In this document: one piece after another, positions 1 to 64,000 of the stretch
Position numbering within the stretch: the first letter of the stretch is position 1
How the letters are laid out: the number at the start of each line of letters is the position of its first letter
Source of the DNA: an uncultured Pelagibacteraceae bacterium
GTDB taxonomy: Bacteria > Pseudomonadota > Alphaproteobacteria > Pelagibacterales > Pelagibacteraceae
Assembly (NCBI GenBank): GCA_902578935.1
Contig: CACHEU010000002.1
Span: 62,001 to 126,000 of the forward strand
Reading direction: 5' to 3'
Length of the DNA: 64,000 bases
The notes under the pieces: model-generated
The model's database searches: none
What the model saw: the letters and a program-made list of their open reading frames with translations, nothing else
Told to the model about the DNA's origin: nothing
Translations under genes and position numbers: made by a program

Positions 1-586
1 ATTCTGCCCATAGTGCATCAGCACCACCAGCAAATTTAACCATCCATTTATCGCTAAGTCCTAAAGCTTCTAAACGCTGAGGCATTAAGTCTTGGTGCCA
101 ACTTTGTGGCCCTTCTAACCAACGACCTTTTCCACCAGAGTCTGGAGTTACGAAATTTTTCCAGCACTTTTCAGACTTTAAAGCTTCCCAATTTGGTAAG
201 CCTGGGCAATATTTTTCTACCCAGTTTGGATATCCCATATCTTCTAAAGTTCTTGCTTCATGGTCACCCCAATCTAGTAAGCCACCTTTATCACGAGCTG
301 TGTCGAATGATTTACCAAAAGCAGATTGCCAAACTTCGTGTGATATATCGACATCACCGATACGAATTGATTCATATACCTTTTGAGAGTCTGCTGGAAC
401 GTATTCAACATTACCACCCATATCTTTTATAATTCCACCGATCACATGGGCCATTACCACTTGGCTTGACCAATTGTGAACTGGAATTCTAGTTGGTTTT
501 TTACTATCAGCTGACACATGCATCATACTGAAAGCAGCTATAACTGTAGCTACAACCAACCCTTTTAACATTTTAATTATGTTCAT
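1..586 (-). CDS. tmoX: TMAO/glycine-betaine type ABC transporter substrate-binding protein (C-terminus outside window)
   Basis: Reading leftward from the ATG at 586, the frame is open to the window edge (about 195 residues), so the C-terminus is missing. It has a strong ribosome site (GGGGAGG) 3' of the control region and a signal peptide (MNIIKMLKGLVV...HVSA, cut near residue 26). The mature part matches the OpuAC/ProX class of periplasmic quaternary-amine receptors: a PVHNWSSQ start, VDISHEVWQ, and many Trp residues that in this family form the aromatic cage around a trimethylammonium head. It is divergent from tdm, so TMAO is the likeliest ligand (TmoX). That is inference from context; glycine betaine or proline betaine binding cannot be excluded. 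The permease and ATPase genes presumably lie to the left. Confidence 0.8.
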   Translation of the reverse strand, partial: MNIIKMLKGLVVATVIAAFSMMHVSADSKKPTRIPVHNWSSQVVMAHVIGGIIKDMGGNVEYVPADSQKVYESIRIGDVDISHEVWQSAFGKSFDTARDKGGLLDWGDHEARTLEDMGYPNWVEKYCPGLPNWEALKSEKCWKNFVTPDSGGKGRWLEGPQSWHQDLMPQRLEALGLSDKWMVKFAGGADALWAE

Positions 587-612
587 AGTTTTTCCTCCCC
601 ATTAACACTAAT

Positions 613-633
613 TAATTAAAGTAACTTTAATTA
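613..633. promoter_or_regulatory. Perfect inverted repeat in the tmoX-tdm control region
   Basis: The arms TAATTAAAGT (613-622) and ACTTTAATTA (624-633) are perfect reverse complements around a single A. The element lies in the only gap between the divergent tmoX and tdm genes, 27 bases from the tmoX start. It lacks a GC stem and T-tract, so it is not a terminator. It has the shape of a dimeric repressor or activator site. No regulator gene is next to it, so the binding protein is unknown. Confidence 0.45.
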
Positions 634-712
634 CGCAAAGTCTATGGTCTGTCATTTTCCGAGTCAATCTGAATTGCATACCTTTGTCACACCTAGTATA
701 GTTGTTAGATAT

Positions 713-3046
713 ATGGAGAAAATTTTCACTAGTTTGGACATACGTGATCCAGGACTTAGAACATTACCACCAGGAGTTGAAAGATATTATGTTGAAGGTG
801 GAGGACTGTCAGTTTTAGAAGTTTTGCCAGAAGATAAATTAGAAATTGTTAATGATGAAGGCAAACAGATCTGTGAAGTCATAGCCTTTAACTCTAAAGG
901 GAAATGCGACTTATCAATTTTAAATTTAAAAGAAAACGCTGATGCTGGTTTCTCAAAAAAAACAATTTCACAAGATGAAAAGATTTCGAAACTATTTAAA
1001 CGTAAAAACATAGATCTTAATAAAGCAAAATCATCAATAATATTTGACAAAGATTGTCCCGTTGGTGAAAAAATAACTTTAAAGTCAAAAGACAAATGTA
1101 CAGTAATGATAGCCGCTCCCGGCGAAGCTATGAATGTACATAGTCAAAACCCTCCAACTGATTTAACTATCTTTTTGAATAAATCTAAATTTGAAGAGGA
1201 AGATGAACAATATGTTTTGCCTGAGCCTCTTGGTGACGTTAGAGATGAGAAATTTATCAAAAGACGTACCGTTGAAACTTATGAAGTAAAAAAAGGAGAA
1301 TATATTCAGATCATAGATACAGGCGGCAGACAGTGTTCGGACTTTTTAGCTTTTGATAAAGCAAAATTAGATAAAAGGATTGAAAGCATAATTGATGCTA
1401 CAGGAACTCGTACATTTATGGGCTCTGCTTATCCTGGTCCCGGTTTGTTTTCCAAGTTTCTTGATGCATATCATGATCCAATGGTAGAGGTTGTTCGAGA
1501 TACCGTTGGTAGACACGATACTTTTAATTACGCATGTACCGCAAAATACTATGAGGATATGGGTTACTTTGGACACATAAATTGTTCAGAGAATTTTAAT
1601 AAAGCTTTAAAAAAATATGAAGTAAAACCGAGAAAAGGGTGGACCGCCATTAATCTTTTTTTTAATACAAATATTAGTCAATTAAATGTTGCATCCTTTG
1701 ATGAACCTTGGTCAAGACCGGGAGATTATGTGTTATTTAGAGCCACAAAAGATTTAATTTGTGCTTCTTCAGCTTGTCCTTGCGATGTTGATCCAGCAAA
1801 TGGATGGAATCCAACCGATATATTTGTTAGAACTTATCCTAAGGAACAAAAATATTCAAAAGCTATAGCGTTTAGAATGAAAGAAGACTCAAAGCCTAAG
1901 TTGACCAAAGAAACTGGATTTCACAGCAAAACTTCAAAACTCACTAGAAACTTTGTTGATTACAATGGCTATTGGCTAGCTAATAATTATACAAATTACG
2001 GTACCATTAACGAATATACAGCCTGTAGAGAAAAAGCTATTGCTATTGATCTTTCTCCGTTAAGAAAATTTGAAGTTGTGGGTCCAGACTCTGAAAATTT
2101 GATGCAATATGCACTTACTCGTAATGTAAAAAAACTCTCTATAGGACAAGTGAGTTATTCGGCTATGTGTTACGAAAACGGATGTATGATTGATGATGGA
2201 ACAATTTTTCGTTTAGGCAAAGATAATTTTCGATGGATTGGCGGACAAGAGTATGGTGGCACATGGTTAAGAGAATTAGCTAGGAAGAAAAAATATAAAG
2301 TTTGGGTAAAATCTTCAACAGATCAAATTCATAATATTTCAGTTCAAGGACCAAATAGTAGAAAAATTTTAGAGAAATTTGTTTGGACAGCGCCTGCACA
2401 ACCAAAATTAAATGAACTTCAATGGTTTAGATTTGCTATAGCCAGAATTGATGATCATATAGGAACTCCAATTATAGTATCTAGAACAGGATACACAGGT
2501 GAATTAGGATTTGAATTATGGTGCCATCCTAAAGACGCTCCTAAAGTTTGGGACAAAGTTTGGGAACATGGAAAAGATTTGGGCATAACCCCAATGGGTC
2601 TAGAAGGTTTAGATATGGTGAGAATTGAGGCCGGACTTATTTTTTATGGGTATGAATTTAATGATCAAGTAGATCCTTTTGAAGCAGGAATTGGATTTGC
2701 TGTACCACTAAAAACAAAAGAAGATGACTTTTGTGGTAAGGATGCGCTCAAAAAAAGAAAAGAATCTCCACAGAAAAAACTAGTTGGTTTGGAATTAATA
2801 GGAAAAGAGCAAGCTGTTAATGGTGATGGAGTGCACGTGGGAAGAGCTACTGTAGGGGTGATAACTAGCGGCATGATATCCCCTGTGCTAAACAAGAACA
2901 TTGCACTATGCAGAATAGATGTTAAATATTCTGATACAGGAACAGAAGTTGAGGTGGGTAAAATTGATGGTCATCAAAAAAGAATTGGAGCGAAAGTTGT
3001 TAAGTTTCCTTTTTACGACCCAGAAAAACTAAGAGTTAAATCATAA
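713..3046 (+). CDS. tdm: Trimethylamine N-oxide demethylase (DUF1989 + GcvT-like folate domain)
   Basis: Tdm splits TMAO into dimethylamine and formaldehyde in the cytoplasm, and its folate domain can take up the formaldehyde. Two DUF1989-type modules fill roughly residues 1-395, followed by a GcvT/aminomethyltransferase domain to the C-terminus (GLEGLDMVRIEAGLIFYGYE). From the ATG at 713 the protein has 777 residues. Cys275 (NYAC), Cys355 and Cys357 (CPC) would bind Zn, and Asp210 (CSDF) would bind Fe. The Methylocella ligands as I recall them (Cys263, Cys343, Cys345, Asp198) all differ by the same offset of 12, which supports both the function and this start. A longer frame from 644 adds 23 unconvincing residues. 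The FAD oxidoreductase gene follows after 1 base. Confidence 0.86.
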   Translation: MEKIFTSLDIRDPGLRTLPPGVERYYVEGGGLSVLEVLPEDKLEIVNDEGKQICEVIAFNSKGKCDLSILNLKENADAGFSKKTISQDEKISKLFKRKNIDLNKAKSSIIFDKDCPVGEKITLKSKDKCTVMIAAPGEAMNVHSQNPPTDLTIFLNKSKFEEEDEQYVLPEPLGDVRDEKFIKRRTVETYEVKKGEYIQIIDTGGRQCSDFLAFDKAKLDKRIESIIDATGTRTFMGSAYPGPGLFSKFLDAYHDPMVEVVRDTVGRHDTFNYACTAKYYEDMGYFGHINCSENFNKALKKYEVKPRKGWTAINLFFNTNISQLNVASFDEPWSRPGDYVLFRATKDLICASSACPCDVDPANGWNPTDIFVRTYPKEQKYSKAIAFRMKEDSKPKLTKETGFHSKTSKLTRNFVDYNGYWLANNYTNYGTINEYTACREKAIAIDLSPLRKFEVVGPDSENLMQYALTRNVKKLSIGQVSYSAMCYENGCMIDDGTIFRLGKDNFRWIGGQEYGGTWLRELARKKKYKVWVKSSTDQIHNISVQGPNSRKILEKFVWTAPAQPKLNELQWFRFAIARIDDHIGTPIIVSRTGYTGELGFELWCHPKDAPKVWDKVWEHGKDLGITPMGLEGLDMVRIEAGLIFYGYEFNDQVDPFEAGIGFAVPLKTKEDDFCGKDALKKRKESPQKKLVGLELIGKEQAVNGDGVHVGRATVGVITSGMISPVLNKNIALCRIDVKYSDTGTEVEVGKIDGHQKRIGAKVVKFPFYDPEKLRVKS

Positions 3047-3047
3047 T

Positions 3048-4394
3048 ATGGCATTTCCTAAAAAAGCAAGATTTGTAGTTATTGGTGCGGGCATTCATGG
3101 ATTAAGCACTGCTTGGCATTTAGCAGAAAAGCTCAAGAAAAAAAATAGCAATGGTTCAAACAACGATATAGTTGTTATTGATAAAAGCGGAATAGCTTCA
3201 GGCGCAAGCGGAGTTGCTTGTGGTGTGGTTAGAAATAATTATTTTCAACCCGCTATGAGAGAACTAATGATGCACAGCGTTAAAGTTTGGGAGAGTGATC
3301 CAAAAAACTTTAGCTATCATCCAGTTGGCTATATGCAAATAAGTCCAGAGAGTATGCACAAAGATGTTGCAAGTATCTATAAACAACAGCAAGAAATTGG
3401 TTATGAGTCTACATTTATTGAGGGAAAAAAAGACTCAGACAAATATATGAAAGATATGTTTCATGATTGGCAAGCTAAAGGTATTACTTCTGTGTTACAT
3501 GAGAAAAGAGGAGGGTATGCAAATAATACTGCCTCTATTTATGGGTTAGCAAAAAAAGCAGAAAGTTTTGGCGTTAGAATAATAACTGGAACTGAAGTTA
3601 CAGGTTTTAAAAGAGGAAGTAATAGCAAAGCTGTAACGGGCGTTGTGACTGCAAAAGGAACTATTGATTGTGAACAAGTAGTTGTAGCCGCTGGTCCATG
3701 GGTAAAAAGAATATGGGACAGGCTTGAACTTCCTAAAAAAATTTCAATCAAAGATGAAAAAGGTAAAATACATAAAGATTATCCAATGTGGATATACTGG
3801 ATGTTAACTGAAGGTGTATTGGGTGTTGATCCTAATCTGCAAAAAACTAATGATGGCAAAATGCCACCGGTAATTCATGTAGATAGTGATGCGCATTTAT
3901 ATTCTGATGTCGATGGATCTTTAATAACCGATAAAATGTGGGGAATATATTATAAACCAGATTTTAATTTTAAAGGAATTCAAGGAGGGTCTGCTCCTTA
4001 TAAAATAATTAAGCCAGTTGATGAAGTAAAAGTAGATCCTTATGGACCAGATTCTCCAGACTATCAAACGACAGATGAATTTGCTCATATGTGGTGCTCT
4101 GCTTTAGCTCATTGTCAAAAAAGATTTAAAGGCAAAATTAAATTTTATCACAAAGGTCCATCAGGAGGACTTGGGTGTTTTACGCCGGACTCGTTCCCTA
4201 TATTCGATAGATTTTGTGAGAATGTTTATATGATTGCTGACTCTAATCATGGATACAAAATGATTGGAGTTGGGGACTTAGTTTCTGACGAACTTTTGGG
4301 GAAAGAAAACTCACTTCTCAAACCATTTAGATTCAATCGATACGCGAAAGGTCAATTACATCCAGTATCTAGCAGCCCTTTTCCTTGGAGCTAA
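3048..4394 (+). CDS. FAD-dependent amine oxidoreductase (DAO family) paired with tdm
   Basis: This 448-residue flavoprotein of the D-amino-acid oxidase/sarcosine-dimethylglycine dehydrogenase family starts 1 base after the tdm stop, so the two are almost certainly co-translated. The FAD site is near the N-terminus (VVIGAGIHGLSTAW, residues 11-24), followed by ASGASGVACGVVRNNY as in sarcosine oxidase beta chains. The C-terminal FAD-contact segment is also present (GLGCFTPDSFPIFD, then DSNHGYKMIGVG). No folate domain is fused to it; Tdm's GcvT domain could supply one in trans. Related enzymes oxidise N-methyl groups. Its position makes dimethylamine a plausible substrate, because the usual dimethylamine monooxygenase genes are not seen here. 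That is inference; dimethylglycine or sarcosine are alternatives. Confidence 0.7.
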   Translation: MAFPKKARFVVIGAGIHGLSTAWHLAEKLKKKNSNGSNNDIVVIDKSGIASGASGVACGVVRNNYFQPAMRELMMHSVKVWESDPKNFSYHPVGYMQISPESMHKDVASIYKQQQEIGYESTFIEGKKDSDKYMKDMFHDWQAKGITSVLHEKRGGYANNTASIYGLAKKAESFGVRIITGTEVTGFKRGSNSKAVTGVVTAKGTIDCEQVVVAAGPWVKRIWDRLELPKKISIKDEKGKIHKDYPMWIYWMLTEGVLGVDPNLQKTNDGKMPPVIHVDSDAHLYSDVDGSLITDKMWGIYYKPDFNFKGIQGGSAPYKIIKPVDEVKVDPYGPDSPDYQTTDEFAHMWCSALAHCQKRFKGKIKFYHKGPSGGLGCFTPDSFPIFDRFCENVYMIADSNHGYKMIGVGDLVSDELLGKENSLLKPFRFNRYAKGQLHPVSSSPFPWS

Positions 4395-4464
4395 ATCTAG
4401 ACGAGTATTTATTTTTCAGCTAACATATTTCAAATTTTGTTAATCTTTGGGGGAGGGATTAGTT

Positions 4465-5934
4465 ATGACGGATCTAGAGAAACACGTTAACCAACCAGGA
4501 CGTGATAAGTTAGTTAAAAAAGTCAGAGAAAAAATTAACGAATTAGGAATTACATACATTTATTACCAATTTATATCTGTAACAGGACGTGTTGTTGGTA
4601 AGGGAATTCCCGCAGACCATTGGGAAAGGACCGCAGAAAAAGGTTTTCAATTAGTTTATGGATCTACAGCCAATTTATTTGTAGACAGACACAAAAATTA
4701 TATCGGTTACGGCCCTGAAGCCATGGAGCTTGTTGGTATACCTGACCCTGAAACTTTCTGTCAATTGCCTTGGGATAAAAGAATTGGAAGAGTTTTTGTT
4801 ACATGTTTTAGAAACAGAGAAGAAAGAAAAAATCCAGGAGGACATTTAACTTCTGATTGTCGAGGAAATCTCAGAATATTTATGGATGAATTTGAGAAAA
4901 AACATGGATTAGAATTGAGAGTTGGAACTGAACCTGAAATGATGTGGTTGACAAAAAATCCTGATGGAACACCTACTGGATCAGGTTTTTCTAAACCATA
5001 CTGTTATCATATTGACCAATTTGAGTCATTGAGACCTGTGTTTATGAAAGTAATTGAGTACGCTTCAGCCATGGGTTTAGATATGATCCAAGGTGACCAT
5101 GAAGATGCTCCGGGACAATTAGAATTAAATTGGACATACGATAATGTTTTAAGAAACGCTGATAGACTTTCTACTTACAGACAAATTTGTGCGCAAGTTG
5201 CTAGAGAACATAATTTAATAGCATGCTTTATGACAAAACCATTTATGGGTGTATCTGCAAGTGGTTGCCATACAAACATGTCTTTATGGAAAGGTGGAAA
5301 AATTGTAACAAACAAATTAGGTAATAAAAAATTACCTGGAGTAGAGGAAGTGTTTGGTTATGTACAGGGAGGCACAAATACTTTTATGCCTGATACTAAA
5401 GATATGCAACTACCAGGTAAAATTGGTTTACAGTCCATTGCCGGAATAATGGAACACTTACCAGCGTTAACTGCATTAGGATCTTCGACGGTTAATTCTT
5501 ACAGAAGACTTTGGGACCAAGGTTTTTGGGCTCCTGTTTATGCGGATTGGGGATATCAAAACAGAACTTGCGGTCTAAGAGTATCAGCTCCTGGAAGATT
5601 TGAGTATAGATCGGTTGACTCTATGCATAATCCATATCTTTTAGGTGCAGCTATATTAAAAGCGTGTGACCATGGTATTTCAAAAAAACTAGTACCATCT
5701 AAGCCTGAATCTAGAAGTATGTATGAAGCTAAAAAAGAAGGTAAAGATGTTAAAAAACTTCCATTAAGTCTAGGAGAAGCTTTAGATAGATTAGCTGAAG
5801 ATGAAGTTATCAAATCAGCAATGCCAGATGAAATGTATAAAGTTTTTCATTGGTATAAAAATGACGAATGGGAAAAATTCTTAGGTGCAACGACCCAATG
5901 GGATCTTGATACCTACTTAGATTGTTTACCATAG
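4465..5934 (+). CDS. Glutamine synthetase-family ligase linked to mgsABC (possible gamma-glutamylmethylamide synthetase paralogue)
   Basis: This 489-residue glutamine-synthetase-fold enzyme joins an amine to glutamate using ATP. The start is the ATG at 4465, 8 bases after a strong GGGGGAGGG; the TTG at 4447 lies upstream of that site and is rejected. Family motifs are GDHEDAPGQLELNW (metal and glutamate site), SASGCHTNMSLWKGG (ATP side) and VNSYRRLWD. It heads the mgsABC genes and is clearly a different subfamily from the second ligase at 11510. A GmaS role, supplying the substrate of Mgs, is possible, but the 11510 protein looks more like known GmaS/GlnT. The amine it uses is therefore open: methylamine, ammonia or another amine. 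Confidence 0.75.
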   Translation: MTDLEKHVNQPGRDKLVKKVREKINELGITYIYYQFISVTGRVVGKGIPADHWERTAEKGFQLVYGSTANLFVDRHKNYIGYGPEAMELVGIPDPETFCQLPWDKRIGRVFVTCFRNREERKNPGGHLTSDCRGNLRIFMDEFEKKHGLELRVGTEPEMMWLTKNPDGTPTGSGFSKPYCYHIDQFESLRPVFMKVIEYASAMGLDMIQGDHEDAPGQLELNWTYDNVLRNADRLSTYRQICAQVAREHNLIACFMTKPFMGVSASGCHTNMSLWKGGKIVTNKLGNKKLPGVEEVFGYVQGGTNTFMPDTKDMQLPGKIGLQSIAGIMEHLPALTALGSSTVNSYRRLWDQGFWAPVYADWGYQNRTCGLRVSAPGRFEYRSVDSMHNPYLLGAAILKACDHGISKKLVPSKPESRSMYEAKKEGKDVKKLPLSLGEALDRLAEDEVIKSAMPDEMYKVFHWYKNDEWEKFLGATTQWDLDTYLDCLP

Positions 5935-5954
5935 TTTTAAGAGGAAAATAAATT

Positions 5955-6899
5955 ATGTGTGGAATAGCAGGACTAATTCATAGAGGAAAATCTTCAGATG
6001 TAGGAAAAGAACTACAAGATATGCTTCAAGCATTAAAGCATAGAGGTCCGGATTCTACAGGATACGCATTATATGGCGAAGGTAATAACCAGGGAGATTA
6101 CATAATGCGTTTTAAGGTTGGAGAAAACGTTGCTGAAGGAAGTTCTGCGGTCAAAGAAGACGAATCTGTATATAGCCAAAGAAGAAAACAAGTAGATCAA
6201 CATATTAGAGATCTTGGGGGAGACATTATTAACGATCAACAGTTAACACCTTACTCATTTAGATATGTCATTAAATATGACAAGGACTTGATGGAATTTT
6301 CAAAAAAAATTGAAAGTGTTGAAATGGTTGAAATACTATCTATTGGAAAATCATTAGAACTTATAAAAGATCTCGGCGATGCGAAAGTGGTATCAAAAAG
6401 ATATGGACTTGATAAAGTTAAAGGAACTCATGGTATAGGACATGCTAGGATGGCTACAGAGTCTGGCGTAGATATACGTTCAGCGCACCCTTTTTGGGGT
6501 TATCCTTTCAGCGATGTATCTGTAGTACACAATGGGCAATTAACAAATTATTGGAACAATAGAAGAGTACTAGAAAATAAAGGCATGCGATTTATGTCAG
6601 AATGTGATTCTGAATTGATAGCTGTTTTTCTTGCAGAAAAAATGAGAAAAGGCGCGTCGCTAGAAGAAGGAATGAAAGAATCTCTATCAGGCCTTGATGG
6701 AGTTTTTACTTACTTTGTTGCGACAAAAGACTCATTAGGTATGGCTAAAGATACAATGGCTGCAAAACCTTTAGTATTATATGAGTCAGATGATTTAGTG
6801 GCCATGGGTTCAGAAGAAATTGCAATTAGATCTATATTGCCGCAAGAAATAGATACCTATGATCCATTTGATGGAGAGGTGAAAGTATGGCAAATTTAA
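5955..6899 (+). CDS. mgsA: N-methylglutamate synthase subunit A (class II glutamine amidotransferase, GlxB-like)
   Basis: This is a free-standing Ntn-hydrolase glutaminase domain of 314 residues. Cys2, exposed after Met removal (MCGIAGLIHRG), is the nucleophile; LKHRGPDSTG, GIGHARMATESG and VVHNGQLTNYW are the class II signatures. In N-methylglutamate synthase this subunit corresponds to the amidotransferase domain of glutamate synthase. It acts on gamma-glutamylmethylamide so that methylamine is passed on inside the complex. An AGAGGA site precedes the ATG. The 3' end overlaps mgsB by 13 bases, which indicates coupled translation. GlxB of a generic glutamate-synthase-like complex is the alternative reading. 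Confidence 0.82.
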   Translation: MCGIAGLIHRGKSSDVGKELQDMLQALKHRGPDSTGYALYGEGNNQGDYIMRFKVGENVAEGSSAVKEDESVYSQRRKQVDQHIRDLGGDIINDQQLTPYSFRYVIKYDKDLMEFSKKIESVEMVEILSIGKSLELIKDLGDAKVVSKRYGLDKVKGTHGIGHARMATESGVDIRSAHPFWGYPFSDVSVVHNGQLTNYWNNRRVLENKGMRFMSECDSELIAVFLAEKMRKGASLEEGMKESLSGLDGVFTYFVATKDSLGMAKDTMAAKPLVLYESDDLVAMGSEEIAIRSILPQEIDTYDPFDGEVKVWQI

Positions 6900-7741
6900 A
6901 AACATCTACAAAAAAAACAAAAGCCCAATCAATGGGTATGCACACAGAAACTCTAACTGGAAAAACTCAGCAGAAATTTTTTAATCCGGACGAAGCAGAA
7001 AATTTCTTTTATTGGGGAACTCACGATGTAGATTTTAATAAAAGAACGGAAATTGACGTGAAAGATATGGACTGTAATGAAGCCAATAAAAAAATAGATT
7101 CTTTGATGGGCGAAGGTTACGGAACAATCGTAATTAAAAATCCTCAAGGAAAGCATAGTTTGGGTGTTGGAATATTAAATAAACTTAATTTGATTTTTGA
7201 GGGAAGTTTAGGTTATTTCGGAATTGGTTCAATAGATGGACCTATAGTCAGAGTTAATGGGCGTGTCGGATGGTCGTGTGCTGAAAATATGATGGCCGGC
7301 AAAGTAGTAATAGAAAAAAATGCTGGATCATGCTTCGGTGCTGCTATTAGAGGTGGAGATTTAATTTGTAAAGGAAGCGTGGGCGCAAGAACTGGTATTG
7401 ACCAGAAAGGCGGTTCAATAATTGTTGGTGGAGATGCTGGTGCATTTACAGGTTTTATGATGCAAAGAGGCAGAATAGTTATTTTGGGAGATGTTGGTAT
7501 CAACCTTGGTGACTCAATGTACGACGGAACTATATATGTAGGTGGAAAAATTGGTTCTTTTGGTAGTGATGCTGTAAAAGCCTCTATGACAAAAAATGAC
7601 ATAGACTGGCTAAAAAGAAAACTTAAAGTAGCAGAAATTGGTAGTGATTTTGATATTTCAAAAATGACAAAAGTAGTAGCTGGTAAAAAACTTTGGAACT
7701 ATGACGCTTTGGAACCAACAGAGAAAAAAGGAGCTATATAA
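6887..7741 (+). CDS. mgsB: N-methylglutamate synthase subunit B (GXGXG domain, GlxC-like)
   Basis: This 284-residue protein corresponds to the C-terminal GXGXG beta-helix domain of glutamate synthase, which holds the other subunits in place rather than catalysing. The repeating turns are visible in the middle: VNGRVGWSCAENM, GGDLICKGSVGARTG, KGGSIIVGGDAGAFTG, RGRIVILGDVGINLG. The first 16 residues are a lysine-rich tail. A GGAGAGG site lies inside the end of mgsA. The stop and the next start share TAATG at 7739-7743, so mgsB and mgsC are translationally coupled. Confidence 0.82.
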   Translation: MANLKTSTKKTKAQSMGMHTETLTGKTQQKFFNPDEAENFFYWGTHDVDFNKRTEIDVKDMDCNEANKKIDSLMGEGYGTIVIKNPQGKHSLGVGILNKLNLIFEGSLGYFGIGSIDGPIVRVNGRVGWSCAENMMAGKVVIEKNAGSCFGAAIRGGDLICKGSVGARTGIDQKGGSIIVGGDAGAFTGFMMQRGRIVILGDVGINLGDSMYDGTIYVGGKIGSFGSDAVKASMTKNDIDWLKRKLKVAEIGSDFDISKMTKVVAGKKLWNYDALEPTEKKGAI

Positions 7742-9120
7742 TGGCAAAGAAAAAAGTTAATGGCAAAACAAATGGAAAAAGTCAGTTTGCAAAAAGAAAC
7801 AAAAGCTTATTAGGTTATAATTCGATTTTTACACCTGAAGTTATTGACGACATACATATTAAAGCTCAATTAGGAAGATATAGAATGCGTGGAATGGCAT
7901 TAATGAAAAAAATTCCAACATTCGATGATTTGGTTTTTTTACCAGGAACACTAACAAGATTTGTAATTGAAGGTTACAGAGAAAAATGTGAAACAAAAAC
8001 TATAATAGGACCAAGATGCGAGAATCCTATTGAATTAGATATTCCTGTTTATATTACCGGAATGAGTTTCGGCGCTCTTTCTTATGAAGCAAAAACTGCA
8101 CTTGCAAGAGGAGCTACTATGGCGGGTTCAGCAACTTGTTCTGGTGAAGGTGGAATGATACCCGATGAAAGAAGATATTCAGAAAAATGGTTTTATCAGT
8201 GTATTCAATCAAGATATGGATTTAATCCTCATCACGCTCAGTTAGCTGACGGGATAGAAGTGTTTATTGGACAAGGTCAAAAAGTTGGTATGGGTGGACA
8301 TTTAATGGGTCAAAAAGTTACTGACCAAGTTGCAGAAATGAGATCTTTGCCGGCTGGTATTGATCAAAGATCACCGGCTCGACACCCCGATTGGTTAGGT
8401 CCTGATGATTTAGCATTGAAAGTTCAAGAACTAAGAGAATTAACTAAAAATAAAGTACCAATACAATTAAAACTTGGAGCAGCAAAAGTTTATGATGATG
8501 TGCGTATGGCCGCTAAGTGTGATCCAGATTCTATTTATTTAGATGGGATGGAAGGTTCAACCGGTGCAGGACCACATATTGCTGCAGCTAATACTGGAAT
8601 ACCTGGAATAGCAGCAATTAGAGAAGCTAGAAGAGCTCTTGATGACGTAGGCAAAACAGGGAAAGTAACTCTTATTTATGCTGGTGGTGTTAGAGATGGT
8701 GCTGATATGGCAAAAGCTCTTGCATTAGGAGCAGATGCAATCGCAATAGGTACAGGTGCCATGATTGCTCTAAACTGTAATAAAGAAATTCCTGAATCTA
8801 ATTTTGAAAAAGAAATGGGAGTTCCCGCAGGTCATTGTTATCATTGTCATACAGGTCGTTGCCCTGTTGGTGTTGCGACTCAAGATCCGAAATTAAGAAA
8901 AAGGTTAAATCCTGATGATGCCGCAGTAAGAGTTTACAATTATTTACATACGATGACTTTGGAAGCTCAATTGCTAGCAAGAGCATGTGGAAAAACAAAT
9001 ATACATTCGTTAGAACCAGAAGATATGGCTGCATTAACTATGGAAGCTTCTGCGCTTGCGAAAGTTCCTTTATCAGGAACAAATCATACTGTAGGAGTTG
9101 ACGACTTCCATAAAATTTAA
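7741..9120 (+). CDS. mgsC: N-methylglutamate synthase catalytic subunit C (FMN glutamate synthase domain, GlxD-like)
   Basis: This 459-residue FMN TIM-barrel resembles the central catalytic domain of glutamate synthase. It would combine methylamine released from gamma-glutamylmethylamide with 2-oxoglutarate to give N-methylglutamate. Visible features are YITGMSFGALSYEAK (residues 104-118), SGEGGMIPDERRYS, a DGMEGSTGAGP loop (268-278), and an iron-sulphur Cys cluster C366-x2-C369-x4-C374 near the C-terminus. It starts with another lysine-rich tail (MAKKKVNGKTNGKSQ). The ATG overlaps the mgsB stop. An archaeal-type or ferredoxin-linked glutamate synthase is the alternative, but the mgd and gmaS neighbours argue for Mgs. 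Confidence 0.83.
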   Translation: MAKKKVNGKTNGKSQFAKRNKSLLGYNSIFTPEVIDDIHIKAQLGRYRMRGMALMKKIPTFDDLVFLPGTLTRFVIEGYREKCETKTIIGPRCENPIELDIPVYITGMSFGALSYEAKTALARGATMAGSATCSGEGGMIPDERRYSEKWFYQCIQSRYGFNPHHAQLADGIEVFIGQGQKVGMGGHLMGQKVTDQVAEMRSLPAGIDQRSPARHPDWLGPDDLALKVQELRELTKNKVPIQLKLGAAKVYDDVRMAAKCDPDSIYLDGMEGSTGAGPHIAAANTGIPGIAAIREARRALDDVGKTGKVTLIYAGGVRDGADMAKALALGADAIAIGTGAMIALNCNKEIPESNFEKEMGVPAGHCYHCHTGRCPVGVATQDPKLRKRLNPDDAAVRVYNYLHTMTLEAQLLARACGKTNIHSLEPEDMAALTMEASALAKVPLSGTNHTVGVDDFHKI

Positions 9121-9130
9121 AGGATCAGAT

Positions 9131-9529
9131 ATGGCAAAAAAGAAGAAAAACAAACAAACTACCAAAGGTCAGCTCGGTAAAAAAAAAGAAACGGCTAGAG
9201 AAAAAATGATAGGCCAAACTATCGGATATCGATATGATGTAAACTTATTGCCTGATTATAAAAAACTTACTCCTTTTTTAAAAAAATACATTGAACATAT
9301 GGGTTGGGATGATCTTAATTGGTTAGAAGATGTACATATGGGTTATGAAGAAAATAGACCTGCTGTCTTTGATAGAAATGCTAATGGCTGGGTAACTATA
9401 CCTAAAAAAATTAAATTGCCAGATAATCAACAAGATAGAGATATGATTGCACGAGAGTTGCTAGTTAAGTTTCAAATGTCTCCAAACCATCCCCTTGTAG
9501 ATTTAAAAAAAGCATACAGAAAATTTTAG
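9131..9529 (+). CDS. Unknown 132-aa protein at the end of the mgs operon
   Basis: I do not recognise this family. The ATG at 9131 follows an AAAGGATC site 10 bases after the mgsC stop; an in-frame start at 9098 would lie inside mgsC and is less likely. The first 25 residues are a strongly basic tail (MAKKKKNKQTTKGQLGKKK). The rest is a soluble, Trp/Tyr-rich acidic body (GYRYDVNLLPDY, YIEHMGWDDLNWLEDVH, NGWVTIPKKIKLP, MSPNHPLVDLKKAYRKF) with no membrane segment, signal peptide or cysteine. Same strand, tight spacing and the shared basic-tail style with MgsB and MgsC suggest an accessory of the synthase complex. That is inference. Confidence 0.75.
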   Translation: MAKKKKNKQTTKGQLGKKKETAREKMIGQTIGYRYDVNLLPDYKKLTPFLKKYIEHMGWDDLNWLEDVHMGYEENRPAVFDRNANGWVTIPKKIKLPDNQQDRDMIARELLVKFQMSPNHPLVDLKKAYRKF

Positions 9530-9542
9530 TATTTACACAATC

Positions 9543-9583
9543 TTTGGTTGAACCAAAAACTAAAAGCATTGTTATATAACAAT
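9543..9583. promoter_or_regulatory. Two palindromes upstream of amtB
   Basis: TTTGGTT and AACCAAA (9543-9557, one central G) form a 15-base palindrome. ATTGTTATATAACAAT (9568-9583) is a perfect 16-base palindrome. Both lie in the 113-base gap between the mgs operon and amtB, 60-100 bases before the amtB ATG. There is no T-tract, so they are better read as operator-type sites than terminators. The first could also fold into a weak 5-bp hairpin. The cognate regulator is unknown. Confidence 0.45.
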
Positions 9584-9642
9584 TCTACATCGTTGTACTG
9601 TTTGTCGCACCAAATACAATATCTGCAACAAGAGGAGGGAAT

Positions 9643-11022
9643 ATGACTGACGGATTAGATGCCTTAACTGTCATATTTACGGAATTTTACTACTGGATAA
9701 CAGTGGTACTCATGTTTTTAATTCACGTGGGATTCTGTATGTATGAAGTAGGGGCTTCACGTTATAAACACCACCAACATACCCTAATGAAAAACACTAT
9801 GCTGATACCTCTGGTAACAGTGACGTGGTTTTTCTTTGGTTGGTGGATTTATTGGGCTTTCCCAACTGGACCAGGTATTGCACCGTCAATAATGACGGAG
9901 AGTTCTGGTTTAATTTTAGGTGGAGGATTTGGAGCAAATGATGTTGCAAACCCTATGAGCTCAATAATGGCGATAAACTTAAATGATCATATCAACGGAG
10001 TGTTCTGGGCTGCGTTCTTACTGTTTTCATGGACAGCAGCTTCGATCGTTTCAGGAGCAATAATTGAAAGAATTACAACTTTTGCATTTGGTATTTTAGC
10101 AATTGCAATCGGTTCTGTATTTTGGACAATTGATGCTGCTTGGGGCTGGCACTTTGATGGTTGGATGGTCAAACTTTTAGGTTATCATGATGCGTATGCA
10201 TCAGGTGTAATCCACGCAGTTGCTGGAGGTTTTGCTTTAGGTGTGCTTGCTGTTTTAGGCCCACGTATTGGAAAATTTTCATCTAGCGGAGAACCAAGAA
10301 ACATTGGACCAAGAAACCCTTGGTTAGTTTCTATAGGACTGTTCTTAATTTATACAGGCTTCTGGGGATTCTATGCAGCGTGTAATATACCAATATTTGA
10401 TCTTGGACCTGAGTACGGAATGGAAGGAGTAACATTCTATACTGCAACCAACATCTATATAACACCAACAACACTTAGTGGTGTAACCATGAACTTCTTA
10501 ATGTCCTTAGCTGGCGGTTTGTTAGCAGGATATTGGATTTCAAAAGGCGATCCATTCTGGACTTATTCAAGTGGACTAGCTGGTATCATCACCGCTTCTG
10601 CGGGTAACGATCTTTATCACCCAATACAATCAATGATTATTGCATCGATTGGAGTATGGGTTGCGTACAAAATGCATTACTGGGTTGAACGTAAGTTCAA
10701 AATTGATGATGCAGTTGGCGCAGTTGCCGTTCACGGATACGCAGGAGTTGTCGGACTTGTAATATGCGGTTTCGTTCTATGGGGATATCCTTCATCAGGA
10801 TATGGAGACGCTTACGCAGCGATCAACCCAATGGGAATGATTATTGGAGCTGTTATAATGTTCGGAGTTCTTGGTTTCTTACCAGGTTGGATTTTAGCTA
10901 AAATACTTCATGCATCAGGTAAATTACGTATACCTCGTGCAGTAGAGTTAGCTGGATTAGACTATAATATCATGGAGGCTGCTAAAAAAGATGAAAAAGC
11001 AGTTTCTTCAGCAGGTAGATAG
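9643..11022 (+). CDS. amtB: Ammonium/methylammonium transporter, Amt family
   Basis: This 459-residue polytopic inner-membrane channel has about 11 predicted helices. Amt landmarks are the two pore histidines (SGVIHAVAGG and AVAVHGYAG), the Trp-rich vestibule region and GLAGIITASAGNDL. It lacks a cleavable signal. A strong AGAGGAGGG site precedes the ATG. It imports ammonium and can carry methylammonium, which fits its place between the N-methylglutamate synthase genes and gmaS. It may serve methylamine uptake, recapture of released ammonium, or both. A small membrane-protein gene follows after 16 bases, then a terminator. Regulation is probably through the palindromes upstream. No glnK/PII gene is nearby. 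Confidence 0.93.
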   Translation: MTDGLDALTVIFTEFYYWITVVLMFLIHVGFCMYEVGASRYKHHQHTLMKNTMLIPLVTVTWFFFGWWIYWAFPTGPGIAPSIMTESSGLILGGGFGANDVANPMSSIMAINLNDHINGVFWAAFLLFSWTAASIVSGAIIERITTFAFGILAIAIGSVFWTIDAAWGWHFDGWMVKLLGYHDAYASGVIHAVAGGFALGVLAVLGPRIGKFSSSGEPRNIGPRNPWLVSIGLFLIYTGFWGFYAACNIPIFDLGPEYGMEGVTFYTATNIYITPTTLSGVTMNFLMSLAGGLLAGYWISKGDPFWTYSSGLAGIITASAGNDLYHPIQSMIIASIGVWVAYKMHYWVERKFKIDDAVGAVAVHGYAGVVGLVICGFVLWGYPSSGYGDAYAAINPMGMIIGAVIMFGVLGFLPGWILAKILHASGKLRIPRAVELAGLDYNIMEAAKKDEKAVSSAGR

Positions 11023-11038
11023 AAAGGAGAAATGACTT

Positions 11039-11284
11039 ATGGCTACATTAACTAATTGGGTAGAACATCTAACAACTGATGTTGACCCAGCGACGGATGG
11101 AATACAGGTTGCCGGGGAAATTTATCCTATGGTTGGAACCGAAGGATGGTTACTTTTGATTGGTATCATTTTCTGGTTAGCATGGCATTTTGCAACTGGC
11201 TCTGGAGAGGCAGAGGAGCAAAGCAAGTTAGCCAAGAAATCACCGGGACCAAACGCTCATAAAAGTAATATACCTGAGTGGTAA
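11039..11284 (+). CDS. Small single-span membrane protein co-transcribed with amtB
   Basis: This 81-residue protein begins 16 bases after amtB, behind an AAAGGAGA site, and is closed off by the terminator at 11304. It has an acidic N-terminal part, one hydrophobic helix (WLLLIGIIFWLAWHF, residues 38-52) and a polar tail rich in Glu, Lys and Pro. I do not recognise the family. The position suggests a partner or regulator of AmtB, but nothing in the sequence proves it. Confidence 0.72.
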   Translation: MATLTNWVEHLTTDVDPATDGIQVAGEIYPMVGTEGWLLLIGIIFWLAWHFATGSGEAEEQSKLAKKSPGPNAHKSNIPEW

Positions 11285-11303
11285 TCTGAAATATTAAAAA
11301 ATT

Positions 11304-11335
11304 GGGCGCTAATTTACTTAGCGCCCTTTTTTATT
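11304..11335 (+). terminator. Rho-independent terminator after amtB
   Basis: GGGCGCTAA (11304-11312) and TTAGCGCCC (11318-11326) form a perfect 9-bp stem with a 5-base loop, followed directly by six T. It ends the amtB transcript 20 bases after the 81-aa gene. It is one of only three convincing intrinsic terminators in the window. Confidence 0.92.
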
Positions 11336-11353
11336 TTATTTATTTTAGAAATT

Positions 11354-11497
11354 ATGGAAAACGAAGATAAAAATAAAAATCAAAGACCATCTAGAATGAT
11401 TAATATAGCTTTTCCTAAAGCTAAATATGGTTTCTATATAGCTATATTTATTATTGCTATGGTTTTATTAATACTTTACGGGAATTTAATATTATAA
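11354..11497 (+). CDS. 47-aa single-span membrane microprotein
   Basis: An ATG at 11354 opens 47 codons ending with TAA at 11497. The product has a charged, Asn/Lys-rich N-terminus (MENEDKNKNQRPSRMIN), a basic flank (FPKAKYG) and one hydrophobic helix (FYIAIFIIAMVLLILY) to the end, a classic small membrane protein layout with the basic side in the cytoplasm. It sits between the amtB terminator and gmaS, 12 bases before the gmaS ATG. No good Shine-Dalgarno is visible. It may be a real microprotein or a chance frame; the protein-like arrangement favours the former. Confidence 0.5.
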   Translation: MENEDKNKNQRPSRMINIAFPKAKYGFYIAIFIIAMVLLILYGNLIL

Positions 11498-11509
11498 ATA
11501 ATAAATTTT

Positions 11510-12835
11510 ATGGCTAAAGATTTATCAAAAATAGCAAAACAAAAGAAAATTAAATATTTTTTAATTAGTTTTGTTGATTTGTTTGGAGTTTTAAGATCAA
11601 AATTGGTTCCAGCAGAAGCAATAAAAGACATGCAAGCAAGCGGAGCAGGTTTTGCAGGATTTGCTACATGGTTAGATATGACTCCAGCAGACTCAGATAT
11701 GTTTGCTATTCCAGATCCTGAAAGTTTAATCCAACTTCCTTGGAATAAAGAAGTTGGGTGGTTAGCATCAGATTTGTGGATGGAAGGTAAGCCTGTAGAA
11801 GCATCACCAAGAGTAATGTTGAAAAAACAGATTAGTATACTGTCCAAAAAAAACATGGTTTTAAAATCTGGTGTGGAGTCCGAGTACTTCTTAATTAATT
11901 CTGAAGGAACTGCCATATCAGATTTACGAGATACACAATCTAAACCTTGTTACGATCAATCTGCATTAATGCGCCAATACCCTTTAATAAAAGAGATTTG
12001 TGATTCAATGATTAAATTAGGCTGGGGCCCTTATCAGAACGATCATGAGGATGCCAACGGACAATTTGAAATGAATTGGAATTATAGTGATAGCCTCACA
12101 ACAGCAGACCGCCATGTGTTTTTTAAGTTTATGGTTAAAACAATTGCAGAAAAACATGGTTTAAGAGCTACTTTTATGCCTAAACCTTTTGAAAATCTAA
12201 CTGGAAATGGTTGTCATGCACACGTATCTCTGTGGAACGGAAATAAAAATTTATTTTTAGATAAAGGAGATAGGTTAGGACTTACAAAATTAGCTTATAA
12301 TTTTTTAGGAGGTATTTTATATTCTGCGGAAGCATTGAGTGCTTTTTTTAATCCTTCAATTAATAGTTATCGAAGAATTGATGCGCCTGCTCCTACTTCT
12401 GGAGCATCTTGGTCACCAAGCAAAATATCTTATACAGGAAACAACAGAACTCACATGATTAGAATACCGGATCCAGGACGTTTTGAATTACGTCTGATGG
12501 ATGGATCAGCTAATCCATATCTTCTTCAAGCCGGCATAATAGCTTCAGGAATTCACGGGATGGAACAAAAGCGTGATCCTGGCCAACCTTTGTTTATCAA
12601 TATGTATACAGAGGGAGATAAGTATCCAAACCTAAAAAAACTTCCATCAAACCTAGAACAAGCTTTGGAACATCTCAGCAATAGTGAAATTTTATTGTCA
12701 GCTCTTGGTAAAAAAAATGTAGAAAGTTATTTAAAATTGAAAGAGCAGGAATTGAAAGATTTTAACTCTAAAGAAAGTTTTTCAAAAAAAGATCCAATAA
12801 CTGAGTGGGAAAAGTTAAATACTTTAGATTGTTAG
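11510..12835 (+). CDS. gmaS: Gamma-glutamylmethylamide synthetase (glutamine synthetase type III/GlnT-like)
   Basis: GmaS makes gamma-glutamylmethylamide from methylamine, glutamate and ATP, the entry step of the N-methylglutamate pathway. The 441-residue protein has the GlnT/GmaS pattern: KYFLISFVDLFGVLRSK, FATWLDMTPADSDMFAIPDP, NDHEDANGQFEMNW, NGCHAHVSLWNG and INSYRRIDAPAP. It resembles the Roseobacter and Methylocella GmaS sequences as I remember them much more closely than the ligase at 4465 does. It is divided from amtB by a terminator. It meets mgdD tail to tail, with stop codons overlapping in TTAG (12832-12835). GlnT-type glutamine synthesis is the alternative role. Confidence 0.8.
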   Translation: MAKDLSKIAKQKKIKYFLISFVDLFGVLRSKLVPAEAIKDMQASGAGFAGFATWLDMTPADSDMFAIPDPESLIQLPWNKEVGWLASDLWMEGKPVEASPRVMLKKQISILSKKNMVLKSGVESEYFLINSEGTAISDLRDTQSKPCYDQSALMRQYPLIKEICDSMIKLGWGPYQNDHEDANGQFEMNWNYSDSLTTADRHVFFKFMVKTIAEKHGLRATFMPKPFENLTGNGCHAHVSLWNGNKNLFLDKGDRLGLTKLAYNFLGGILYSAEALSAFFNPSINSYRRIDAPAPTSGASWSPSKISYTGNNRTHMIRIPDPGRFELRLMDGSANPYLLQAGIIASGIHGMEQKRDPGQPLFINMYTEGDKYPNLKKLPSNLEQALEHLSNSEILLSALGKKNVESYLKLKEQELKDFNSKESFSKKDPITEWEKLNTLDC

Positions 12836-13419
12836 ACACCAAAGTATCCAAATTCCAAGGCAGCATCAGTGATATGATGGTGAAAAGTTTCACCAAAACT
12901 TCTTAAAGCTAACAAATTGAATGTATCCGGATTATTATTAACAAAATCAACCATAACAGTAATTCCGTTAAAAACTGTTCCAGCACAATTGTTTACTTGA
13001 ATTTCATTAATATTAATTGGACATCCTTTTTTTAAAACTTCTTTTGCTTGGATACCTTTTATTTGTATTACAGCTCTTGAGTGCGAAATATCTGTAACAG
13101 CGAAATTTTTATCATCACACTTATCTTTAATAGTACTAATAATATTTTTTTTACTAGATATAACCAACCAAGTTCTTGGTGCACTCCATAGAATTCTTGT
13201 TTCTTTATTTGTTGTTACTTTTGGGCTTTCTAAAGGCAAATCTAAATCTCCTATCTTTATAGTGCCAAGTTCAATCTTTGATTTTTTGTATTGAACCAAT
13301 TGAATTATTGCTAAATTTTTTACTTCAGAAATTTGGAGCAAACTTTTTCCATCTTTTTTATGAGAATTTCCAAAACGACCTTTCTTATGAATATATTGTA
13401 ATGAAGTTACCGCTGTCAT
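12832..13419 (-). CDS. mgdD: N-methylglutamate dehydrogenase subunit D (sarcosine oxidase gamma-like)
   Basis: This 195-residue protein resembles the gamma chain of heterotetrameric sarcosine oxidase, a small GcvT-fold-like subunit that contacts the alpha chain. Recognisable stretches are RILWSAPRTWLVIS, VTDISHSRAVIQIKG and LALRSFGETFHHHITDAALEFG near the C-terminus. It is the last gene of the mgd operon, and its ATG overlaps the mgdC stop by 4 bases. Gamma subunits are poorly conserved; the position gives the call its strength. Confidence 0.8.
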   Translation of the reverse strand: MTAVTSLQYIHKKGRFGNSHKKDGKSLLQISEVKNLAIIQLVQYKKSKIELGTIKIGDLDLPLESPKVTTNKETRILWSAPRTWLVISSKKNIISTIKDKCDDKNFAVTDISHSRAVIQIKGIQAKEVLKKGCPININEIQVNNCAGTVFNGITVMVDFVNNNPDTFNLLALRSFGETFHHHITDAALEFGYFGV

Positions 13420-16412
13420 GATCTTACCCTTTCTCCTTTAGGATCGACATAATGTGAGGAAACCACTTCCACTTCGATACTTTTATTCTTTAATGGCGAA
13501 AGAGCGTAAAGTTTTTCTCCTATTCTTTTTTTTCCTTCTTTGAGAATAGCTAAAGAAAAAGGATTGTTATATTCAACACTCCAACAGGAAGCCGATATAT
13601 GTCCAAGTTTTGGGTTAGGTAAAGCAGCATTTTTATCTTTAACCAAATGAGATCCTTCTGGAATCATAGTTTTTTTATCTACAGGTATTACACCAACAAT
13701 TTTTTCTCTATTGGGATTTAAAAATGCCTCTCTATTTAAAGATCTTTTTCCAACAAAATCTTTTTTCTTACTTAACATACCTTCAAGAGAAAGGTCAGAA
13801 GGGATTGTTCTGCCATCAATCTCCGATCCTGCTACGTGTCCCATTTCTATTCTTAATGTTGAAAGAGCTTCTGTACCATACGGTTGTATACCCATGCTTT
13901 TTCCTAAGTTCATTATTTTTTCCCACATAAAAATTCCATGGTTAGATTCGACATTAATTTCATAAGCTAATTCACCAGAAAATGAAATTCTGAAAACTCT
14001 TGCTGGAATTCCAAATAAATTTTCTTCTTTGAATCCCATAAATGGAAAACCTTCGTTAGAAACATCGGTTTCAGGAAAAAGTTTTTTTAATAATTCTCTT
14101 GATTTAGGACCAGCTACAGCTGCGCCTGCCCACTGTTCGGTCGTTGACAAGACATTTACATCTAATTCAGGCCAAACTACTTGTAAATAATATTCTAAAT
14201 GCGCTAAAACATTTACTGCTTGGGCTGTTGTTGTTGTCATGTGAAAATGATTTTCCGAAATTCTAGTTGTTGTTCCATCATCAAAAACAATTCCATCTTC
14301 TCTTAACATTACACCATACCTTGCTTTTCCAACCGGCAGTTTCATCCAAGCATTTGTATAAACCCTATTTAAAAATTCTGCTGAATCAGGACCTTTGATG
14401 TCTATTTTACCTAACGAAGTAACATCACAAATTCCAACATTTTTTCTTACGTTTGCACCTTCTCGTTTCGCAGCCTGTTGCAAAGTTTCATTTCCTTGTT
14501 TGTAATAACGAGGTCTTAACCAAAGACCAGCGTCAACAAATACCGCATTATTTTTCTCATGCCATGAATGCATCGGAGATTTTCTTGTGGGTCGGTAATG
14601 TTTTCCAACCTCCCTTCCTACAATTGTTCCAATTGTAACTGGTGTATAAGGAGGTCTAAAAGTAGTATGTCCAACCTCAGGTACAATTTTATTTTCTATG
14701 TTTGAAACTAACTGTAGTCCATTTAAGTTACTTGTTTTTCCTTGATCTGTGGCCATACCAAGCGTTGTATATCTTTTTACATGTTCAATAGATCTAAATC
14801 CTTCTCTTATAGCTAACTCTATGTCTGAAACATAAACATCATTTTGAAAATCCACACACCTTTTATATTTTTTGTTTTCTGGCAAAGGCATACACCAAAA
14901 TTTTTCATAGTTATCATAGCTTTTTTCATTTGATGTTGGAGGATCACTTTTTATATTTTTTTTAGTTAGTTTGTTTGATACTTCAAATCCTTTATTGAAA
15001 CCGTCTTCCAAAGATTTTTTCAAAGTAAAAGATCCGTTTGCAGATCCTATCGTAGTTTCATTTTGGTGCGATTGATTAGGTATAAATGCACTAATGATTT
15101 CATCAAATTTTAATTTATTTCCAGACTGAGATGCAAGATGTACTGTAGGAGTCCAATTTCCAGAAACGCATATACAGTCACAAGGAATATTTTCTAAATT
15201 TTCATAACCAGATTTATCGTTATTTAATTTGCCGACTGTAGCTGAGCTTACTCTCAAATAACCTTTTGTATTAGCTACCGCATGAGAAAACTTAATGTTG
15301 ACACCTAAATCCTTGGCTTCTTTGACTGCTGTGCCTTCTGAATTTTTTCTAATATCAACAACTAATGGGTTAATTCCATTTTTTTTAAATTCTATTGCCG
15401 CATCATAAGCGCTATCGTTATTAGTAAAAATAACTGGTTTTTTTCCAACTAAAACACCATATTTTTTTATATATTCTTTCGCTGCTGACGCTAATAATAT
15501 TCCCGGTCTATCATTATTTCCAAAAATTAAAGGTCGTTCTATTGATCCTGTGGAAACCAAAACTTCTTTTGCTCTTATGTACCAAAGTTTTTGTCTAGGT
15601 GTATATTTGTTTGGAGATTCAATATGATCTTTTGTTCTCTCAAACATTACCATCATATTGTGATCATAATATCCAAAAACCTGTGATCTATTTTTTATAA
15701 CTACATTGGGCATTGATTTTAACTGTTCCACTGTTTCATCAGCCCATTCCTTTCCAGTTTTATTTCCGATAGTAACTTGATCAGTGAGTAAACTTCCTCC
15801 AAATTTTGATTTATCTTCTGCCAAAATAACCCGAGCTCCATTTTTTGCTGCAGCTAAAGCGCTTCCCAATCCAGAAGGACCTGAACCCACAACTAAAACA
15901 TCACAATGTTCAAACTTATGTTCATATCTATCAGGATCTGGTTTTAAAGGAGCCACACCTAAACCAGCAGCTTTTCTTATAATAGGTTCATAAATTTTAT
16001 GCCAAAAGCTTTTTGGCCACATAAAAGTTTTGTAATAAAATCCAGCTGGAAAAAATTTACTTAAAAAATTGTTTATTGCACCAAAATCAAAAGATACAGA
16101 TGGCCAACAATTTTGGCTTTTTGCAACTAATCCTTCAACTAATTCAACTTCTGTTGCAACAGCATTAGGTTCAGTTTTTGCTCCGTTATATAATTGAACT
16201 TTGGCATTAGGCTCATCTTCTTTAGACCCTATAAATCCTCTTGGTCTATGATATTTAAAGCTACGGCCAACCAAATGAATCCCATTCGCTAGCAAAGCTG
16301 ACGCCAATGTATCTCCATGATAACCAAAATACTTTTTTCCATTGAATTTAAATGAAATGCTTTTTTTTCTATTGATGTAACCTTCTTTATCTAATCTATA
16401 TTTTTGTGTCAT
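13416..16412 (-). CDS. mgdC: N-methylglutamate dehydrogenase subunit C (sarcosine oxidase alpha-like, folate-binding)
   Basis: The 998-residue large subunit has three visible parts. An N-terminal ferredoxin-like domain (about 15-100) has no cluster cysteines, as usual for this family. A dinucleotide-binding oxidoreductase region follows (VLVVGSGPSGLGSAL, from residue 172; second site VTIGTIVGREVG). A C-terminal GcvT domain (about 610-990) hands the methyl-derived one-carbon unit to tetrahydrofolate. In the N-methylglutamate enzyme this yields glutamate and methylene-tetrahydrofolate. The operon runs mgdA, mgdB, mgdC, mgdD with gaps of 3 and 7 bases, then a 4-base overlap. A plain sarcosine oxidase would look the same; the mgs and gmaS genes favour N-methylglutamate. 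Confidence 0.86.
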   Translation of the reverse strand: MTQKYRLDKEGYINRKKSISFKFNGKKYFGYHGDTLASALLANGIHLVGRSFKYHRPRGFIGSKEDEPNAKVQLYNGAKTEPNAVATEVELVEGLVAKSQNCWPSVSFDFGAINNFLSKFFPAGFYYKTFMWPKSFWHKIYEPIIRKAAGLGVAPLKPDPDRYEHKFEHCDVLVVGSGPSGLGSALAAAKNGARVILAEDKSKFGGSLLTDQVTIGNKTGKEWADETVEQLKSMPNVVIKNRSQVFGYYDHNMMVMFERTKDHIESPNKYTPRQKLWYIRAKEVLVSTGSIERPLIFGNNDRPGILLASAAKEYIKKYGVLVGKKPVIFTNNDSAYDAAIEFKKNGINPLVVDIRKNSEGTAVKEAKDLGVNIKFSHAVANTKGYLRVSSATVGKLNNDKSGYENLENIPCDCICVSGNWTPTVHLASQSGNKLKFDEIISAFIPNQSHQNETTIGSANGSFTLKKSLEDGFNKGFEVSNKLTKKNIKSDPPTSNEKSYDNYEKFWCMPLPENKKYKRCVDFQNDVYVSDIELAIREGFRSIEHVKRYTTLGMATDQGKTSNLNGLQLVSNIENKIVPEVGHTTFRPPYTPVTIGTIVGREVGKHYRPTRKSPMHSWHEKNNAVFVDAGLWLRPRYYKQGNETLQQAAKREGANVRKNVGICDVTSLGKIDIKGPDSAEFLNRVYTNAWMKLPVGKARYGVMLREDGIVFDDGTTTRISENHFHMTTTTAQAVNVLAHLEYYLQVVWPELDVNVLSTTEQWAGAAVAGPKSRELLKKLFPETDVSNEGFPFMGFKEENLFGIPARVFRISFSGELAYEINVESNHGIFMWEKIMNLGKSMGIQPYGTEALSTLRIEMGHVAGSEIDGRTIPSDLSLEGMLSKKKDFVGKRSLNREAFLNPNREKIVGVIPVDKKTMIPEGSHLVKDKNAALPNPKLGHISASCWSVEYNNPFSLAILKEGKKRIGEKLYALSPLKNKSIEVEVVSSHYVDPKGERVRS

Positions 16413-16419
16413 GAAAAGA

Positions 16420-16686
16420 TTATAATTCCTCAGTTAATTTAGCTGTTTTAAAAATCTCATGGGTTGATGTATCTCTTAAAACTTTAAACCATTGTCTACA
16501 TCCAGCTACATGATGCCATAACTCGGAATGTTTACCTCTCGGATTTTTTCTAAGATAAATAAAATTATCCCAGTCTTTATCTGAAACTTCTTTTCCCAGC
16601 TCTGGCCTTTTTATATTTGAGTCTCCACCATAAGAAAATTCATTTTGAGATCTTGATCCGCAATAAGGGCATTTAATTTCTAGCAT
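16420..16686 (-). CDS. mgdB: N-methylglutamate dehydrogenase subunit B (sarcosine oxidase delta-like)
   Basis: This 88-residue zinc-binding subunit corresponds to SoxD. The metal site is Cys6 and Cys9 (KCPYCGSR) with a His/Cys pair in WHHVAGCRQWF (His59 and Cys63). YLRKNPRGKHSELWHH is the family's central signature. Delta chains bind one Zn and help the alpha and beta subunits pack. It begins 3 bases after mgdA and is followed after 7 bases by mgdC, matching the standard soxBDAG gene order. Confidence 0.9.
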   Translation of the reverse strand: MLEIKCPYCGSRSQNEFSYGGDSNIKRPELGKEVSDKDWDNFIYLRKNPRGKHSELWHHVAGCRQWFKVLRDTSTHEIFKTAKLTEEL

Positions 16687-16689
16687 TTA

Positions 16690-17946
16690 TTATCCTATCC
16701 AAGTTTTTGTTCCTAAACCTTTTTCGTCAATGAGATGTCCTGTATTAAATCTATCGAGTCTATATTTTGAACTTAGTTCATGAACTTGATCTTTTGCAAT
16801 GGTGTATGCAAAGGTCCATCCCGAAACTGGTGTTGCTTTGAATCCTCCATAACACCATCCACAATTTAAATAAACACCATCAATATGAGTTTTGTCGATG
16901 ATAGGGGAACCATCCATAGACATGTCCATGATACCACCCCAAGTTCTTAACATTTTTAATCTACTTAAGTTAGGAAACATAGCCACACCTTCTGTTAAAA
17001 CATGTTGAAGAGTAGGGAGGTTTCCTCTTTGAGCATAACTATTATAACCGTCTAAATCTCCACCCATAACCATCTCGCCTTTGTCAGATTGACTACAATA
17101 AAAATGACCGGCACCAAAAGTTACTACATGGTCAAGAAAAGGTTTTACTGGTTCTGAAACACAAGCTTGAAGCACGTGTGATTCTATAGGTAATTTCATA
17201 TTTAATTTTTCAGCGAGTAATGATGTACTTCCCGCAACACACAATCCAACTTTTTTTGCTTTAATATTTCCTCTAGAAGTTTGAACGCCTTGCAGTTTTC
17301 CATTTTGAACATCAAAACCTGTAACTTCGCAATGTTGAATGATATCTACACCCATAGAATCAGCCTGTCTTGCATAACCCCATGCTACAGCATCGTGTCT
17401 TGCTGTTCCTCCTCTTGGCTGCATTAATCCTCCAAAAATTGGAAAACGTGCTGACTCAGAAAAATCTGCAAATGGAATCATTTTTTTTAACTCATCTCTT
17501 CCCAGCATAACGGCATCAATACCATTCAGTCTCATTGAATTACCTCTACGATAAAATACATTCATTTGTGCATCTGAATGCGCAAGATTAATAATTCCTC
17601 TAGGTGAGTACATTACGTTATAGTTTAATTCCTGGGACAGGTTTTCCCACATCTTCATTCCATACTCATAAAAAAGACCGTTAGGATCAAACATGTAATT
17701 GGATCTAAGAATTGTTGTATTTCTTCCAACATTTCCTCCTCCCAACCATCCTTTTTCTAACACAGCAACATTGGTAATTTTATGTTCTTTGGCTAAGTAA
17801 TATGCAGTAGCGAGACCGTGTCCACCAGCTCCTATAATTAAGACATCGTATTCTTTTTTGGGTTCAGAATCTTTCCATGCAACCTCCCAATCTTTATGGT
17901 TGCTAAATGCATTTTTAATTAAACTGAATATAGAATACTTTTGCAT
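16690..17946 (-). CDS. mgdA: N-methylglutamate dehydrogenase subunit A (sarcosine oxidase beta-like flavoprotein)
   Basis: This 418-residue FAD/FMN protein of the DAO family oxidises the N-methyl group. The FAD fold is LIIGAGGHGLATAYYLA (from residue 36). His184 in GGTARHDAVAWGYAR sits where heterotetrameric sarcosine oxidases bind FMN covalently. GWCYGGFKATPVSG near the C-terminus matches SoxB. It is the first gene of the mgd operon, transcribed leftward from the 97-base gap shared with the EamA transporter. The clear SoxB signature distinguishes it from the FAD enzyme at 3048, which lacks the TARHD segment. Confidence 0.88.
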   Translation of the reverse strand: MQKYSIFSLIKNAFSNHKDWEVAWKDSEPKKEYDVLIIGAGGHGLATAYYLAKEHKITNVAVLEKGWLGGGNVGRNTTILRSNYMFDPNGLFYEYGMKMWENLSQELNYNVMYSPRGIINLAHSDAQMNVFYRRGNSMRLNGIDAVMLGRDELKKMIPFADFSESARFPIFGGLMQPRGGTARHDAVAWGYARQADSMGVDIIQHCEVTGFDVQNGKLQGVQTSRGNIKAKKVGLCVAGSTSLLAEKLNMKLPIESHVLQACVSEPVKPFLDHVVTFGAGHFYCSQSDKGEMVMGGDLDGYNSYAQRGNLPTLQHVLTEGVAMFPNLSRLKMLRTWGGIMDMSMDGSPIIDKTHIDGVYLNCGWCYGGFKATPVSGWTFAYTIAKDQVHELSSKYRLDRFNTGHLIDEKGLGTKTWIG

Positions 17947-18043
17947 ATAATAATCTTATATAACCCTATTAAATTGTAAAAGGCTTTAATTAACACCGTG
18001 TTTTTTAACTAAACAAAGAAGATAAAAAGTCTACAATCTAGAA

Positions 18044-18904
18044 ATGGATATAAGTGTATTTTTGGCAGTGATCTTTGCAGCATTTTTACATGCGTTGTGG
18101 AATAGCATGGTTAAGTCTCACGCGGACAAACATGTTGCTGTTGCCGCAATTGTTTTAGGGCACGTTCCTGCATCTATAATTATTATTTTTTTAGTACCAA
18201 TGCCTGCTATAGAAAGTTTACCTTATATTATAGCAAGCGCAATCATCCACCAGGGTTATCAGTGGTTTTTGCTTACAGCTTATAGGTATGGAGATTATAC
18301 AAGAGTTTATCCTATTGCGCGTGGAACGGGGCCCGTGGTTGTCACAATTGTTTTATTATTATTCTTTGGAGTGAAACTAAGCATTTATGAATTATTAGGT
18401 ATAATTATAATTTCTATTGGAATTTTAAGCATAAGCACTCAAGATCGACATTCATTTTTTCCATGGATAGCGCGCAAGAATGCTAAGGCAATTAGTTTTG
18501 CTTTGTTAACCGGATTATTCATTGGAGGATATTCTATAATTGATGGTTATGGAGCAAGAGCTAGCTTTTCTCCTTTAAGCTTTATGGGGTGGTCGTTTGT
18601 TGTTAATGCTTTACTTTTTCCGATACTTTTAAAAATCATGAACAAACCAGATGTTGTTAAAAGAGTTTTCAGTGAAGCTAAATTATTATTTTGGTTTGGC
18701 GGAACTATCTCTTATATAGTTTATGGGATTGTCGTATGGGGATTCACTCAGGCACCTATACCTTTGGTTAGTGCTTTAAGAGAAACAAGTGTAATTATAG
18801 CGCTTTTGATTGGCACAATCTTTCTTAAAGAGCGTTTTACAATACTTAAAACATTATCGGTTTTAGTTATCTTTGTTGGAGTTATTTTACTTAAATTCTT
18901 TTAA
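18044..18904 (+). CDS. EamA/DMT-superfamily transporter
   Basis: This 286-residue inner-membrane protein has about ten hydrophobic helices in two EamA repeats. Family marks are FLHALWNSMVK near the N-terminus, RGTGPVVVTIVLLL after helix 3-4, and ALRETSVIIALLIGTIFLKERF in the second repeat. The substrate is unknown. It diverges from mgdA, so export or import of an amine-pathway metabolite is possible, but that is only context. The 3' end shares a TTAA stop overlap with ygfZ. Confidence 0.85.
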   Translation: MDISVFLAVIFAAFLHALWNSMVKSHADKHVAVAAIVLGHVPASIIIIFLVPMPAIESLPYIIASAIIHQGYQWFLLTAYRYGDYTRVYPIARGTGPVVVTIVLLLFFGVKLSIYELLGIIIISIGILSISTQDRHSFFPWIARKNAKAISFALLTGLFIGGYSIIDGYGARASFSPLSFMGWSFVVNALLFPILLKIMNKPDVVKRVFSEAKLLFWFGGTISYIVYGIVVWGFTQAPIPLVSALRETSVIIALLIGTIFLKERFTILKTLSVLVIFVGVILLKFF

Positions 18905-19779
18905 GAAGTTATTATATTTACTTTTTTATTGTCAGCTAATATTTCTTTGTTTTTAAAGTTTGAAAAATCGGGATCAAAAAGTTTTATTAAAGCGAAAGGA
19001 TAGGGTTCGTTAATTAAAACTTTGCCAATATTGACCTTATTAAACATTACATCACTACCTACATTCAATTTTTCATTAGATTTTAAAGGCAATAATTTTC
19101 TTCTCAGTTTATTTTTTAATTTCATCCTTGCCGTATTTTCTTGACCAACATAGCAGCCTTTTTTGAAATCTATACCGTTTAACTCTTCGAAATTACATTC
19201 TAGGCCAAAAACTTTATCTTGAAGTTTATCGGTATTAATTTGTGGAATACCGAGCTTATGACTAAGTGTATAGTATTTTTTTGGATCTTCTGATTTTAAA
19301 CCAAGACTTTTAAGAGAAAGGTTAAGTTTTTCTAAATTAGCAATTAGTCTTCCTCCTAAGTTTTTTGATCTAGGATCAAGAACAACCGGATCTCCATTGT
19401 ATTTAACTGTGTTTCCAACAATATCTTTGGCATTTTCTAAGGCAAGAAATTTTTTCTTGCTAATAACAGCAACCTCGAATTCATTACTCAAGTTTAATAT
19501 TTCAATCTTAGAATTAAGCTTATAAATATTTAATCTATCAATTAGTTGATCAACCTGATTCTTTTCACAGTCTAGAAAGTAGCCTTGCTTGTGCCTAATA
19601 ATGATAAAATCAAACAAATACTTGCCTTGAGGAGTTAATAATGAAGCAAAGCAACTAGAAGTATCACTAACCTTGTTAATATCGTTAGTTACAATATTTT
19701 GTAAAAATTCTTTAACATCTTCACCGCTGATGTAAATGATGCCTCTATCTTTCAAAATAAATATTTGATCTTTTTCCAT
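18901..19779 (-). CDS. ygfZ: YgfZ-type folate-binding iron-sulphur maintenance protein
   Basis: This 292-residue GcvT paralogue carries the diagnostic YgfZ motif KKGCYVGQENTARM (Cys in a K-G-C-Y-x-G-Q-E context). YgfZ/Iba57-type proteins use tetrahydrofolate to help build or repair certain Fe-S enzymes. The N-terminus IYISGEDVKEFLQNIVTNDI is the GcvT-like folate face. It is a monocistronic gene convergent with the EamA gene. The short spacing to pyrC (37 bases) makes that gap a compact divergent promoter. Confidence 0.88.
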   Translation of the reverse strand: MEKDQIFILKDRGIIYISGEDVKEFLQNIVTNDINKVSDTSSCFASLLTPQGKYLFDFIIIRHKQGYFLDCEKNQVDQLIDRLNIYKLNSKIEILNLSNEFEVAVISKKKFLALENAKDIVGNTVKYNGDPVVLDPRSKNLGGRLIANLEKLNLSLKSLGLKSEDPKKYYTLSHKLGIPQINTDKLQDKVFGLECNFEELNGIDFKKGCYVGQENTARMKLKNKLRRKLLPLKSNEKLNVGSDVMFNKVNIGKVLINEPYPFALIKLFDPDFSNFKNKEILADNKKVNIITS

Positions 19780-19816
19780 ATTTGAAGTTTATATTGTATA
19801 ATAATTTTAACAAAAT

Positions 19817-21130
19817 ATGTCTTATAACTACAGTCTCATTATTAAGAACGGATCTTGTTATATTCAGGGAAAATTTCAAAATATTGATATAGCTTTATCG
19901 GGAAATAAAATCAAAAAAATAGGAAAAGTTGACCTAAATAGCAGTAAAGTTTTTGACGCATCTGGAAAAACTGTTTTGCCGGGAGTAATTGATACCCAGG
20001 TTCATTTTAGAGAACCAGGTGCAAATGATGCTGAAAATTTAGAAAGTGGTAGTAGAGCAGCTATTGCAGGAGGGGTGACCTCAGTTTTTGAAATGCCAAA
20101 TACTAATCCTCCTACATCTACCTTTAAAGAATTTAATAATAAACTTAGTGCTGCAAAAAATAGAATGTTTTGCAATTATGCTTTTTATTTTGGTGCAACA
20201 CCTGACAATATGAAAGAGTTAGCATCAGTTAATACTTTAGAAGGATGTTGTGGAGTAAAACTTTTTGCAGGATCTTCAACAGGAAATCTTTTGGTAAGTC
20301 AGGAAAAAGATATAGAGAAAGTTATATCTAATAGTAGCAAGATTATTTCGGTTCATTCAGAAGATGAAAATATTCTATTATCTAGAAAAAAATTTATAAA
20401 AGAAGGAGATGTTACCTCACACCCAATATGGAGAAACGAAGATTGTGCACTAGAGTCTACAAAAAGAGTAGTAAGAATTGCACAGAAATATAAAAAGAAA
20501 ATTCATATTCTTCACGTAACAACTAAACAAGAAATTGATTTTTTCTCAGAAAAAAGGGAAGGGGTTACTTTTGAAATTACACCACAACACTTAACTTTAT
20601 TTGCTCCTGATTGTTATGAAAAACTCAAAACTTTTAGCCAGATGAACCCACCTATTAGATCAAAAGATCATCATGATAGACTATGGGATGCTGTAAAAAA
20701 TTCTTTACTAAGCACAATAGGGTCTGATCACGCTCCTCATACAAAAGAAGAAAAAAACAAAAAGTACCCTTTATCTCCCTCTGGTATGCCAGGTGTTCAA
20801 ACTTTGCTTCCAGTAATGCTTGATCATGTGAACAAGGGTAAATTGAAAATAGAACAATTGATTAAATTAGTTTGTGAAAATCCATGTGATTTATTTGGAA
20901 TTAAAAACAAAGGTTACATAAAAGAAAATTATGATGCTGACTTAACCATAGTGGATATGAACAAAGAGGTTGTCATTAAAGATAGTTGGATTGAAAGTAA
21001 ATGTGGTTGGACACCTTTCAATAATTACAAAGTTAAAGGATTTCCAGTGGCAACTATTGTTAATGGACAAATTGCTATGGAAAATAATAAAATTGCATCA
21101 AAAGCTCTAGGAAAACCTTTAGCTTTTTAA
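19817..21130 (+). CDS. pyrC: Dihydroorotase-type amidohydrolase
   Basis: This 437-residue cyclic amidohydrolase (class I dihydroorotase/allantoinase branch) has DTQVHFREPG, a carboxylated-lysine segment CCGVKLFAGSSTGN, VHSEDE, HILHVTT, TPQHLT and IGSDHAPHTKEEK. The usual first His of the HxH metal pair is Gln (QVH). As I recall, this QVH form is common in alphaproteobacterial dihydroorotases, so it is probably a family trait rather than a defect. The expected reaction is carbamoyl-aspartate to dihydroorotate in pyrimidine synthesis. It overlaps prpE tail to tail by 12 bases. Confidence 0.82.
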   Translation: MSYNYSLIIKNGSCYIQGKFQNIDIALSGNKIKKIGKVDLNSSKVFDASGKTVLPGVIDTQVHFREPGANDAENLESGSRAAIAGGVTSVFEMPNTNPPTSTFKEFNNKLSAAKNRMFCNYAFYFGATPDNMKELASVNTLEGCCGVKLFAGSSTGNLLVSQEKDIEKVISNSSKIISVHSEDENILLSRKKFIKEGDVTSHPIWRNEDCALESTKRVVRIAQKYKKKIHILHVTTKQEIDFFSEKREGVTFEITPQHLTLFAPDCYEKLKTFSQMNPPIRSKDHHDRLWDAVKNSLLSTIGSDHAPHTKEEKNKKYPLSPSGMPGVQTLLPVMLDHVNKGKLKIEQLIKLVCENPCDLFGIKNKGYIKENYDADLTIVDMNKEVVIKDSWIESKCGWTPFNNYKVKGFPVATIVNGQIAMENNKIASKALGKPLAF

Positions 21131-23017
21131 AATATTATTATCCTTAAGGTCTTTTTTAATTTCATCTAAAATTGCAGGATCATCTATTGTAGGAGGAACT
21201 TTATATGTTTCACCGTCTGCAATTTTTCTAACAGTACCTCTTAAAACTTTTCCCGATCTTGTTTTAGGCAATCTTTTTACAACAATAGCTAATTTAAAAG
21301 CAGCAACCGGTCCTACTTTTTCCCGAACTAACGCTACACATTCTTTTGTAATTTCTTTGTTATCTCGATTAACACCAGCTTTTAAAGCTATCAGTCCAAT
21401 AGGAAGCTGACCTTTTAATTTATCTGCAATTCCTATTACAGCACACTCGGCAACATTTTTGTGCTCTGCTAAAACTTCTTCTATTGCTCCTGTAGACAAT
21501 CTATGACCAGCAACATTTATGATGTCATCCGTTCTTGACATAATCCAAACATAACCATCTTCGTCAATATGTCCGGCATCATAAGTTTGATAGTAACCAG
21601 GATAAGTTGACATATAAACTTTTTTATATCTTTCATCAGCATTCCACAAAGTTGGGAAAGTTCCTGGAGGCAAAGGCAACTTAACAACTATGTCACCCAT
21701 CTGACCTCTTTTAGTCTCTTTACCTTCACTATTAAGAACTTTTAAATCATAACCGGGAACAGGCTTAAAAGCAGAACCATATTTGGTTGGAAATTTTTCT
21801 ATCCCAGCACAATTTGCACTAATAGCCCAGCTCGTTTCAGTTTGCCACCAGTGATCGATCACAGGAGCATTTGAAAGTTTTTCAAACCATTTAATCGTAT
21901 CAGGATCCGCACGTTCTCCAGCTAAAAACAAAGTATCAAATTTAGACAAATCATATTTTTTAAAAAATTTTCCTTCAGGATCTTCCTTTTTGATTGCCCT
22001 TATTGCTGTAGGAGCGGTAAATAAAGACTTTACTTTGTGTTCAGAAATTATTCTCCAAAAAACACCAGGATCCGGAGTTCCAATTGGTTTTCCTTCAAAT
22101 AAAATAGTTGTGCATCCATGAAATAACGGAGCATATACAATATAAGAATGCCCAACAATCCAACCTATATCGCTGGCTGACCACCACACATCGTCAGGAT
22201 CTATGTTATAAATATTTTTCATAGTCCACTTTAGAGCAACGATGTGACCACCTATATCTCTTACAATTCCTTTTGGTAAACCAGTTGTTCCTGACGTATA
22301 AAGAATATAAGCGTAATCATTTGCGTTCATTTTTTCACATTCAGTTGGTTTAGCTCCTTTTAAAGATTCTTCCCATGTAATATCTGTTTTTGGATTAAGT
22401 TCTGCTTTATCTTTTTCTCTTTGAAAAATTATACATTTGTCTGGTTTATGATTTGCGATATCAATAGCTTTGTTCAACAAAGGTTTGTAATGAACAGTTC
22501 TTCCAGGTTCATATCCACAAGAAGCTGAAACAATAATTTTTGCTTTTGAGTCATCAATTCTACTTGCCAACTCATTAGCAGCAAAACCTCCAAAAACAAC
22601 AGAGTGAACCGCACCAATTCTACCGCAAGCCAACATGGCAATTACAGCCTCAGGTATCATTGGCATATAAATTATAACCCTATCTCCTTTGTTTATTCCC
22701 TGATTTTTAAGAGCACCCGCAAAAATAGATACTTTGTCTCTTAATTCTTTATAAGAAAATTTATTTTTTACTCCAGTTATTGGACTATCGTAGATTATAG
22801 CCGTCTTGTCTCCACGACCTTCACCAACGTGAAAATCTAAAGCGTTGTAACAAGTGTTTGTGACACCATCTTCAAACCATTTATAAAAAGGTGGGTTAGA
22901 TGAATTGAGTATTTTTGAGGGTTTTTTATACCAAAAAATATCATCAGATACTTTTTTCCAAAAATCCTCCCTATTATTTATGGAAGAATCGTGTATTTTT
23001 TTGTATTTCTCAGTCAA
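21119..23017 (-). CDS. prpE: Propionyl-CoA synthetase (acyl/acetyl-CoA synthetase family)
   Basis: This 632-residue AMP-forming acyl-CoA synthetase has the P-loop YTSGTTGLPKGIVRD followed by IGGHIVALKW, the PrpE variant of the acetyl-CoA synthetase signature. The C-terminal catalytic lysine lies in TRSGKVLRG. It activates propionate (and likely acetate) to the CoA thioester. The start is a TTG at 23017; an AAAGGGG site at 23026-23032 supports it, and no upstream ATG is in frame. It is monocistronic and reads away from the proteorhodopsin gene. Acetyl-CoA synthetase activity cannot be excluded. Confidence 0.86.
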   Translation of the reverse strand: MTEKYKKIHDSSINNREDFWKKVSDDIFWYKKPSKILNSSNPPFYKWFEDGVTNTCYNALDFHVGEGRGDKTAIIYDSPITGVKNKFSYKELRDKVSIFAGALKNQGINKGDRVIIYMPMIPEAVIAMLACGRIGAVHSVVFGGFAANELASRIDDSKAKIIVSASCGYEPGRTVHYKPLLNKAIDIANHKPDKCIIFQREKDKAELNPKTDITWEESLKGAKPTECEKMNANDYAYILYTSGTTGLPKGIVRDIGGHIVALKWTMKNIYNIDPDDVWWSASDIGWIVGHSYIVYAPLFHGCTTILFEGKPIGTPDPGVFWRIISEHKVKSLFTAPTAIRAIKKEDPEGKFFKKYDLSKFDTLFLAGERADPDTIKWFEKLSNAPVIDHWWQTETSWAISANCAGIEKFPTKYGSAFKPVPGYDLKVLNSEGKETKRGQMGDIVVKLPLPPGTFPTLWNADERYKKVYMSTYPGYYQTYDAGHIDEDGYVWIMSRTDDIINVAGHRLSTGAIEEVLAEHKNVAECAVIGIADKLKGQLPIGLIALKAGVNRDNKEITKECVALVREKVGPVAAFKLAIVVKRLPKTRSGKVLRGTVRKIADGETYKVPPTIDDPAILDEIKKDLKDNNILKS

Positions 23018-23149
23018 ATGAGATACCCCTTTAAAAGCCGTTTATCTTCATATTATCCCCAAAAAAAAACCAAAAAGCTAATAAAATCAACATTTTTTAT
23101 CAAAAAAAAAGCTTCAAATTAACTTTCTTATTGGGTACTTTTCGGTCAT

Positions 23150-23203
23150 GTTCAAAAAGAGAGAGGGAGACTTTCTCGAGCTTTGAACGGTTTAAATTTA
23201 AAC
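23150..23203 (+). promoter_or_regulatory. Structured leader and palindrome upstream of proteorhodopsin
   Basis: GTTCAAA (23150-23156) pairs perfectly with TTTGAAC (23182-23188) and encloses a purine-rich run and a short GAGA/TCTC helix. Immediately after it, GTTTAAATTTAAAC (23190-23203) is a perfect 14-base palindrome. A GGGAGG ribosome site follows at 23226-23231. The elements could be a 5' UTR hairpin stabilising a highly expressed mRNA, or protein-binding sites. I could not assign -35 and -10 boxes with confidence. Confidence 0.4.
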
Positions 23204-23236
23204 TAAAACGAAAACTAAACATAAAGGGAGGTTTTC

Positions 23237-24007
23237 ATGAAAAAACTAGGTATGATTGCACTAGCCGCTCTTGCATTCTTAGGAATCACGAGCTCTGCTA
23301 ATGCTGCTACTGCTATTTTACAAACAAACGATTTCGTAGGAATTACGTTTTGGCTTGTATCAATGGCTATGTTAGCAGGTGCTGTATTCTTCTTCTTAGA
23401 AAGAAATACAGTTGCTGCTTCGTGGAGAACATCTGTAACAGTTGCTGGATTAATCCAGTTTATAGCATTTGTTCACTACATATACATGAGAGGCATTTGG
23501 ATTGAGACAGGAGACACACCAACGGTATACAGATATATTGATTGGTTAATTACTGTTCCACTTCAAATTGTTGAATTCTATTTAATCTTAGCTGCTGTTA
23601 GAAAAGTTCCAACTTCAATGTTCTGGAGACTGCTAATAGCTTCATTAGTAATGTTAATCGGTGGTTATTTAGGTGAAGCCGGTTATATCCAAGAATTTGT
23701 TGGTTTCATAATTGGAATGGCAGGTTGGATATACATTCTATTTGAAATCTTTTCTGGAGAAGCTGGAAGAGCTGCTGCTAAAGGCGGTAATAAAGCCGTA
23801 GCAACTGCTTTCGGTGCTATGAGAATGATAGTTACAATTGGTTGGGCAATTTACCCACTAGGTTACGTATTTGGTTACCTTGCTGGTGGAATTGATAGCA
23901 ACACATTGAACGTTATTTACAACTTAGCTGACTTTGTTAACAAATTAGCATTCGGTCTAGTAATCTGGGCTGCTGCTATGCAAAGCACTTCTTTGTCAAA
24001 AAGATAA
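23237..24007 (+). CDS. Proteorhodopsin, blue-absorbing type
   Basis: This 256-residue seven-helix retinal protein is a light-driven outward proton pump. A signal peptide ends near residue 23 (ANA). Key residues are His80, Asp102 (RYIDWLITVP, proton acceptor), Glu113 (proton donor), Asp232 and Lys236 (ADFVNKLAFG, the retinal Schiff base). Gln110 occupies the spectral tuning site (position 105 in the reference numbering), which predicts blue-light (about 490 nm) absorption typical of open-ocean types. The gene has a strong ribosome site and its own terminator. Ferredoxin and a reductase follow downstream. No retinal synthesis genes are in the window. Confidence 0.97.
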   Translation: MKKLGMIALAALAFLGITSSANAATAILQTNDFVGITFWLVSMAMLAGAVFFFLERNTVAASWRTSVTVAGLIQFIAFVHYIYMRGIWIETGDTPTVYRYIDWLITVPLQIVEFYLILAAVRKVPTSMFWRLLIASLVMLIGGYLGEAGYIQEFVGFIIGMAGWIYILFEIFSGEAGRAAAKGGNKAVATAFGAMRMIVTIGWAIYPLGYVFGYLAGGIDSNTLNVIYNLADFVNKLAFGLVIWAAAMQSTSLSKR

Positions 24008-24024
24008 TAAATAGTTAATTATTT

Positions 24025-24064
24025 AAAATAGGGCGAGTTTTATAACTTGCCCTATTTTTTTTTG
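24025..24064 (+). terminator. Rho-independent terminator after proteorhodopsin
   Basis: AATAGGGCGAGTT (24027-24039) pairs with AACTTGCCCTATT (24044-24056), with one G-T wobble and a TTAT loop, followed by a T run to about 24064. It lies 20 bases after the proteorhodopsin stop and 17 before the ferredoxin ATG. It would limit read-through and keep ferredoxin expression below that of proteorhodopsin. Confidence 0.9.
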
Positions 24065-24080
24065 TACCTATATTAAATGA

Positions 24081-24401
24081 ATGTCTAAAATTACTTATAT
24101 CGATTCAACAGGGAGTCAAAAAACAATAGATGTGGCGAATGGCCTTTCAGTAATGGAGGGGGCGGTTCAAAACAATATTTCCGGTATCGATGCAGATTGT
24201 GGTGGAGGAATGGCCTGTGCGACCTGCCATGTTTATGTCAAAGAAGAATGGTTTAATAAACTGCCAAAGGCAGAAGACGCAGAGCAAGATATGATTGATA
24301 TGGCTTTTGAACCAAAAAAAAACAGTAGATTAAGTTGTCAAATAATTGTTACAGATGAATTAGATGGTTTGGTGGTTACAACCCCATCCAAGCAAGTTTA
24401 A
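24081..24401 (+). CDS. [2Fe-2S] ferredoxin, adrenodoxin type
   Basis: This 106-residue ferredoxin binds its cluster through Cys40, Cys46, Cys49 (ADCGGGMACATCHVYV) and Cys86 (SRLSCQI), the C-x5-C-x2-C...C spacing of adrenodoxin/FdxB proteins. It probably shuttles electrons between the reductase encoded 2 bases downstream and a monooxygenase, cytochrome P450 or Fe-S assembly partner that is not in view. It has no clear Shine-Dalgarno and follows the proteorhodopsin terminator. Confidence 0.92.
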   Translation: MSKITYIDSTGSQKTIDVANGLSVMEGAVQNNISGIDADCGGGMACATCHVYVKEEWFNKLPKAEDAEQDMIDMAFEPKKNSRLSCQIIVTDELDGLVVTTPSKQV

Positions 24402-24403
24402 AA

Positions 24404-25423
24404 ATGATTAAAACAGATGTAGTTATAGTTGGTGCTGGACCTGTGGGTTTGTTTACTGTTCATCAATTAGGTATCAAAGGTTTAAAATCTGAAGTAATAG
24501 ACAATTTAGATAAAGCTGGTGGACAATGTATCGAGTTATATCCAGACAAGCCCATCTACGACATTCCTGCAATTCCAGAATGTACCGGAAAAGAACTAAC
24601 AGAAAATTTGCTAAAACAAATAAAACCATTTAATACAAATTTTCATTTCAATGAGAGAGTTCAAGAAGTTTCAGAGGAAAAAGAAAACTGGATAGTTAAA
24701 ACAAACAAAAATAAAGTTTTTAGTGCACCGAATATTATTATTGCGGGAGGTGTAGGGTCATTTGAACCAAGAAGAATATCTTTAAAAGAAGCAGAAAAAT
24801 ATGAAGGGAAAAATATCTTCTACTCCGTAAGGGATAAAAATAAATTTAAAAGTAAAAAAGTTTCGATTTTTGGAGGAGGAGACTCAGCTCTGGATTGGGC
24901 TTTAGATTTATCAAAAATCGCTCATGTTACATTAATTCACAGAAGGGAAGAATTTAGAGGAGCTCCTCATACTTTGAATGAAATAAAAAAATTAGAAAAA
25001 GCAGGAAAACTACAAATTAAAACCAAATATCAATTGAGCAGTATTGAGGGCGACAAAGATATTAAATCTATAACTATTAAAAACGACGATGAAAAAACTA
25101 TAAAAATAGATACTGATTATATATTAAGTTTTTTTGGACTTATAATGCAGCTCGGACCAATTGCAGAATGGGGATTGAATATGAACAAAAAAACCATAAC
25201 GGTTAACACAGAAAACTTTCAGACAAATAAAAAAGGAATATTTGCCATTGGAGACATTTGTACTTATCCAGGAAAAGAAAGACTTATTTTATCAGGATTT
25301 CACGAAGCAGCATTAGCATCCGTAGAATGTTTTAAAAGAGCAAGACCTAATGAAAAGTACAGGTTTCAATTCACTACTTCTTCAAAGGAAATACAGGAAC
25401 GTTTGGGTTGTAAACCAAAGTGA
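24404..25423 (+). CDS. Ferredoxin-NADP reductase, thioredoxin-reductase-like
   Basis: This 339-residue two-dinucleotide-domain flavoprotein has FAD site VVIVGAGPVGLFTVHQLG (from residue 6), AGGQCIELYPDKPIYDIP, an NADPH site VSIFGGGDSALDWALDL, and ATG-like FAIGDICTYPGKE at the C-terminus. The thioredoxin-reductase CxxC pair is absent, which points to the YumC-type ferredoxin/flavodoxin-NADP reductases. Lying 2 bases after a ferredoxin gene, it is the natural partner. The 3' end overlaps the GST start (GTGA). Confidence 0.9.
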   Translation: MIKTDVVIVGAGPVGLFTVHQLGIKGLKSEVIDNLDKAGGQCIELYPDKPIYDIPAIPECTGKELTENLLKQIKPFNTNFHFNERVQEVSEEKENWIVKTNKNKVFSAPNIIIAGGVGSFEPRRISLKEAEKYEGKNIFYSVRDKNKFKSKKVSIFGGGDSALDWALDLSKIAHVTLIHRREEFRGAPHTLNEIKKLEKAGKLQIKTKYQLSSIEGDKDIKSITIKNDDEKTIKIDTDYILSFFGLIMQLGPIAEWGLNMNKKTITVNTENFQTNKKGIFAIGDICTYPGKERLILSGFHEAALASVECFKRARPNEKYRFQFTTSSKEIQERLGCKPK

Positions 25424-26043
25424 TTGAACTACTTACAGCAAATACTCCAAATGGAAAAAAAATTTCCATAATGTTAGAGGAAATAAAGTTCGAATATAAG
25501 GTTACAAAAATAAACATTCTTAAAGGCGCGCAGTTTGATCCTAAATTTAGAGAAATTAGTCCCTTTAGTAAAATTCCAGTAATTATTGATCATGATAACA
25601 AGACCTCTGTTTTTGAGTCTGGTGCGATATTAATATATTTAGGTGAAAAGAGTGGAAAATTTTATCCTGAAAAAAATAAAGGTTTAATAATTCAATGGTT
25701 AATGGGCCAAATGGCTTATGTGGGACCAATGTTAGGTCAACATCATCAATTTCATCATTATAATCCTGGGAAGAGTAATTGGGGAGAAGAAAGATATTTC
25801 AAAATAGCAAAAACTATTTACAAAGATTTGGATGAAAGATTGGGAAAAAGTAAATTTTTGGCTGGAGATTATTCAATAGCCGATATAGCAACTTTTCCAT
25901 GGATTGCACGACATGAATGGCATGATGTTGGTTTAAAAAAATTCAAGCACTTAACCAGGTGGTATAATGAAATTTCAAGCAGAGAAGCTGTGATTAAAGG
26001 TTTTGATCTTCTGAATAGAGAAGAAAAAATACCAAAACCTTAA
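25420..26043 (+). CDS. Glutathione S-transferase family protein
   Basis: This 207-residue protein starts with GTG inside the GTGA overlap with the reductase gene. It has an N-terminal thioredoxin-fold domain (MIELLTANTPNGKKISIMLEE, SPFSKIPVIIDHD with cis-Pro, VFESGAILIYLGEK binding glutathione) and a C-terminal helical domain with FLAGDYSIADIATFPWI. YghU/Nu-class relatives act on peroxides or disulfides. Substrate and role are unknown; coupling to the ferredoxin/reductase pair suggests redox or peroxide handling. It meets dksA in a TTAA shared stop. Confidence 0.86.
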   Translation: MIELLTANTPNGKKISIMLEEIKFEYKVTKINILKGAQFDPKFREISPFSKIPVIIDHDNKTSVFESGAILIYLGEKSGKFYPEKNKGLIIQWLMGQMAYVGPMLGQHHQFHHYNPGKSNWGEERYFKIAKTIYKDLDERLGKSKFLAGDYSIADIATFPWIARHEWHDVGLKKFKHLTRWYNEISSREAVIKGFDLLNREEKIPKP

Positions 26044-26459
26044 TTATCTATAAAAATTTTTTCTTCTTTCTCATGTCTTTCTTGCGCTTCTATACTCAAT
26101 GTTGCTATTGGTCTAGCTATTAATCTTTTTAAACCAATTGGTTCTCCTGTTTCCTCGCAATATCCATAAGTTCCATCTTTTATTTTCTTAATTGCTTTAT
26201 CAATTTTACTTATAAGCTTTCTTCTTCTGTTAGATGCTCTTTGTTCTACTGACTTTTCTGTATGGGAAGATGCTTGATCGACAATGTCAGCAGATGAACT
26301 ATTGTCATCAAGGCTGTTTAAAACAGCATTCTCACTATTTAATTTTATAATTTCCTTTCTCCAAGATGTTAATTTTTCTTTGAAATATTTCTTGTGCTTT
26401 GTGCACATATATTTTTCTTTGGTATTTGGAGTGTATTTTTTAACTGAATTTTTTGCCAT
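26040..26459 (-). CDS. dksA: DksA/TraR family transcription factor
   Basis: This 139-residue protein has the coiled-coil part and the C-terminal DksA motif GTYGYCEETGEPIGLKRLIARPIATLSIEAQERHEK. DksA sits in the RNA polymerase secondary channel and tunes promoters with ppGpp. Only one Cys remains in the zinc-finger region where the classical protein has four; several alphaproteobacterial DksA proteins share this loss. The N-terminal segment (KNSVKKYTPNTKEKYMCTKH) is basic. It is monocistronic. Confidence 0.88.
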   Translation of the reverse strand: MAKNSVKKYTPNTKEKYMCTKHKKYFKEKLTSWRKEIIKLNSENAVLNSLDDNSSSADIVDQASSHTEKSVEQRASNRRRKLISKIDKAIKKIKDGTYGYCEETGEPIGLKRLIARPIATLSIEAQERHEKEEKIFIDN

Positions 26460-26535
26460 ATTTTTAAAGATGGGGAGTATATAAACGTTTGTATTCGTGT
26501 CAATATAATTTAAATTGCTAATATATGTAAATTTT

Positions 26536-27900
26536 ATGACGAAAAATACTCCAAAAATATTTTATTTGTTTTTGACTTTTCATCTAATTATTTGGACATT
26601 GATTCCTTCTCTAACAAATAAAAATTTACCACTTGATACAATCGAGGCTTTAGCCTGGGCAAGCAATATGGATTGGGGCTTTAATAAACATCCCCCGCTT
26701 AGTGCTTTTTCCGTTGAAGTGTTTTACCAAGTGTTTGGAAGTCAAGATTGGGCATATTATTTTTTAAGCCAAATATTTGTCGTATCAGCTTTTTTTGTTG
26801 TTTGGATATTCTCGAAAGAGTTTTTTAAAAATCAAAACTACTGTTTAATTTCGGTCCTGCTTTTAGAAGGGGTTTATTTTTACAATTTCACAACACCAGA
26901 GTTTAACGTAAATGTAAGCCAATTACCTTTTTGGGCTCTCTCAGTTTTATATGTTTGGAAAGGATTCAAGGATAATAAAACTTCTGATTGGTTATTATTT
27001 GGTTTATTTGCAGGACTGGGCATTCTATCCAAATATTTATTCATCTATTTACTTGTCGCAATAGATGTATTTTTTATCTATATAATTATTAAAAAACAAA
27101 CTAACTTCAAAGGCCTTATTTCCTTATTACCTTTTTTCTTAGTTTTATTTCCTCATTTAGTTTGGTTGATGGAGAACGATTATATCACAATTACTTATGG
27201 TCTTCACAGAACCGGAACAGGAGATCAAAATATTGCAGACCATTTTCTACATCCCCTTATATTTTTAGGAAAACAAATAGGAATACTCATTCCTCTTTTT
27301 GTAATGTTTTTATTCGCAATTTCAAAATTTAAAACCAAGTTTGATTTTAAAGATAAAAAACTGTTGTTCTTACTAACCATTAATATTGTTCCAATTATTT
27401 TGATGTTTTTAACTTCATTGATAGTGGGCGTTAAAATCAGAACAATGTGGATGACGCCTTTTTATTTATTTTTTGGTGTGCTCCTTGTTTACTTATTTGA
27501 AAAAAGAATTGATTTAAAAAAAATCAATAAATTCGTTACAGTATTCTTGCTCTTTTTTATTCTTGCTCCAATAATCTATTCATATGTATCCATATCAAAA
27601 ACGGATAAAAGAACAGACTATCCTGGAAAAGAAATAGCAAGATTAGTAGAGAATAGATGGTACAAGAATTTTTCAAATGAAATAGGGATAGTAGTTGGCG
27701 ACGAATGGTTTGGAGGTAATTTATCTTATCATCTAAGCTCAAGACCAAAATGGTTTAATAAACTTGATAAAAATTCTGAAAATCTTGGCAAAAAAGGCGG
27801 CGTGATTTACACTGGAAATCCTAAAATTTTGAAAGAAATATGCCCCGGGGTTTTTGGAACAATCAAACCCATAGGTATATGCATGATTGGGAGTAGATGA
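26536..27900 (+). CDS. Polyprenyl-phosphate-sugar glycosyltransferase, GT39/ArnT-like membrane protein
   Basis: This is a membrane protein of about 454 residues with many hydrophobic helices. The catalytic first loop is typical of PMT/ArnT enzymes (LPLDTIEALAWAS, then WGFNKHPPLSAF with acidic residues). A soluble C-terminal end follows (GVFGTIKPIGICMIGSR). These enzymes move a sugar from a polyprenyl-phosphate carrier to lipid or protein on the periplasmic side. I prefer the ATG at 26536 over the TTG at 26515. The next gene, a GT2 enzyme that could make the carrier sugar, overlaps by ATGA. Confidence 0.8.
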   Translation: MTKNTPKIFYLFLTFHLIIWTLIPSLTNKNLPLDTIEALAWASNMDWGFNKHPPLSAFSVEVFYQVFGSQDWAYYFLSQIFVVSAFFVVWIFSKEFFKNQNYCLISVLLLEGVYFYNFTTPEFNVNVSQLPFWALSVLYVWKGFKDNKTSDWLLFGLFAGLGILSKYLFIYLLVAIDVFFIYIIIKKQTNFKGLISLLPFFLVLFPHLVWLMENDYITITYGLHRTGTGDQNIADHFLHPLIFLGKQIGILIPLFVMFLFAISKFKTKFDFKDKKLLFLLTINIVPIILMFLTSLIVGVKIRTMWMTPFYLFFGVLLVYLFEKRIDLKKINKFVTVFLLFFILAPIIYSYVSISKTDKRTDYPGKEIARLVENRWYKNFSNEIGIVVGDEWFGGNLSYHLSSRPKWFNKLDKNSENLGKKGGVIYTGNPKILKEICPGVFGTIKPIGICMIGSR

Positions 27901-28772
27901 AAAAAATTAAAATTTTAATACCAGTTTATAATGATTGGGAGTCTTTGTTTAAGCTTTTAGATGAAATTGACAAAGAAATTCAAAGTATAGATAAAACAGA
28001 ATTTCATTGTGTAGTGGTAAATGATGGCTCCACGATTGAAGCTCCAGAAATCAAAGTTCCAAAAAATATTAGCACTTTACAAATTATTAACATGAAGCAA
28101 AATAGAGGACACGCTAGATGTAACGCTTTTGGTATTAGACATTTGTCTAAAAGTCTTGATTTTGATCATTTGATAGTAATGGATGGAGACGGAGAGGATA
28201 GACCAGAGGAAATCAAAATGCTGGTGGAAAAAGCTTTTTCCAATGCAGATATTTCTGTTGTGGCCAAAAGAGTTAAAAGATCAGAAGGACTCTTTTTTCA
28301 GATGCTATATCAAATACATAAAATTATTACTTTAATTTTTACTGGCAAAAATATTAATTTTGGAAATTACAGCTGTTTAACAAAAAATGATGTAAAAACT
28401 TTATCAAAAAAAGAAAGTTTGTGGTGCAGTTTTTCTGGATCGATTAAAAAACATATTTTAAATTTAAATACAATTAATTCCATTAGAGGATTAAGATATT
28501 TTGGTCCCTCAAAAATGCCTTTATTTAATCTTATTATTCACTCATTATCGATTATTGCTGTTTTTAAAAATTCTGTTTTTGTAAGGGCAATCATTTTTGC
28601 AGTAATTATTTATATCTTAAAAGATGAAGTTGGATTTTTACTTTTTGTGATCAGCATTATTTTACTTATTGTTTTCAGCTTTTTGGTTTATCTAATTTCC
28701 TTTAGAGAAAACATAAAAGCTTTCTTGAAATCAGACGACAATGTCGCTAGCATAAAAAACTATACACACTAG
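27897..28772 (+). CDS. Family 2 glycosyltransferase with C-terminal membrane helices
   Basis: This 291-residue GT-A enzyme has a nucleotide-sugar site at the N-terminus (KILIPVYNDWESL, VVVNDGST) and the metal motif VMDGDGEDRPEE. Two strongly hydrophobic segments lie near the end (about 225-265). The arrangement resembles dolichyl/polyprenyl-phosphate mannose or glucose synthases. Paired by a 4-base overlap with the GT39-like gene, it most likely loads the lipid carrier that the partner uses. The glycan acceptor is unknown. Confidence 0.8.
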   Translation: MKKIKILIPVYNDWESLFKLLDEIDKEIQSIDKTEFHCVVVNDGSTIEAPEIKVPKNISTLQIINMKQNRGHARCNAFGIRHLSKSLDFDHLIVMDGDGEDRPEEIKMLVEKAFSNADISVVAKRVKRSEGLFFQMLYQIHKIITLIFTGKNINFGNYSCLTKNDVKTLSKKESLWCSFSGSIKKHILNLNTINSIRGLRYFGPSKMPLFNLIIHSLSIIAVFKNSVFVRAIIFAVIIYILKDEVGFLLFVISIILLIVFSFLVYLISFRENIKAFLKSDDNVASIKNYTH

Positions 28773-28797
28773 AAGGTTGTATTTTGAGTCTGTATTG

Positions 28798-28817
28798 GAA
28801 TCAAAAGTGAATCAAAA
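28798..28817. repeat. Tandem direct repeat in front of the GFA gene
   Basis: GAATCAAAA occurs twice (28798-28806 and 28809-28817) with an 11-base period, about one helical turn. It lies in the 114-base gap before the GFA-fold gene. Two copies at helical phase could bind a regulator, but in AT-rich DNA a chance repeat is also likely. Confidence 0.25.
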
Positions 28818-28886
28818 CGTGAACATTTATAAAAAGGGTGTATTTTATGTGGATATCTTTTAATAAATTGAACGAAGGAAATTTAA

Positions 28887-29255
28887 ATGATTAAGAAATT
28901 GTCTTGTCATTGTGGAGGCGTAGAAGCAGAAGTGTCTTTGCCGAATGGCCTAAAAAATTTTGTTAGGTGTAATTGTTCTATTTGTAAGAAAAAAGGAATT
29001 ACCATGGTAAACAAAATTGGTCTTAATGATTTAAAAATTACAAAGGGAGAAAAATTACTTAAACTTTATCAGTATCACTCTAAAACCGCAAAACACTATT
29101 TTTGTACAGTTTGTGGAATTTATACCCATCACAAACCCAGAAGTAATCCAAATTCATATTGTGTTAATGCAGCTTGTTTAGAAGGAGTTAACCCTTTTGA
29201 CTTGAAGGATGTTCCCATTTTTGATGGTATAAATCATCCTCATGATAAAAAGTGA
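28887..29255 (+). CDS. GFA/CENP-V fold zinc protein
   Basis: This 122-residue protein of the glutathione-dependent formaldehyde-activating (Gfa/CENP-V) family has zinc ligands in LSCHCGGVEAEV, RCNCSICKKKG and FCTVCGIYTHH, and an AACLEG motif near the end. Some members were linked to the formaldehyde-glutathione adduct, but most have unknown roles. With a TMAO demethylase in the same window a formaldehyde role is tempting, but the genes are 25 kb apart. A GAAGGAAA site precedes the ATG. It overlaps the kinase gene by 14 bases. Confidence 0.85.
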   Translation: MIKKLSCHCGGVEAEVSLPNGLKNFVRCNCSICKKKGITMVNKIGLNDLKITKGEKLLKLYQYHSKTAKHYFCTVCGIYTHHKPRSNPNSYCVNAACLEGVNPFDLKDVPIFDGINHPHDKK

Positions 29256-30132
29256 TTACTTAAAATTTTTAAAAAAACAAGAAGTCGCTGGTAAACCCAT
29301 TGTTGATAAAATAGGAAAGTTAAATACATTTTATCTACCACTCTCAGAATGGATTTATTCAATTTATAAAAAAGATAAAAAAATAAAAATTATAGGTTTA
29401 TCAGGGGGGCAGGGGTCAGGAAAAAGTACTATTACAGGAATTTTAAAATTTATTTTAAAAAGAAAATACAGATTAGATCTTTGTGTTTTTTCTATAGATG
29501 ATTTTTATAAAACAAAAGCAGATAGAAGAAAAATGTCAAAAAAAATTCATCCGTTGTTTTTTACAAGAGGAGTGCCAGGAACCCATGATCTTGGTTTAAT
29601 AAACAAAACAATAAAAAAATTAAAAGCAAAAAAATTCAAAACTGTATTAATTCCAAAGTTTGATAAGTCGATAGATGATAGATCTAAGAAAAGTAAATGG
29701 CAAAAAATAAAAAAACCTCCACATATAATTATTTTTGAAGGCTGGTGTGTTGGAGCAAGGCAACAGAGAGACCATGAGCTTAAAAAATCTTTAAACCCAA
29801 TTGAACAAAAGCATGACCTAGATCTTACTTGGAGAAGGACAGTAAATAACTTCTTAAAAAATCAATATAAAAAAATTTTTAGAAAAATTGATAAACTAGT
29901 ATATTTGAAAGCACCTAGTTTTGAGCATATATTTAAATGGCGTTTACTTCAGGAACAAAAAATGAAATTGACATTGAAAAACAAAAGGACTATGTCAAGA
30001 TCTCAGGTAAAGAAATTTATCATGTTTTATGAAAGAATAACCAAACATATGATGAGGAATTTTTCTAAGATATCAGACTTGACTATTTTTTTAGATAAAA
30101 GCCATAGAGCAAAAAGAATGAGATTTTATTAA
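29242..30132 (+). CDS. D-glycerate 3-kinase-like P-loop kinase
   Basis: This 296-residue kinase has the Walker A motif GLSGGQGSGKST (52-63), a DDFYKT metal/base site, RGVPGTHDLGL, IPKFDKSIDDRS and EGWCVGARQQ. These are marks of the plant-type GLYK/Tda10 branch rather than uridine kinase. Glycerate kinases of this type make 3-phosphoglycerate from D-glycerate, which would feed glycolate/glyoxylate and serine metabolism. The ATG lies inside the GFA gene end. The tolC gene follows by 1 base. Confidence 0.8.
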   Translation: MIKSDYLKFLKKQEVAGKPIVDKIGKLNTFYLPLSEWIYSIYKKDKKIKIIGLSGGQGSGKSTITGILKFILKRKYRLDLCVFSIDDFYKTKADRRKMSKKIHPLFFTRGVPGTHDLGLINKTIKKLKAKKFKTVLIPKFDKSIDDRSKKSKWQKIKKPPHIIIFEGWCVGARQQRDHELKKSLNPIEQKHDLDLTWRRTVNNFLKNQYKKIFRKIDKLVYLKAPSFEHIFKWRLLQEQKMKLTLKNKRTMSRSQVKKFIMFYERITKHMMRNFSKISDLTIFLDKSHRAKRMRFY

Positions 30133-30133
30133 A

Positions 30134-31423
30134 ATGATAAAAAAATTTTTAGTTCTATTGATATTTTTTTTATTTTCAAACAAACTTTATGCGCAAGATT
30201 TAATTAAAACTTTATCAAATGCATTTAAAAATAATTCTAGACTTAATGCAGAGAGAGCCAGTCTCGAGGCTTCAAAACAAGATGTGAATATTTCAAGAGG
30301 AGAGTTTCTTCCTTCTATAACTTTATCAGGTGATATAGCTTCACAAGAAGATAGCAAAAGAATAAATCAATCTGGCACAAAGCTAGGAGATACAAGTTCT
30401 ACTCCTGAAAGTAAGTCAATATTGGTTGAACAAAAAATTTTTGATGGATTTACTAACTACAATACTCTAGAAAAATCAAAACTCGAATTAGAGCACGCAA
30501 AGTTTGAGCTAAATAAACTTGAACAAGAAGTTCTATTAAATGCTGCAAAAGCTTATTATAATTTAGGTTATAATTTTAAAAATTCAGAGTTTAATGAATT
30601 AAACGTTGAGCTTTTTGAAAGACAAGTTGAAAGTGACAGATCTAGACTAGAAAGAGGCGAGATCAGTCTTACTGATTTTGCTCAATCCGAATCTTCTTTA
30701 GCGGGCGCACAAGCCAAGTTAATTACAGCCAGAAATGAGCTTATTTCAGGAAAAAAGAATTTTCAAAAAATAATTGGTTCAAAAGCACCCGAGGAGGTAG
30801 ATTTAAGCTTCTTTCCAAATTTAGCAATACCAAGCACCTTAAGTACAGCCACTGCTATTGCGGAGCAGACAAATCCACGTTTAAATTTAGCAAAGTTAGA
30901 TTTAGAAATAGCCAAGAGAGAATTATTTGTAGCAAAGGGAGATCTAGCACCTTCTGCAAAACTTTCTTATTCGCGTAAAGAAAATAAAGACTTCAGTACA
31001 ACTGTGGACGAAAGAGAACAAGAAGAAGTAAAAGCTACTCTTACTTGGCCAATTTTTAAGGGCGGAAAAAATCTATCTTCCGTAAAAAAAGCCAAGTTTA
31101 AAATGGAAGAAAAACAACTGATTCTTGATGATGTTTTAGAACAAGTACAAATAGACACAGCTAATGCCTGGACAACTTATAGTGCATCAAAAGGGATTTT
31201 AGATGCTACGAGCGCCCAATTAAAAGCTGCAGAAATAGCAAATGAAGGAATTACTCTTGAATATGATTCTGGGAATAAAAGAACTACTCTTGAAGTGATT
31301 CAGTCTAGAACTTTACTATTAGATTCAAGAACAAGTTATGCAAAAGCACAAAAAGACTTTGCAATAGCACAATTCAATTTGCTCGCGTCTATCGGCGATC
31401 TTCATTTAGATAATATCAAATAA
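30134..31423 (+). CDS. tolC: TolC-family outer-membrane efflux/secretion channel
   Basis: The 429-residue protein has a signal peptide (MIKKFLVLLIFFLF...LYA, cut near residue 20) and two TolC repeats rich in coiled-coil heptads with Ala, Asn, Glu and Lys. Visible motifs are NPRLNLAKLDLEIAKREL and LEVIQSRTLLLDSRTSYA. It forms the trimeric outer-membrane exit duct for type I secretion or RND pumps. No membrane-fusion or inner pump gene is adjacent, so it probably serves several systems, as TolC does in other bacteria. Confidence 0.88.
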   Translation: MIKKFLVLLIFFLFSNKLYAQDLIKTLSNAFKNNSRLNAERASLEASKQDVNISRGEFLPSITLSGDIASQEDSKRINQSGTKLGDTSSTPESKSILVEQKIFDGFTNYNTLEKSKLELEHAKFELNKLEQEVLLNAAKAYYNLGYNFKNSEFNELNVELFERQVESDRSRLERGEISLTDFAQSESSLAGAQAKLITARNELISGKKNFQKIIGSKAPEEVDLSFFPNLAIPSTLSTATAIAEQTNPRLNLAKLDLEIAKRELFVAKGDLAPSAKLSYSRKENKDFSTTVDEREQEEVKATLTWPIFKGGKNLSSVKKAKFKMEEKQLILDDVLEQVQIDTANAWTTYSASKGILDATSAQLKAAEIANEGITLEYDSGNKRTTLEVIQSRTLLLDSRTSYAKAQKDFAIAQFNLLASIGDLHLDNIK

Positions 31424-31453
31424 ATCTTTACACTATTTTAAGATTGATTAAAA

Positions 31454-31468
31454 GAACAAAATGTGTAC
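31454..31468. promoter_or_regulatory. Possible SOS (LexA) box upstream of recA
   Basis: GAAC-AAAATGT-GTAC (31454-31468) differs by one base from the alphaproteobacterial LexA consensus in this orientation (GAAC-N7-GAAC). It sits 42 bases before the recA ATG. Overlapping it, AAATGT and ACATTT form a 6-bp palindrome. No lexA gene is in the window. The short AT-rich match could be chance. Confidence 0.4.
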
Positions 31469-31509
31469 ATTTAAATCAGTGATTCGTAATAAAAAAAAAG
31501 GAAAAAAAA

Positions 31510-32601
31510 ATGACTAAAAATAATTTAAAAGTAGTTAAATCAGACACAAAGAAAGAACAGGAAATTAAAGAAAAAAACAAAGCGCTAAACGCTGCCATTA
31601 GTCAAATAGACGATAATTTTGGTAAAGGCTCTATAATGCGTCTAGGTCAACAACAGGCCATGGATGTGGAGTCAATTTCAACAGGATCTCTAAGTTTAGA
31701 TCTTGCGCTTGGAATTGGAGGCTTACCCAAAGGAAGAGTAATAGAGATATATGGTCCAGAATCCTCTGGAAAAACAACGCTAGCTCTACAGGTTGTAGCA
31801 GAGGCACAAAAAGCTGGTGGCATCTGTGGTTTTGTTGATGCTGAACACGCTTTAGATCCTGTATATGCAAAAAAATTAGGTGTTAAAACTGATGATCTTC
31901 TAATTTCACAACCAGATACTGGTGAACAAGCATTAGAAATTGCTGATACATTAATTAAATCAGGATCATTATCAGTTTTAGTGATCGATTCAGTTGCAGC
32001 ACTAACTCCGAAAGCAGAATTGGAAGGAGAAATGGGTGACCATCACGTTGGTTTACAATCAAGGTTAATGAGTCAGGCTCTTAGAAAGCTAACTGGTTCA
32101 ATATCAAAATCAAACACAATGGTTATTTTTATCAACCAAATCAGAATGAAAATTGGTGTTATGTTTGGTAATCCAGAAACTACATCAGGTGGTAATGCTC
32201 TTAAGTTTTACTCATCAGTTCGAATGGATATAAGAAGAATAGGCGCTATTAAGGAAAAAGATCAAATTATTGGTAATAGCACTAGAGTAAAGATTGTTAA
32301 AAACAAAGTGGCTCCACCATTTAAAATGGTTGAATTTGATCTAATGTATGGAAAGGGAATCAGTAAATCTGGTGAATTAATTGATCTTGGTTCTAAAGCA
32401 GATATAGTAGAAAAATCTGGTGCCTGGTATGCTTACAAAGGTGAAAAGATAGGTCAGGGTAGAGAAAATGCCAAGATCTATTTAGAGAAAAATCCAAAAA
32501 TTGCCCAAGAAATAGAATCAGCTATAAGAACAAAAGCTGGTTTAATATCTAAAAAAATTGAAGGGAATCCAGCTCCCAAAGAAAAAGAAACAGAAAAATA
32601 A
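31510..32601 (+). CDS. recA: Recombinase RecA
   Basis: The 363-residue RecA has the Walker A motif GPESSGKTT (82-90), the L1/L2 region with [19 protein letters not shown], and the acidic/basic C-terminal tail. It pairs DNA in homologous repair and drives LexA self-cleavage where an SOS response exists. An A-rich leader holds AAAAAAAAGG before the ATG. A terminator follows 22 bases after the stop, so the gene is monocistronic. Confidence 0.98.
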
Positions 32602-32623
32602 CGATTTTTCCATCATACTCTCA

Positions 32624-32658
32624 ACACGAAAGGTGCCCCCGCACCTTTCGTGTGTTTT
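32624..32658 (+). terminator. Rho-independent terminator after recA
   Basis: ACACGAAAGGTGC (32624-32636) and GCACCTTTCGTGT (32641-32653) form a perfect 13-bp stem with a CCCC loop, followed by GTTTTCT. The T run is short but the stem is strong. It separates recA from alaS. Confidence 0.88.
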
Positions 32659-32702
32659 CTAGCATATAGACAATAAATAAAATATCTGTATTTAATAGAT
32701 AT

Positions 32703-35378
32703 ATGAGCAATATTTTAATGAGCGAAATTAGGAAAAAATTTCTTGAATATTTTTCAAGAAATAGACACAAGGTAGTGGATTCCAGTAATATTGTTCCCAA
32801 TAACGATCCAACCTTGATGTTTACTAATTCAGGAATGGTTCAATTTAAGAACGTTTTTACAGGATTAGAAAAGAAATCTTTTAAAACAGCAGTTACATCA
32901 CAAAAGTGTATTAGAGCTGGAGGTAAACACAATGATCTTGAGAATGTTGGTTATACACCAAGGCACCACACTTTTTTTGAAATGTTAGGAAATTTTTCTT
33001 TCGGAGATTATTTTAAAGAAAAAGCGATTTATTATGCATGGGAATTATTAACCAAAGACTTTGGTATCCCAAAAGAAAAATTATTGGCAACCGTCTATTC
33101 CGAGGACGAAGAAGCTTTTAAACTATGGAAGAAAGTAACGGGTCTGCCAGAAAGCAAAATTATTAAAATTTCAACTGCTGACAATTTTTGGTCTATGGGA
33201 GAAACAGGTCCTTGCGGTCCTTGTTCAGAGATATTTTATGACCATGGTGAAAAATTAAAAGGCGGACCTCCAGGAAGCTCAGAACAGGACGGCGACAGAT
33301 TTATTGAAATTTGGAACCTGGTATTTATGCAATTTGAACAAATTTCAAAAGACAAAAGAGTAAATTTACCCAAACCATCTGTTGATACAGGAATGGGCCT
33401 TGAAAGAATAACTGCTGTTCTTCAAGGAACTCATGACAACTACAGCATTGACCATTTTAAAAAATTAATGTTTGCATCATCAGAAATTACAAAGACCAAA
33501 ATAGACAAAAAAACTATCGCAAGCCACAGAGTTATTGCCGATCATCTTAGAGCAAGCAGTTTTTTAATAGCAGAAGGAGTTCTACCTTCAAATGAAGGAA
33601 GGGGCTATGTTTTAAGAAGAATTATGAGACGAGGAATGCGTCATGCACACACATTAGGCAGCAAAGATCCTATATTTTATAAATTATTTGATGTTCTTTT
33701 AAAAGAAATGTCACAGAGTTATCCAGAGCTAAAAAGAGGAAAAGATTTAATTATAGAAACATTAAAAAATGAAGAAGAAAAATTTTCTTCACTATTAGAT
33801 AGAGGAATGAAAATTTTGAACCAAGATCTTGAAAAAGTTAAAAACAATATTTTTCCAGGAGAAATTGCCTTTAAACTTTATGATACCTATGGTTTTCCTT
33901 TAGATCTTACTGCAGATATTTTAAAGAATAAAAATATTAAAATTGATACCAATGCTTTTGACAAATCAATGGAAAAAAGCAAAGAACTTGCGCGAGCTAG
34001 TTGGAAAGGATCAGGAGATAAATCTTTAGAGGAAAAATGGTTTAAAGTTAGAGAAGAGCTCAGCCCTACAGAATTTTTAGGTTATGAACTTGATAAAGCC
34101 GAAGGGGTTGTTCTCAAAATATCAAAAGGTAAAGATTTTATTAAAGAAGCAAAAACAGGTGATGAAGTGGAAATAGTAACTAACCAAACCCCATTCTATG
34201 CAGAGTCCGGCGGTCAGGTTGGCGATCAAGGAATAATTTATTCTAATGATTGTAAAGTTCTTATTAAAGATACACAAAAGAAGATGGGTGATCTACATGT
34301 TCATTTGGGCAAGATTGATAAAGGTTCTTTAAAGACTCATCAGAGTGTTAATTTAGAAATTAATGTAGACAGACGGAATAACGCAAGAGCTTATCACTCA
34401 GCAACACATTTACTTCATGAAGCTCTAAGAAGAACTTTAGGAAAACATGTTACTCAAAAGGGATCCTTGGTGAGCCCAGAAAAACTTAGGTTTGATTTTA
34501 GTCACAACAAACCAATTGAAAAAAAAGAAATTGAAAAAATTGAAAAATTCGTAAACGACATGGTTAATACCGCAGCGGATGTTAAAACAAGAATTATGAC
34601 ACCCAAAGAGGCCGTTGAAAAAGGAGCTTTAGCTTTGTTTGGTGAAAAATACGGAGAAGAAGTTAGAGTTTTATCTATGGGCAAAGAAAATGGAGGTTTT
34701 TTTTCCACAGAACTCTGTGGAGGAACTCATGTTAAAAATACAAAAGATATTGGAAAATTCAAAATAGTAAGCCAATCATCTATAGCAGCAGGGGTTAGAA
34801 GAGTAGAGGCTTTAAGAGATAAACAGTTAGAAGATTATGAAAAATCTACAAAACAGGATAAATCTTCAAAAGAAAAAACTCTAAAAGATCAGATCGATAC
34901 AATTAAAAAAGAATTATCTAAACACAAAGTCAAACCTGACTATAAAGATGATTTAGAATTATCTGAAAATTTTAAGAATCTTAATAAACAGCTGGAAAAA
35001 ATTAAAATTCAAAATGTTATTAAAGATAAAAGTAAAAATATTATTAAGGATAAAAAAGTAGGTTCGTTTATTTTAAGACAGCAAGTTCTCACTGATTTTC
35101 CACCCAAAGAGCTAAGAAGTGTAATAGATCAGGGTAAAAAAGATATTAAGCAGGGGATTGTAATTAGTATTTCAACTTTTGAAGGAAAAGTTGGTGTTGC
35201 AGTTGGTGTAACTAAGGAATTAACTAAAAAATACGATGCTGTGACTCTTGTGAAAACTGCTTCCGAAGTTCTTGGAGGCAAAGGTGGTGGAGGAAGAGAA
35301 GACTTCGCTCAGGCCGGAGGATCAAACAAAGAAAAGATTAAAGATACCTTTAAAGCTTTAAGTGACAAAATTACTTAA
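32703..35378 (+). CDS. alaS: Alanyl-tRNA synthetase
   Basis: The 891-residue enzyme charges tRNA-Ala. It has the class II catalytic core at the N-terminus ([29 protein letters not shown]), the editing domain with the zinc-type motifs [13 protein letters not shown] and CGGTHV, and a C-terminal DHHA1 part with [16 protein letters not shown]. It starts 101 bases after recA. The stop overlaps icd by 8 bases, tail to tail. Confidence 0.98.
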
Positions 35379-36585
35379 GCTTCTTTTTTAAATTAGAATC
35401 TATTGCTTCTAAAAATTGATTTGTGGTTAAAAATTTTTGATTTTTACTAATTAATATAGCTAGGTCTTTTGTCATAGATCCACTTTCAACAGTTTCTACA
35501 CAAACTTTTTCCAGAGTATTTGCAAATTTAATTAATTCGTTATTACCATCTAGTTGCCCTCTATGCGACAAACCTCTTGTCCAAGCAAAAATAGAGGCAA
35601 TTGGATTTGTAGAAGTTTCTTTACCTTGTTGGTGCTGCCTAAAATGCCTAGTAACAGTCCCATGAGCTGCTTCAGCCTCAGCTATTTTCCCATCTGGAGT
35701 TCTAAGTACACTTGTCATTAATCCAAGAGAACCATAGCCTTGAGCTACAGTATCAGATTGCACATCACCATCATAATTTTTACATGCCCAGATATATTTT
35801 CCACTCCATTTCATAGCACATGCAACCATATCATCTATTAATCTATGTTCGTAAGTAATGCCCGATTCATCGAATTTTTTTTTGAATTCTTTTTGAAAAA
35901 TTTCCTCAAAAATATCTTTAAACCTTCCATCGTAAGCTTTTAAAATTGTGTTTTTTGTTGAAAAATAAACGGGCCATTTTCTAACCAAACCATAATTCAT
36001 ACATGCTCTTGCAAAGTCTTTTATTGAGTCATCCAGATTGTACATAGAAAGTGCTATACCAGATCCTTTGAAATCATAAACTTCATGTTCAATTTTATTT
36101 TTTCCGTCTTCAGACTCCCATTTAATTGTCATCTTACCTTTTCCAGGGACTTTAAAATCGGTTGCTCTGTACTGGTCTCCAAAAGCATGTCTTCCAACTA
36201 TCACACTATCAGTCCAGTGAGGCACTAATCTTGGAACGTTTTTGCAAATTATAGGCTCTCTAAAAATAGTTCCGCCAACAATATTTCTTATTGTACCATT
36301 TGGAGATTTCCACATCTTTTTTAGTTTGAATTCTTTAACACGAGATTCATCAGGGGTAATCGTTGCACACTTAACACCAGCCCCATATTTTTGAATTGCT
36401 TTAGCACAATCGATTGTTACCTGATCATTAGTTTTATCTCTGTTCTGAATACCAAGATCAAAGTATTTAAGCTCAATATCCAGATAAGGTTTGATTAATT
36501 TGTCTTTTATAAATGCCCAAATTATACGGGTCATCTCATCACCATCTAGCTCTACTACTGGATTTTTTACTTTGATTTTTGCCAT
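35371..36585 (-). CDS. icd: Isocitrate dehydrogenase (NADP+), eukaryote-like homodimeric type
   Basis: The 404-residue protein catalyses isocitrate to 2-oxoglutarate in the TCA cycle. Typical segments are [54 protein letters not shown], the NADP loop [18 protein letters not shown], and [17 protein letters not shown]. The product also supplies 2-oxoglutarate for N-methylglutamate synthase. It is transcribed divergently from psd. Confidence 0.97.
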
Positions 36586-36595
36586 AATATAAATT

Positions 36596-36647
36596 TAATT
36601 TGATAATTGAGAATTTTTATACATATTACCCTAAGATTATCAAATTA
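36596..36647. promoter_or_regulatory. Back-to-back promoters with an inverted repeat between icd and psd
   Basis: A 12-bp perfect inverted repeat has arms TAATTTGATAAT (36596-36607) and ATTATCAAATTA (36636-36647). Each arm carries a TTGATA box. Toward icd, TTGATA (36638-36643) is 16 bases from TATAAA (36616-36621, minus strand). Toward psd, TTGATA (36600-36605) is 18 bases from TATTAC (36624-36629). The two promoters overlap head to head, so polymerases probably compete. The repeat may simply be the two -35 boxes, or an operator as well. Confidence 0.5.
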
Positions 36648-36653
36648 TAAGTT

Positions 36654-37307
36654 ATGATGCTTGAAAAAATATTTCCGAAGTTACACCAAGAAGGGTATAA
36701 GTTTTTAGTTATATCCGGGGTATTAACACTAATTCTGTGGTCAATTTCTGATTTTTTTGGATTTATTTTTACCTTAATCACCATATGGGTTTATTACTTT
36801 TTTAGAGATCCTGAAAGAAAAATTATAGAAGACGACACTTACCTTGTTAGTCCAGCAGATGGAATTATTTCTACTATATCGGAAGTAAATGGACCTGTAG
36901 AACTCGGTTTAGAAAACAAAAAATTTACAAGAGTAAGTATTTTTATGAATATTTTTGACTGCCATGTAAATAGAGCTCCTCTTAAGGGCGAAATAGAAGA
37001 TATTTTTTATAAGCCAGGAAAGTTTTTAAATGCCTCTCTAGACAAAGCCAGTGAAGATAACGAGAGAAATTATTTTAAAATAAAAGATAGCAAAACAGTA
37101 GGCGATATTGTAGTTGTTCAAATAGCAGGTTTAATTGCAAGACGCATTATTACCCAAGTTCAAAAAAAACAGACAGTCAATCAAGGACAAAGAATTGGTA
37201 TGATTAGATTTGGGAGCAGGGTTGATATATACTATGACGGAAGAAAAACTATGGTTAAAGTTGGACAGAACGTTATAGCCGGGGAAAGCTTGATAGCGAG
37301 TTCTTAA
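36654..37307 (+). CDS. psd: Phosphatidylserine decarboxylase, short type
   Basis: This 217-residue proenzyme of the short PSD class turns phosphatidylserine into phosphatidylethanolamine. It has an N-terminal hydrophobic hairpin (about 16-50), the motifs SPADGIIS and FDCHVNRAPLKG, and the self-cleavage region RFGSRVDIYYDG, in which Ser188 would become the pyruvoyl group. Two consecutive Met codons at the start leave the exact first residue open by one. The pssA gene follows without any gap, so the two steps of PE synthesis form an operon. Confidence 0.93.
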   Translation: MMLEKIFPKLHQEGYKFLVISGVLTLILWSISDFFGFIFTLITIWVYYFFRDPERKIIEDDTYLVSPADGIISTISEVNGPVELGLENKKFTRVSIFMNIFDCHVNRAPLKGEIEDIFYKPGKFLNASLDKASEDNERNYFKIKDSKTVGDIVVVQIAGLIARRIITQVQKKQTVNQGQRIGMIRFGSRVDIYYDGRKTMVKVGQNVIAGESLIASS

Positions 37308-38099
37308 ATGGAAAAGAAAGATAAATTTAAAGTCGTTTCAGTAAGTAAATCGAGATACATTTTACCAAGTGTACTAACACTGATTGGAGTTTGTTTAGGA
37401 ATTAGTTCAATTAAGTTTGCAATGGATGGTAATTTTGCATTTGCAGTTTTATTTTTGGTGGTCGCTGCAATTTTGGATGGTCTAGACGGAAGGGTAGCTA
37501 GGTTAATTAAAGGTACTTCAGATTTTGGAAAAGAATTAGATTCATTAACAGATTTTGTGAGTTTTGGAATAGCGCCCGCATTTATAATTTATTTTTGGGA
37601 ATTAAGTAAATTTGGTAAAATTGGATGGTTAATAGTTTTATTTTTTTCTGTGTGTTGTGTACTAAGACTTGCAAGATTTAATCTAACTAAGTTTGAAAAA
37701 AATGATCAATGGAAAAATAATTTTTTTCAAGGAATCCCATCTCCCGCTGGAGGATGCCTGATTCTTTTTCCCTTAATGTTTGAATTGTCAAATTTTTCAA
37801 GCCTATTTGATTTGAGAGCAATTACACCGTATTTTATGGTTTTAGTATCGATCTTACTGATAAGCAAAGTCCCAACTTTTTCATTTAAAAAAATTGCTAT
37901 TCGTAGAAACATGACAATTTTTCTTTTGCTAGGCTTAGGTTTATTTTTTGTATCAATTATTCAATTTACTTTTGAAACTTTGACAATTTGCTCTCTAATT
38001 TATTTAGCTTTAATTCCCGTGGGCGTTTATAACTACAAAGTCAAATTAAAAACTGCAAATCAGATTGAATTTGAAGAAGAACAGCAAGATATACTATAA
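37308..38099 (+). CDS. pssA: CDP-diacylglycerol-serine O-phosphatidyltransferase
   Basis: This 263-residue CDP-alcohol phosphotransferase has the canonical motif DG-x2-AR-x8-G-x3-D-x3-D starting at Asp60 (LDGRVARLIKGTSDFG, then Asp78 and Asp82). The hydrophobic helices agree with a type II, membrane-bound PssA. It makes phosphatidylserine, the substrate of Psd encoded directly upstream. rlmE begins 9 bases downstream. Confidence 0.94.
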   Translation: MEKKDKFKVVSVSKSRYILPSVLTLIGVCLGISSIKFAMDGNFAFAVLFLVVAAILDGLDGRVARLIKGTSDFGKELDSLTDFVSFGIAPAFIIYFWELSKFGKIGWLIVLFFSVCCVLRLARFNLTKFEKNDQWKNNFFQGIPSPAGGCLILFPLMFELSNFSSLFDLRAITPYFMVLVSILLISKVPTFSFKKIAIRRNMTIFLLLGLGLFFVSIIQFTFETLTICSLIYLALIPVGVYNYKVKLKTANQIEFEEEQQDIL

Positions 38100-38108
38100 T
38101 TTTTTTAA

Positions 38109-38696
38109 ATGGATAGCAGAAGTTATCAAGATCATTTCTTTAAAAAAGCTAAAACATCTGGTTACAGATCACGATCTGCCTTTAAGTTAATTGAATTAAA
38201 TTCAAAATTTAAATTTTTAAAAAACAGTATAAAGCTATTAGATGTTGGTTCTTTTCCAGGGGGATGGTCTCAGGTCGCCGCAAAAACAATTAAAAATGGA
38301 AAAATTTTATCTATAGATAAAAAAAAAATAGAAGAAATTAAAGATGTAAAATTTATCATGGGAGATTTTTTAGAAAAAAAATCTAAAACAAGTATAATTG
38401 AATATTTTAATTCAAATATCGACGTAATTTTATCGGATATGGCATCCAATACTACTGGAAATAAAAGCTTGGATTGTATAAGAACCAACCAGCTATGTTT
38501 AGATATCTTAGATTTTTCAAAACAAACATTGAGCACAAAAGGAGTTGTTGTGTCCAAACTTTTTATGGGAGAAGATTTTGAGGAAATTAAAATAAGAGCA
38601 AAAAAATACTTTAAAAAAATCGATTTTTTTAAGCCCAATTCAAGCAGAGATGAATCGAGAGAAACATATATACATTGTTCGGGATTAAGTACATAA
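38109..38696 (+). CDS. rlmE: 23S rRNA 2'-O-ribose U2552 methyltransferase (RrmJ/FtsJ)
   Basis: This 195-residue Rossmann methyltransferase has YRSRSAFKLIELN (catalytic Lys), the SAM motif LLDVGSFPGGWSQVA, a VILSDMASNTTG catalytic-Asp segment and VVSKLFMGED. It modifies the ribosomal A-loop late in 50S assembly. It is close behind pssA, and its stop (TAA) shares TAATG with the next gene. Confidence 0.93.
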   Translation: MDSRSYQDHFFKKAKTSGYRSRSAFKLIELNSKFKFLKNSIKLLDVGSFPGGWSQVAAKTIKNGKILSIDKKKIEEIKDVKFIMGDFLEKKSKTSIIEYFNSNIDVILSDMASNTTGNKSLDCIRTNQLCLDILDFSKQTLSTKGVVVSKLFMGEDFEEIKIRAKKYFKKIDFFKPNSSRDESRETYIHCSGLST

Positions 38697-39133
38697 TGCA
38701 AGAAATGAATGGAATAAAAGCCTATATTTTTATTTTTTTATCTGCATTTTTTTTAACAGGTGATGCTTTCAGCAAAAGTAGTTATTTTGATGAAGGAAAA
38801 GCACTTTTTAAAGAAAAAAAATTTTCCAAGTCAAAATTTAAATTTGAAAAAGATATAGTGTTTAACCCAAAAAGTGAATTATCCTATTTATATCTGGCAA
38901 AAATTTTTAATGAAGAGAAAAAATATGATTTGGAAGAGCAGAATTTAAATACTGTGATTTTGCTAAATCCAGGAAATGAGGAAGCAATTTTCCTTCTAGC
39001 TCTGTTAAATATAAGACAATCTGATTATTCCAAGTCTGAAAAATTAATAAATAATTTTAAAAAAATTTGTAAAAATCTTTGTGAAAAAGAAAAAGAGCTA
39101 AACAGCAAGCTTAAAAATTTACAGACAAAGTAA
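38696..39133 (+). CDS. Secreted TPR-repeat protein
   Basis: From the ATG at 38696 (overlapping the rlmE stop as TAATG) the protein has 145 residues. It has a signal-peptide-like N-terminus (IKAYIFIFLSAFFLTGDAFS) followed by at least two TPR-like helix pairs (YFDEGKALFKEKKFSKSKF, SYLYLAKIFNEEKKY, EAIFLLALLNIRQSDYSKS). It has no lipobox. The role is unknown; TPR proteins of this size are usually scaffolds in the cell envelope. An ATG 9 bases downstream is also possible. Confidence 0.7.
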   Translation: MQEMNGIKAYIFIFLSAFFLTGDAFSKSSYFDEGKALFKEKKFSKSKFKFEKDIVFNPKSELSYLYLAKIFNEEKKYDLEEQNLNTVILLNPGNEEAIFLLALLNIRQSDYSKSEKLINNFKKICKNLCEKEKELNSKLKNLQTK

Positions 39134-39147
39134 AAATATCATAAAAA

Positions 39148-39921
39148 ATGAAAAAAAAAATTTTTCGAATAAAAAAACTTAAATGGAAAAGGAAATTAGT
39201 TTGTCTTACCGCATATTCCAAACCCATTACAAAAATATTAGATAAATACTGTGATATTATTTTAGTTGGCGATTCTGTTGCAACTGCTTTTTATGGAATG
39301 AAAAATACAAAATCCATTAGTTTGGGCACTATGATTAATCATTCATTGGCTGTAAAAAAAAGCGTAAAAAAAAGCCTTTTCGTGGTTGATATGCCTATTA
39401 ATACTTATAAAAATTTTAGAGAAGCAGAAAAAAATGCAAAAATAATTTCTAAAACTGTTCGTTGTGATGCTGTTAAAATAGAAAGTAATGGAAAAAATTT
39501 TAATATAATAAGACATTTGGTAAAATCTGGAATTCCAGTTATGGGACACATAGGTTATACGCCCCAATATAAGAAAAAATTTAAACTGTATGGATTAAAA
39601 CAAAATGAAGAAAAAAAATTAATTGAAGAATCAAAAAAAATAGAAAAAGCTGGAGCTTTTTCTATAGTCTTAGAATGTATAGCAGAGAAAACTGCCAAAA
39701 AAATAACAGATATAATCAATATACCTACCATTGGCATAGGTTCTTCAAAATTTTGTGATGGACAAATTTTGGTTACAGATGACTTAATAGGGCTAAGCGG
39801 TTTTTATCCTAAATTCGTAAAAAAATATTTAAATTTACAAAAAATTTTAGAAAAAGGTATAAGAAAATTTAAAGATGATGTAATAAAAGGTAAATTTCCT
39901 AAAAAAATGAATACATATTAA
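39148..39921 (+). CDS. panB: 3-methyl-2-oxobutanoate hydroxymethyltransferase
   Basis: This 257-residue TIM-barrel enzyme adds a hydroxymethyl group from methylene-tetrahydrofolate to ketoisovalerate, the first step to pantothenate. Signatures are ILVGDSVATAFYGMKNT, VVDMPINTY, VKIESNG, GIPVMGHIGYTPQ, LECIAEK and PTIGIGSSKFCDGQILVTDD. It uses one-carbon units of the kind produced by the methylamine pathway. panC is not adjacent. Confidence 0.94.
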   Translation: MKKKIFRIKKLKWKRKLVCLTAYSKPITKILDKYCDIILVGDSVATAFYGMKNTKSISLGTMINHSLAVKKSVKKSLFVVDMPINTYKNFREAEKNAKIISKTVRCDAVKIESNGKNFNIIRHLVKSGIPVMGHIGYTPQYKKKFKLYGLKQNEEKKLIEESKKIEKAGAFSIVLECIAEKTAKKITDIINIPTIGIGSSKFCDGQILVTDDLIGLSGFYPKFVKKYLNLQKILEKGIRKFKDDVIKGKFPKKMNTY

Positions 39922-39926
39922 CGATT

Positions 39927-40556
39927 ATGAATTTAGAATCTTCAGTACAACAAAAAAGAGGGTTTAGAGATTTTATAAAATCTAAGAAAAAATCTTTAAT
40001 CAGTTTATGTGTACTTTTCCTTTTTTTTGGAGCTGCTTTTTTGTGGTTAGACTATATTGGAAAAAACAAAAGGATAAAAATCTCAGAAAATTTTATTGAA
40101 GCAAAAATTTTGCTTACAGAGAATAATCTCTCTAAATCTACTGAAATTTTAAAAGATATTATAATGCAACAGGACAAAGTTTACTCACCACTGTCCTTAT
40201 TTTTAATATTAGATCAAAATTTAGAAGAGAATAAAGAAATTATTCTAGGTTACTTTGATAAAGTTTTGTCAATAGGAAGTTTAAAAAATGAAGACTTGAA
40301 TTTACTGAGACTTAAAAAAGCAATCTTTATTTCCAATACTTCCAAAGAGCAAGACATGCTTGATTTGCTTAATCCTATAATTAACTCAAATTCTGTATGG
40401 AAATCTCAATCTTTAAAGTTTTTAGCTGATTATTACTTTTCCCTGAAACAATTTAAAAAGGCAGAGCAATATTATTCACTTCTACTTGATTCAGGCGATG
40501 ATAGTATTAATCAAAATGAAATTAAAAGGAAAATGAAATTAATTAAAAATGGTTAA
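39927..40556 (+). CDS. YfgM-like membrane-anchored TPR protein
   Basis: The 209-residue protein has a basic cytoplasmic N-terminus, one transmembrane helix (SLISLCVLFLFFGAAFLWLDYIG, about 25-47) and a periplasmic TPR-like helical domain (KAEQYYSLLLDSGDDSINQ). This layout and the following bamB match the YfgM/YfgL arrangement of other Proteobacteria. YfgM associates with the Sec translocon and periplasmic chaperones. Identity between distant YfgM proteins is low, so the call depends on topology and neighbourhood. It overlaps bamB by 8 bases. Confidence 0.7.
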   Translation: MNLESSVQQKRGFRDFIKSKKKSLISLCVLFLFFGAAFLWLDYIGKNKRIKISENFIEAKILLTENNLSKSTEILKDIIMQQDKVYSPLSLFLILDQNLEENKEIILGYFDKVLSIGSLKNEDLNLLRLKKAIFISNTSKEQDMLDLLNPIINSNSVWKSQSLKFLADYYFSLKQFKKAEQYYSLLLDSGDDSINQNEIKRKMKLIKNG

Positions 40557-41898
40557 TTTTTTCAGACTATTTTCTTTTGTCATTTCCATACTTTTTTTAT
40601 CTAGCTGTTCTTTTAACAATCCTGGTAATTTTTTTCAGGACAAAGCTAAAGAATTAGAAAGAGAAATTTTAAAAAAAAACTCAGAATTAGTTTTTACCGA
40701 ATCAAAAAAGTTTAAAGAGGAAGTAACAGGAATTATTGAAAGCAAAATAACAAATGCAATAGTTAATTCAAATTGGTCGGAAACAAATTTTGGATTAGAC
40801 AATTATGTTCCGCATTTAGAGTATAATGATTCAAAACGATTAATTTATAAAAGTAAAAAAATAGGTAAAAATAAGTTTAACATGTCAGATTTGTCTTTTG
40901 AGCCAATCATATCTGACAATAATGCCTTTCTTTATGATCTTTCAGGGAATGTTTATAAATTTTCAATAGGAGAAAGAAATTTACTTTGGAAGTTTAACTT
41001 TTATAAAAAGAGATATAAAAATTTACCTATTCAACTAAAGTTGAGAATTTCAAATGAAAATTTAATTATTTCTGATAACTTAGGTTATTTGTACAGCCTG
41101 GAAATTGAAACAGGAAATCTTATCTGGGCAAAAAATTATGGAATACCTTTTAGATCAACAATTAAGATCCAAGATGAAAATATTTTTATTCTCAATCAAG
41201 ATAATAAATTTTATATAATAAATGAGAGAGATGGAGAAAAAAAAATAAGTTTTGAAACTTTTCCTTCCATTTTAAAACCCGAATTAGAAACTAGTATTAG
41301 TTTGGATACATATAAAAATAATCTTTATTTTATAACTTCAACAGGCCAACTCTACTCAATAAATTATAAGACAAACAATCTAAATTGGCTTTTAAATCTA
41401 TCGATGAGTAATAAAGGACAGAATGAAAAACTCTTTTTTTCTTCCCCAATTATTTATAATAAAGATACACTATTCATTAGCACATCCATATCCACTTACT
41501 CTATAAATGCAGTAAATGGTTTAATAAATTGGGAGTTACCTTTCAGCACTTATATAAGACCAGTAGCCTCAGAAAATTTTTTCATTTTGGCTTCAAAAGA
41601 TGGTTTTATTTTAAATTTAGATTCCAAAACAGGAAAAGTTCTTTGGTCTAAAAATTTATTTAATAGTAGCAAAAAACTAAAACAAAAAAAAATAGGATCT
41701 ATCACTTCTTTGCTATTAGTTTCCAACAAAATTTTAGCAAGCACATCAAAAGGATTTTTTCTATTTATTGATTATAAAAATGGAAAAATTCTTAATTATA
41801 CAAAAGCTTCAAGCAGTGGTTTTTTTTCAAACCCAGTTTTAGTAGAAAAAAAAATATATGTTGTTGATAGGAAAACAAGGATTCTGATTTTTGATTAA
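40549..41898 (+). CDS. bamB: Outer-membrane assembly lipoprotein BamB-like beta-propeller
   Basis: The 449-residue lipoprotein has signal and lipobox LFLSSCS (Cys near residue 20), then repeated PQQ-type blades (YSLEIETGNLIWAKNYGIPF, YSINYKTNNLNWLLNL, YSINAVNGLINWELPF, LDSKTGKVLWSKNLF). BamB helps the BAM complex insert outer-membrane proteins. The N-terminal 100 residues are coil-like and poorly conserved. The gene der, often next to bamB elsewhere, is not here; purF follows convergently after 1 base. Confidence 0.85.
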   Translation: MVNFFRLFSFVISILFLSSCSFNNPGNFFQDKAKELEREILKKNSELVFTESKKFKEEVTGIIESKITNAIVNSNWSETNFGLDNYVPHLEYNDSKRLIYKSKKIGKNKFNMSDLSFEPIISDNNAFLYDLSGNVYKFSIGERNLLWKFNFYKKRYKNLPIQLKLRISNENLIISDNLGYLYSLEIETGNLIWAKNYGIPFRSTIKIQDENIFILNQDNKFYIINERDGEKKISFETFPSILKPELETSISLDTYKNNLYFITSTGQLYSINYKTNNLNWLLNLSMSNKGQNEKLFFSSPIIYNKDTLFISTSISTYSINAVNGLINWELPFSTYIRPVASENFFILASKDGFILNLDSKTGKVLWSKNLFNSSKKLKQKKIGSITSLLLVSNKILASTSKGFFLFIDYKNGKILNYTKASSSGFFSNPVLVEKKIYVVDRKTRILIFD

Positions 41899-41899
41899 A

Positions 41900-43336
41900 C
41901 TAGTTAGTGGATTTTCCACTAAGTAAAGATAATTGGGTAATTTTATTATCTCTCATTTGGTCCACAGGTTTAATAGGATATTCTCCTGTGAAATAATGAT
42001 CGGTAAATTGTGGGTAAAGTTTATTTCTTGGGTTTTCACATACGGCTTTATATAGGCCATTAATGCTCAAGAACTTCAAAGAGTCTGCACCAATATATTT
42101 ACACATTTCATCTACATTTTTGTTTGCAGCCAACAATTCTTTTTTTGAAGGCATGTCTATTCCATAAAAATCTGGAAATTTTATTTCAGGAGAGGCAATT
42201 CTGATGTGAACTTCTTTTGCGCCAGAGTCATAAAGCATTTTAACTATTTTATGACAAGTAGTTCCTCTTACTAAAGAATCGTCTATAAGAATTACAGATT
42301 TATTTTTTATTGAAGACATGTTTGGGCTTAACTTTAATTTTACCCCAAAGCTTCTTATATTTTGTGTAGGTTCAATAAAAGTTCTTCCAACATAGTGATT
42401 TCTGATTAAACCAAGTTCAAAATTCATTTTTTTATGTTGAGAAAATCCTATTGCTGCTGGAACTCCTGAGTCAGGCACCGGAACGACAATATCACCTATA
42501 TCATTAGATTCTTTTGCAAGTTCATAACCAAAATTTTTTCTATATTCATAGGCACATTTCCCTTTGAGTAGACTGTCCGGTCTTGAAAAATAAATATATT
42601 CAAAAATACATGGTCTGCTTTTTTTATTGGGAAAAGGTTTTAAGCTTTTAAAAGATCCTTTCTCTATTACTATTATTTCTCCATTTTCAACCTCTCTAAT
42701 AAATTTTGCTCCTATTATGTCTAATGCACAAGTTTCAGAAGCCAATACATATGAATTTTTTATTTTTCCCAAAACCAAAGGTCTTATTCCCAAAGGATCT
42801 CTTATACCTATTAACTTTTTATTTGTCATAATCACTAAGGCGTAACCCCCTTGAATTTGAAAAATAGCATCAATAATTTTGTCTACTATTTTTTCTCTGC
42901 TAGATTTTGCAACTAGCTGTACAATAGTTTCGGTGTCTGTGGTTGTTCTAAAAATAGCTCCATCTTTTACCAAACTCTCTCTCAGTTGAATTGCGTTTGT
43001 TAGATTGCCATTATGAGCAATACTTACACCTCCACCATATAGATCTGCAAAGAAAGGCTGCACATTCCTAAGAGAAGTTTCTCCAGTTGTAGAATAACGA
43101 TTATGACCTATAGCAAAATTCCCAGGTAATTTTTTTAAAACTTCTTTGTTTGTAAAGTTGTCACCAACCAAACCGTTCCTTTTTTCTGAATGGAAATTTT
43201 TTCCATCAAAAGATACGATACCGCATCCTTCTTGACCTCTATGTTGTAATGCATGAAGCCCTAAAGCAGTTAAAGTTGATGCGTCTTGAGCATCATGGAT
43301 ACCAAAAATACCACACTCTTCTCTTATTTCTCTCAT
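41900..43336 (-). CDS. purF: Amidophosphoribosyltransferase
   Basis: The first enzyme of purine synthesis makes phosphoribosylamine from PRPP and glutamine. From the ATG at 43336 it has 478 residues with a short propeptide (MREIREE) before the nucleophile Cys8 of CGIFGIHD. A longer frame from 43399 would run into cvpA and is rejected. LQHRGQEGCGI and YSTTGETSLRNVQPF belong to the glutaminase domain. VPVPDSGVPAAIGFS and VILIDDSLVRGTT are the PRPP-binding part. It follows cvpA, as in many Proteobacteria. Confidence 0.96.
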   Translation of the reverse strand: MREIREECGIFGIHDAQDASTLTALGLHALQHRGQEGCGIVSFDGKNFHSEKRNGLVGDNFTNKEVLKKLPGNFAIGHNRYSTTGETSLRNVQPFFADLYGGGVSIAHNGNLTNAIQLRESLVKDGAIFRTTTDTETIVQLVAKSSREKIVDKIIDAIFQIQGGYALVIMTNKKLIGIRDPLGIRPLVLGKIKNSYVLASETCALDIIGAKFIREVENGEIIVIEKGSFKSLKPFPNKKSRPCIFEYIYFSRPDSLLKGKCAYEYRKNFGYELAKESNDIGDIVVPVPDSGVPAAIGFSQHKKMNFELGLIRNHYVGRTFIEPTQNIRSFGVKLKLSPNMSSIKNKSVILIDDSLVRGTTCHKIVKMLYDSGAKEVHIRIASPEIKFPDFYGIDMPSKKELLAANKNVDEMCKYIGADSLKFLSINGLYKAVCENPRNKLYPQFTDHYFTGEYPIKPVDQMRDNKITQLSLLSGKSTN

Positions 43337-43337
43337 T

Positions 43338-43883
43338 TTAAATGTTTTCAATTTCTTTTTTAGTGTCTTCGAGATCTTTTTTTTCAGGGAATTCTTCAAT
43401 CAATAACCTACTTCCTTTTTCAGTTATTGAAAAAAAATATGAATTCTTTAAAGACATATCCCATTTTTCATATGAATAAAACCAATTTACGATTGAAAAA
43501 ATACACACAAAAAAAACATATCCTTTAAAAATACCAAAGAAAAATCCAAAAATTTTATCTGCCGAACCAAGGCCTGTATATGAAAATAGACGGCCCAGAG
43601 ACTTTCCTAATAGAATCAAAAGAAATATTGACAAAACATAAACAGCTATTCCCAAACCAATTCCAGAAACATATTCATTTTCTACGTAATCTGAAACATA
43701 AGGTTCTAATTTTGGAACTAAAATTATCGTAATCACTAATGCCAAAACCCACTTTAGAAAGGATACTAAACTTAAAAAGAAACCTTTGGCAAAACATTGA
43801 ATTGCAAAATAAAGAATAAAAATCAAAAATATTATATCAAATAAAATGATGCTTTCTCTTATTAAGGATATTAAATTATCCAT
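43338..43883 (-). CDS. cvpA: CvpA-family membrane protein
   Basis: The 181-residue protein has four hydrophobic helices (IIFLIFILYFAIQCFAKG, WVLALVITIILVPKL, IGLGIAVYVLSIFLLILLG, FFFGIFKGYVFFVCIFSIVNW) and the family pattern GLGSADKIFGFFFG. CvpA proteins are linked to the cell envelope and, through the gene pair cvpA-purF, to colicin V and purine metabolism. The molecular role is unsettled. It overlaps the transporter gene upstream by 8 bases and leaves 1 base before purF. Confidence 0.9.
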   Translation of the reverse strand: MDNLISLIRESIILFDIIFLIFILYFAIQCFAKGFFLSLVSFLKWVLALVITIILVPKLEPYVSDYVENEYVSGIGLGIAVYVLSIFLLILLGKSLGRLFSYTGLGSADKIFGFFFGIFKGYVFFVCIFSIVNWFYSYEKWDMSLKNSYFFSITEKGSRLLIEEFPEKKDLEDTKKEIENI

Positions 43884-46362
43884 TTTTAAATGGTTTAACA
43901 GTTAAGATTAATCTTGGTAATAAAGTCAGAACCGAAATCATAGCTAAGAGCATAGCAATTCCTGTAAAAACACCAAAATAAATTGTGGGTATAAAATTTG
44001 ATAGCACTAATATTGAAAAACCAAAAACTATTGTTATCGAAGTATTTAAAATTGCCACACCTACAGTGTCGTGGCACTTTTGAAGAGTAAGATTGTAATC
44101 ATTAGTTTTCTTGAATTCTTCTTTGAATCTGTAGATGTAGTGTATGCTATTATCAACAGCTATTCCTATTGTTATTGCGGCAATAGTTATTGTCATCATA
44201 TCAAGAGGTATCTCTAATAGACCAATGATACCTAGGATCAAAAAAGCAGCCATAAAGTTAGGAACAACACCAATCAATGACAAAGTTATATTTCTAAAAA
44301 GAACTAAAAACATAGCAGTTATTCCTACCATAACAACTCCTAGAGTTAATATCTGTGATTTAAATAAACTTTGTAAAAGATTATTAAACAGTATGAGAAT
44401 TCCAGCTAATTTGAATTCCTCACGATTTAAACCTAGTTTATTTTCTAAATCATGATTAATTTTTTTAATCAATTCGTTTCTTCTAAGATTTTCTTTAGAG
44501 TCCAAAACTCTTAAACCAATTCTAGCTTCATTATTTTTTATAGAAATATAAGGATCAATTATTTCTTTTCTTATGGAATCCGGTAGTTTGGTATATAAAA
44601 CACCCATTTCTAGACCCTGTAATTTTTTTCCACCAGTCAGATCTTCAGCAACTCTAACCATCGATGCAAAAGATATAACTTTTCCTACAGCATCCAAGTT
44701 GTCCAAGTAATCATGTACTTGAGTAATCCTGTCTATCTTATTTCTAGTAAACCAGTATTTTGAATCGTCTTCTTCTTCTTCGTCCCAATCATCATCAGAA
44801 TTATTATCATTCTCTTTTTTTGGAAATTTTACTATTACATCAAGAGGGGTTGTTCCTCCAAGTTCTTCATCTATCAACTTCATTCCTTTGTAAATTTCAG
44901 TTTTTTTGTCAAAATAGTTTATAAAACTATTTTCTACTTCGAGTTTGGTTATTCCAACAATGCTTACGATTATTACAAGAATTGCTGATGAAAAAATTGT
45001 TTTAGTATTTTCTTGTGCCACTTTACTTAAGAAAGAAGTAATTTTTGACTTTTTTTGATCTCTATAATTTATATTTTTTCTTCCTAGAATATTTAAAACT
45101 GATGGTAATAGAGTAAAAGTTACAGACATTGAAACCAATAAACCTACCGTCATCATCCAACCAAAATCTATAATAGGTTTAATATCGCTAAATATTAAGG
45201 ATAAGAATGCACAGATGGTTGTGAGCACAGTATAAAGTATTGGCCAAAACATTTTTTCGGAAGTCCAAAGAAGTGCTTCACTATTTGAAACATCTGGATT
45301 CTCTTTTCTAAATTGTAAATACCGAACGCTTATATGAATATTCATGGCCATTGTTAAGATCAACATTAGTGCAATAAAATTAGAAGAAATGACCGTGACC
45401 TTCCAACCGACCAAACCTAGAAAACCGATCATAATTAAAACCGAAAAGAAACAACTTAACAGGGGTACTAACACCCAGAGCAAACTTCTGAAAACAAACC
45501 AAAGGGTAAAAACAATAAATAAAAATACTCCTGCTCCAAAAACTACAATATCATTTTTTATAAACGTCATCATGTCATCAGCTATCATCGGAACTCCTCC
45601 AAGATGAATTATAGGATATATATCTGATGAGTCTTTTTTAACCTTTCCAGGAGCAGGATGGTCTTTAATAATTTTTCTAATCTCATTTATGTTTTGATGA
45701 TTTTTTTTATTGTACGATTTTTTATAGGAATCATACTCTTCTAAAAAAGCTTTATAGACATTCTTTTCTTTAGAAGTAAGTTTTCCCTTAGTTTTTCTTT
45801 CAAGATAAGCGTTTTTTGTTTCTATCAATTCAGTTAATTTTTTATCTGGTTTTATATAAACCAAAATACCACTTGTCTTTCCATCACTGCTAATTACAAA
45901 ATCTTTATATATTGGACTGTTAATGATTTCTTCAAAACCTCTGTCTAAATTAACATCTGCATTAGATAAAGTTTTAAAATTTTTTATTCTTTCCGCTAAA
46001 GGGTTATCGTTATTTTTAAGCAAGGGAACATCCAAGATAGTAATTACATTATTTACCCAATCTAAGTTTTCCAAGGAATTTTTTAATAATGATAGATTTT
46101 TAATGGTACTTTCTGATTTGAAAGACCCATTAGGTTCATGTGTATAGGTTAAAACTAAAAAATCTTTGGATCCATATTTTTTATTTACTTCTCTTAGGTA
46201 ATTCAGGTCAGGATCGTTTTCTAAAAGCAAGGTATCCGAAGAAGCATCTAACTGAAAATTTTTTGAAAAATAAGTAAAACTTAATAATAAAACGATAAGA
46301 ATCGATAAAACAAACTTTGGTTTTTCAATTACAGTGCTTTTGTATAAATTAGAGAATGTCAC
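43876..46362 (-). CDS. RND/MMPL-superfamily transporter
   Basis: The 828-residue protein has two RND halves. Each has one N-terminal helix (about 14-31 and 455-475), a large periplasmic loop, and five further helices (about 275-430 and 660-820). TIGIAVDNSIHYIYRFKEEF in the second half contains the charged relay site of the family. A long acidic stretch (about 530-545, DDDWDEEEEDD) sits in the second loop. Such proteins export lipids, for example hopanoids or mycolates, and the cargo here is unknown. It is the first gene of the cvpA-purF operon. Confidence 0.88.
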   Translation of the reverse strand: MTFSNLYKSTVIEKPKFVLSILIVLLLSFTYFSKNFQLDASSDTLLLENDPDLNYLREVNKKYGSKDFLVLTYTHEPNGSFKSESTIKNLSLLKNSLENLDWVNNVITILDVPLLKNNDNPLAERIKNFKTLSNADVNLDRGFEEIINSPIYKDFVISSDGKTSGILVYIKPDKKLTELIETKNAYLERKTKGKLTSKEKNVYKAFLEEYDSYKKSYNKKNHQNINEIRKIIKDHPAPGKVKKDSSDIYPIIHLGGVPMIADDMMTFIKNDIVVFGAGVFLFIVFTLWFVFRSLLWVLVPLLSCFFSVLIMIGFLGLVGWKVTVISSNFIALMLILTMAMNIHISVRYLQFRKENPDVSNSEALLWTSEKMFWPILYTVLTTICAFLSLIFSDIKPIIDFGWMMTVGLLVSMSVTFTLLPSVLNILGRKNINYRDQKKSKITSFLSKVAQENTKTIFSSAILVIIVSIVGITKLEVENSFINYFDKKTEIYKGMKLIDEELGGTTPLDVIVKFPKKENDNNSDDDWDEEEEDDSKYWFTRNKIDRITQVHDYLDNLDAVGKVISFASMVRVAEDLTGGKKLQGLEMGVLYTKLPDSIRKEIIDPYISIKNNEARIGLRVLDSKENLRRNELIKKINHDLENKLGLNREEFKLAGILILFNNLLQSLFKSQILTLGVVMVGITAMFLVLFRNITLSLIGVVPNFMAAFLILGIIGLLEIPLDMMTITIAAITIGIAVDNSIHYIYRFKEEFKKTNDYNLTLQKCHDTVGVAILNTSITIVFGFSILVLSNFIPTIYFGVFTGIAMLLAMISVLTLLPRLILTVKPFKNG

Positions 46363-46409
46363 TGTTATCAGATATAGCTTAAAAGAGGATAATTTAAAAT
46401 TACTTATTT

Positions 46410-47852
46410 TTACCCAGTTTTAGAAGCATTTTTAAATTTAGTATAAATACCTTCAAACTCCACTTTTATGTTTCCAGTGGGCCCATGTCTTTGTTTTCCG
46501 ATTATAATATCTGCAGTTCCAAGAATTTCGTTCATTTTAGCCTGCCACTCACCATGCTCAATGGTTCCTAATTTAGGTTCTTTTCTTTCTAGATAGTATT
46601 CTTCTCTAAACACAAACATCACAACATCCGCGTCCTGTTCTATAGACCCAGACTCTCTTAAATCAGCAAGCTGGGGTTTTTTATCATCTCTTTGTTCTAC
46701 TGCTCGAGATAATTGTGACAATGCCAAAACAGGAACACCCAATTCTTTTGCAAGTGCTTTTAAACCCTGTGTTATTTCAGATATCTCTTGAACTCTTCCG
46801 TCAAATCTTTTGGAGCCAGTCGTCATTAGCTGAATATAGTCTACAACTATCATGTCTAAACCAAATAATCTTTTTATTCTCCTTGCTCTATTTGACAGAG
46901 TAGAAATTGTTATTGCAGGAGTTTCGTCTATGTACAATGGTAGCTCATGTATGCTTCTCGAAGATTCTATTAATCTATTGAATTCTTCTTCAGACACTTT
47001 TCCTCTCCTTATATCGTTTGATTTGATTCTTGATTGTTCCGACAAAATTCTTGTTGATAACTGTTCAGAAGACATTTCTAGAGAAAAAAAAGCAACAGAA
47101 GATTTTTTACCACTATCTAAGATTTTTTTTGCAGCGTAGTAAGCAATATTAGTAGCCAAAGCAGTTTTACCCATTGATGGTCGGCCAGCTATTATGACCA
47201 GATCAGATTTATGAAGTCCTCCTAATCTTTCATCAAGGTCATCTAGCCCAGTAGGGACACCCACAATACCCTGATCATTCTTCATTGCGTTAGTAGCCAT
47301 CTCAATAGTTTGATCAAGGGCTTGGTTAAATTTTAAAAAAGACTGATTAAATGTTCCTCTTTCAGCTAAGTCAAAAAGCAATTTTTCTGTGTCCTGGATT
47401 ATTTTTTCACCAGTTTTTTCAGCTGATTCATCCACGGAATCATCCGATAGTTTTTCAGATATTTGGACAAGTTCACGTCTAACAAATTTTTCATGAATAA
47501 TTTTTGCATAATCAACAGATTGTTTCACAGAAGATGAAAATCTTGTTAGCTTCACAAGATACTCTGTCCCACCAATCTCAGAAAGATTCTCATCTTTTTC
47601 AAAAGAATTTTTAAGCGTTATAGGATTTGCTATCATTCCCTTATTATGAAGATTTTCGATCAAACTATAAATTTTTGAATGCAAAGGATCGTAAAAATCT
47701 TTATTAGTAATAATGTTTGAAATTTCGTCTATAATATCGTTATTAACTAATATTGAACCCAAAAGAGCTTGTTCGGCCTCTATATTTGAAGGAAGCTTTA
47801 CCTCTTGCTTATTTAAATTGTTAATCTTTAGTTTCTCCATGGATAATTTCAT
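46410..47852 (-). CDS. dnaB: Replicative DNA helicase
   Basis: The 480-residue DnaB has the N-terminal primase-binding domain (NIEAEQALLGSILVNND), Walker A GRPSMGKT (223-230), FFSLEMSSEQLSTRI, VVDYIQLMTTGS, LSQLSRAVEQR and LRESGSIEQDAD. It unwinds the fork as a hexamer. The start could be the Met at residue 5. It is downstream of the ribosomal protein operon rpsF-rpsR-rplI, a widely conserved order, with a 75-base gap. Confidence 0.97.
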   Translation of the reverse strand: MKLSMEKLKINNLNKQEVKLPSNIEAEQALLGSILVNNDIIDEISNIITNKDFYDPLHSKIYSLIENLHNKGMIANPITLKNSFEKDENLSEIGGTEYLVKLTRFSSSVKQSVDYAKIIHEKFVRRELVQISEKLSDDSVDESAEKTGEKIIQDTEKLLFDLAERGTFNQSFLKFNQALDQTIEMATNAMKNDQGIVGVPTGLDDLDERLGGLHKSDLVIIAGRPSMGKTALATNIAYYAAKKILDSGKKSSVAFFSLEMSSEQLSTRILSEQSRIKSNDIRRGKVSEEEFNRLIESSRSIHELPLYIDETPAITISTLSNRARRIKRLFGLDMIVVDYIQLMTTGSKRFDGRVQEISEITQGLKALAKELGVPVLALSQLSRAVEQRDDKKPQLADLRESGSIEQDADVVMFVFREEYYLERKEPKLGTIEHGEWQAKMNEILGTADIIIGKQRHGPTGNIKVEFEGIYTKFKNASKTG

Positions 47853-47927
47853 TTTTACCTTAATGACGGTTCAATAAAATATTAAAGTTATTAACTTTTT
47901 TTTCTTACTGTGGAGAAGTATTGATGG

Positions 47928-48383
47928 TTACTTGGAATCTTTTTTTTCAACCAAAACATGTAATTCAGCTGTTACGTCTGAATGTAAGTTAACCGATAAA
48001 GAAAATTTTCCAACTTTTCTTACTTCTTGCTTCAGGTCAATTTGTGACGGGTTTATCGACTCTTTAAAATTTTCTTCAAAATATTTAGAAATTTCTTTTG
48101 GTTTTATTGGCGCAAATAAGTCACCATTTTCTTTAGTTTCTTTTTTAAAGATTAGTTTTTTATTTTTTATTTTATCAAGAATTTCTTTTGCTGCTTTTTT
48201 TATTTCAACATTTTTTTTACTAATTTCTTCCTTTTTTCTCTTAACAAAATCAATATTAGTTTTATCAGCCCTAAGTGCTTTGCCAAATTTTAAAAGAAAA
48301 TTTCTTCCATAACCATCTCTAACATCAACTACCTCTCCGATCTTGCCTAAATTTCTAATATCTTCTAACAGTATTATTTGCAT
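47928..48383 (-). CDS. rplI: 50S ribosomal protein L9
   Basis: The 151-residue L9 has the N-terminal RNA-binding motif MQIILLEDIRNLGKIGEVVDVRDGYGRNFL, then a long lysine-rich helix and a C-terminal lobe with KVGKFSLSVNLHSDVTAELHV. It is the third gene of the rpsF operon and begins directly after the rpsR stop. Confidence 0.97.
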   Translation of the reverse strand: MQIILLEDIRNLGKIGEVVDVRDGYGRNFLLKFGKALRADKTNIDFVKRKKEEISKKNVEIKKAAKEILDKIKNKKLIFKKETKENGDLFAPIKPKEISKYFEENFKESINPSQIDLKQEVRKVGKFSLSVNLHSDVTAELHVLVEKKDSK

Positions 48384-48659
48384 CTAAACCAAACCTAAAA
48401 TTTTTGCTCTTTTAACGGCTAGAGACAACCTTCTCTGTTTGCCTTGCGATACTGAGGTTATACGTGAGGGTAGGATTTTTCCAGTATCAGAAATATATTT
48501 TTTTAAGAGTTTTATATTTTTGTAATCAACCTCAGGAGCGTTCTTAGCTGACAATGGACAGCTTCTTTTCATTCTAAAATCTGGCTTTTGAAACAATGAA
48601 AGCTTACTTTTGAAGTTAGACCCTTTTCCTTTTCTTCCTTTTTTTTTATCTCTTCTCAT
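48384..48659 (-). CDS. rpsR: 30S ribosomal protein S18
   Basis: The 91-residue S18 carries a basic N-terminal extension (MRRDKKKGRKGKGSNFKSK), a CPLSAKNAPEVDYKNIKLL zone and the signature LPSRITSVSQGKQRRLSLAVKRA. It binds the S6/16S platform. The operon order is S6, S18, L9. Confidence 0.97.
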   Translation of the reverse strand: MRRDKKKGRKGKGSNFKSKLSLFQKPDFRMKRSCPLSAKNAPEVDYKNIKLLKKYISDTGKILPSRITSVSQGKQRRLSLAVKRAKILGLV

Positions 48660-48664
48660 AAATT

Positions 48665-48985
48665 TTATCTTGTTTCAGCAAAATATTCTTTTTTAAGATC
48701 TAACTTGTCATATTTTACAGTTAAATATCTTATAATATTATTTTCTATAGATAATTTTTTTTCAATATTTTTTACGGAATCGTCTTTTGATTCAAATTTG
48801 AAATGGACAAAAATTCCTTTTCTATTTTTTTTGATTTTTGTTGCCAAGTTTAGCAGACCCCACTTTTCTGTCTTTAAAAGTTTTCCAGATTTAGTGATAA
48901 TATCTGAATATTTTTTTACCAAGCTATCCAATTCCTTGGTTGAAAGATCCTGTTTTCCAACAAATGTATGTTCGTAAAAAGCCAT
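48665..48985 (-). CDS. rpsF: 30S ribosomal protein S6
   Basis: The 106-residue S6 has MAFYEHTFVGKQDLS, the WGLLNLATKIKKNRKGIFVHF core and the YLTVKYDKLD end strand. It is the first gene of the operon and partners S18. A promoter is visible upstream (49016-49044). Confidence 0.96.
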   Translation of the reverse strand: MAFYEHTFVGKQDLSTKELDSLVKKYSDIITKSGKLLKTEKWGLLNLATKIKKNRKGIFVHFKFESKDDSVKNIEKKLSIENNIIRYLTVKYDKLDLKKEYFAETR

Positions 48986-49015
48986 TTTGCTATAGATTTA
49001 ATATTTAAAGTCGGA

Positions 49016-49044
49016 CTTATACTATTTAAATTTTGTTTAGACAA
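49016..49044 (-). promoter_or_regulatory. Sigma-70-type promoter of the rpsF operon
   Basis: On the minus strand, TTGTCT (49039-49044) and TATAAG (49016-49021) are separated by 17 bases, a good -35/-10 arrangement, 30 bases before the rpsF ATG. The gap is shared with the divergent fabD gene, for which no equally good promoter is visible. Confidence 0.6.
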
Positions 49045-49078
49045 TAGTAATAATAGGGGTTAATCACTTTAAATTAAT

Positions 49079-50005
49079 ATGAAAACTTTAATATTTCCAG
49101 GTCAAGGTTCACAGTCAGTTGGCATGGGGCAAGATTTGTATAAGACTTTTGCTCTTGTTAAAAAAATTTTTAAAGAAGCTGATGAAAAGTTAAACTATTC
49201 TATTTCCAAAATAATCCTGGAAGGCCCAGAGAGTGATTTAAAGCTTACCAAAAATACTCAACCTGCAATTTTGACTGTAAGTTACTCTATCTTTAAATTA
49301 ATTACCGAAGAATTTAATATCCAAATTAAAGATATAAAATATTTTGCTGGACATTCTTTGGGAGAATATAGCGCACTTGTGTCTTCTAATTCATTAAGTT
49401 TTTCTGATGCGGTATATCTTCTCCATGAAAGAGGAAAATCTATGCAAGAGGCTGTTCCAGAAGGAAAAGGTTCTATGTTAGCAGTAATGGGTTCAAAAAT
49501 CGAAGATTTAGAAAAATATATTGAAGACATCGGTAAAGACAAAGGTGTATGTGAAATAGCTAACGATAATTCTAATGCTCAAGTTATTTTGAGTGGAGAC
49601 AAAATGGCAATAGATGAAATCAGTAAAATTTTAAAAAGTAATAAAAAAAAATCAATTTTTTTACCTGTCAGCGCACCCTTTCATTGTTCTTTAATGAATC
49701 CTGCGGCCAAGATAATGGAAGACAAAATTAATCAAACTAATTTTAAAAATCCATCGGTGGATTTAGTGAGCAACGTAACAGCTGAATCAGTGAGAGATTC
49801 AGAGAAAATCAAGAGCTTGCTTGTAAGGCAAATTTTTTCAAAAGTTAGATGGAGAGAAAGCGTTTTATTCATGATAAAAAATGGCGTTAATGAATTTATA
49901 GAGATAGGGCCAGGAAAAGTGCTTTCTGGGCTTGTAAAAAGAATTAGTGACAAAGTTTTGTCTAAAAGTATAAATACTATAGAGGATATAAAGAGTCTTA
50001 AATGA
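49079..50005 (+). CDS. fabD: Malonyl-CoA:ACP transacylase
   Basis: The 308-residue FabD has PGQGSQSVGMG at the N-terminus, the active Ser93 in GHSLGEYSAL, and the His of PVSAPFHCSLM. It loads malonate onto ACP, starting fatty-acid extension. There is no Shine-Dalgarno before the ATG. It overlaps fabG by 4 bases (ATGA). Confidence 0.97.
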   Translation: MKTLIFPGQGSQSVGMGQDLYKTFALVKKIFKEADEKLNYSISKIILEGPESDLKLTKNTQPAILTVSYSIFKLITEEFNIQIKDIKYFAGHSLGEYSALVSSNSLSFSDAVYLLHERGKSMQEAVPEGKGSMLAVMGSKIEDLEKYIEDIGKDKGVCEIANDNSNAQVILSGDKMAIDEISKILKSNKKKSIFLPVSAPFHCSLMNPAAKIMEDKINQTNFKNPSVDLVSNVTAESVRDSEKIKSLLVRQIFSKVRWRESVLFMIKNGVNEFIEIGPGKVLSGLVKRISDKVLSKSINTIEDIKSLK

Positions 50006-50736
50006 TTGACTTTAAAAACAAAAAAATTTTAATAACTGGTGCTACCGGAGGAATTGGAGGAGCGCTTGTAAAAAAATTTGTTTCTCTTGGAGGAACTGTT
50101 CTTGCTACAGGAACAAAATCCGATAAGCTAGATTTAATAAAAAAAAGTTATCCAGCCGTTAAAGTTAAAAAATTTAACATATCTGAACATTTGGCAATCG
50201 AGGAGTTTGTCGAATCCGCTGCGTCGGAATTAGGAGGACTGGATGTTTTGGTTAACAATGCAGGAGTTAACGTAGACAATTTGTCTTTAAGAATGAAAGA
50301 TGAAGAATGGAAAAAGGTAATTGACATAAACTTAACATCTACCTTTTTATTATCTAAGTATGCCATTAAAAGAATGTTAAAAAGTAAATTTGGCAGAGTA
50401 GTAAATATTACATCAATAGTAGGACATACCGGAAATCTCGGTCAGGCAAATTACTCAGCTTCCAAAGCAGGTATAATTGGAATGTCAAAAAGTTTAGCTA
50501 TTGAATATGCAAAAAAAAATATAACCGTCAACTGTGTCTCTCCTGGATTTATAGTATCAGATATGACTATGAATATAGCAGACAAAGTTAAGTTATTTTT
50601 AACCTCAAGAATTCCCATGGGAAAACTTGGCACAGGAGAAGATGTATCAAATTGTGTAGCCTTTTTGTCTTCAGAATTGGCTTCTTATGTTACAGGAGAA
50701 ACAATACATGTTAATGGTGGGATGTATATGTCTTGA
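50002..50736 (+). CDS. fabG: 3-oxoacyl-ACP reductase
   Basis: The 244-residue short-chain dehydrogenase has the NADP motif TGATGGIGGAL (12-22), VNNAGVN, and the catalytic Ser138, Tyr151 and Lys155 (NYSASKAG). It is translationally coupled to fabD. acpP follows 58 bases later, behind its own AAAGGA site. Confidence 0.97.
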   Translation: MIDFKNKKILITGATGGIGGALVKKFVSLGGTVLATGTKSDKLDLIKKSYPAVKVKKFNISEHLAIEEFVESAASELGGLDVLVNNAGVNVDNLSLRMKDEEWKKVIDINLTSTFLLSKYAIKRMLKSKFGRVVNITSIVGHTGNLGQANYSASKAGIIGMSKSLAIEYAKKNITVNCVSPGFIVSDMTMNIADKVKLFLTSRIPMGKLGTGEDVSNCVAFLSSELASYVTGETIHVNGGMYMS

Positions 50737-50794
50737 CAAAGAAATAAAATAATTTAATAACAATTTTAAGGAAAAATCAAAAAAAAGGAATTAA

Positions 50795-51034
50795 ATGTCA
50801 AAAGATGTAGCTGCAACAGTTAAAAAGATAGTAGTTGACCATTTAGGTGTTGATGAACAAAAAGTAACTGACGAGGCTAGTTTTATCGACGATCTTGGAG
50901 CGGATAGTTTGGATACTGTAGAGTTAGTTATGGCTTTCGAAGAAGAATTTGGTTCAGAAATTTCTGATAACGAAGCTGAAAAAATTTTAACAGTAGGGGA
51001 TGCGATAAAATTTATTGAAAACAAAGCCAAGTAA
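50795..51034 (+). CDS. acpP: Acyl carrier protein
   Basis: The 79-residue, acidic ACP carries the phosphopantetheine Ser38 in [19 protein letters not shown]. The gap before it probably holds its own promoter, as usual for this abundant protein, but I could not fix the boxes. The fabF gene, which normally follows acpP, is absent; gmk comes next after 20 bases. Confidence 0.98.
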
Positions 51035-51054
51035 GTTAATAAAAAAATTCATTA

Positions 51055-51630
51055 ATGAACAACCTAAGTAAGCCTCTTATGATTGTTTTATCTTCCCCTT
51101 CAGGCGCAGGAAAAACTACTCTTTCTAAAAAAATTCAACAGTCAGATAATTCTTTTAAAATTTCAGTCTCACACACAACAAGAAAAGCAAGAGCAAACGA
51201 AGTAGACGGAGTTGATTATCACTTTGTTACAAAAGAAAAATTTAAGCAATTGTTAAGCGAAGATGCTTTTTATGAGCACTCTGAGATTTTTGGAAATTAC
51301 TATGGAACTTCAAAATCTTCAGTTAACAAAATTATAAAAGATAAATATAACGTATTGTTCGACATAGATTGGAAAGGAGCTCAACAATTAAGTGGATACA
51401 AAGAGTTAAATTTACTTAAAATATTTATATTACCTCCTAGTAAAAAAGAACTTGAAAAAAGATTGGTAGCCAGAAATCAAGATGATAAAGAGTCTATAAA
51501 AAATAGACTTTTTGCCTATTCTAAAGATATAGAACATTCTAACGAATATGATCATGTGATTATAAATGATAACGTTGAGAACTGTTTTAATTCAATTAAA
51601 AAAATAATCTCTATTCGCTTAAATACCTAA
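51055..51630 (+). CDS. gmk: Guanylate kinase
   Basis: The 191-residue kinase has the P-loop SSPSGAGKTTL (residues 13-23), SVSHTTRKARANEVDGVDYH for GMP binding, and YGTSKSSV with the LFDIDWKGAQQL segment. It converts GMP to GDP. It follows acpP on the same strand and ends 6 bases from the end of convergent ksgA. Confidence 0.95.
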   Translation: MNNLSKPLMIVLSSPSGAGKTTLSKKIQQSDNSFKISVSHTTRKARANEVDGVDYHFVTKEKFKQLLSEDAFYEHSEIFGNYYGTSKSSVNKIIKDKYNVLFDIDWKGAQQLSGYKELNLLKIFILPPSKKELEKRLVARNQDDKESIKNRLFAYSKDIEHSNEYDHVIINDNVENCFNSIKKIISIRLNT

Positions 51631-51636
51631 CGCACC

Positions 51637-52428
51637 TTAGTTAAATTTCTCATAAATTTCAGTTAGTCTGCAATAATCATCACTAGATAATTCTGAAGGT
51701 CTTGAATTTAAATTTAGGCTTAATTGTTTTGCAATAGCTTTATATTCTTTGAATGTTTTTGACAGTGGTTTGTTAATCATTTTTCTCTTGTTAGAAAAGA
51801 AGATATTTGTGATTTTTTCTAAATTTTTAATATTGTGAATTTTATAATTCAATTTTATTTTTGGTTTAAAAACTATAATTTTTGAATCAACAGCAGGCTT
51901 TGGAAAAAAACAGTTTTTAGAGATTTTAAAGTTTTCAATAATTTCTAGTCGAAAATTTGTTAAAACAGAAATCCTTCCATATTCTTTGGTGTTGTATGTG
52001 GCTAAAATTCTATCGGCAACTTCTTTTTGAAACATAAATATAATTTTTTTAAAAAAAGGGGGCCATGTTTTTAGAGAAATAAACTTTGCTAAAATTTGAG
52101 TAGATATGTTGTAAGGCAAGTTCCCAAAAACAATAGAATCTTTTAACGAAGTTTCATTAAAAGTGTATTCTAGAATATCTTTATTGTGTATTTCCAGGCC
52201 TTTCTGATGACCAAACTTCTCTCTTAACAGTTTACAGAATCTTTGATCTTTTTCTATGAGTATAATTTTTTTTGGTTGTTTTTTGATTATAAATTCTGTT
52301 AGGTTTCCGGAACCAGGACCTATTTCAAGCACCGTTTGACTACTTAAATTATCTAACGAAGCAATTTTCTTTATTACATTATTGTCTGATAGAAAATTTT
52401 GCCCTAAAGATTTTTTAAGTCTTAACAT
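51637..52428 (-). CDS. ksgA: 16S rRNA dimethyladenosine transferase
   Basis: The 263-residue enzyme methylates A1518 and A1519 of 16S rRNA. The ATG at 52428 gives MLRLKKSLGQNFLSD, the canonical beginning; a 28-residue longer frame into pdxA is rejected. The SAM motif VLEIGPGSGNLTEFI and the catalytic NLPYNIS are clear. The start overlaps the pdxA end by 14 bases. It is the last gene of the lpt operon. Confidence 0.95.
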   Translation of the reverse strand: MLRLKKSLGQNFLSDNNVIKKIASLDNLSSQTVLEIGPGSGNLTEFIIKKQPKKIILIEKDQRFCKLLREKFGHQKGLEIHNKDILEYTFNETSLKDSIVFGNLPYNISTQILAKFISLKTWPPFFKKIIFMFQKEVADRILATYNTKEYGRISVLTNFRLEIIENFKISKNCFFPKPAVDSKIIVFKPKIKLNYKIHNIKNLEKITNIFFSNKRKMINKPLSKTFKEYKAIAKQLSLNLNSRPSELSSDDYCRLTEIYEKFN

Positions 52429-53389
52429 TCTTATTTTTAAAAAATTTAATTGATTCCAATAAACTGGTTGGGTCAGCCAGGTTTTTTCCAACAATATCAT
52501 TTCCTGTGCCATGATCTGGCGATATTCTTATAAAAGGAATGCCAAGAGTTATATTTATTGCATGAAATTTAAATAATGCTTTAAAAGGTGACAAAACCTG
52601 GTCGTGGTACATCCCAACTAAAATATGAAAACCTTTTTTCTTGAAATTTAAAAAGGCAGTATCAGGAGAAAGCGGACCATGTATAGATATTTTTCTTTTC
52701 TTTAATTTTTTAATGGCTGGTATGATGATTTTTTTTTCTTCAGAATCTCTTCTTAGTTCATTGTTATGAGGATTTAAACCGAGAAGACCAATTTTAGGCT
52801 TAATCTTAAAAACTTTTGAATAAAAGTCATTTATAGTAATTAATTTTTCTATAATTTTTCTTTTAGAAAGATTATTAGAAACTTTTTTTAATTCTATATG
52901 TGTTGTAATTGGGGCTACAGATAATTCTTTATTATAAATTAACATTACTTCTTTACCTAGAACACCAAGCTTTCTCCCCAAAAATTCTGTAATACCAAAT
53001 TTTTTATTACCAAAAGTTTCTTTTTTATTTATAGGGCAATTTATGAAACCCAAGATTTTTTTTCTAGATGCCATCTTAACACCAAGATTCAACGAATTAA
53101 TTACATAGTCGACTTTACTTTTTTTATTTACTTCAAAAGGTTTTTTGAACTTTAGTGGCACATCTAAAATTAACAATTCCTTTTTAAAATTTTGTTTTTC
53201 GATTCTAGTTATTCTTTTTAATTTTATTTTAATTTTTAGATTTTTCAACTGATGTTTAATTAAAAGATAACTTCCAATCACAAAAACATTTAAATTTTTA
53301 AAATCAGATTTCTTTTTCCAAACTTTGCTTATTATTTCTGAATTAATACTATTAGGTTCGCCAGCTATAATTCCAATTAGATTTTTCAT
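52415..53389 (-). CDS. pdxA: 4-hydroxythreonine-4-phosphate dehydrogenase
   Basis: The 324-residue PdxA works in pyridoxal phosphate synthesis. Recognisable parts are IGIIAGEPNSINSE at the start (usually GDPxGI in the family), INCPINKKETFGN, LLGLNPHNNELRRDSEE and GMYHDQVLSPFKALFK, which supplies metal His residues, plus ISPDHGTGNDIVG at the end. The sequence is divergent but the motifs are intact. It overlaps surA by 4 bases. Confidence 0.9.
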   Translation of the reverse strand: MKNLIGIIAGEPNSINSEIISKVWKKKSDFKNLNVFVIGSYLLIKHQLKNLKIKIKLKRITRIEKQNFKKELLILDVPLKFKKPFEVNKKSKVDYVINSLNLGVKMASRKKILGFINCPINKKETFGNKKFGITEFLGRKLGVLGKEVMLIYNKELSVAPITTHIELKKVSNNLSKRKIIEKLITINDFYSKVFKIKPKIGLLGLNPHNNELRRDSEEKKIIIPAIKKLKKRKISIHGPLSPDTAFLNFKKKGFHILVGMYHDQVLSPFKALFKFHAINITLGIPFIRISPDHGTGNDIVGKNLADPTSLLESIKFFKNKNVKT

Positions 53390-54318
53390 AAGAAATTAAT
53401 TTGGGTTGTTCTTTCTAAATTAGAATAATGTGAATTAGAGAACATTTTTAATTTTTTTCGTTTTTCAACTCTTATTATACTGTCTTTTATTTTTTCTATG
53501 TCCTTTTCATAAACTTTTTCGCCCATTTTTTTTATAATAATTATGATATTTTCTAAAACTATAGGTTTTCCTATTTCATTTGTGCCCAAATCTTTTATAT
53601 TTTCATAAATTTTTCTTGATAATTTTTTTTCATTTATCCAACCTACATTCCCTCCCTGTTCTGCGGATTTGGCTATGCTAAATTTTTTTGCAGTATTTTC
53701 GAAACCTTCTATTTTTATATTGGCCATAATTTTTTTTACAGTAGGTTGAAAGTCTCCCTCAGGAAGATTAACTTGTATTTCAGACAGCAAGAACTGTCTG
53801 TTCGAATCTGTTTTCTGTATTTCAGAACTTATTTTTTCTTCAACTTCATTCATATTCAAAACCACTTTATTTTTGTAAATTTCAAAAATTAAACTATTCC
53901 ACTTTAGATCAATTTCAAATTTTCTTTTTAAATATTGAAAATCTATATTGTTTGCATTCATTATTTCTTTCAATCCATTTTGATCAGTTCCAAGATTTAT
54001 TGATGTTTTTTTTATTAACTTTTCAAGATCATTTTGATCATAATTTTTTATTCCATATTTTTTAATTTCAATTTCTTTTATCTTTCTTTTAATTAAAGAT
54101 TTTGCAGCTATATTTTTTATTTGCTCTTTATTTGAATTATCAATTTTATTGTTTGATATTATTGAAACTAATCTCATTTCTTTAACTAGATCCAGATAGG
54201 TAATTGGAAGATTGCCAACAGTTATAACTATAGAATTACTTATTTTGGCAAATGTCTGCGATGTTTGAAGTAAAAAAAAAAGAATAAATAAACAGTTTAA
54301 AATTTTTTCTCTTTTCAT
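53386..54318 (-). CDS. surA: SurA-like periplasmic chaperone/peptidyl-prolyl isomerase
   Basis: The 310-residue protein has a signal peptide (LNCLFILFFLLQTSQTFA), a SurA_N-like helical part (SIVITVGNLPITYLDLVKEMR) and one parvulin-like domain (FLLSEIQVNLPEGD, FSIAKSAEQGGNVGWINEKKL). It is short for SurA (usually about 430), which suggests a single PPIase domain. The position between lptD and pdxA is the conserved SurA locus, so the assignment to outer-membrane protein and LptD folding is strong. Confidence 0.88.
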   Translation of the reverse strand: MKREKILNCLFILFFLLQTSQTFAKISNSIVITVGNLPITYLDLVKEMRLVSIISNNKIDNSNKEQIKNIAAKSLIKRKIKEIEIKKYGIKNYDQNDLEKLIKKTSINLGTDQNGLKEIMNANNIDFQYLKRKFEIDLKWNSLIFEIYKNKVVLNMNEVEEKISSEIQKTDSNRQFLLSEIQVNLPEGDFQPTVKKIMANIKIEGFENTAKKFSIAKSAEQGGNVGWINEKKLSRKIYENIKDLGTNEIGKPIVLENIIIIIKKMGEKVYEKDIEKIKDSIIRVEKRKKLKMFSNSHYSNLERTTQINFL

Positions 54319-56658
54319 TTATTTCACTTTTGGACTTAATATGTCGCCTAATGGAATCAAAGATATTTGGAACATCAGTGAGTCATGGCTTTCAATATCT
54401 CTATCTTTATAAAATTCTCTTCTAAAAACTAAGCCAGCTCTCAAACAGTCATTTAAGTAGTCGTATGCTAAGCTGTAGAATTCTGTAGATTCTGTTTCTA
54501 AATTTCTTCTAATGTCAAAATTAAGTGAGTTGGAATCATTAAGTGTTAATTTTAGATCAGATTTAATATAATTTGTACTTCCAATGTGATTGTTTTCTTC
54601 AAGATATTTTAAGTTAAAGTCAGCGTTTCCTAATATTAAATTAGCTTCAAGATCGTTATAATTGATATCACTAAAGTTGTGATCGAGAGAAAATTCACTT
54701 GTTATTTTTAAATTTTCACTTATTTTTAGATGAGCTTGACCAACAACATCAGAAGTTTTTTGGTGAAGAGAACTTCTTAAAGGTATATCTGTATTTTCTT
54801 CAACATTGTAGACTTGTCCAATAGAGAGTGAGTAATTTTTTTCTCCAGGCACATTACCTTTTAAATCATTATTAGAAAATTCTATCCCAAAAGCCATGCT
54901 AGTACCTTTTTCTATTACGTCACCTTGAGAATTTTTATTCAAAGAAAATAAATTTGAATATGCTAATTTTAGATCGTCATCTTGAATGTTTCTCATATGT
55001 CCAGGAGCGGTTCTTAAAGATATTTTAGGAGTTAAAAAATTTACTTTATTTTTTTCAATATTAGTTTTTGTTAACGGAAGGCTTGCATTATAAGCAAGCG
55101 CACCAGTAGCCTGCGTTGCTAAACCATCTGTTTTGTACCTTTCAGCATCAGCTTCATAATTTGTAACCTTTAAAAGCCCTTCGAATTCTGATTGAATTCC
55201 TTTAAAATTTCCGAATGGTCTGGACTTCCAATTGAAATCGTTTATCCACATTTTTGTTGTTTGATCAACATCGTAGTTTTTTATATACGCATTGCTAAAA
55301 ACATCTACTAGCCCAACTCTTTCGTCAGCAAAAATATTACGTGAGAAAGATGCGCTTGGAACCATATATTCGTATCTTGTTCTATCAGTTTTTTTTAAAT
55401 CTTCGAATAAACTTGCAACCAAACCAAAAGAATTTTTTTCATCTTGAAATTCATATTTTATATTATTTTCAAGGATGTTCTTATCTGGACTAACAAGTTC
55501 AGTATTAATTTCATGAACTTCAAGATATGTAGGGTTAGAAACTCTTTCTATGTTTACTTGTAGATCATTAATATAATCATCATTCTCTGCAAAATTTACA
55601 TTTAGTTTAGCAAACAAATGGGATCTAGCACCAGGTAGTTTTGTGTTATTTGTTTTTTTGTAACCTTCGGTGTAGCTTGAATCTACTATCAAGAATGCAT
55701 TTTTAAATGACTGCCTATATTCATTCATAATTAAAATATTTTCGTTTGCATATAATTTTGGAGTGATGGTCATATCGCGGTCTTTTGACATTGCCCAAAA
55801 ATACGGAATTGTTGTACCAAAACCCACCATTGAATTATCTGTAAACCGAGGCATTAAAAATCCAGATTGTCTTTTTACAGTTGGATCAGGATGAAAGAAT
55901 TTTGGAAAGTAAAAAACGGGAAAATCATAAATTTTCATCACAGCATTATGGTAATAAATAGTTTTTTTTGGGTTATCATGCTCGATTTTTTCTGCTCTGA
56001 TGCTCCAAGGACATTTTTTATCTTCTCTCATTTTACATGAGGTAAAAACACCTTTTTCAACAATCGTTCTATCCCCTGATATCGTAGCACTATTTCCATA
56101 AAATCTTGGATCGTTTCTTTTGTCATCTTTAAGCAATTCGTCGTTAATAAATGATTTTACGTCACTACCAACTATTTTTTTATTTTTTTCGTCTATATAG
56201 ACCTCAGAAAATAGATATTTATTACTTCTGTTATCTGTAATTTCTATCTCTCCTTTTGAGAGAAACATGTTTTTTAAAGTTAGGTAATTAAACATTTGAA
56301 CGACGATTTCATTACCGGCAAGATCTTTAATTTTTGTATTATACTCTGAATAGATAAGTTTCTTTTTATCGTCATAAACAATATCTTGACCTTCTATCAC
56401 ATACTTTTCTGACGTTACTACTGTTGTTTCTCCTATTGTTTTTACCATACCATTTAATTTGTCATATTCTGCTTGTTCGCTGAAAATAACATTGTCCAAT
56501 TGATCTTTTATCTCAACATTTCCCTTCGCATAAATAATTTCCTTTTCTTTATCAACATCAACCTGTAATGCATTTATATAAAATTCCTTTCCATAAGAGT
56601 TTTTGGAAAAAAAACAAAACAAGACTAAAAGCAAATATTTATAAAAATTATTTTTCAT
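54319..56658 (-). CDS. lptD: LPS-assembly protein LptD
   Basis: The 779-residue protein has a signal peptide, an N-terminal OstA jellyroll (YINALQVDVDKEKEIIYAKGNVEI) and a large C-terminal beta barrel (from about 220, PVFYFPKFFHPDPTVKRQSGFLMPRF). LptD inserts lipopolysaccharide into the outer leaflet together with LptE. Few Cys residues are visible, so the E. coli-type disulfide pair may be altered. It is embedded in lptF-lptG-lptD-surA and overlaps lptG by 11 bases. Confidence 0.93.
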   Translation of the reverse strand: MKNNFYKYLLLVLFCFFSKNSYGKEFYINALQVDVDKEKEIIYAKGNVEIKDQLDNVIFSEQAEYDKLNGMVKTIGETTVVTSEKYVIEGQDIVYDDKKKLIYSEYNTKIKDLAGNEIVVQMFNYLTLKNMFLSKGEIEITDNRSNKYLFSEVYIDEKNKKIVGSDVKSFINDELLKDDKRNDPRFYGNSATISGDRTIVEKGVFTSCKMREDKKCPWSIRAEKIEHDNPKKTIYYHNAVMKIYDFPVFYFPKFFHPDPTVKRQSGFLMPRFTDNSMVGFGTTIPYFWAMSKDRDMTITPKLYANENILIMNEYRQSFKNAFLIVDSSYTEGYKKTNNTKLPGARSHLFAKLNVNFAENDDYINDLQVNIERVSNPTYLEVHEINTELVSPDKNILENNIKYEFQDEKNSFGLVASLFEDLKKTDRTRYEYMVPSASFSRNIFADERVGLVDVFSNAYIKNYDVDQTTKMWINDFNWKSRPFGNFKGIQSEFEGLLKVTNYEADAERYKTDGLATQATGALAYNASLPLTKTNIEKNKVNFLTPKISLRTAPGHMRNIQDDDLKLAYSNLFSLNKNSQGDVIEKGTSMAFGIEFSNNDLKGNVPGEKNYSLSIGQVYNVEENTDIPLRSSLHQKTSDVVGQAHLKISENLKITSEFSLDHNFSDINYNDLEANLILGNADFNLKYLEENNHIGSTNYIKSDLKLTLNDSNSLNFDIRRNLETESTEFYSLAYDYLNDCLRAGLVFRREFYKDRDIESHDSLMFQISLIPLGDILSPKVK

Positions 56659-57736
56659 TTATTTGTATAATCCCAACTGAACAAAATAGAGATAAAATAA
56701 TTATTGGTGACCACACCGAAAGCAAAAGCGGTATTCTTTCGGTAGCTCCCAAGGCTGTGGAAAAATTCTTAAAATAAAATATGACAACACACGAAATTAT
56801 AGACAGAAGCAAATAATAAGCATTTTGCCTTGTATTATTAGAATTTAGAGTAAAAATTCCAGCCAAACAAACCATTAGAACCAGAAAAAAAGGAAGAGAT
56901 AAATAGAAGTGTTTTTTTTCTTTTAATAATTTTGGGTTGTAACCTCTATTTATTAATTTATCCATATTCTTTATTAAATTGTAAAAAGATATTGTATCTA
57001 AATTAGAATAAATAGAATTTAATTTATCTTTACTGAAAGTAGATGGAAATTCTAATGCTTGAAACTCTTTTCTCTTGCCCTCATTCATATAATCTATCTC
57101 AAAACCTTCTTGTACAATCCATGGATTTGATGAAATATTAGCTTTTGAGCCTTCTATTCTTTTGATTAGTGAGTTTTTTTTGTCAAATTTATAAATCGAT
57201 ACATTAAGCAAAAGTTCACCTTCTAATTTCTGTGATTTGATTATACTTATATTGTTCTCACTTTTCTCTCTTATCCAAATACCATTTGTATTTATTGATG
57301 CAAGGTGAGATTTATCAATATCATATTTCCCCTTTATATCCTCATAGTACTTAACGATAACAGAGGTCATGGGAGTGAAGGCAAATAAAGTTATAATTCC
57401 AATAAAAATTGCACTAAAACAAAATAAAATTAAAAAATTTACATTGGATAATCCAAATGTTTTTAAAGATAAAATATCTCTATTATTTTTTAATTTAATG
57501 AAAACCCACATAGAAGATAAAAACAAGATAAACGGCAACATGTTAATAACAATGCTCGGTATAATCATTAAGGATAATGCTATAGGCAAACCTATTCCAA
57601 CATCATAGTTTTTGAAATAATTGATTTCTTCAAATAAATTTAATATTAATCCAAGGCAGCAGAAAATCAAAACCACATTAAAAAAACTCTTAAAAAACTC
57701 AGAAACTAAATATTTATTTAATACAAAATTATTCAT
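56648..57736 (-). CDS. lptG: LPS export permease LptG
   Basis: This 362-residue YjgP/YjgQ-family membrane protein has three helices near each end (for example FFNVVLIFCCLGLILNLFEE and LSLPFFLVLMVCLAGIFTL) and a periplasmic jellyroll between (about 130-260). It forms the LptB2FG ABC exporter with LptF. lptB is not in view. The gap to lptF is 2 bases. Confidence 0.87.
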   Translation of the reverse strand: MNNFVLNKYLVSEFFKSFFNVVLIFCCLGLILNLFEEINYFKNYDVGIGLPIALSLMIIPSIVINMLPFILFLSSMWVFIKLKNNRDILSLKTFGLSNVNFLILFCFSAIFIGIITLFAFTPMTSVIVKYYEDIKGKYDIDKSHLASINTNGIWIREKSENNISIIKSQKLEGELLLNVSIYKFDKKNSLIKRIEGSKANISSNPWIVQEGFEIDYMNEGKRKEFQALEFPSTFSKDKLNSIYSNLDTISFYNLIKNMDKLINRGYNPKLLKEKKHFYLSLPFFLVLMVCLAGIFTLNSNNTRQNAYYLLLSIISCVVIFYFKNFSTALGATERIPLLLSVWSPIIILSLFCSVGIIQINEK

Positions 57737-57738
57737 TT

Positions 57739-58884
57739 TTACCTTCTTAAATTTTCAAAATAAAATTTTCTAAACAGCATAAGATATAATATTGGCATAG
57801 AAAGAATTGGAATTAGATAGTATGTTATAGAGTAGGCAAAAGATTTTCCAGAATATCTAACCAAAATTTCTGCCATTACTAATGTAATAAAAGCTATTCC
57901 AAAATAAAAATATTTGTATAAATGTTTTCTCTTGCTATCACTTCTTCCAATAAGAAGGAAAGAACACAAAACAGCAACATAAGGTATGTACAGCGGCATT
58001 CCAAATCTTCTGTTAAATTCTGACATGGCATCTAACCTAGATTTTTTTGCACAATTTAATAACTTGTCCTGAAAATCTTTTTTGAATAAACAATCTATAA
58101 GAATTAAGGAAGAAGTCTCTTGAAGCTTTGTTTGTGTGATAGATTTAGTTTTTATTCCCCGTAAAAGCAAACTAGTTTTTTTAAAATTAACTGACTGAAT
58201 TTCTTTATCTTTATTTTCTGTTTGAATCGTTCCATTTTCTAGAGTTAAATAACTTCTATCTCTTTTCTGAATTTTTCCTGTTTCAGCAAAAATTGTTAGA
58301 CTACCTGAATCTCCAGAGGTATCCAATCCCTTTAGGATTTTTTTATCATCTCTTATAAAAATATTTTTCATTAAATCGTTTTCATCTTTTTCTTCAACAT
58401 AAATAGTTAAACCTTCGACAGTGTCATTGAATTGATTTGTTTTAATCATGCTCGAAATAAAATCTAAATTTGAAGATCTTATTAAAGATCTTGAATGATT
58501 TAAAATCTCTGGATTAATCATTGATGCAAGAACTATTTGAATTATGGTCACAAGAAAAGAAACACTTAAGAAAAAATTTACTATTCTTATTTTGTTTAAA
58601 CCTGCTGTCCATAAAATCATAAATTCACTCTCATCTTCAAATTTTAGAATCGTCAGAAATACCCCTAGAAGAAAGGACAGAGGTATGAATTTTGTTAAAA
58701 TTTTAGAAACATTTAATAGAGAATAGCCCAAGTAAACAGATACTGCATGGCCATCATCTACTATAAGGTCTAAATAATTAACAGCTTGTACAGCCCAAAC
58801 TATCGCAGTAAAAGTGAACAATACTATGAAGAAATACTTGCTTAGTTCTATGAAAAAGTGTTTATAAATTTTATTGCTCAACAT
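57739..58884 (-). CDS. lptF: LPS export permease LptF
   Basis: This 381-residue YjgP/YjgQ-family protein is the LptG partner. The N-terminal helix contains YFFIVLFTFTAIVWAVQAVNYL, followed by the ILTKFIPLSFLLGVFLTILKF helix pair, a periplasmic jellyroll with VEGLTIYVEEKDENDLM, and C-terminal helices. It is the first gene of the LPS export operon and shares its control gap with pepA. Confidence 0.87.
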   Translation of the reverse strand: MLSNKIYKHFFIELSKYFFIVLFTFTAIVWAVQAVNYLDLIVDDGHAVSVYLGYSLLNVSKILTKFIPLSFLLGVFLTILKFEDESEFMILWTAGLNKIRIVNFFLSVSFLVTIIQIVLASMINPEILNHSRSLIRSSNLDFISSMIKTNQFNDTVEGLTIYVEEKDENDLMKNIFIRDDKKILKGLDTSGDSGSLTIFAETGKIQKRDRSYLTLENGTIQTENKDKEIQSVNFKKTSLLLRGIKTKSITQTKLQETSSLILIDCLFKKDFQDKLLNCAKKSRLDAMSEFNRRFGMPLYIPYVAVLCSFLLIGRSDSKRKHLYKYFYFGIAFITLVMAEILVRYSGKSFAYSITYYLIPILSMPILYLMLFRKFYFENLRR

Positions 58885-58906
58885 TGTTACCGTTTTTGTA
58901 TATAAT
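58878..58906 (+). promoter_or_regulatory. Possible pepA promoter
   Basis: A perfect TATAAT (58901-58906) lies 17 bases after TCAACA (58878-58883, four of six matches to -35), 40 bases before the pepA ATG. The -35 is weak and overlaps the lptF start region. Confidence 0.35.
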
Positions 58907-58946
58907 TAAAGCAAGTTATTAGGAATTTCAATCTTAGGTTGACCAA

Positions 58947-60416
58947 ATGATAAATTTTACGAAGAAATTTGATGATAAATGTGAAAATTTGGGTTTTTTT
59001 GTACCCGCGGACAAGCCAATTATAAAAACATCAAAACTTAATGAGGGAGACAAAGACAGAGTTAATCAATTTTTAAAAAAAATTGAAAAAAGTAAAGATA
59101 AAAAAAAGCTACATTCTTTCGACATATCAAATAACAAAAAGTGTTTCATAATAATTTTAAGTGAAAAATTAATTAATTTTGAATTAAATGATTTGGGTGG
59201 TTTGTTTAGAAATTTAATTAGCTCTCACAAAGACTTAAAAAGTATTCATTTGCTTGTTTCAGAAAATGTTAAAAACAAAAAACTTTCGGATGAGGAATTA
59301 ATTTCTGAATTTTTATATGGATATATTTTAAAAAGTTATTCCTTTGAAAAATATAAAAGTAAAAAAAAATCAGACTCATCAATAAAAATTGATATTTGTG
59401 TTAACAATCCTGAAAAATTTAACAAACAATTTCAAACTTTTTCATCTGTAAAAGAGGGAGTCTTTTTGGCAAGAGATTTAGTTTCAGAACCACCTAATGA
59501 ACTTAATCCTAAAAATTATACAGAAGAAATAAAGAAATTAAATAAATTAGGTCTGAAAATTGAAGTGTTTGGGGAAAAAGATTTAAAAAAAATGGGAATG
59601 AATTCCCTACTTGGAGTTGGAAAAGGAAGTGCAAACGAAACATTTTTAGTTACAATTAAATGGAATGGTAAAAAAGAAAAAGGAAAACCAATTTGTTTTG
59701 TTGGAAAGGGAGTTTGTTTTGACACCGGAGGAATTTCTTTAAAACCAGCTAGATTCATGGAAGAAATGAAATATGACATGGGAGGTTCGGCAGTTGTAGT
59801 AGGTTTGATGAAAACGTTAGCATTAAGAAAAGCAAAAGTGAATGCCGTTGGTGTTGTTGGCTTGGTTGAGAATATGCCTGGATCAAACGCTCAAAGACCT
59901 GGCGATATAGTAAAATCTTATTCTGGTAAAACAATCGAAGTTTTAAATACAGATGCAGAAGGAAGATTGGTTTTAGCAGACGCACTTGCTTATGCAGAAA
60001 AACAATTTGAACCAAGATTTATAATTGATCTTGCAACTTTAACTGGAGCAATAATAATAGCTTTAGGAGAAGAATATGCAGGACTTTTTTCCAATGATGA
60101 TAAATTATCAGAACAATTATCTAAAATTGGAAATTCTATTAATGAAAAAGTTTGGAGATTACCGTTACACAAAAACTATGATAAATTAATAAATTCAAAA
60201 TATGCAGATGTACAAAATATAAATTATGCTGGTGGAGCAGGTTCTATAACGGCTGCTCAATTTCTTCAAAGATTTATTAGCAAGGATGTACCGTGGGTTC
60301 ATTTGGATATTGCAGGCATGGCATTTTCAAAAAAAGCAGCAAATATAAATTCAGGTGGTGCAACAGGTTTTGGTGTAAGATTGTTGAATGATTTAGTGAA
60401 AAAACATTACGAATAA
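58947..60416 (+). CDS. pepA: Leucyl aminopeptidase (cytosol aminopeptidase, M17)
   Basis: The 489-residue aminopeptidase has a lysine-rich N-terminal domain and the M17 catalytic core: FVGKGVCFDTGGISLKPA, EMKYDMGGSAVV and the signature NTDAEGRLVLADAL (metal and substrate ligands). It trims N-terminal residues from peptides, and in some bacteria PepA also binds DNA. The spacing to ndk is 4 bases. The start is the first ATG after the divergent gap. Confidence 0.95.
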   Translation: MINFTKKFDDKCENLGFFVPADKPIIKTSKLNEGDKDRVNQFLKKIEKSKDKKKLHSFDISNNKKCFIIILSEKLINFELNDLGGLFRNLISSHKDLKSIHLLVSENVKNKKLSDEELISEFLYGYILKSYSFEKYKSKKKSDSSIKIDICVNNPEKFNKQFQTFSSVKEGVFLARDLVSEPPNELNPKNYTEEIKKLNKLGLKIEVFGEKDLKKMGMNSLLGVGKGSANETFLVTIKWNGKKEKGKPICFVGKGVCFDTGGISLKPARFMEEMKYDMGGSAVVVGLMKTLALRKAKVNAVGVVGLVENMPGSNAQRPGDIVKSYSGKTIEVLNTDAEGRLVLADALAYAEKQFEPRFIIDLATLTGAIIIALGEEYAGLFSNDDKLSEQLSKIGNSINEKVWRLPLHKNYDKLINSKYADVQNINYAGGAGSITAAQFLQRFISKDVPWVHLDIAGMAFSKKAANINSGGATGFGVRLLNDLVKKHYE

Positions 60417-60420
60417 ATTC

Positions 60421-60825
60421 ATGATCCAACAAACTTTGTCAATTATAAAACCAGATGCCGTTGAAAGAAATCTTTCAGAAGATATAAAGAAAAAATTTTT
60501 AGAAAATAAGTTAAAAATTATAAAAATAAAAAAGATTCAGATCACCAAAGATGAAGCGTCAGAGTTTTATAAAGTTCACCAATCGAAGCCATTTTATGAA
60601 AAATTATGTAGTTATTTATCATCAGGACCAATTGTGGTTATGATTTTAGAGGGTGAAAACGCTATTCAGGAAAACAGAAGAATAATGGGAGCAACAGATC
60701 CAAAAAATGCGGAAGAAGGTACAATAAGAAAAGAATATGGAATTTCTATAGATAAAAATTCAGTTCATGGCTCAGACTCCCCAGACAATGCTAAAAAAGA
60801 AATTGATTTCTTTTTTAAAAATTAA
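60421..60825 (+). CDS. ndk: Nucleoside diphosphate kinase
   Basis: The 134-residue Ndk has TLSIIKPDAVERN, NRRIMGATDPKNAEEGTIR and the catalytic His in SVHGSDSPDNAKKEI. It balances NTP and dNTP pools. It is co-directional with pepA and overlaps purN with a TTAA shared stop. Confidence 0.96.
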   Translation: MIQQTLSIIKPDAVERNLSEDIKKKFLENKLKIIKIKKIQITKDEASEFYKVHQSKPFYEKLCSYLSSGPIVVMILEGENAIQENRRIMGATDPKNAEEGTIRKEYGISIDKNSVHGSDSPDNAKKEIDFFFKN

Positions 60826-61388
60826 CTTAGTCTATAAATTTTTCTTATAGCCATTGAGTAGGCTTTATATTCTTCTAACTGAACTTTCTTTTTTAATATT
60901 TCGGGATTGTCACCAGTATTTATCGAAACTCTTTTCTTAATAATTGCTTTTCCGTTATCTAATTTTTCATTAACAAAATGGACGGTACATCCTGTCATTT
61001 TTTCTCCAGCATTCAAAGCACGTTTAAAAGTATTTAAACCTTTATATTTAGGTAATAGAGATGGGTGGATATTAATGATATTGCCTCTAAAATTTCTAAT
61101 AAAGCTTTTCGATAGTACATACATGAATCCAGCTAAACATATAAGTTTTATTTTTCTGCTAAATAATTCTTTTAAAGCAATTTTCTCAAATTTTTCTTTA
61201 CTTACCTCTAAAACAATGTGTGGTATGGAAAATTTTTTTGCAAAATAGATTCCAGCAGCACTTTTTTTGTTTGATATTACTAAGTTTATGTTAATAGGAA
61301 AATTATAATCCCTAGAATTCCTTATTATTGACCTCAAGTTAGTTCCTGACCCAGATATAAATACACAAGCTTTCTTTTTCTTTACCAT
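60822..61388 (-). CDS. purN: Phosphoribosylglycinamide formyltransferase
   Basis: The 188-residue folate enzyme adds the first formyl group in purine synthesis. FISGSGTNLRSIIRN is the phosphate loop, NIHPSLLPKYKGLNTFKRAL contains the catalytic Asn-His, and GCTVHFVNEKLDNGKAI completes the site. The 5' end overlaps purM by 7 bases, so purM and purN form an operon. Confidence 0.95.
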   Translation of the reverse strand: MVKKKKACVFISGSGTNLRSIIRNSRDYNFPININLVISNKKSAAGIYFAKKFSIPHIVLEVSKEKFEKIALKELFSRKIKLICLAGFMYVLSKSFIRNFRGNIINIHPSLLPKYKGLNTFKRALNAGEKMTGCTVHFVNEKLDNGKAIIKKRVSINTGDNPEILKKKVQLEEYKAYSMAIRKIYRLS

Positions 61389-62410
61389 CTAATTTTTTTT
61401 AATAAATTTATTTTTTTTGAAGATTTTGAAATAAACCCAATCTCATAAGGTTGTAAATTTTTATTAAAACACTTTTTTAATTTAGAAACTTTCTTTTTAT
61501 CTGTTATTAAGCAAAAACCTACACCACAATTAAAAGTTCTCAGCATTTCCATATCACTAATATTTTTACTCTTAAGCCATTTGAAAATTTTAAGCACTCT
61601 TATCTTAGACAGATCTATATTTATAGTTAAATTATTAGGAATGGATCTTGTTATATTTTCTATAATACCTCCGCCAGTAATATTTGCTGAGGAATTAATT
61701 AAGTTTTTTTCAACAAGATTTAAAACTTCCCTTGTGTAAATTTTTGTTGGTTTTAGTAATTCTTTTTTTAAAAAGCTATCAATTTTAGAATTTTTTAAAA
61801 TTTTTCTGACCAAGGAGAATCCATTGGAGTGCAACCCACTCGATGGTATTGCTAGTATTATATTTTTATTTTTTACTTTGTTTTTAGTTATAACTTTTTT
61901 TTTTGAGACTATCCCAACCGAAAAGCCTGCTAGATCGAATTTGTCTTTATCGTATGTTCCAGGCATTTCTGCCGTTTCTCCTCCCACCAAGACACAATCA
62001 GAAATCTTGCATCCACTTATTATACCTTTGATAATTTTTTTCATTTTAGTAAGTTTTATTTTGCCTGTTGCTATATAATCTAAAAAGAATAGTGGTTTAG
62101 CTCCTTGAACTATAAGATCGTTAACGCACATGGCGACCAGATCTATTCCTATAGTATCAAATTTGTTAAATTTGTTTGCAATTTCTAGTTTTGTACCAAC
62201 ACCATCAGTGCTGGCGACTAAAACAGGGTCCTTTATTTTTAGTTGTTTAATATCAAATAAAGAAGCAAACTTACCTATATTGCCCTTGTTAAACTTAGAT
62301 AGTTTTTTTTTAAAGGTTTGTTGTGAGTATTTTTGAATATATTTTGTAAATTTATCTGCAGTTTCAATGTTTACACCACTTTTTTTATAACTATTTTTTG
62401 TTTTTTTCAT
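61382..62410 (-). CDS. purM: Phosphoribosylformylglycinamidine cyclo-ligase (AIR synthetase)
   Basis: The 342-residue enzyme has YKKSGVNIETADKF, VASTDGVGTKLEIA, IDLVAMCVNDLIVQGAKPLFFLDY, GGETAEMPGTY, and SGLHSNGFSLVRKIL with GGGIIENI. All are AIR-synthetase signatures. It forms AIR from FGAM. It is the first gene of a purM-purN operon and diverges from the DUF2066 gene across 25 bases. Confidence 0.96.
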   Translation of the reverse strand: MKKTKNSYKKSGVNIETADKFTKYIQKYSQQTFKKKLSKFNKGNIGKFASLFDIKQLKIKDPVLVASTDGVGTKLEIANKFNKFDTIGIDLVAMCVNDLIVQGAKPLFFLDYIATGKIKLTKMKKIIKGIISGCKISDCVLVGGETAEMPGTYDKDKFDLAGFSVGIVSKKKVITKNKVKNKNIILAIPSSGLHSNGFSLVRKILKNSKIDSFLKKELLKPTKIYTREVLNLVEKNLINSSANITGGGIIENITRSIPNNLTINIDLSKIRVLKIFKWLKSKNISDMEMLRTFNCGVGFCLITDKKKVSKLKKCFNKNLQPYEIGFISKSSKKINLLKKIRW

Positions 62411-62435
62411 GAATAAAATGATAATTAGGTAGCTT

Positions 62436-63485
62436 ATGAAAAAAATTATTATTTTCTCTTTAATAATATTATTTTTTACAAAAACTCAAAATGTTTTCAG
62501 TAGCACAGATACTTTTACTGTTGATAATATTGAGGTGATCGGAACGATAAACGATCAAAACTATAAAAATAGGCAATTAGAAAGAGCATTTAGAAAGGGT
62601 TTTGAAAAATTAATTTCAAACATAGTTAAAAGAGAAGATCAAAAAGAATTATTTAGTACAAACTTAAAAACAGTCAAGCTTTTGCTTTCAAATTATAGAA
62701 TCGTGGAGGAAAGCACCAAGGGTAACGAACACAAGTTAATAGTCGATATTACCTTCGATAGAAATTCAGTGAGTCAATTTTTGTTCAAACAAAACATATC
62801 TTACGCAGAGGTTAAAAAACTAGAGATAATTATTTATCCTATTGTGATCTTAAATTCAGAATTAAGCATGTTTTCAAAAAACAAATTTTTTGAAGAATGG
62901 AATGAGAATAAAGATTTTGAAAATATAACCTTTGTATTGCCCGTAGAAGATGTTGACGATATTGATTTCATTAAAAAAAATTTATCTGTACTAGAAGAAA
63001 TTAATCTAAATAGAATTGTTGATAATTATGAAATTAGAAATAGCGCTATTTTAATTTTCAGATATGATAATAAAAAACTAAATGCTTTTATGAAAACTAA
63101 ACTAGAAGGTGTTAAAAAAGCCAAAAAGATTGATTTTGAATCAGAAGAATTAGAAAACAAAGAATCTAGAAACAACATAATAAGAAGCGCCAAATATTAT
63201 ATTAACGAACTATGGAAAGAAGAAAACTTGATTGATATTTCAGTACCCTCATACCTTGTTGTTAATACCAAAATCAAAGATTCAAACTCTCTAGAAGAAA
63301 TAATTAAAATAATGAAAAAAATTAGTTTAATTGATAACCACATCGTTCAAGAATTAGATAGTGAATCTGCCAAAATAAAAATTAAATTTTTTGGAAAAAT
63401 TCAAAGTTTACAAAATAGTTTTCTTAGAAATGGTGTCGAATTTAAAATCTTGGATGATGAATGGAATTTAAATTTAAAGAGCTAA
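62436..63485 (+). CDS. Periplasmic DUF2066 family protein
   Basis: The 349-residue protein has a signal peptide (IIIFSLIILFFTKTQNVFS) and a DUF2066-type body (RAFRKGFEKLISNIVKRED, YRIVEESTKGNEHKLIVDITFDRNSVSQFL). The function of the family is unknown. Its neighbourhood, purM divergent and hda downstream, is a conserved alphaproteobacterial arrangement as I recall. It may act in the cell envelope. Confidence 0.75.
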   Translation: MKKIIIFSLIILFFTKTQNVFSSTDTFTVDNIEVIGTINDQNYKNRQLERAFRKGFEKLISNIVKREDQKELFSTNLKTVKLLLSNYRIVEESTKGNEHKLIVDITFDRNSVSQFLFKQNISYAEVKKLEIIIYPIVILNSELSMFSKNKFFEEWNENKDFENITFVLPVEDVDDIDFIKKNLSVLEEINLNRIVDNYEIRNSAILIFRYDNKKLNAFMKTKLEGVKKAKKIDFESEELENKESRNNIIRSAKYYINELWKEENLIDISVPSYLVVNTKIKDSNSLEEIIKIMKKISLIDNHIVQELDSESAKIKIKFFGKIQSLQNSFLRNGVEFKILDDEWNLNLKS

Positions 63486-63486
63486 A

Positions 63487-64000
63487 ATGTCCGAACAGTT
63501 AATATTTAATTTCCCTTTTAAAAAAAGTTATTCTAGTCAAGACTTTTATGTTGCAAGCAATAATTTTAATGCTTTTAAATTAATTGAAAGTTGGCCCAAA
63601 TGGACGAGTAGATTTGTAAACATTTTTGGACCTAAGGGATGCGGAAAAACTCACTTAGCAAATATTCTAATGGGCAAAATCCAATGTGTTATGATTTCTT
63701 CCGAAAAAATTGACGAGGGAATTTTAAATAAGTTTAAGACCAAAGAGTGTTTGATTATAGATAATTTTACAAACAATATAGAAGAAAAATTGCTTTACTC
63801 TATAATTAATGCTGCATTTCAAGATAATAAATACTTAATTATTAGCTCATCTATTTCTTTAAAAAAGTTTAAAATTAAATTAAAAGATTTAAGTTCTAGA
63901 TTTACTAGTTTTATTGATATTGGAATTGATTTGCCAACGGATGACTTGATTAGGGTAATATTGACAAAAAGTTTCTCAGACAAGCAAATTCAAATTAGTA
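63487..64000 (+). CDS. hda: Hda/DnaA-related initiation regulator, partial
   Basis: This is a DnaA-family AAA+ protein of which the first 171 codons are in view; the C-terminus lies beyond the window. The N-terminus MSEQLIFNF carries the QLxxxF-type beta-clamp binding motif of Hda. The Walker A motif is FGPKGCGKTHL (47-57). The acidic Walker B-like segment CLIIDNF follows. Unlike DnaA it has no N-terminal helicase-loading domain. Hda stimulates ATP hydrolysis by DnaA after initiation. Confidence 0.88.
   Translation, partial: MSEQLIFNFPFKKSYSSQDFYVASNNFNAFKLIESWPKWTSRFVNIFGPKGCGKTHLANILMGKIQCVMISSEKIDEGILNKFKTKECLIIDNFTNNIEEKLLYSIINAAFQDNKYLIISSSISLKKFKIKLKDLSSRFTSFIDIGIDLPTDDLIRVILTKSFSDKQIQIS

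Follow-up and report, generated by a model that had tools for sequence, protein, structure and literature searches.

A small single-span membrane protein gene paired with a distinct branch of Amt transporters in SAR11 and other Alphaproteobacteria: a candidate accessory subunit

The usual description of an Amt transporter is a homotrimer whose partners are soluble PII proteins. In the window (the whole stretch of DNA analysed, 64,000 nucleotides from an uncultured SAR11 bacterium of the family Pelagibacteraceae), an amt gene is followed by a gene for an 81-residue protein with a predicted membrane helix, and the question is what such a protein does behind an Amt transporter. The reading favored here, and held to be moderately probable from sequence comparison, is that the protein is an accessory subunit required by a distinct branch of Amts that works independently of PII.

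The small gene (11039–11284, + strand) starts 16 nt past the amt stop codon (11020–11022). A Shine–Dalgarno-like AAAGGAG (11023–11029, +) is located 9 nt ahead of the start, and an intrinsic-terminator-like hairpin (11304–11326, +; 9 bp, GC-rich, followed by six T) is located 3′ of the amt–small gene unit. The description given in the first-pass annotation, an 81-residue single-helix protein between amt and a terminator, agrees with the ORF, the AAAGGAG and the hairpin. Under a stricter rule, 48 of 80 SAR11 loci have a similar terminator behind the small gene; it is common in SAR11, though not seen at every locus. A promoter scan detected no promoter-like site between amt and the small gene, nor in the 113-nt gap 5′ of amt (9530–9642), and the former result makes a separate expression of the small gene improbable; spacing, strand and hairpin suggest that both genes are carried on one transcript. 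The 113-nt gap has no Rfam match, and an Rfam search of window positions 1–20000 returned nothing up to E 1. In the gene tables of strain HTCC1062, SAR11_1310 is listed as amt after a hypothetical gene, with a gap of 125 nt on its 5′ side (PMC2704228); judging from this published gene order, SAR11_1310 is probably the counterpart of the window Amt. Comparison of the window small gene with five relatives gives dN of 0.069–0.13 and dS of 0.46–1.39: it is a real protein-coding gene under purifying selection.

The small protein has one hydrophobic segment with a hydropathy maximum at residues 31–49, and hydropathy and a predicted model together place its membrane helix at about residues 35–54 (11141–11200, +). 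The model contains a short helix (residues 4–12) and a long helix (residues 34–66); its overall confidence is low (pLDDT 65, pTM 0.31), and it is confident only in the middle of the long helix, where the block of residues 41–50 reaches pLDDT 93. Seventeen positions are invariant among 22 aligned sequences, one of them the window protein; they include W7, H10, Y29-P30, G33, E35, W46, E57, N72, K75, and W81. Most SAR11 copies end in a tail of the form N-x-x-K-x-N-I-x-x-W, which is not kept outside SAR11; kept across the branch are the start with its Trp, probably outside the membrane, the helix, and a Glu directly past the helix. In 39 of 39 small proteins (5 from SAR11, 20 from the near group and 14 of the remote type, groups described below), the 25 residues that follow the helix contain more Lys and Arg than those ahead of it (166 vs. 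10), and acidic residues are likewise frequent on the C-terminal side of the helix. This charge distribution predicts an outward-facing start and an inward-facing tail. Searches of the small proteins against Pfam, NCBIfam and PHROGs gave only weak matches, none at cut-off, and the best solved-structure match to the small-protein profile (E 0.32) was rejected.

The adjoining transporter (459 residues; 9643–11022, +) is a divergent member of the Amt family (PF00909 166.4 bits, cut-off 23.2), with the pore His pair, Phe gate and Asp present and Cys at the position equivalent to Ser219. Its score for the TIGR00836 amt subfamily is 166 bits against a cut-off of 343.3; two further Amts of the same branch score 186.4 and 215.5 bits, this scoring being confined to branch members. 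The second Amt of the same genome, on contig 4, is canonical (PF00909 298.6 bits vs. 165.8 for the window Amt). A quick tree separates 62 paired-type Amts from 38 canonical Amts by one branch with SH-aLRT support of 100, and that the paired Amts form one deep, distinct branch is a solid result. The position names used here (Ser219, Trp212, Asn216, and others) were mapped via characteristic motifs, and one SAR11 locus (L113) is labeled as near-branch non-SAR11 in both the tree and the residue counts. The twin His, both gate Phe residues and the Asp equivalent to Asp160 are kept in 100 of 100 Amts (62 of the branch and 38 canonical). Branch Amts without exception (62 of 62) have Cys at the position of Ser219, where 37 of 38 canonical ones have Ser (one gap); they likewise all have Phe at that of Trp212 (Trp in 38 of 38 canonical Amts) and Tyr, Leu, or Met at that of Asn216 (Asn in 38 of 38). 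The branch thus appears to be altered at the outer recruitment site, with the pore preserved. In E. coli AmtB, S219, W148, and F107 make up the periplasmic ammonium site S1 (PMC10433425); the AmtB-type site with Ser219 is absent from the branch, and the alignment at the W148 column is unreliable. The S219A mutation in E. coli AmtB raised the uptake of methylammonium and also that of ammonium (PMC10433425), so Cys at this position is by itself no pointer to amines. A search of phages with the window Amt returned five records with 23–29% identity.

Within SAR11, the small gene accompanies this Amt consistently. The divergent Amt was found in 46 of 147 family genomes and the small gene in 47, and all 46 genomes with the Amt have the small gene; the 47th small gene begins at a contig end, where the Amt is absent. 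Conservation of the pair in SAR11, the check suggested in the first-pass annotation, is therefore borne out. The canonical Amt on contig 4 (L208) has no small single-span ORF on its 3′ side under the strict form of the ORF rule, which 73 of 80 SAR11 loci pass, all 80 passing the looser form; the small gene is present yet missed by the strict hydropathy rule in 7 of 80 SAR11 and 4 of 32 near loci. A profile of the remote type (A4), searched against the window genome without a positive control, gave no match.

Beyond SAR11, the survey covered genomes of Pseudomonadota and plasmids. The SAR11 small-protein profile matches 34 of 385 genomes of the class, 33 of them with an Amt directly 5′ and one (L122) on a contig without Amt; the Amts at the first set of these loci are 59–83% identical to the window Amt, and four more loci were read later. 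In the phylum, 12 of 398 genomes match, and an Amt lies just 5′ in three, the genome of the window itself (G000), G396, and G858; the latter two match with E < 1e-5, and their Amts are 67% and 52% identical to the window Amt. The other nine phylum matches, the best of them at E 7.5e-4, lack an Amt in the locus and were discarded as chance. The G858 locus (L148), in which a 63-residue partner ORF lies 30 nt behind the Amt (52% identity), is intermediate between the near and remote groups and is useful for joining both. Viral contigs searched with the same profile contained no relative.

The search with the small protein supplied the 80 SAR11 loci and, of the 33 near non-SAR11 loci, 32 (the Amt supplied L168), so their pairing rates are partly a matter of construction, including those of the near non-SAR11 loci (31 of 32 by the looser and 28 of 32 by the strict rule; L122 could not be scored). 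The Amt alone served to find the remote genome loci (n = 14) and those on plasmids, in a search in which, among the matches listed, one set scores at least 258 bits and canonical Amts score at most 100. A small single-span ORF lies 3′ of the Amt at 14 of 14 remote genome loci under the strict rule, and at 7 of 8 plasmid loci under the strict and 8 of 8 under the looser rule. The plasmid sample consists of 13 matches, of which nine were fetched and eight scored; four Thioclava matches were left out, and a Parasedimentitalea copy, which aligned in four pieces, was excluded from scoring. Plasmid copies occur in Ruegeria, R. conchae among them, and in Ponticoccus, Thioclava, Falsirhodobacter, Aminobacter, and one Pseudomonas aeruginosa isolate, and all eight scored ORFs are annotated as "hypothetical protein."

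The small gene would be a chance ORF only with next to negligible probability. Canonical Amts also have such ORFs on their 3′ side (1 of 38 under the strict and 6 of 38 under the looser rule, in a non-random set of 40 hand-picked from the top canonical matches listed, two of which, at edges, were left unscored), and the rule is crude, given that its strict cut misses true loci and its looser cut passes those 6 of 38. The invariant residues, purifying selection and class-wide detection by profile nevertheless refute a chance origin for the SAR11 and near copies. The ORFs at remote loci are 50–68 residues long, single-span, on the same strand and within 100 nt of the Amt, and the Amts there are 37–45% identical to the window Amt by tblastn (41–48% in other comparisons). 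Most remote ORFs combine a Trp-acid-Gly start with a single helix that a Glu shortly follows, and alignment of the remote with the near profile by hhalign gives a probability of 93.3% and E 2.7e-7 over 58 columns; the similarity is low, short hydrophobic proteins align easily, and the Aminobacter ORF is barely recognizable, with little in common besides size and helix. The close pairing of the small gene with one Amt branch is a solid observation, and the pair marks this whole branch in Alphaproteobacteria and is not a SAR11 peculiarity.

PII proteins, the usual partners, are scarce around this branch. The first-pass annotation noted that GlnK is absent nearby, which is an understatement: the whole genome of the window (95.2% complete) has no match to PF00543 (PII), whereas 13 of 14 control genomes matched, and it encodes two Amts yet has no PII match. 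A PII motif, searched as a sequence pattern, occurs nearby at 1 of 43 branch loci vs. 18 of 20 canonical loci. The small protein itself has no Pfam match, hence none to PF00543, and does not belong to the PII/GlnK proteins. It is conceivable, though unlikely, that the protein replaces GlnK and blocks or opens the Amt according to nitrogen status via its cytoplasmic tail. The scarcity of PII fits this idea, as do the conserved tail of most SAR11 copies and the C-terminal motif of canonical Amts, which, by a pattern made for this analysis, 25 of 38 canonical Amts have and none of the 62 branch Amts has. The tail, however, is unconserved outside SAR11, whereas the outside start, the helix and the Glu after it are kept, and the space ahead of the small gene contains no promoter-like site, so that expression of the small gene on its own is improbable. 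Since the conserved part comprises the outside start and the helix, a structural subunit fits better than a cytoplasmic, GlnK-like regulator. Of the earlier idea of a small membrane regulator or chaperone, the conserved pair in one unit stands, and a regulator or chaperone function is held to be less probable than that of a subunit.

A role restricted to insertion or assembly of the transporter, or to its protection from proteolysis, outside the working transporter, is somewhat less probable again than the replacement of GlnK. Such small proteins are known, namely MgtS and MgtU for Mg2+ transporters (PMC10710835), and the pairing is consistent with a chaperone. The adjacency at every scored branch locus that was found by the Amt favors a fixed partner, but it does not cleanly separate a chaperone from a permanent subunit. 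Gene adjacency need not mean that the proteins bind; that the small protein is a working subunit of the transporter is nonetheless likely from the sequences, and a function in setting amine selectivity is put forward as a proposal.

The genes around the window pair point to methylated amines. Upstream of amt are genes for a trimethylamine N-oxide (TMAO) demethylase (Tdm; 644–3046, +; NF053776 1152.4 bits, cut-off 1100), an FAD oxidoreductase, a glutamine-synthetase-like enzyme (GS1; 4465–5934; below NCBIfam cut-offs), three N-methylglutamate-synthase-like subunits (5955–9120, +; assigned from ORFs and Ruegeria annotation), and a conserved 131-residue protein (u131; 9134–9529, +) that is present at 74 of 80 SAR11 loci and has no Pfam match near cut-off and no NCBIfam match. 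The three subunits are presumably of the glxB, glxC, and glxD type, names taken in part from the annotation of Ruegeria relatives. A second small membrane ORF of 47 residues (11354–11497, +), with a basic start and an FPKAKYG-like motif, lies 3′ of the terminator, between it and a gene for a type III glutamine synthetase or GmaS-like enzyme (11510–12835, +; TIGR03105 606.2 bits, cut-off 469.6); it is present at 80 of 80 SAR11 loci, and 63 other context loci gave only two weak matches to it (E 2.0 and 3.9). Beyond the type III glutamine synthetase are sarcosine-oxidase-type genes on the opposite strand, of which soxB was tested and the others are presumably soxA and soxG. A gene at 23237–24007 is taken by us to be proteorhodopsin-like.

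The exact order tdm-dao-GS1-mgsA-mgsB-mgsC-u131-amt-small-GSIII is found at 40 of 80 SAR11 loci and, with sox genes in addition, at two more, and the remainder contain shorter stretches, to which contig ends, the limit of the 10-kb flank and true absences may each contribute. The mgsC-like large subunit is present in 42 of 147 family genomes, and all 42 are among the 46 with this Amt; the Amt genomes without it (G082, G122, G126, G130) are 55–74% complete. This synteny is what would be expected if the small protein belonged to the methylated-amine enzymes, with the Amt merely adjoining, a reading that is very improbable: the pair persists among differing neighbors and at loci with no counted gene within reach, and only one of the 34 class profile matches is not beside an Amt, its contig having none. 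Methylated-amine genes (counted as tdm, mgs-type subunits, dmmA, and DUF3445) occur near 23 of 43 branch loci (10 of 20 near, 6 of 14 remote and 7 of 9 plasmid loci) vs. 1 of 20 canonical loci, in flanks of about 9 kb for genomes and 6–12 kb for plasmids; 20 of the 40 canonical loci were used, and one query set came from a Ruegeria plasmid, which matches itself. The other 20 of the 43 branch loci, some on short contigs, have none of the counted genes, and the neighbors of six of these, read by eye, share no common theme. The branch as a whole may therefore not be devoted to methylated amines, and because of this mixed context the claim about substrate is limited to SAR11 and the methylated-amine clusters.

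For the window Amt, the score below the TIGR00836 cut-off and the position in a TMAO/methylamine block suggest that ammonium may not be the main substrate. The transporter that the first-pass annotation labels amtB is thus part of a methylated-amine block. In HTCC1062, the glxBCD operon (SAR11_1313–1315), glnT (1316), and soxBDAG were proposed to serve methylamine oxidation (PMC3160333). Ammonium-transporter homologs, of this or another Amt branch, are among the functions that respond to methylamine in Methyloversatilis (PMC5023235). The figure legends of two studies of methylamine gene clusters mark amt, and in the passages covered no small gene is mentioned and no dedicated methylamine importer is named (PMC5520151, PMC7574528).

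SAR11 genomes are described as containing tdm and lacking dmmDABC (PMC5520151), and the block at 644–9529 is a candidate for an alternative dimethylamine route. Among the 43 branch loci, dmmA and DUF3445 are both missing from the nine that have GS1 and synthase-like genes, and GS1 and u131 are both missing from the ten that have DUF3445 or dmmA; this mutual exclusion is weak (P 0.09). Eight SAR11 genomes of another genus encode, some 1.8 kb past the small gene, a second synthase large subunit that is 51–53% identical to the window copy (7741–9120). The HTCC1062 glxBCD operon may have been named for this second copy, and either set could be the true N-methylglutamate synthase.

The altered outer site of the Amt and a conserved part of the small protein that is predicted to lie on the same outer side are the basis of the proposed mechanism. 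The small protein would be made together with its Amt, would span the membrane with the start facing outward and the tail inward, and would pack against the Amt trimer, such that the segment with the conserved Trp, Tyr-Pro, Gly, and Glu comes to lie at the outer rim, beside the changed substrate-recruitment site. There it could aid assembly of the transporter or influence the choice of the small amine to be recruited. We infer the physical binding, the topology, the position on the trimer and the substrate. In SAR11 and many relatives, the transporter would import methylated ammonium (methylammonium and perhaps dimethylammonium) for the adjacent TMAO/N-methylglutamate-type pathway; for SAR11, context and pore changes make a methylated-amine importer the most likely function of the Amt and its small protein. 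The more specific idea of a two-component Amt, in which an outward single-span subunit makes the transporter a high-affinity methylated-ammonium importer and the route of methylamine uptake in SAR11 and many Alphaproteobacteria, is tentative. The pair may explain how certain bacteria that rank among the most abundant in the ocean take up methylamines. An Amt branch with a membrane partner also allows the determinants of Amt selectivity or assembly to be tested directly, and the branch together with its small gene can be used as a marker in metagenomes.

Among known systems, the transporter itself is closest in kind to the Amt/Mep/Rh family (PF00909), for example E. coli AmtB, with which it shares the twin His, Phe gate and Asp160 equivalents. 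It differs from AmtB in its deep, separate branch, its changed outer site and its adjoining small partner gene, and in that the canonical C-terminal motif is not found in the branch and a PII motif is rarely nearby. GlnK–AmtB is likewise a two-gene Amt unit, but GlnK is a soluble, cytoplasmic PII protein, whereas the window protein is predicted to be membrane-bound. No report of the Amt–small gene pair appears among the literature matches listed, and reports in print beyond these may exist. The first-pass annotation held that a small membrane regulator or chaperone of Amt would be novel; small proteins acting on Amts do have a precedent: sP36 of Methanosarcina mazei, a protein of 61 residues with no membrane helix, targets AmtB1 and mediates the GlnK1–AmtB1 interaction on ammonium upshift (PMC10714827). 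Set beside the published description, the window protein resembles sP36 in being small, and sP36 binds an Amt; the window protein differs in its predicted helix and in a genome without PII match, and is not of the sP36 type. A small membrane partner seems undescribed so far in the Amt family, whereas other transporters have such partners, with which the window protein shares a predicted single span and a close genetic pairing with its transporter. KdpF is one such small partner of a large transporter. A review of transporter control lists AcrZ, MgtS, MgtU, and WatS1 and, in the passages covered, names only GlnK for AmtB (PMC10710835). These four tune or stabilize a large transporter, albeit not an Amt, much as is proposed here, and two of them, AcrZ and WatS1, change its substrate preference (PMC10710835).
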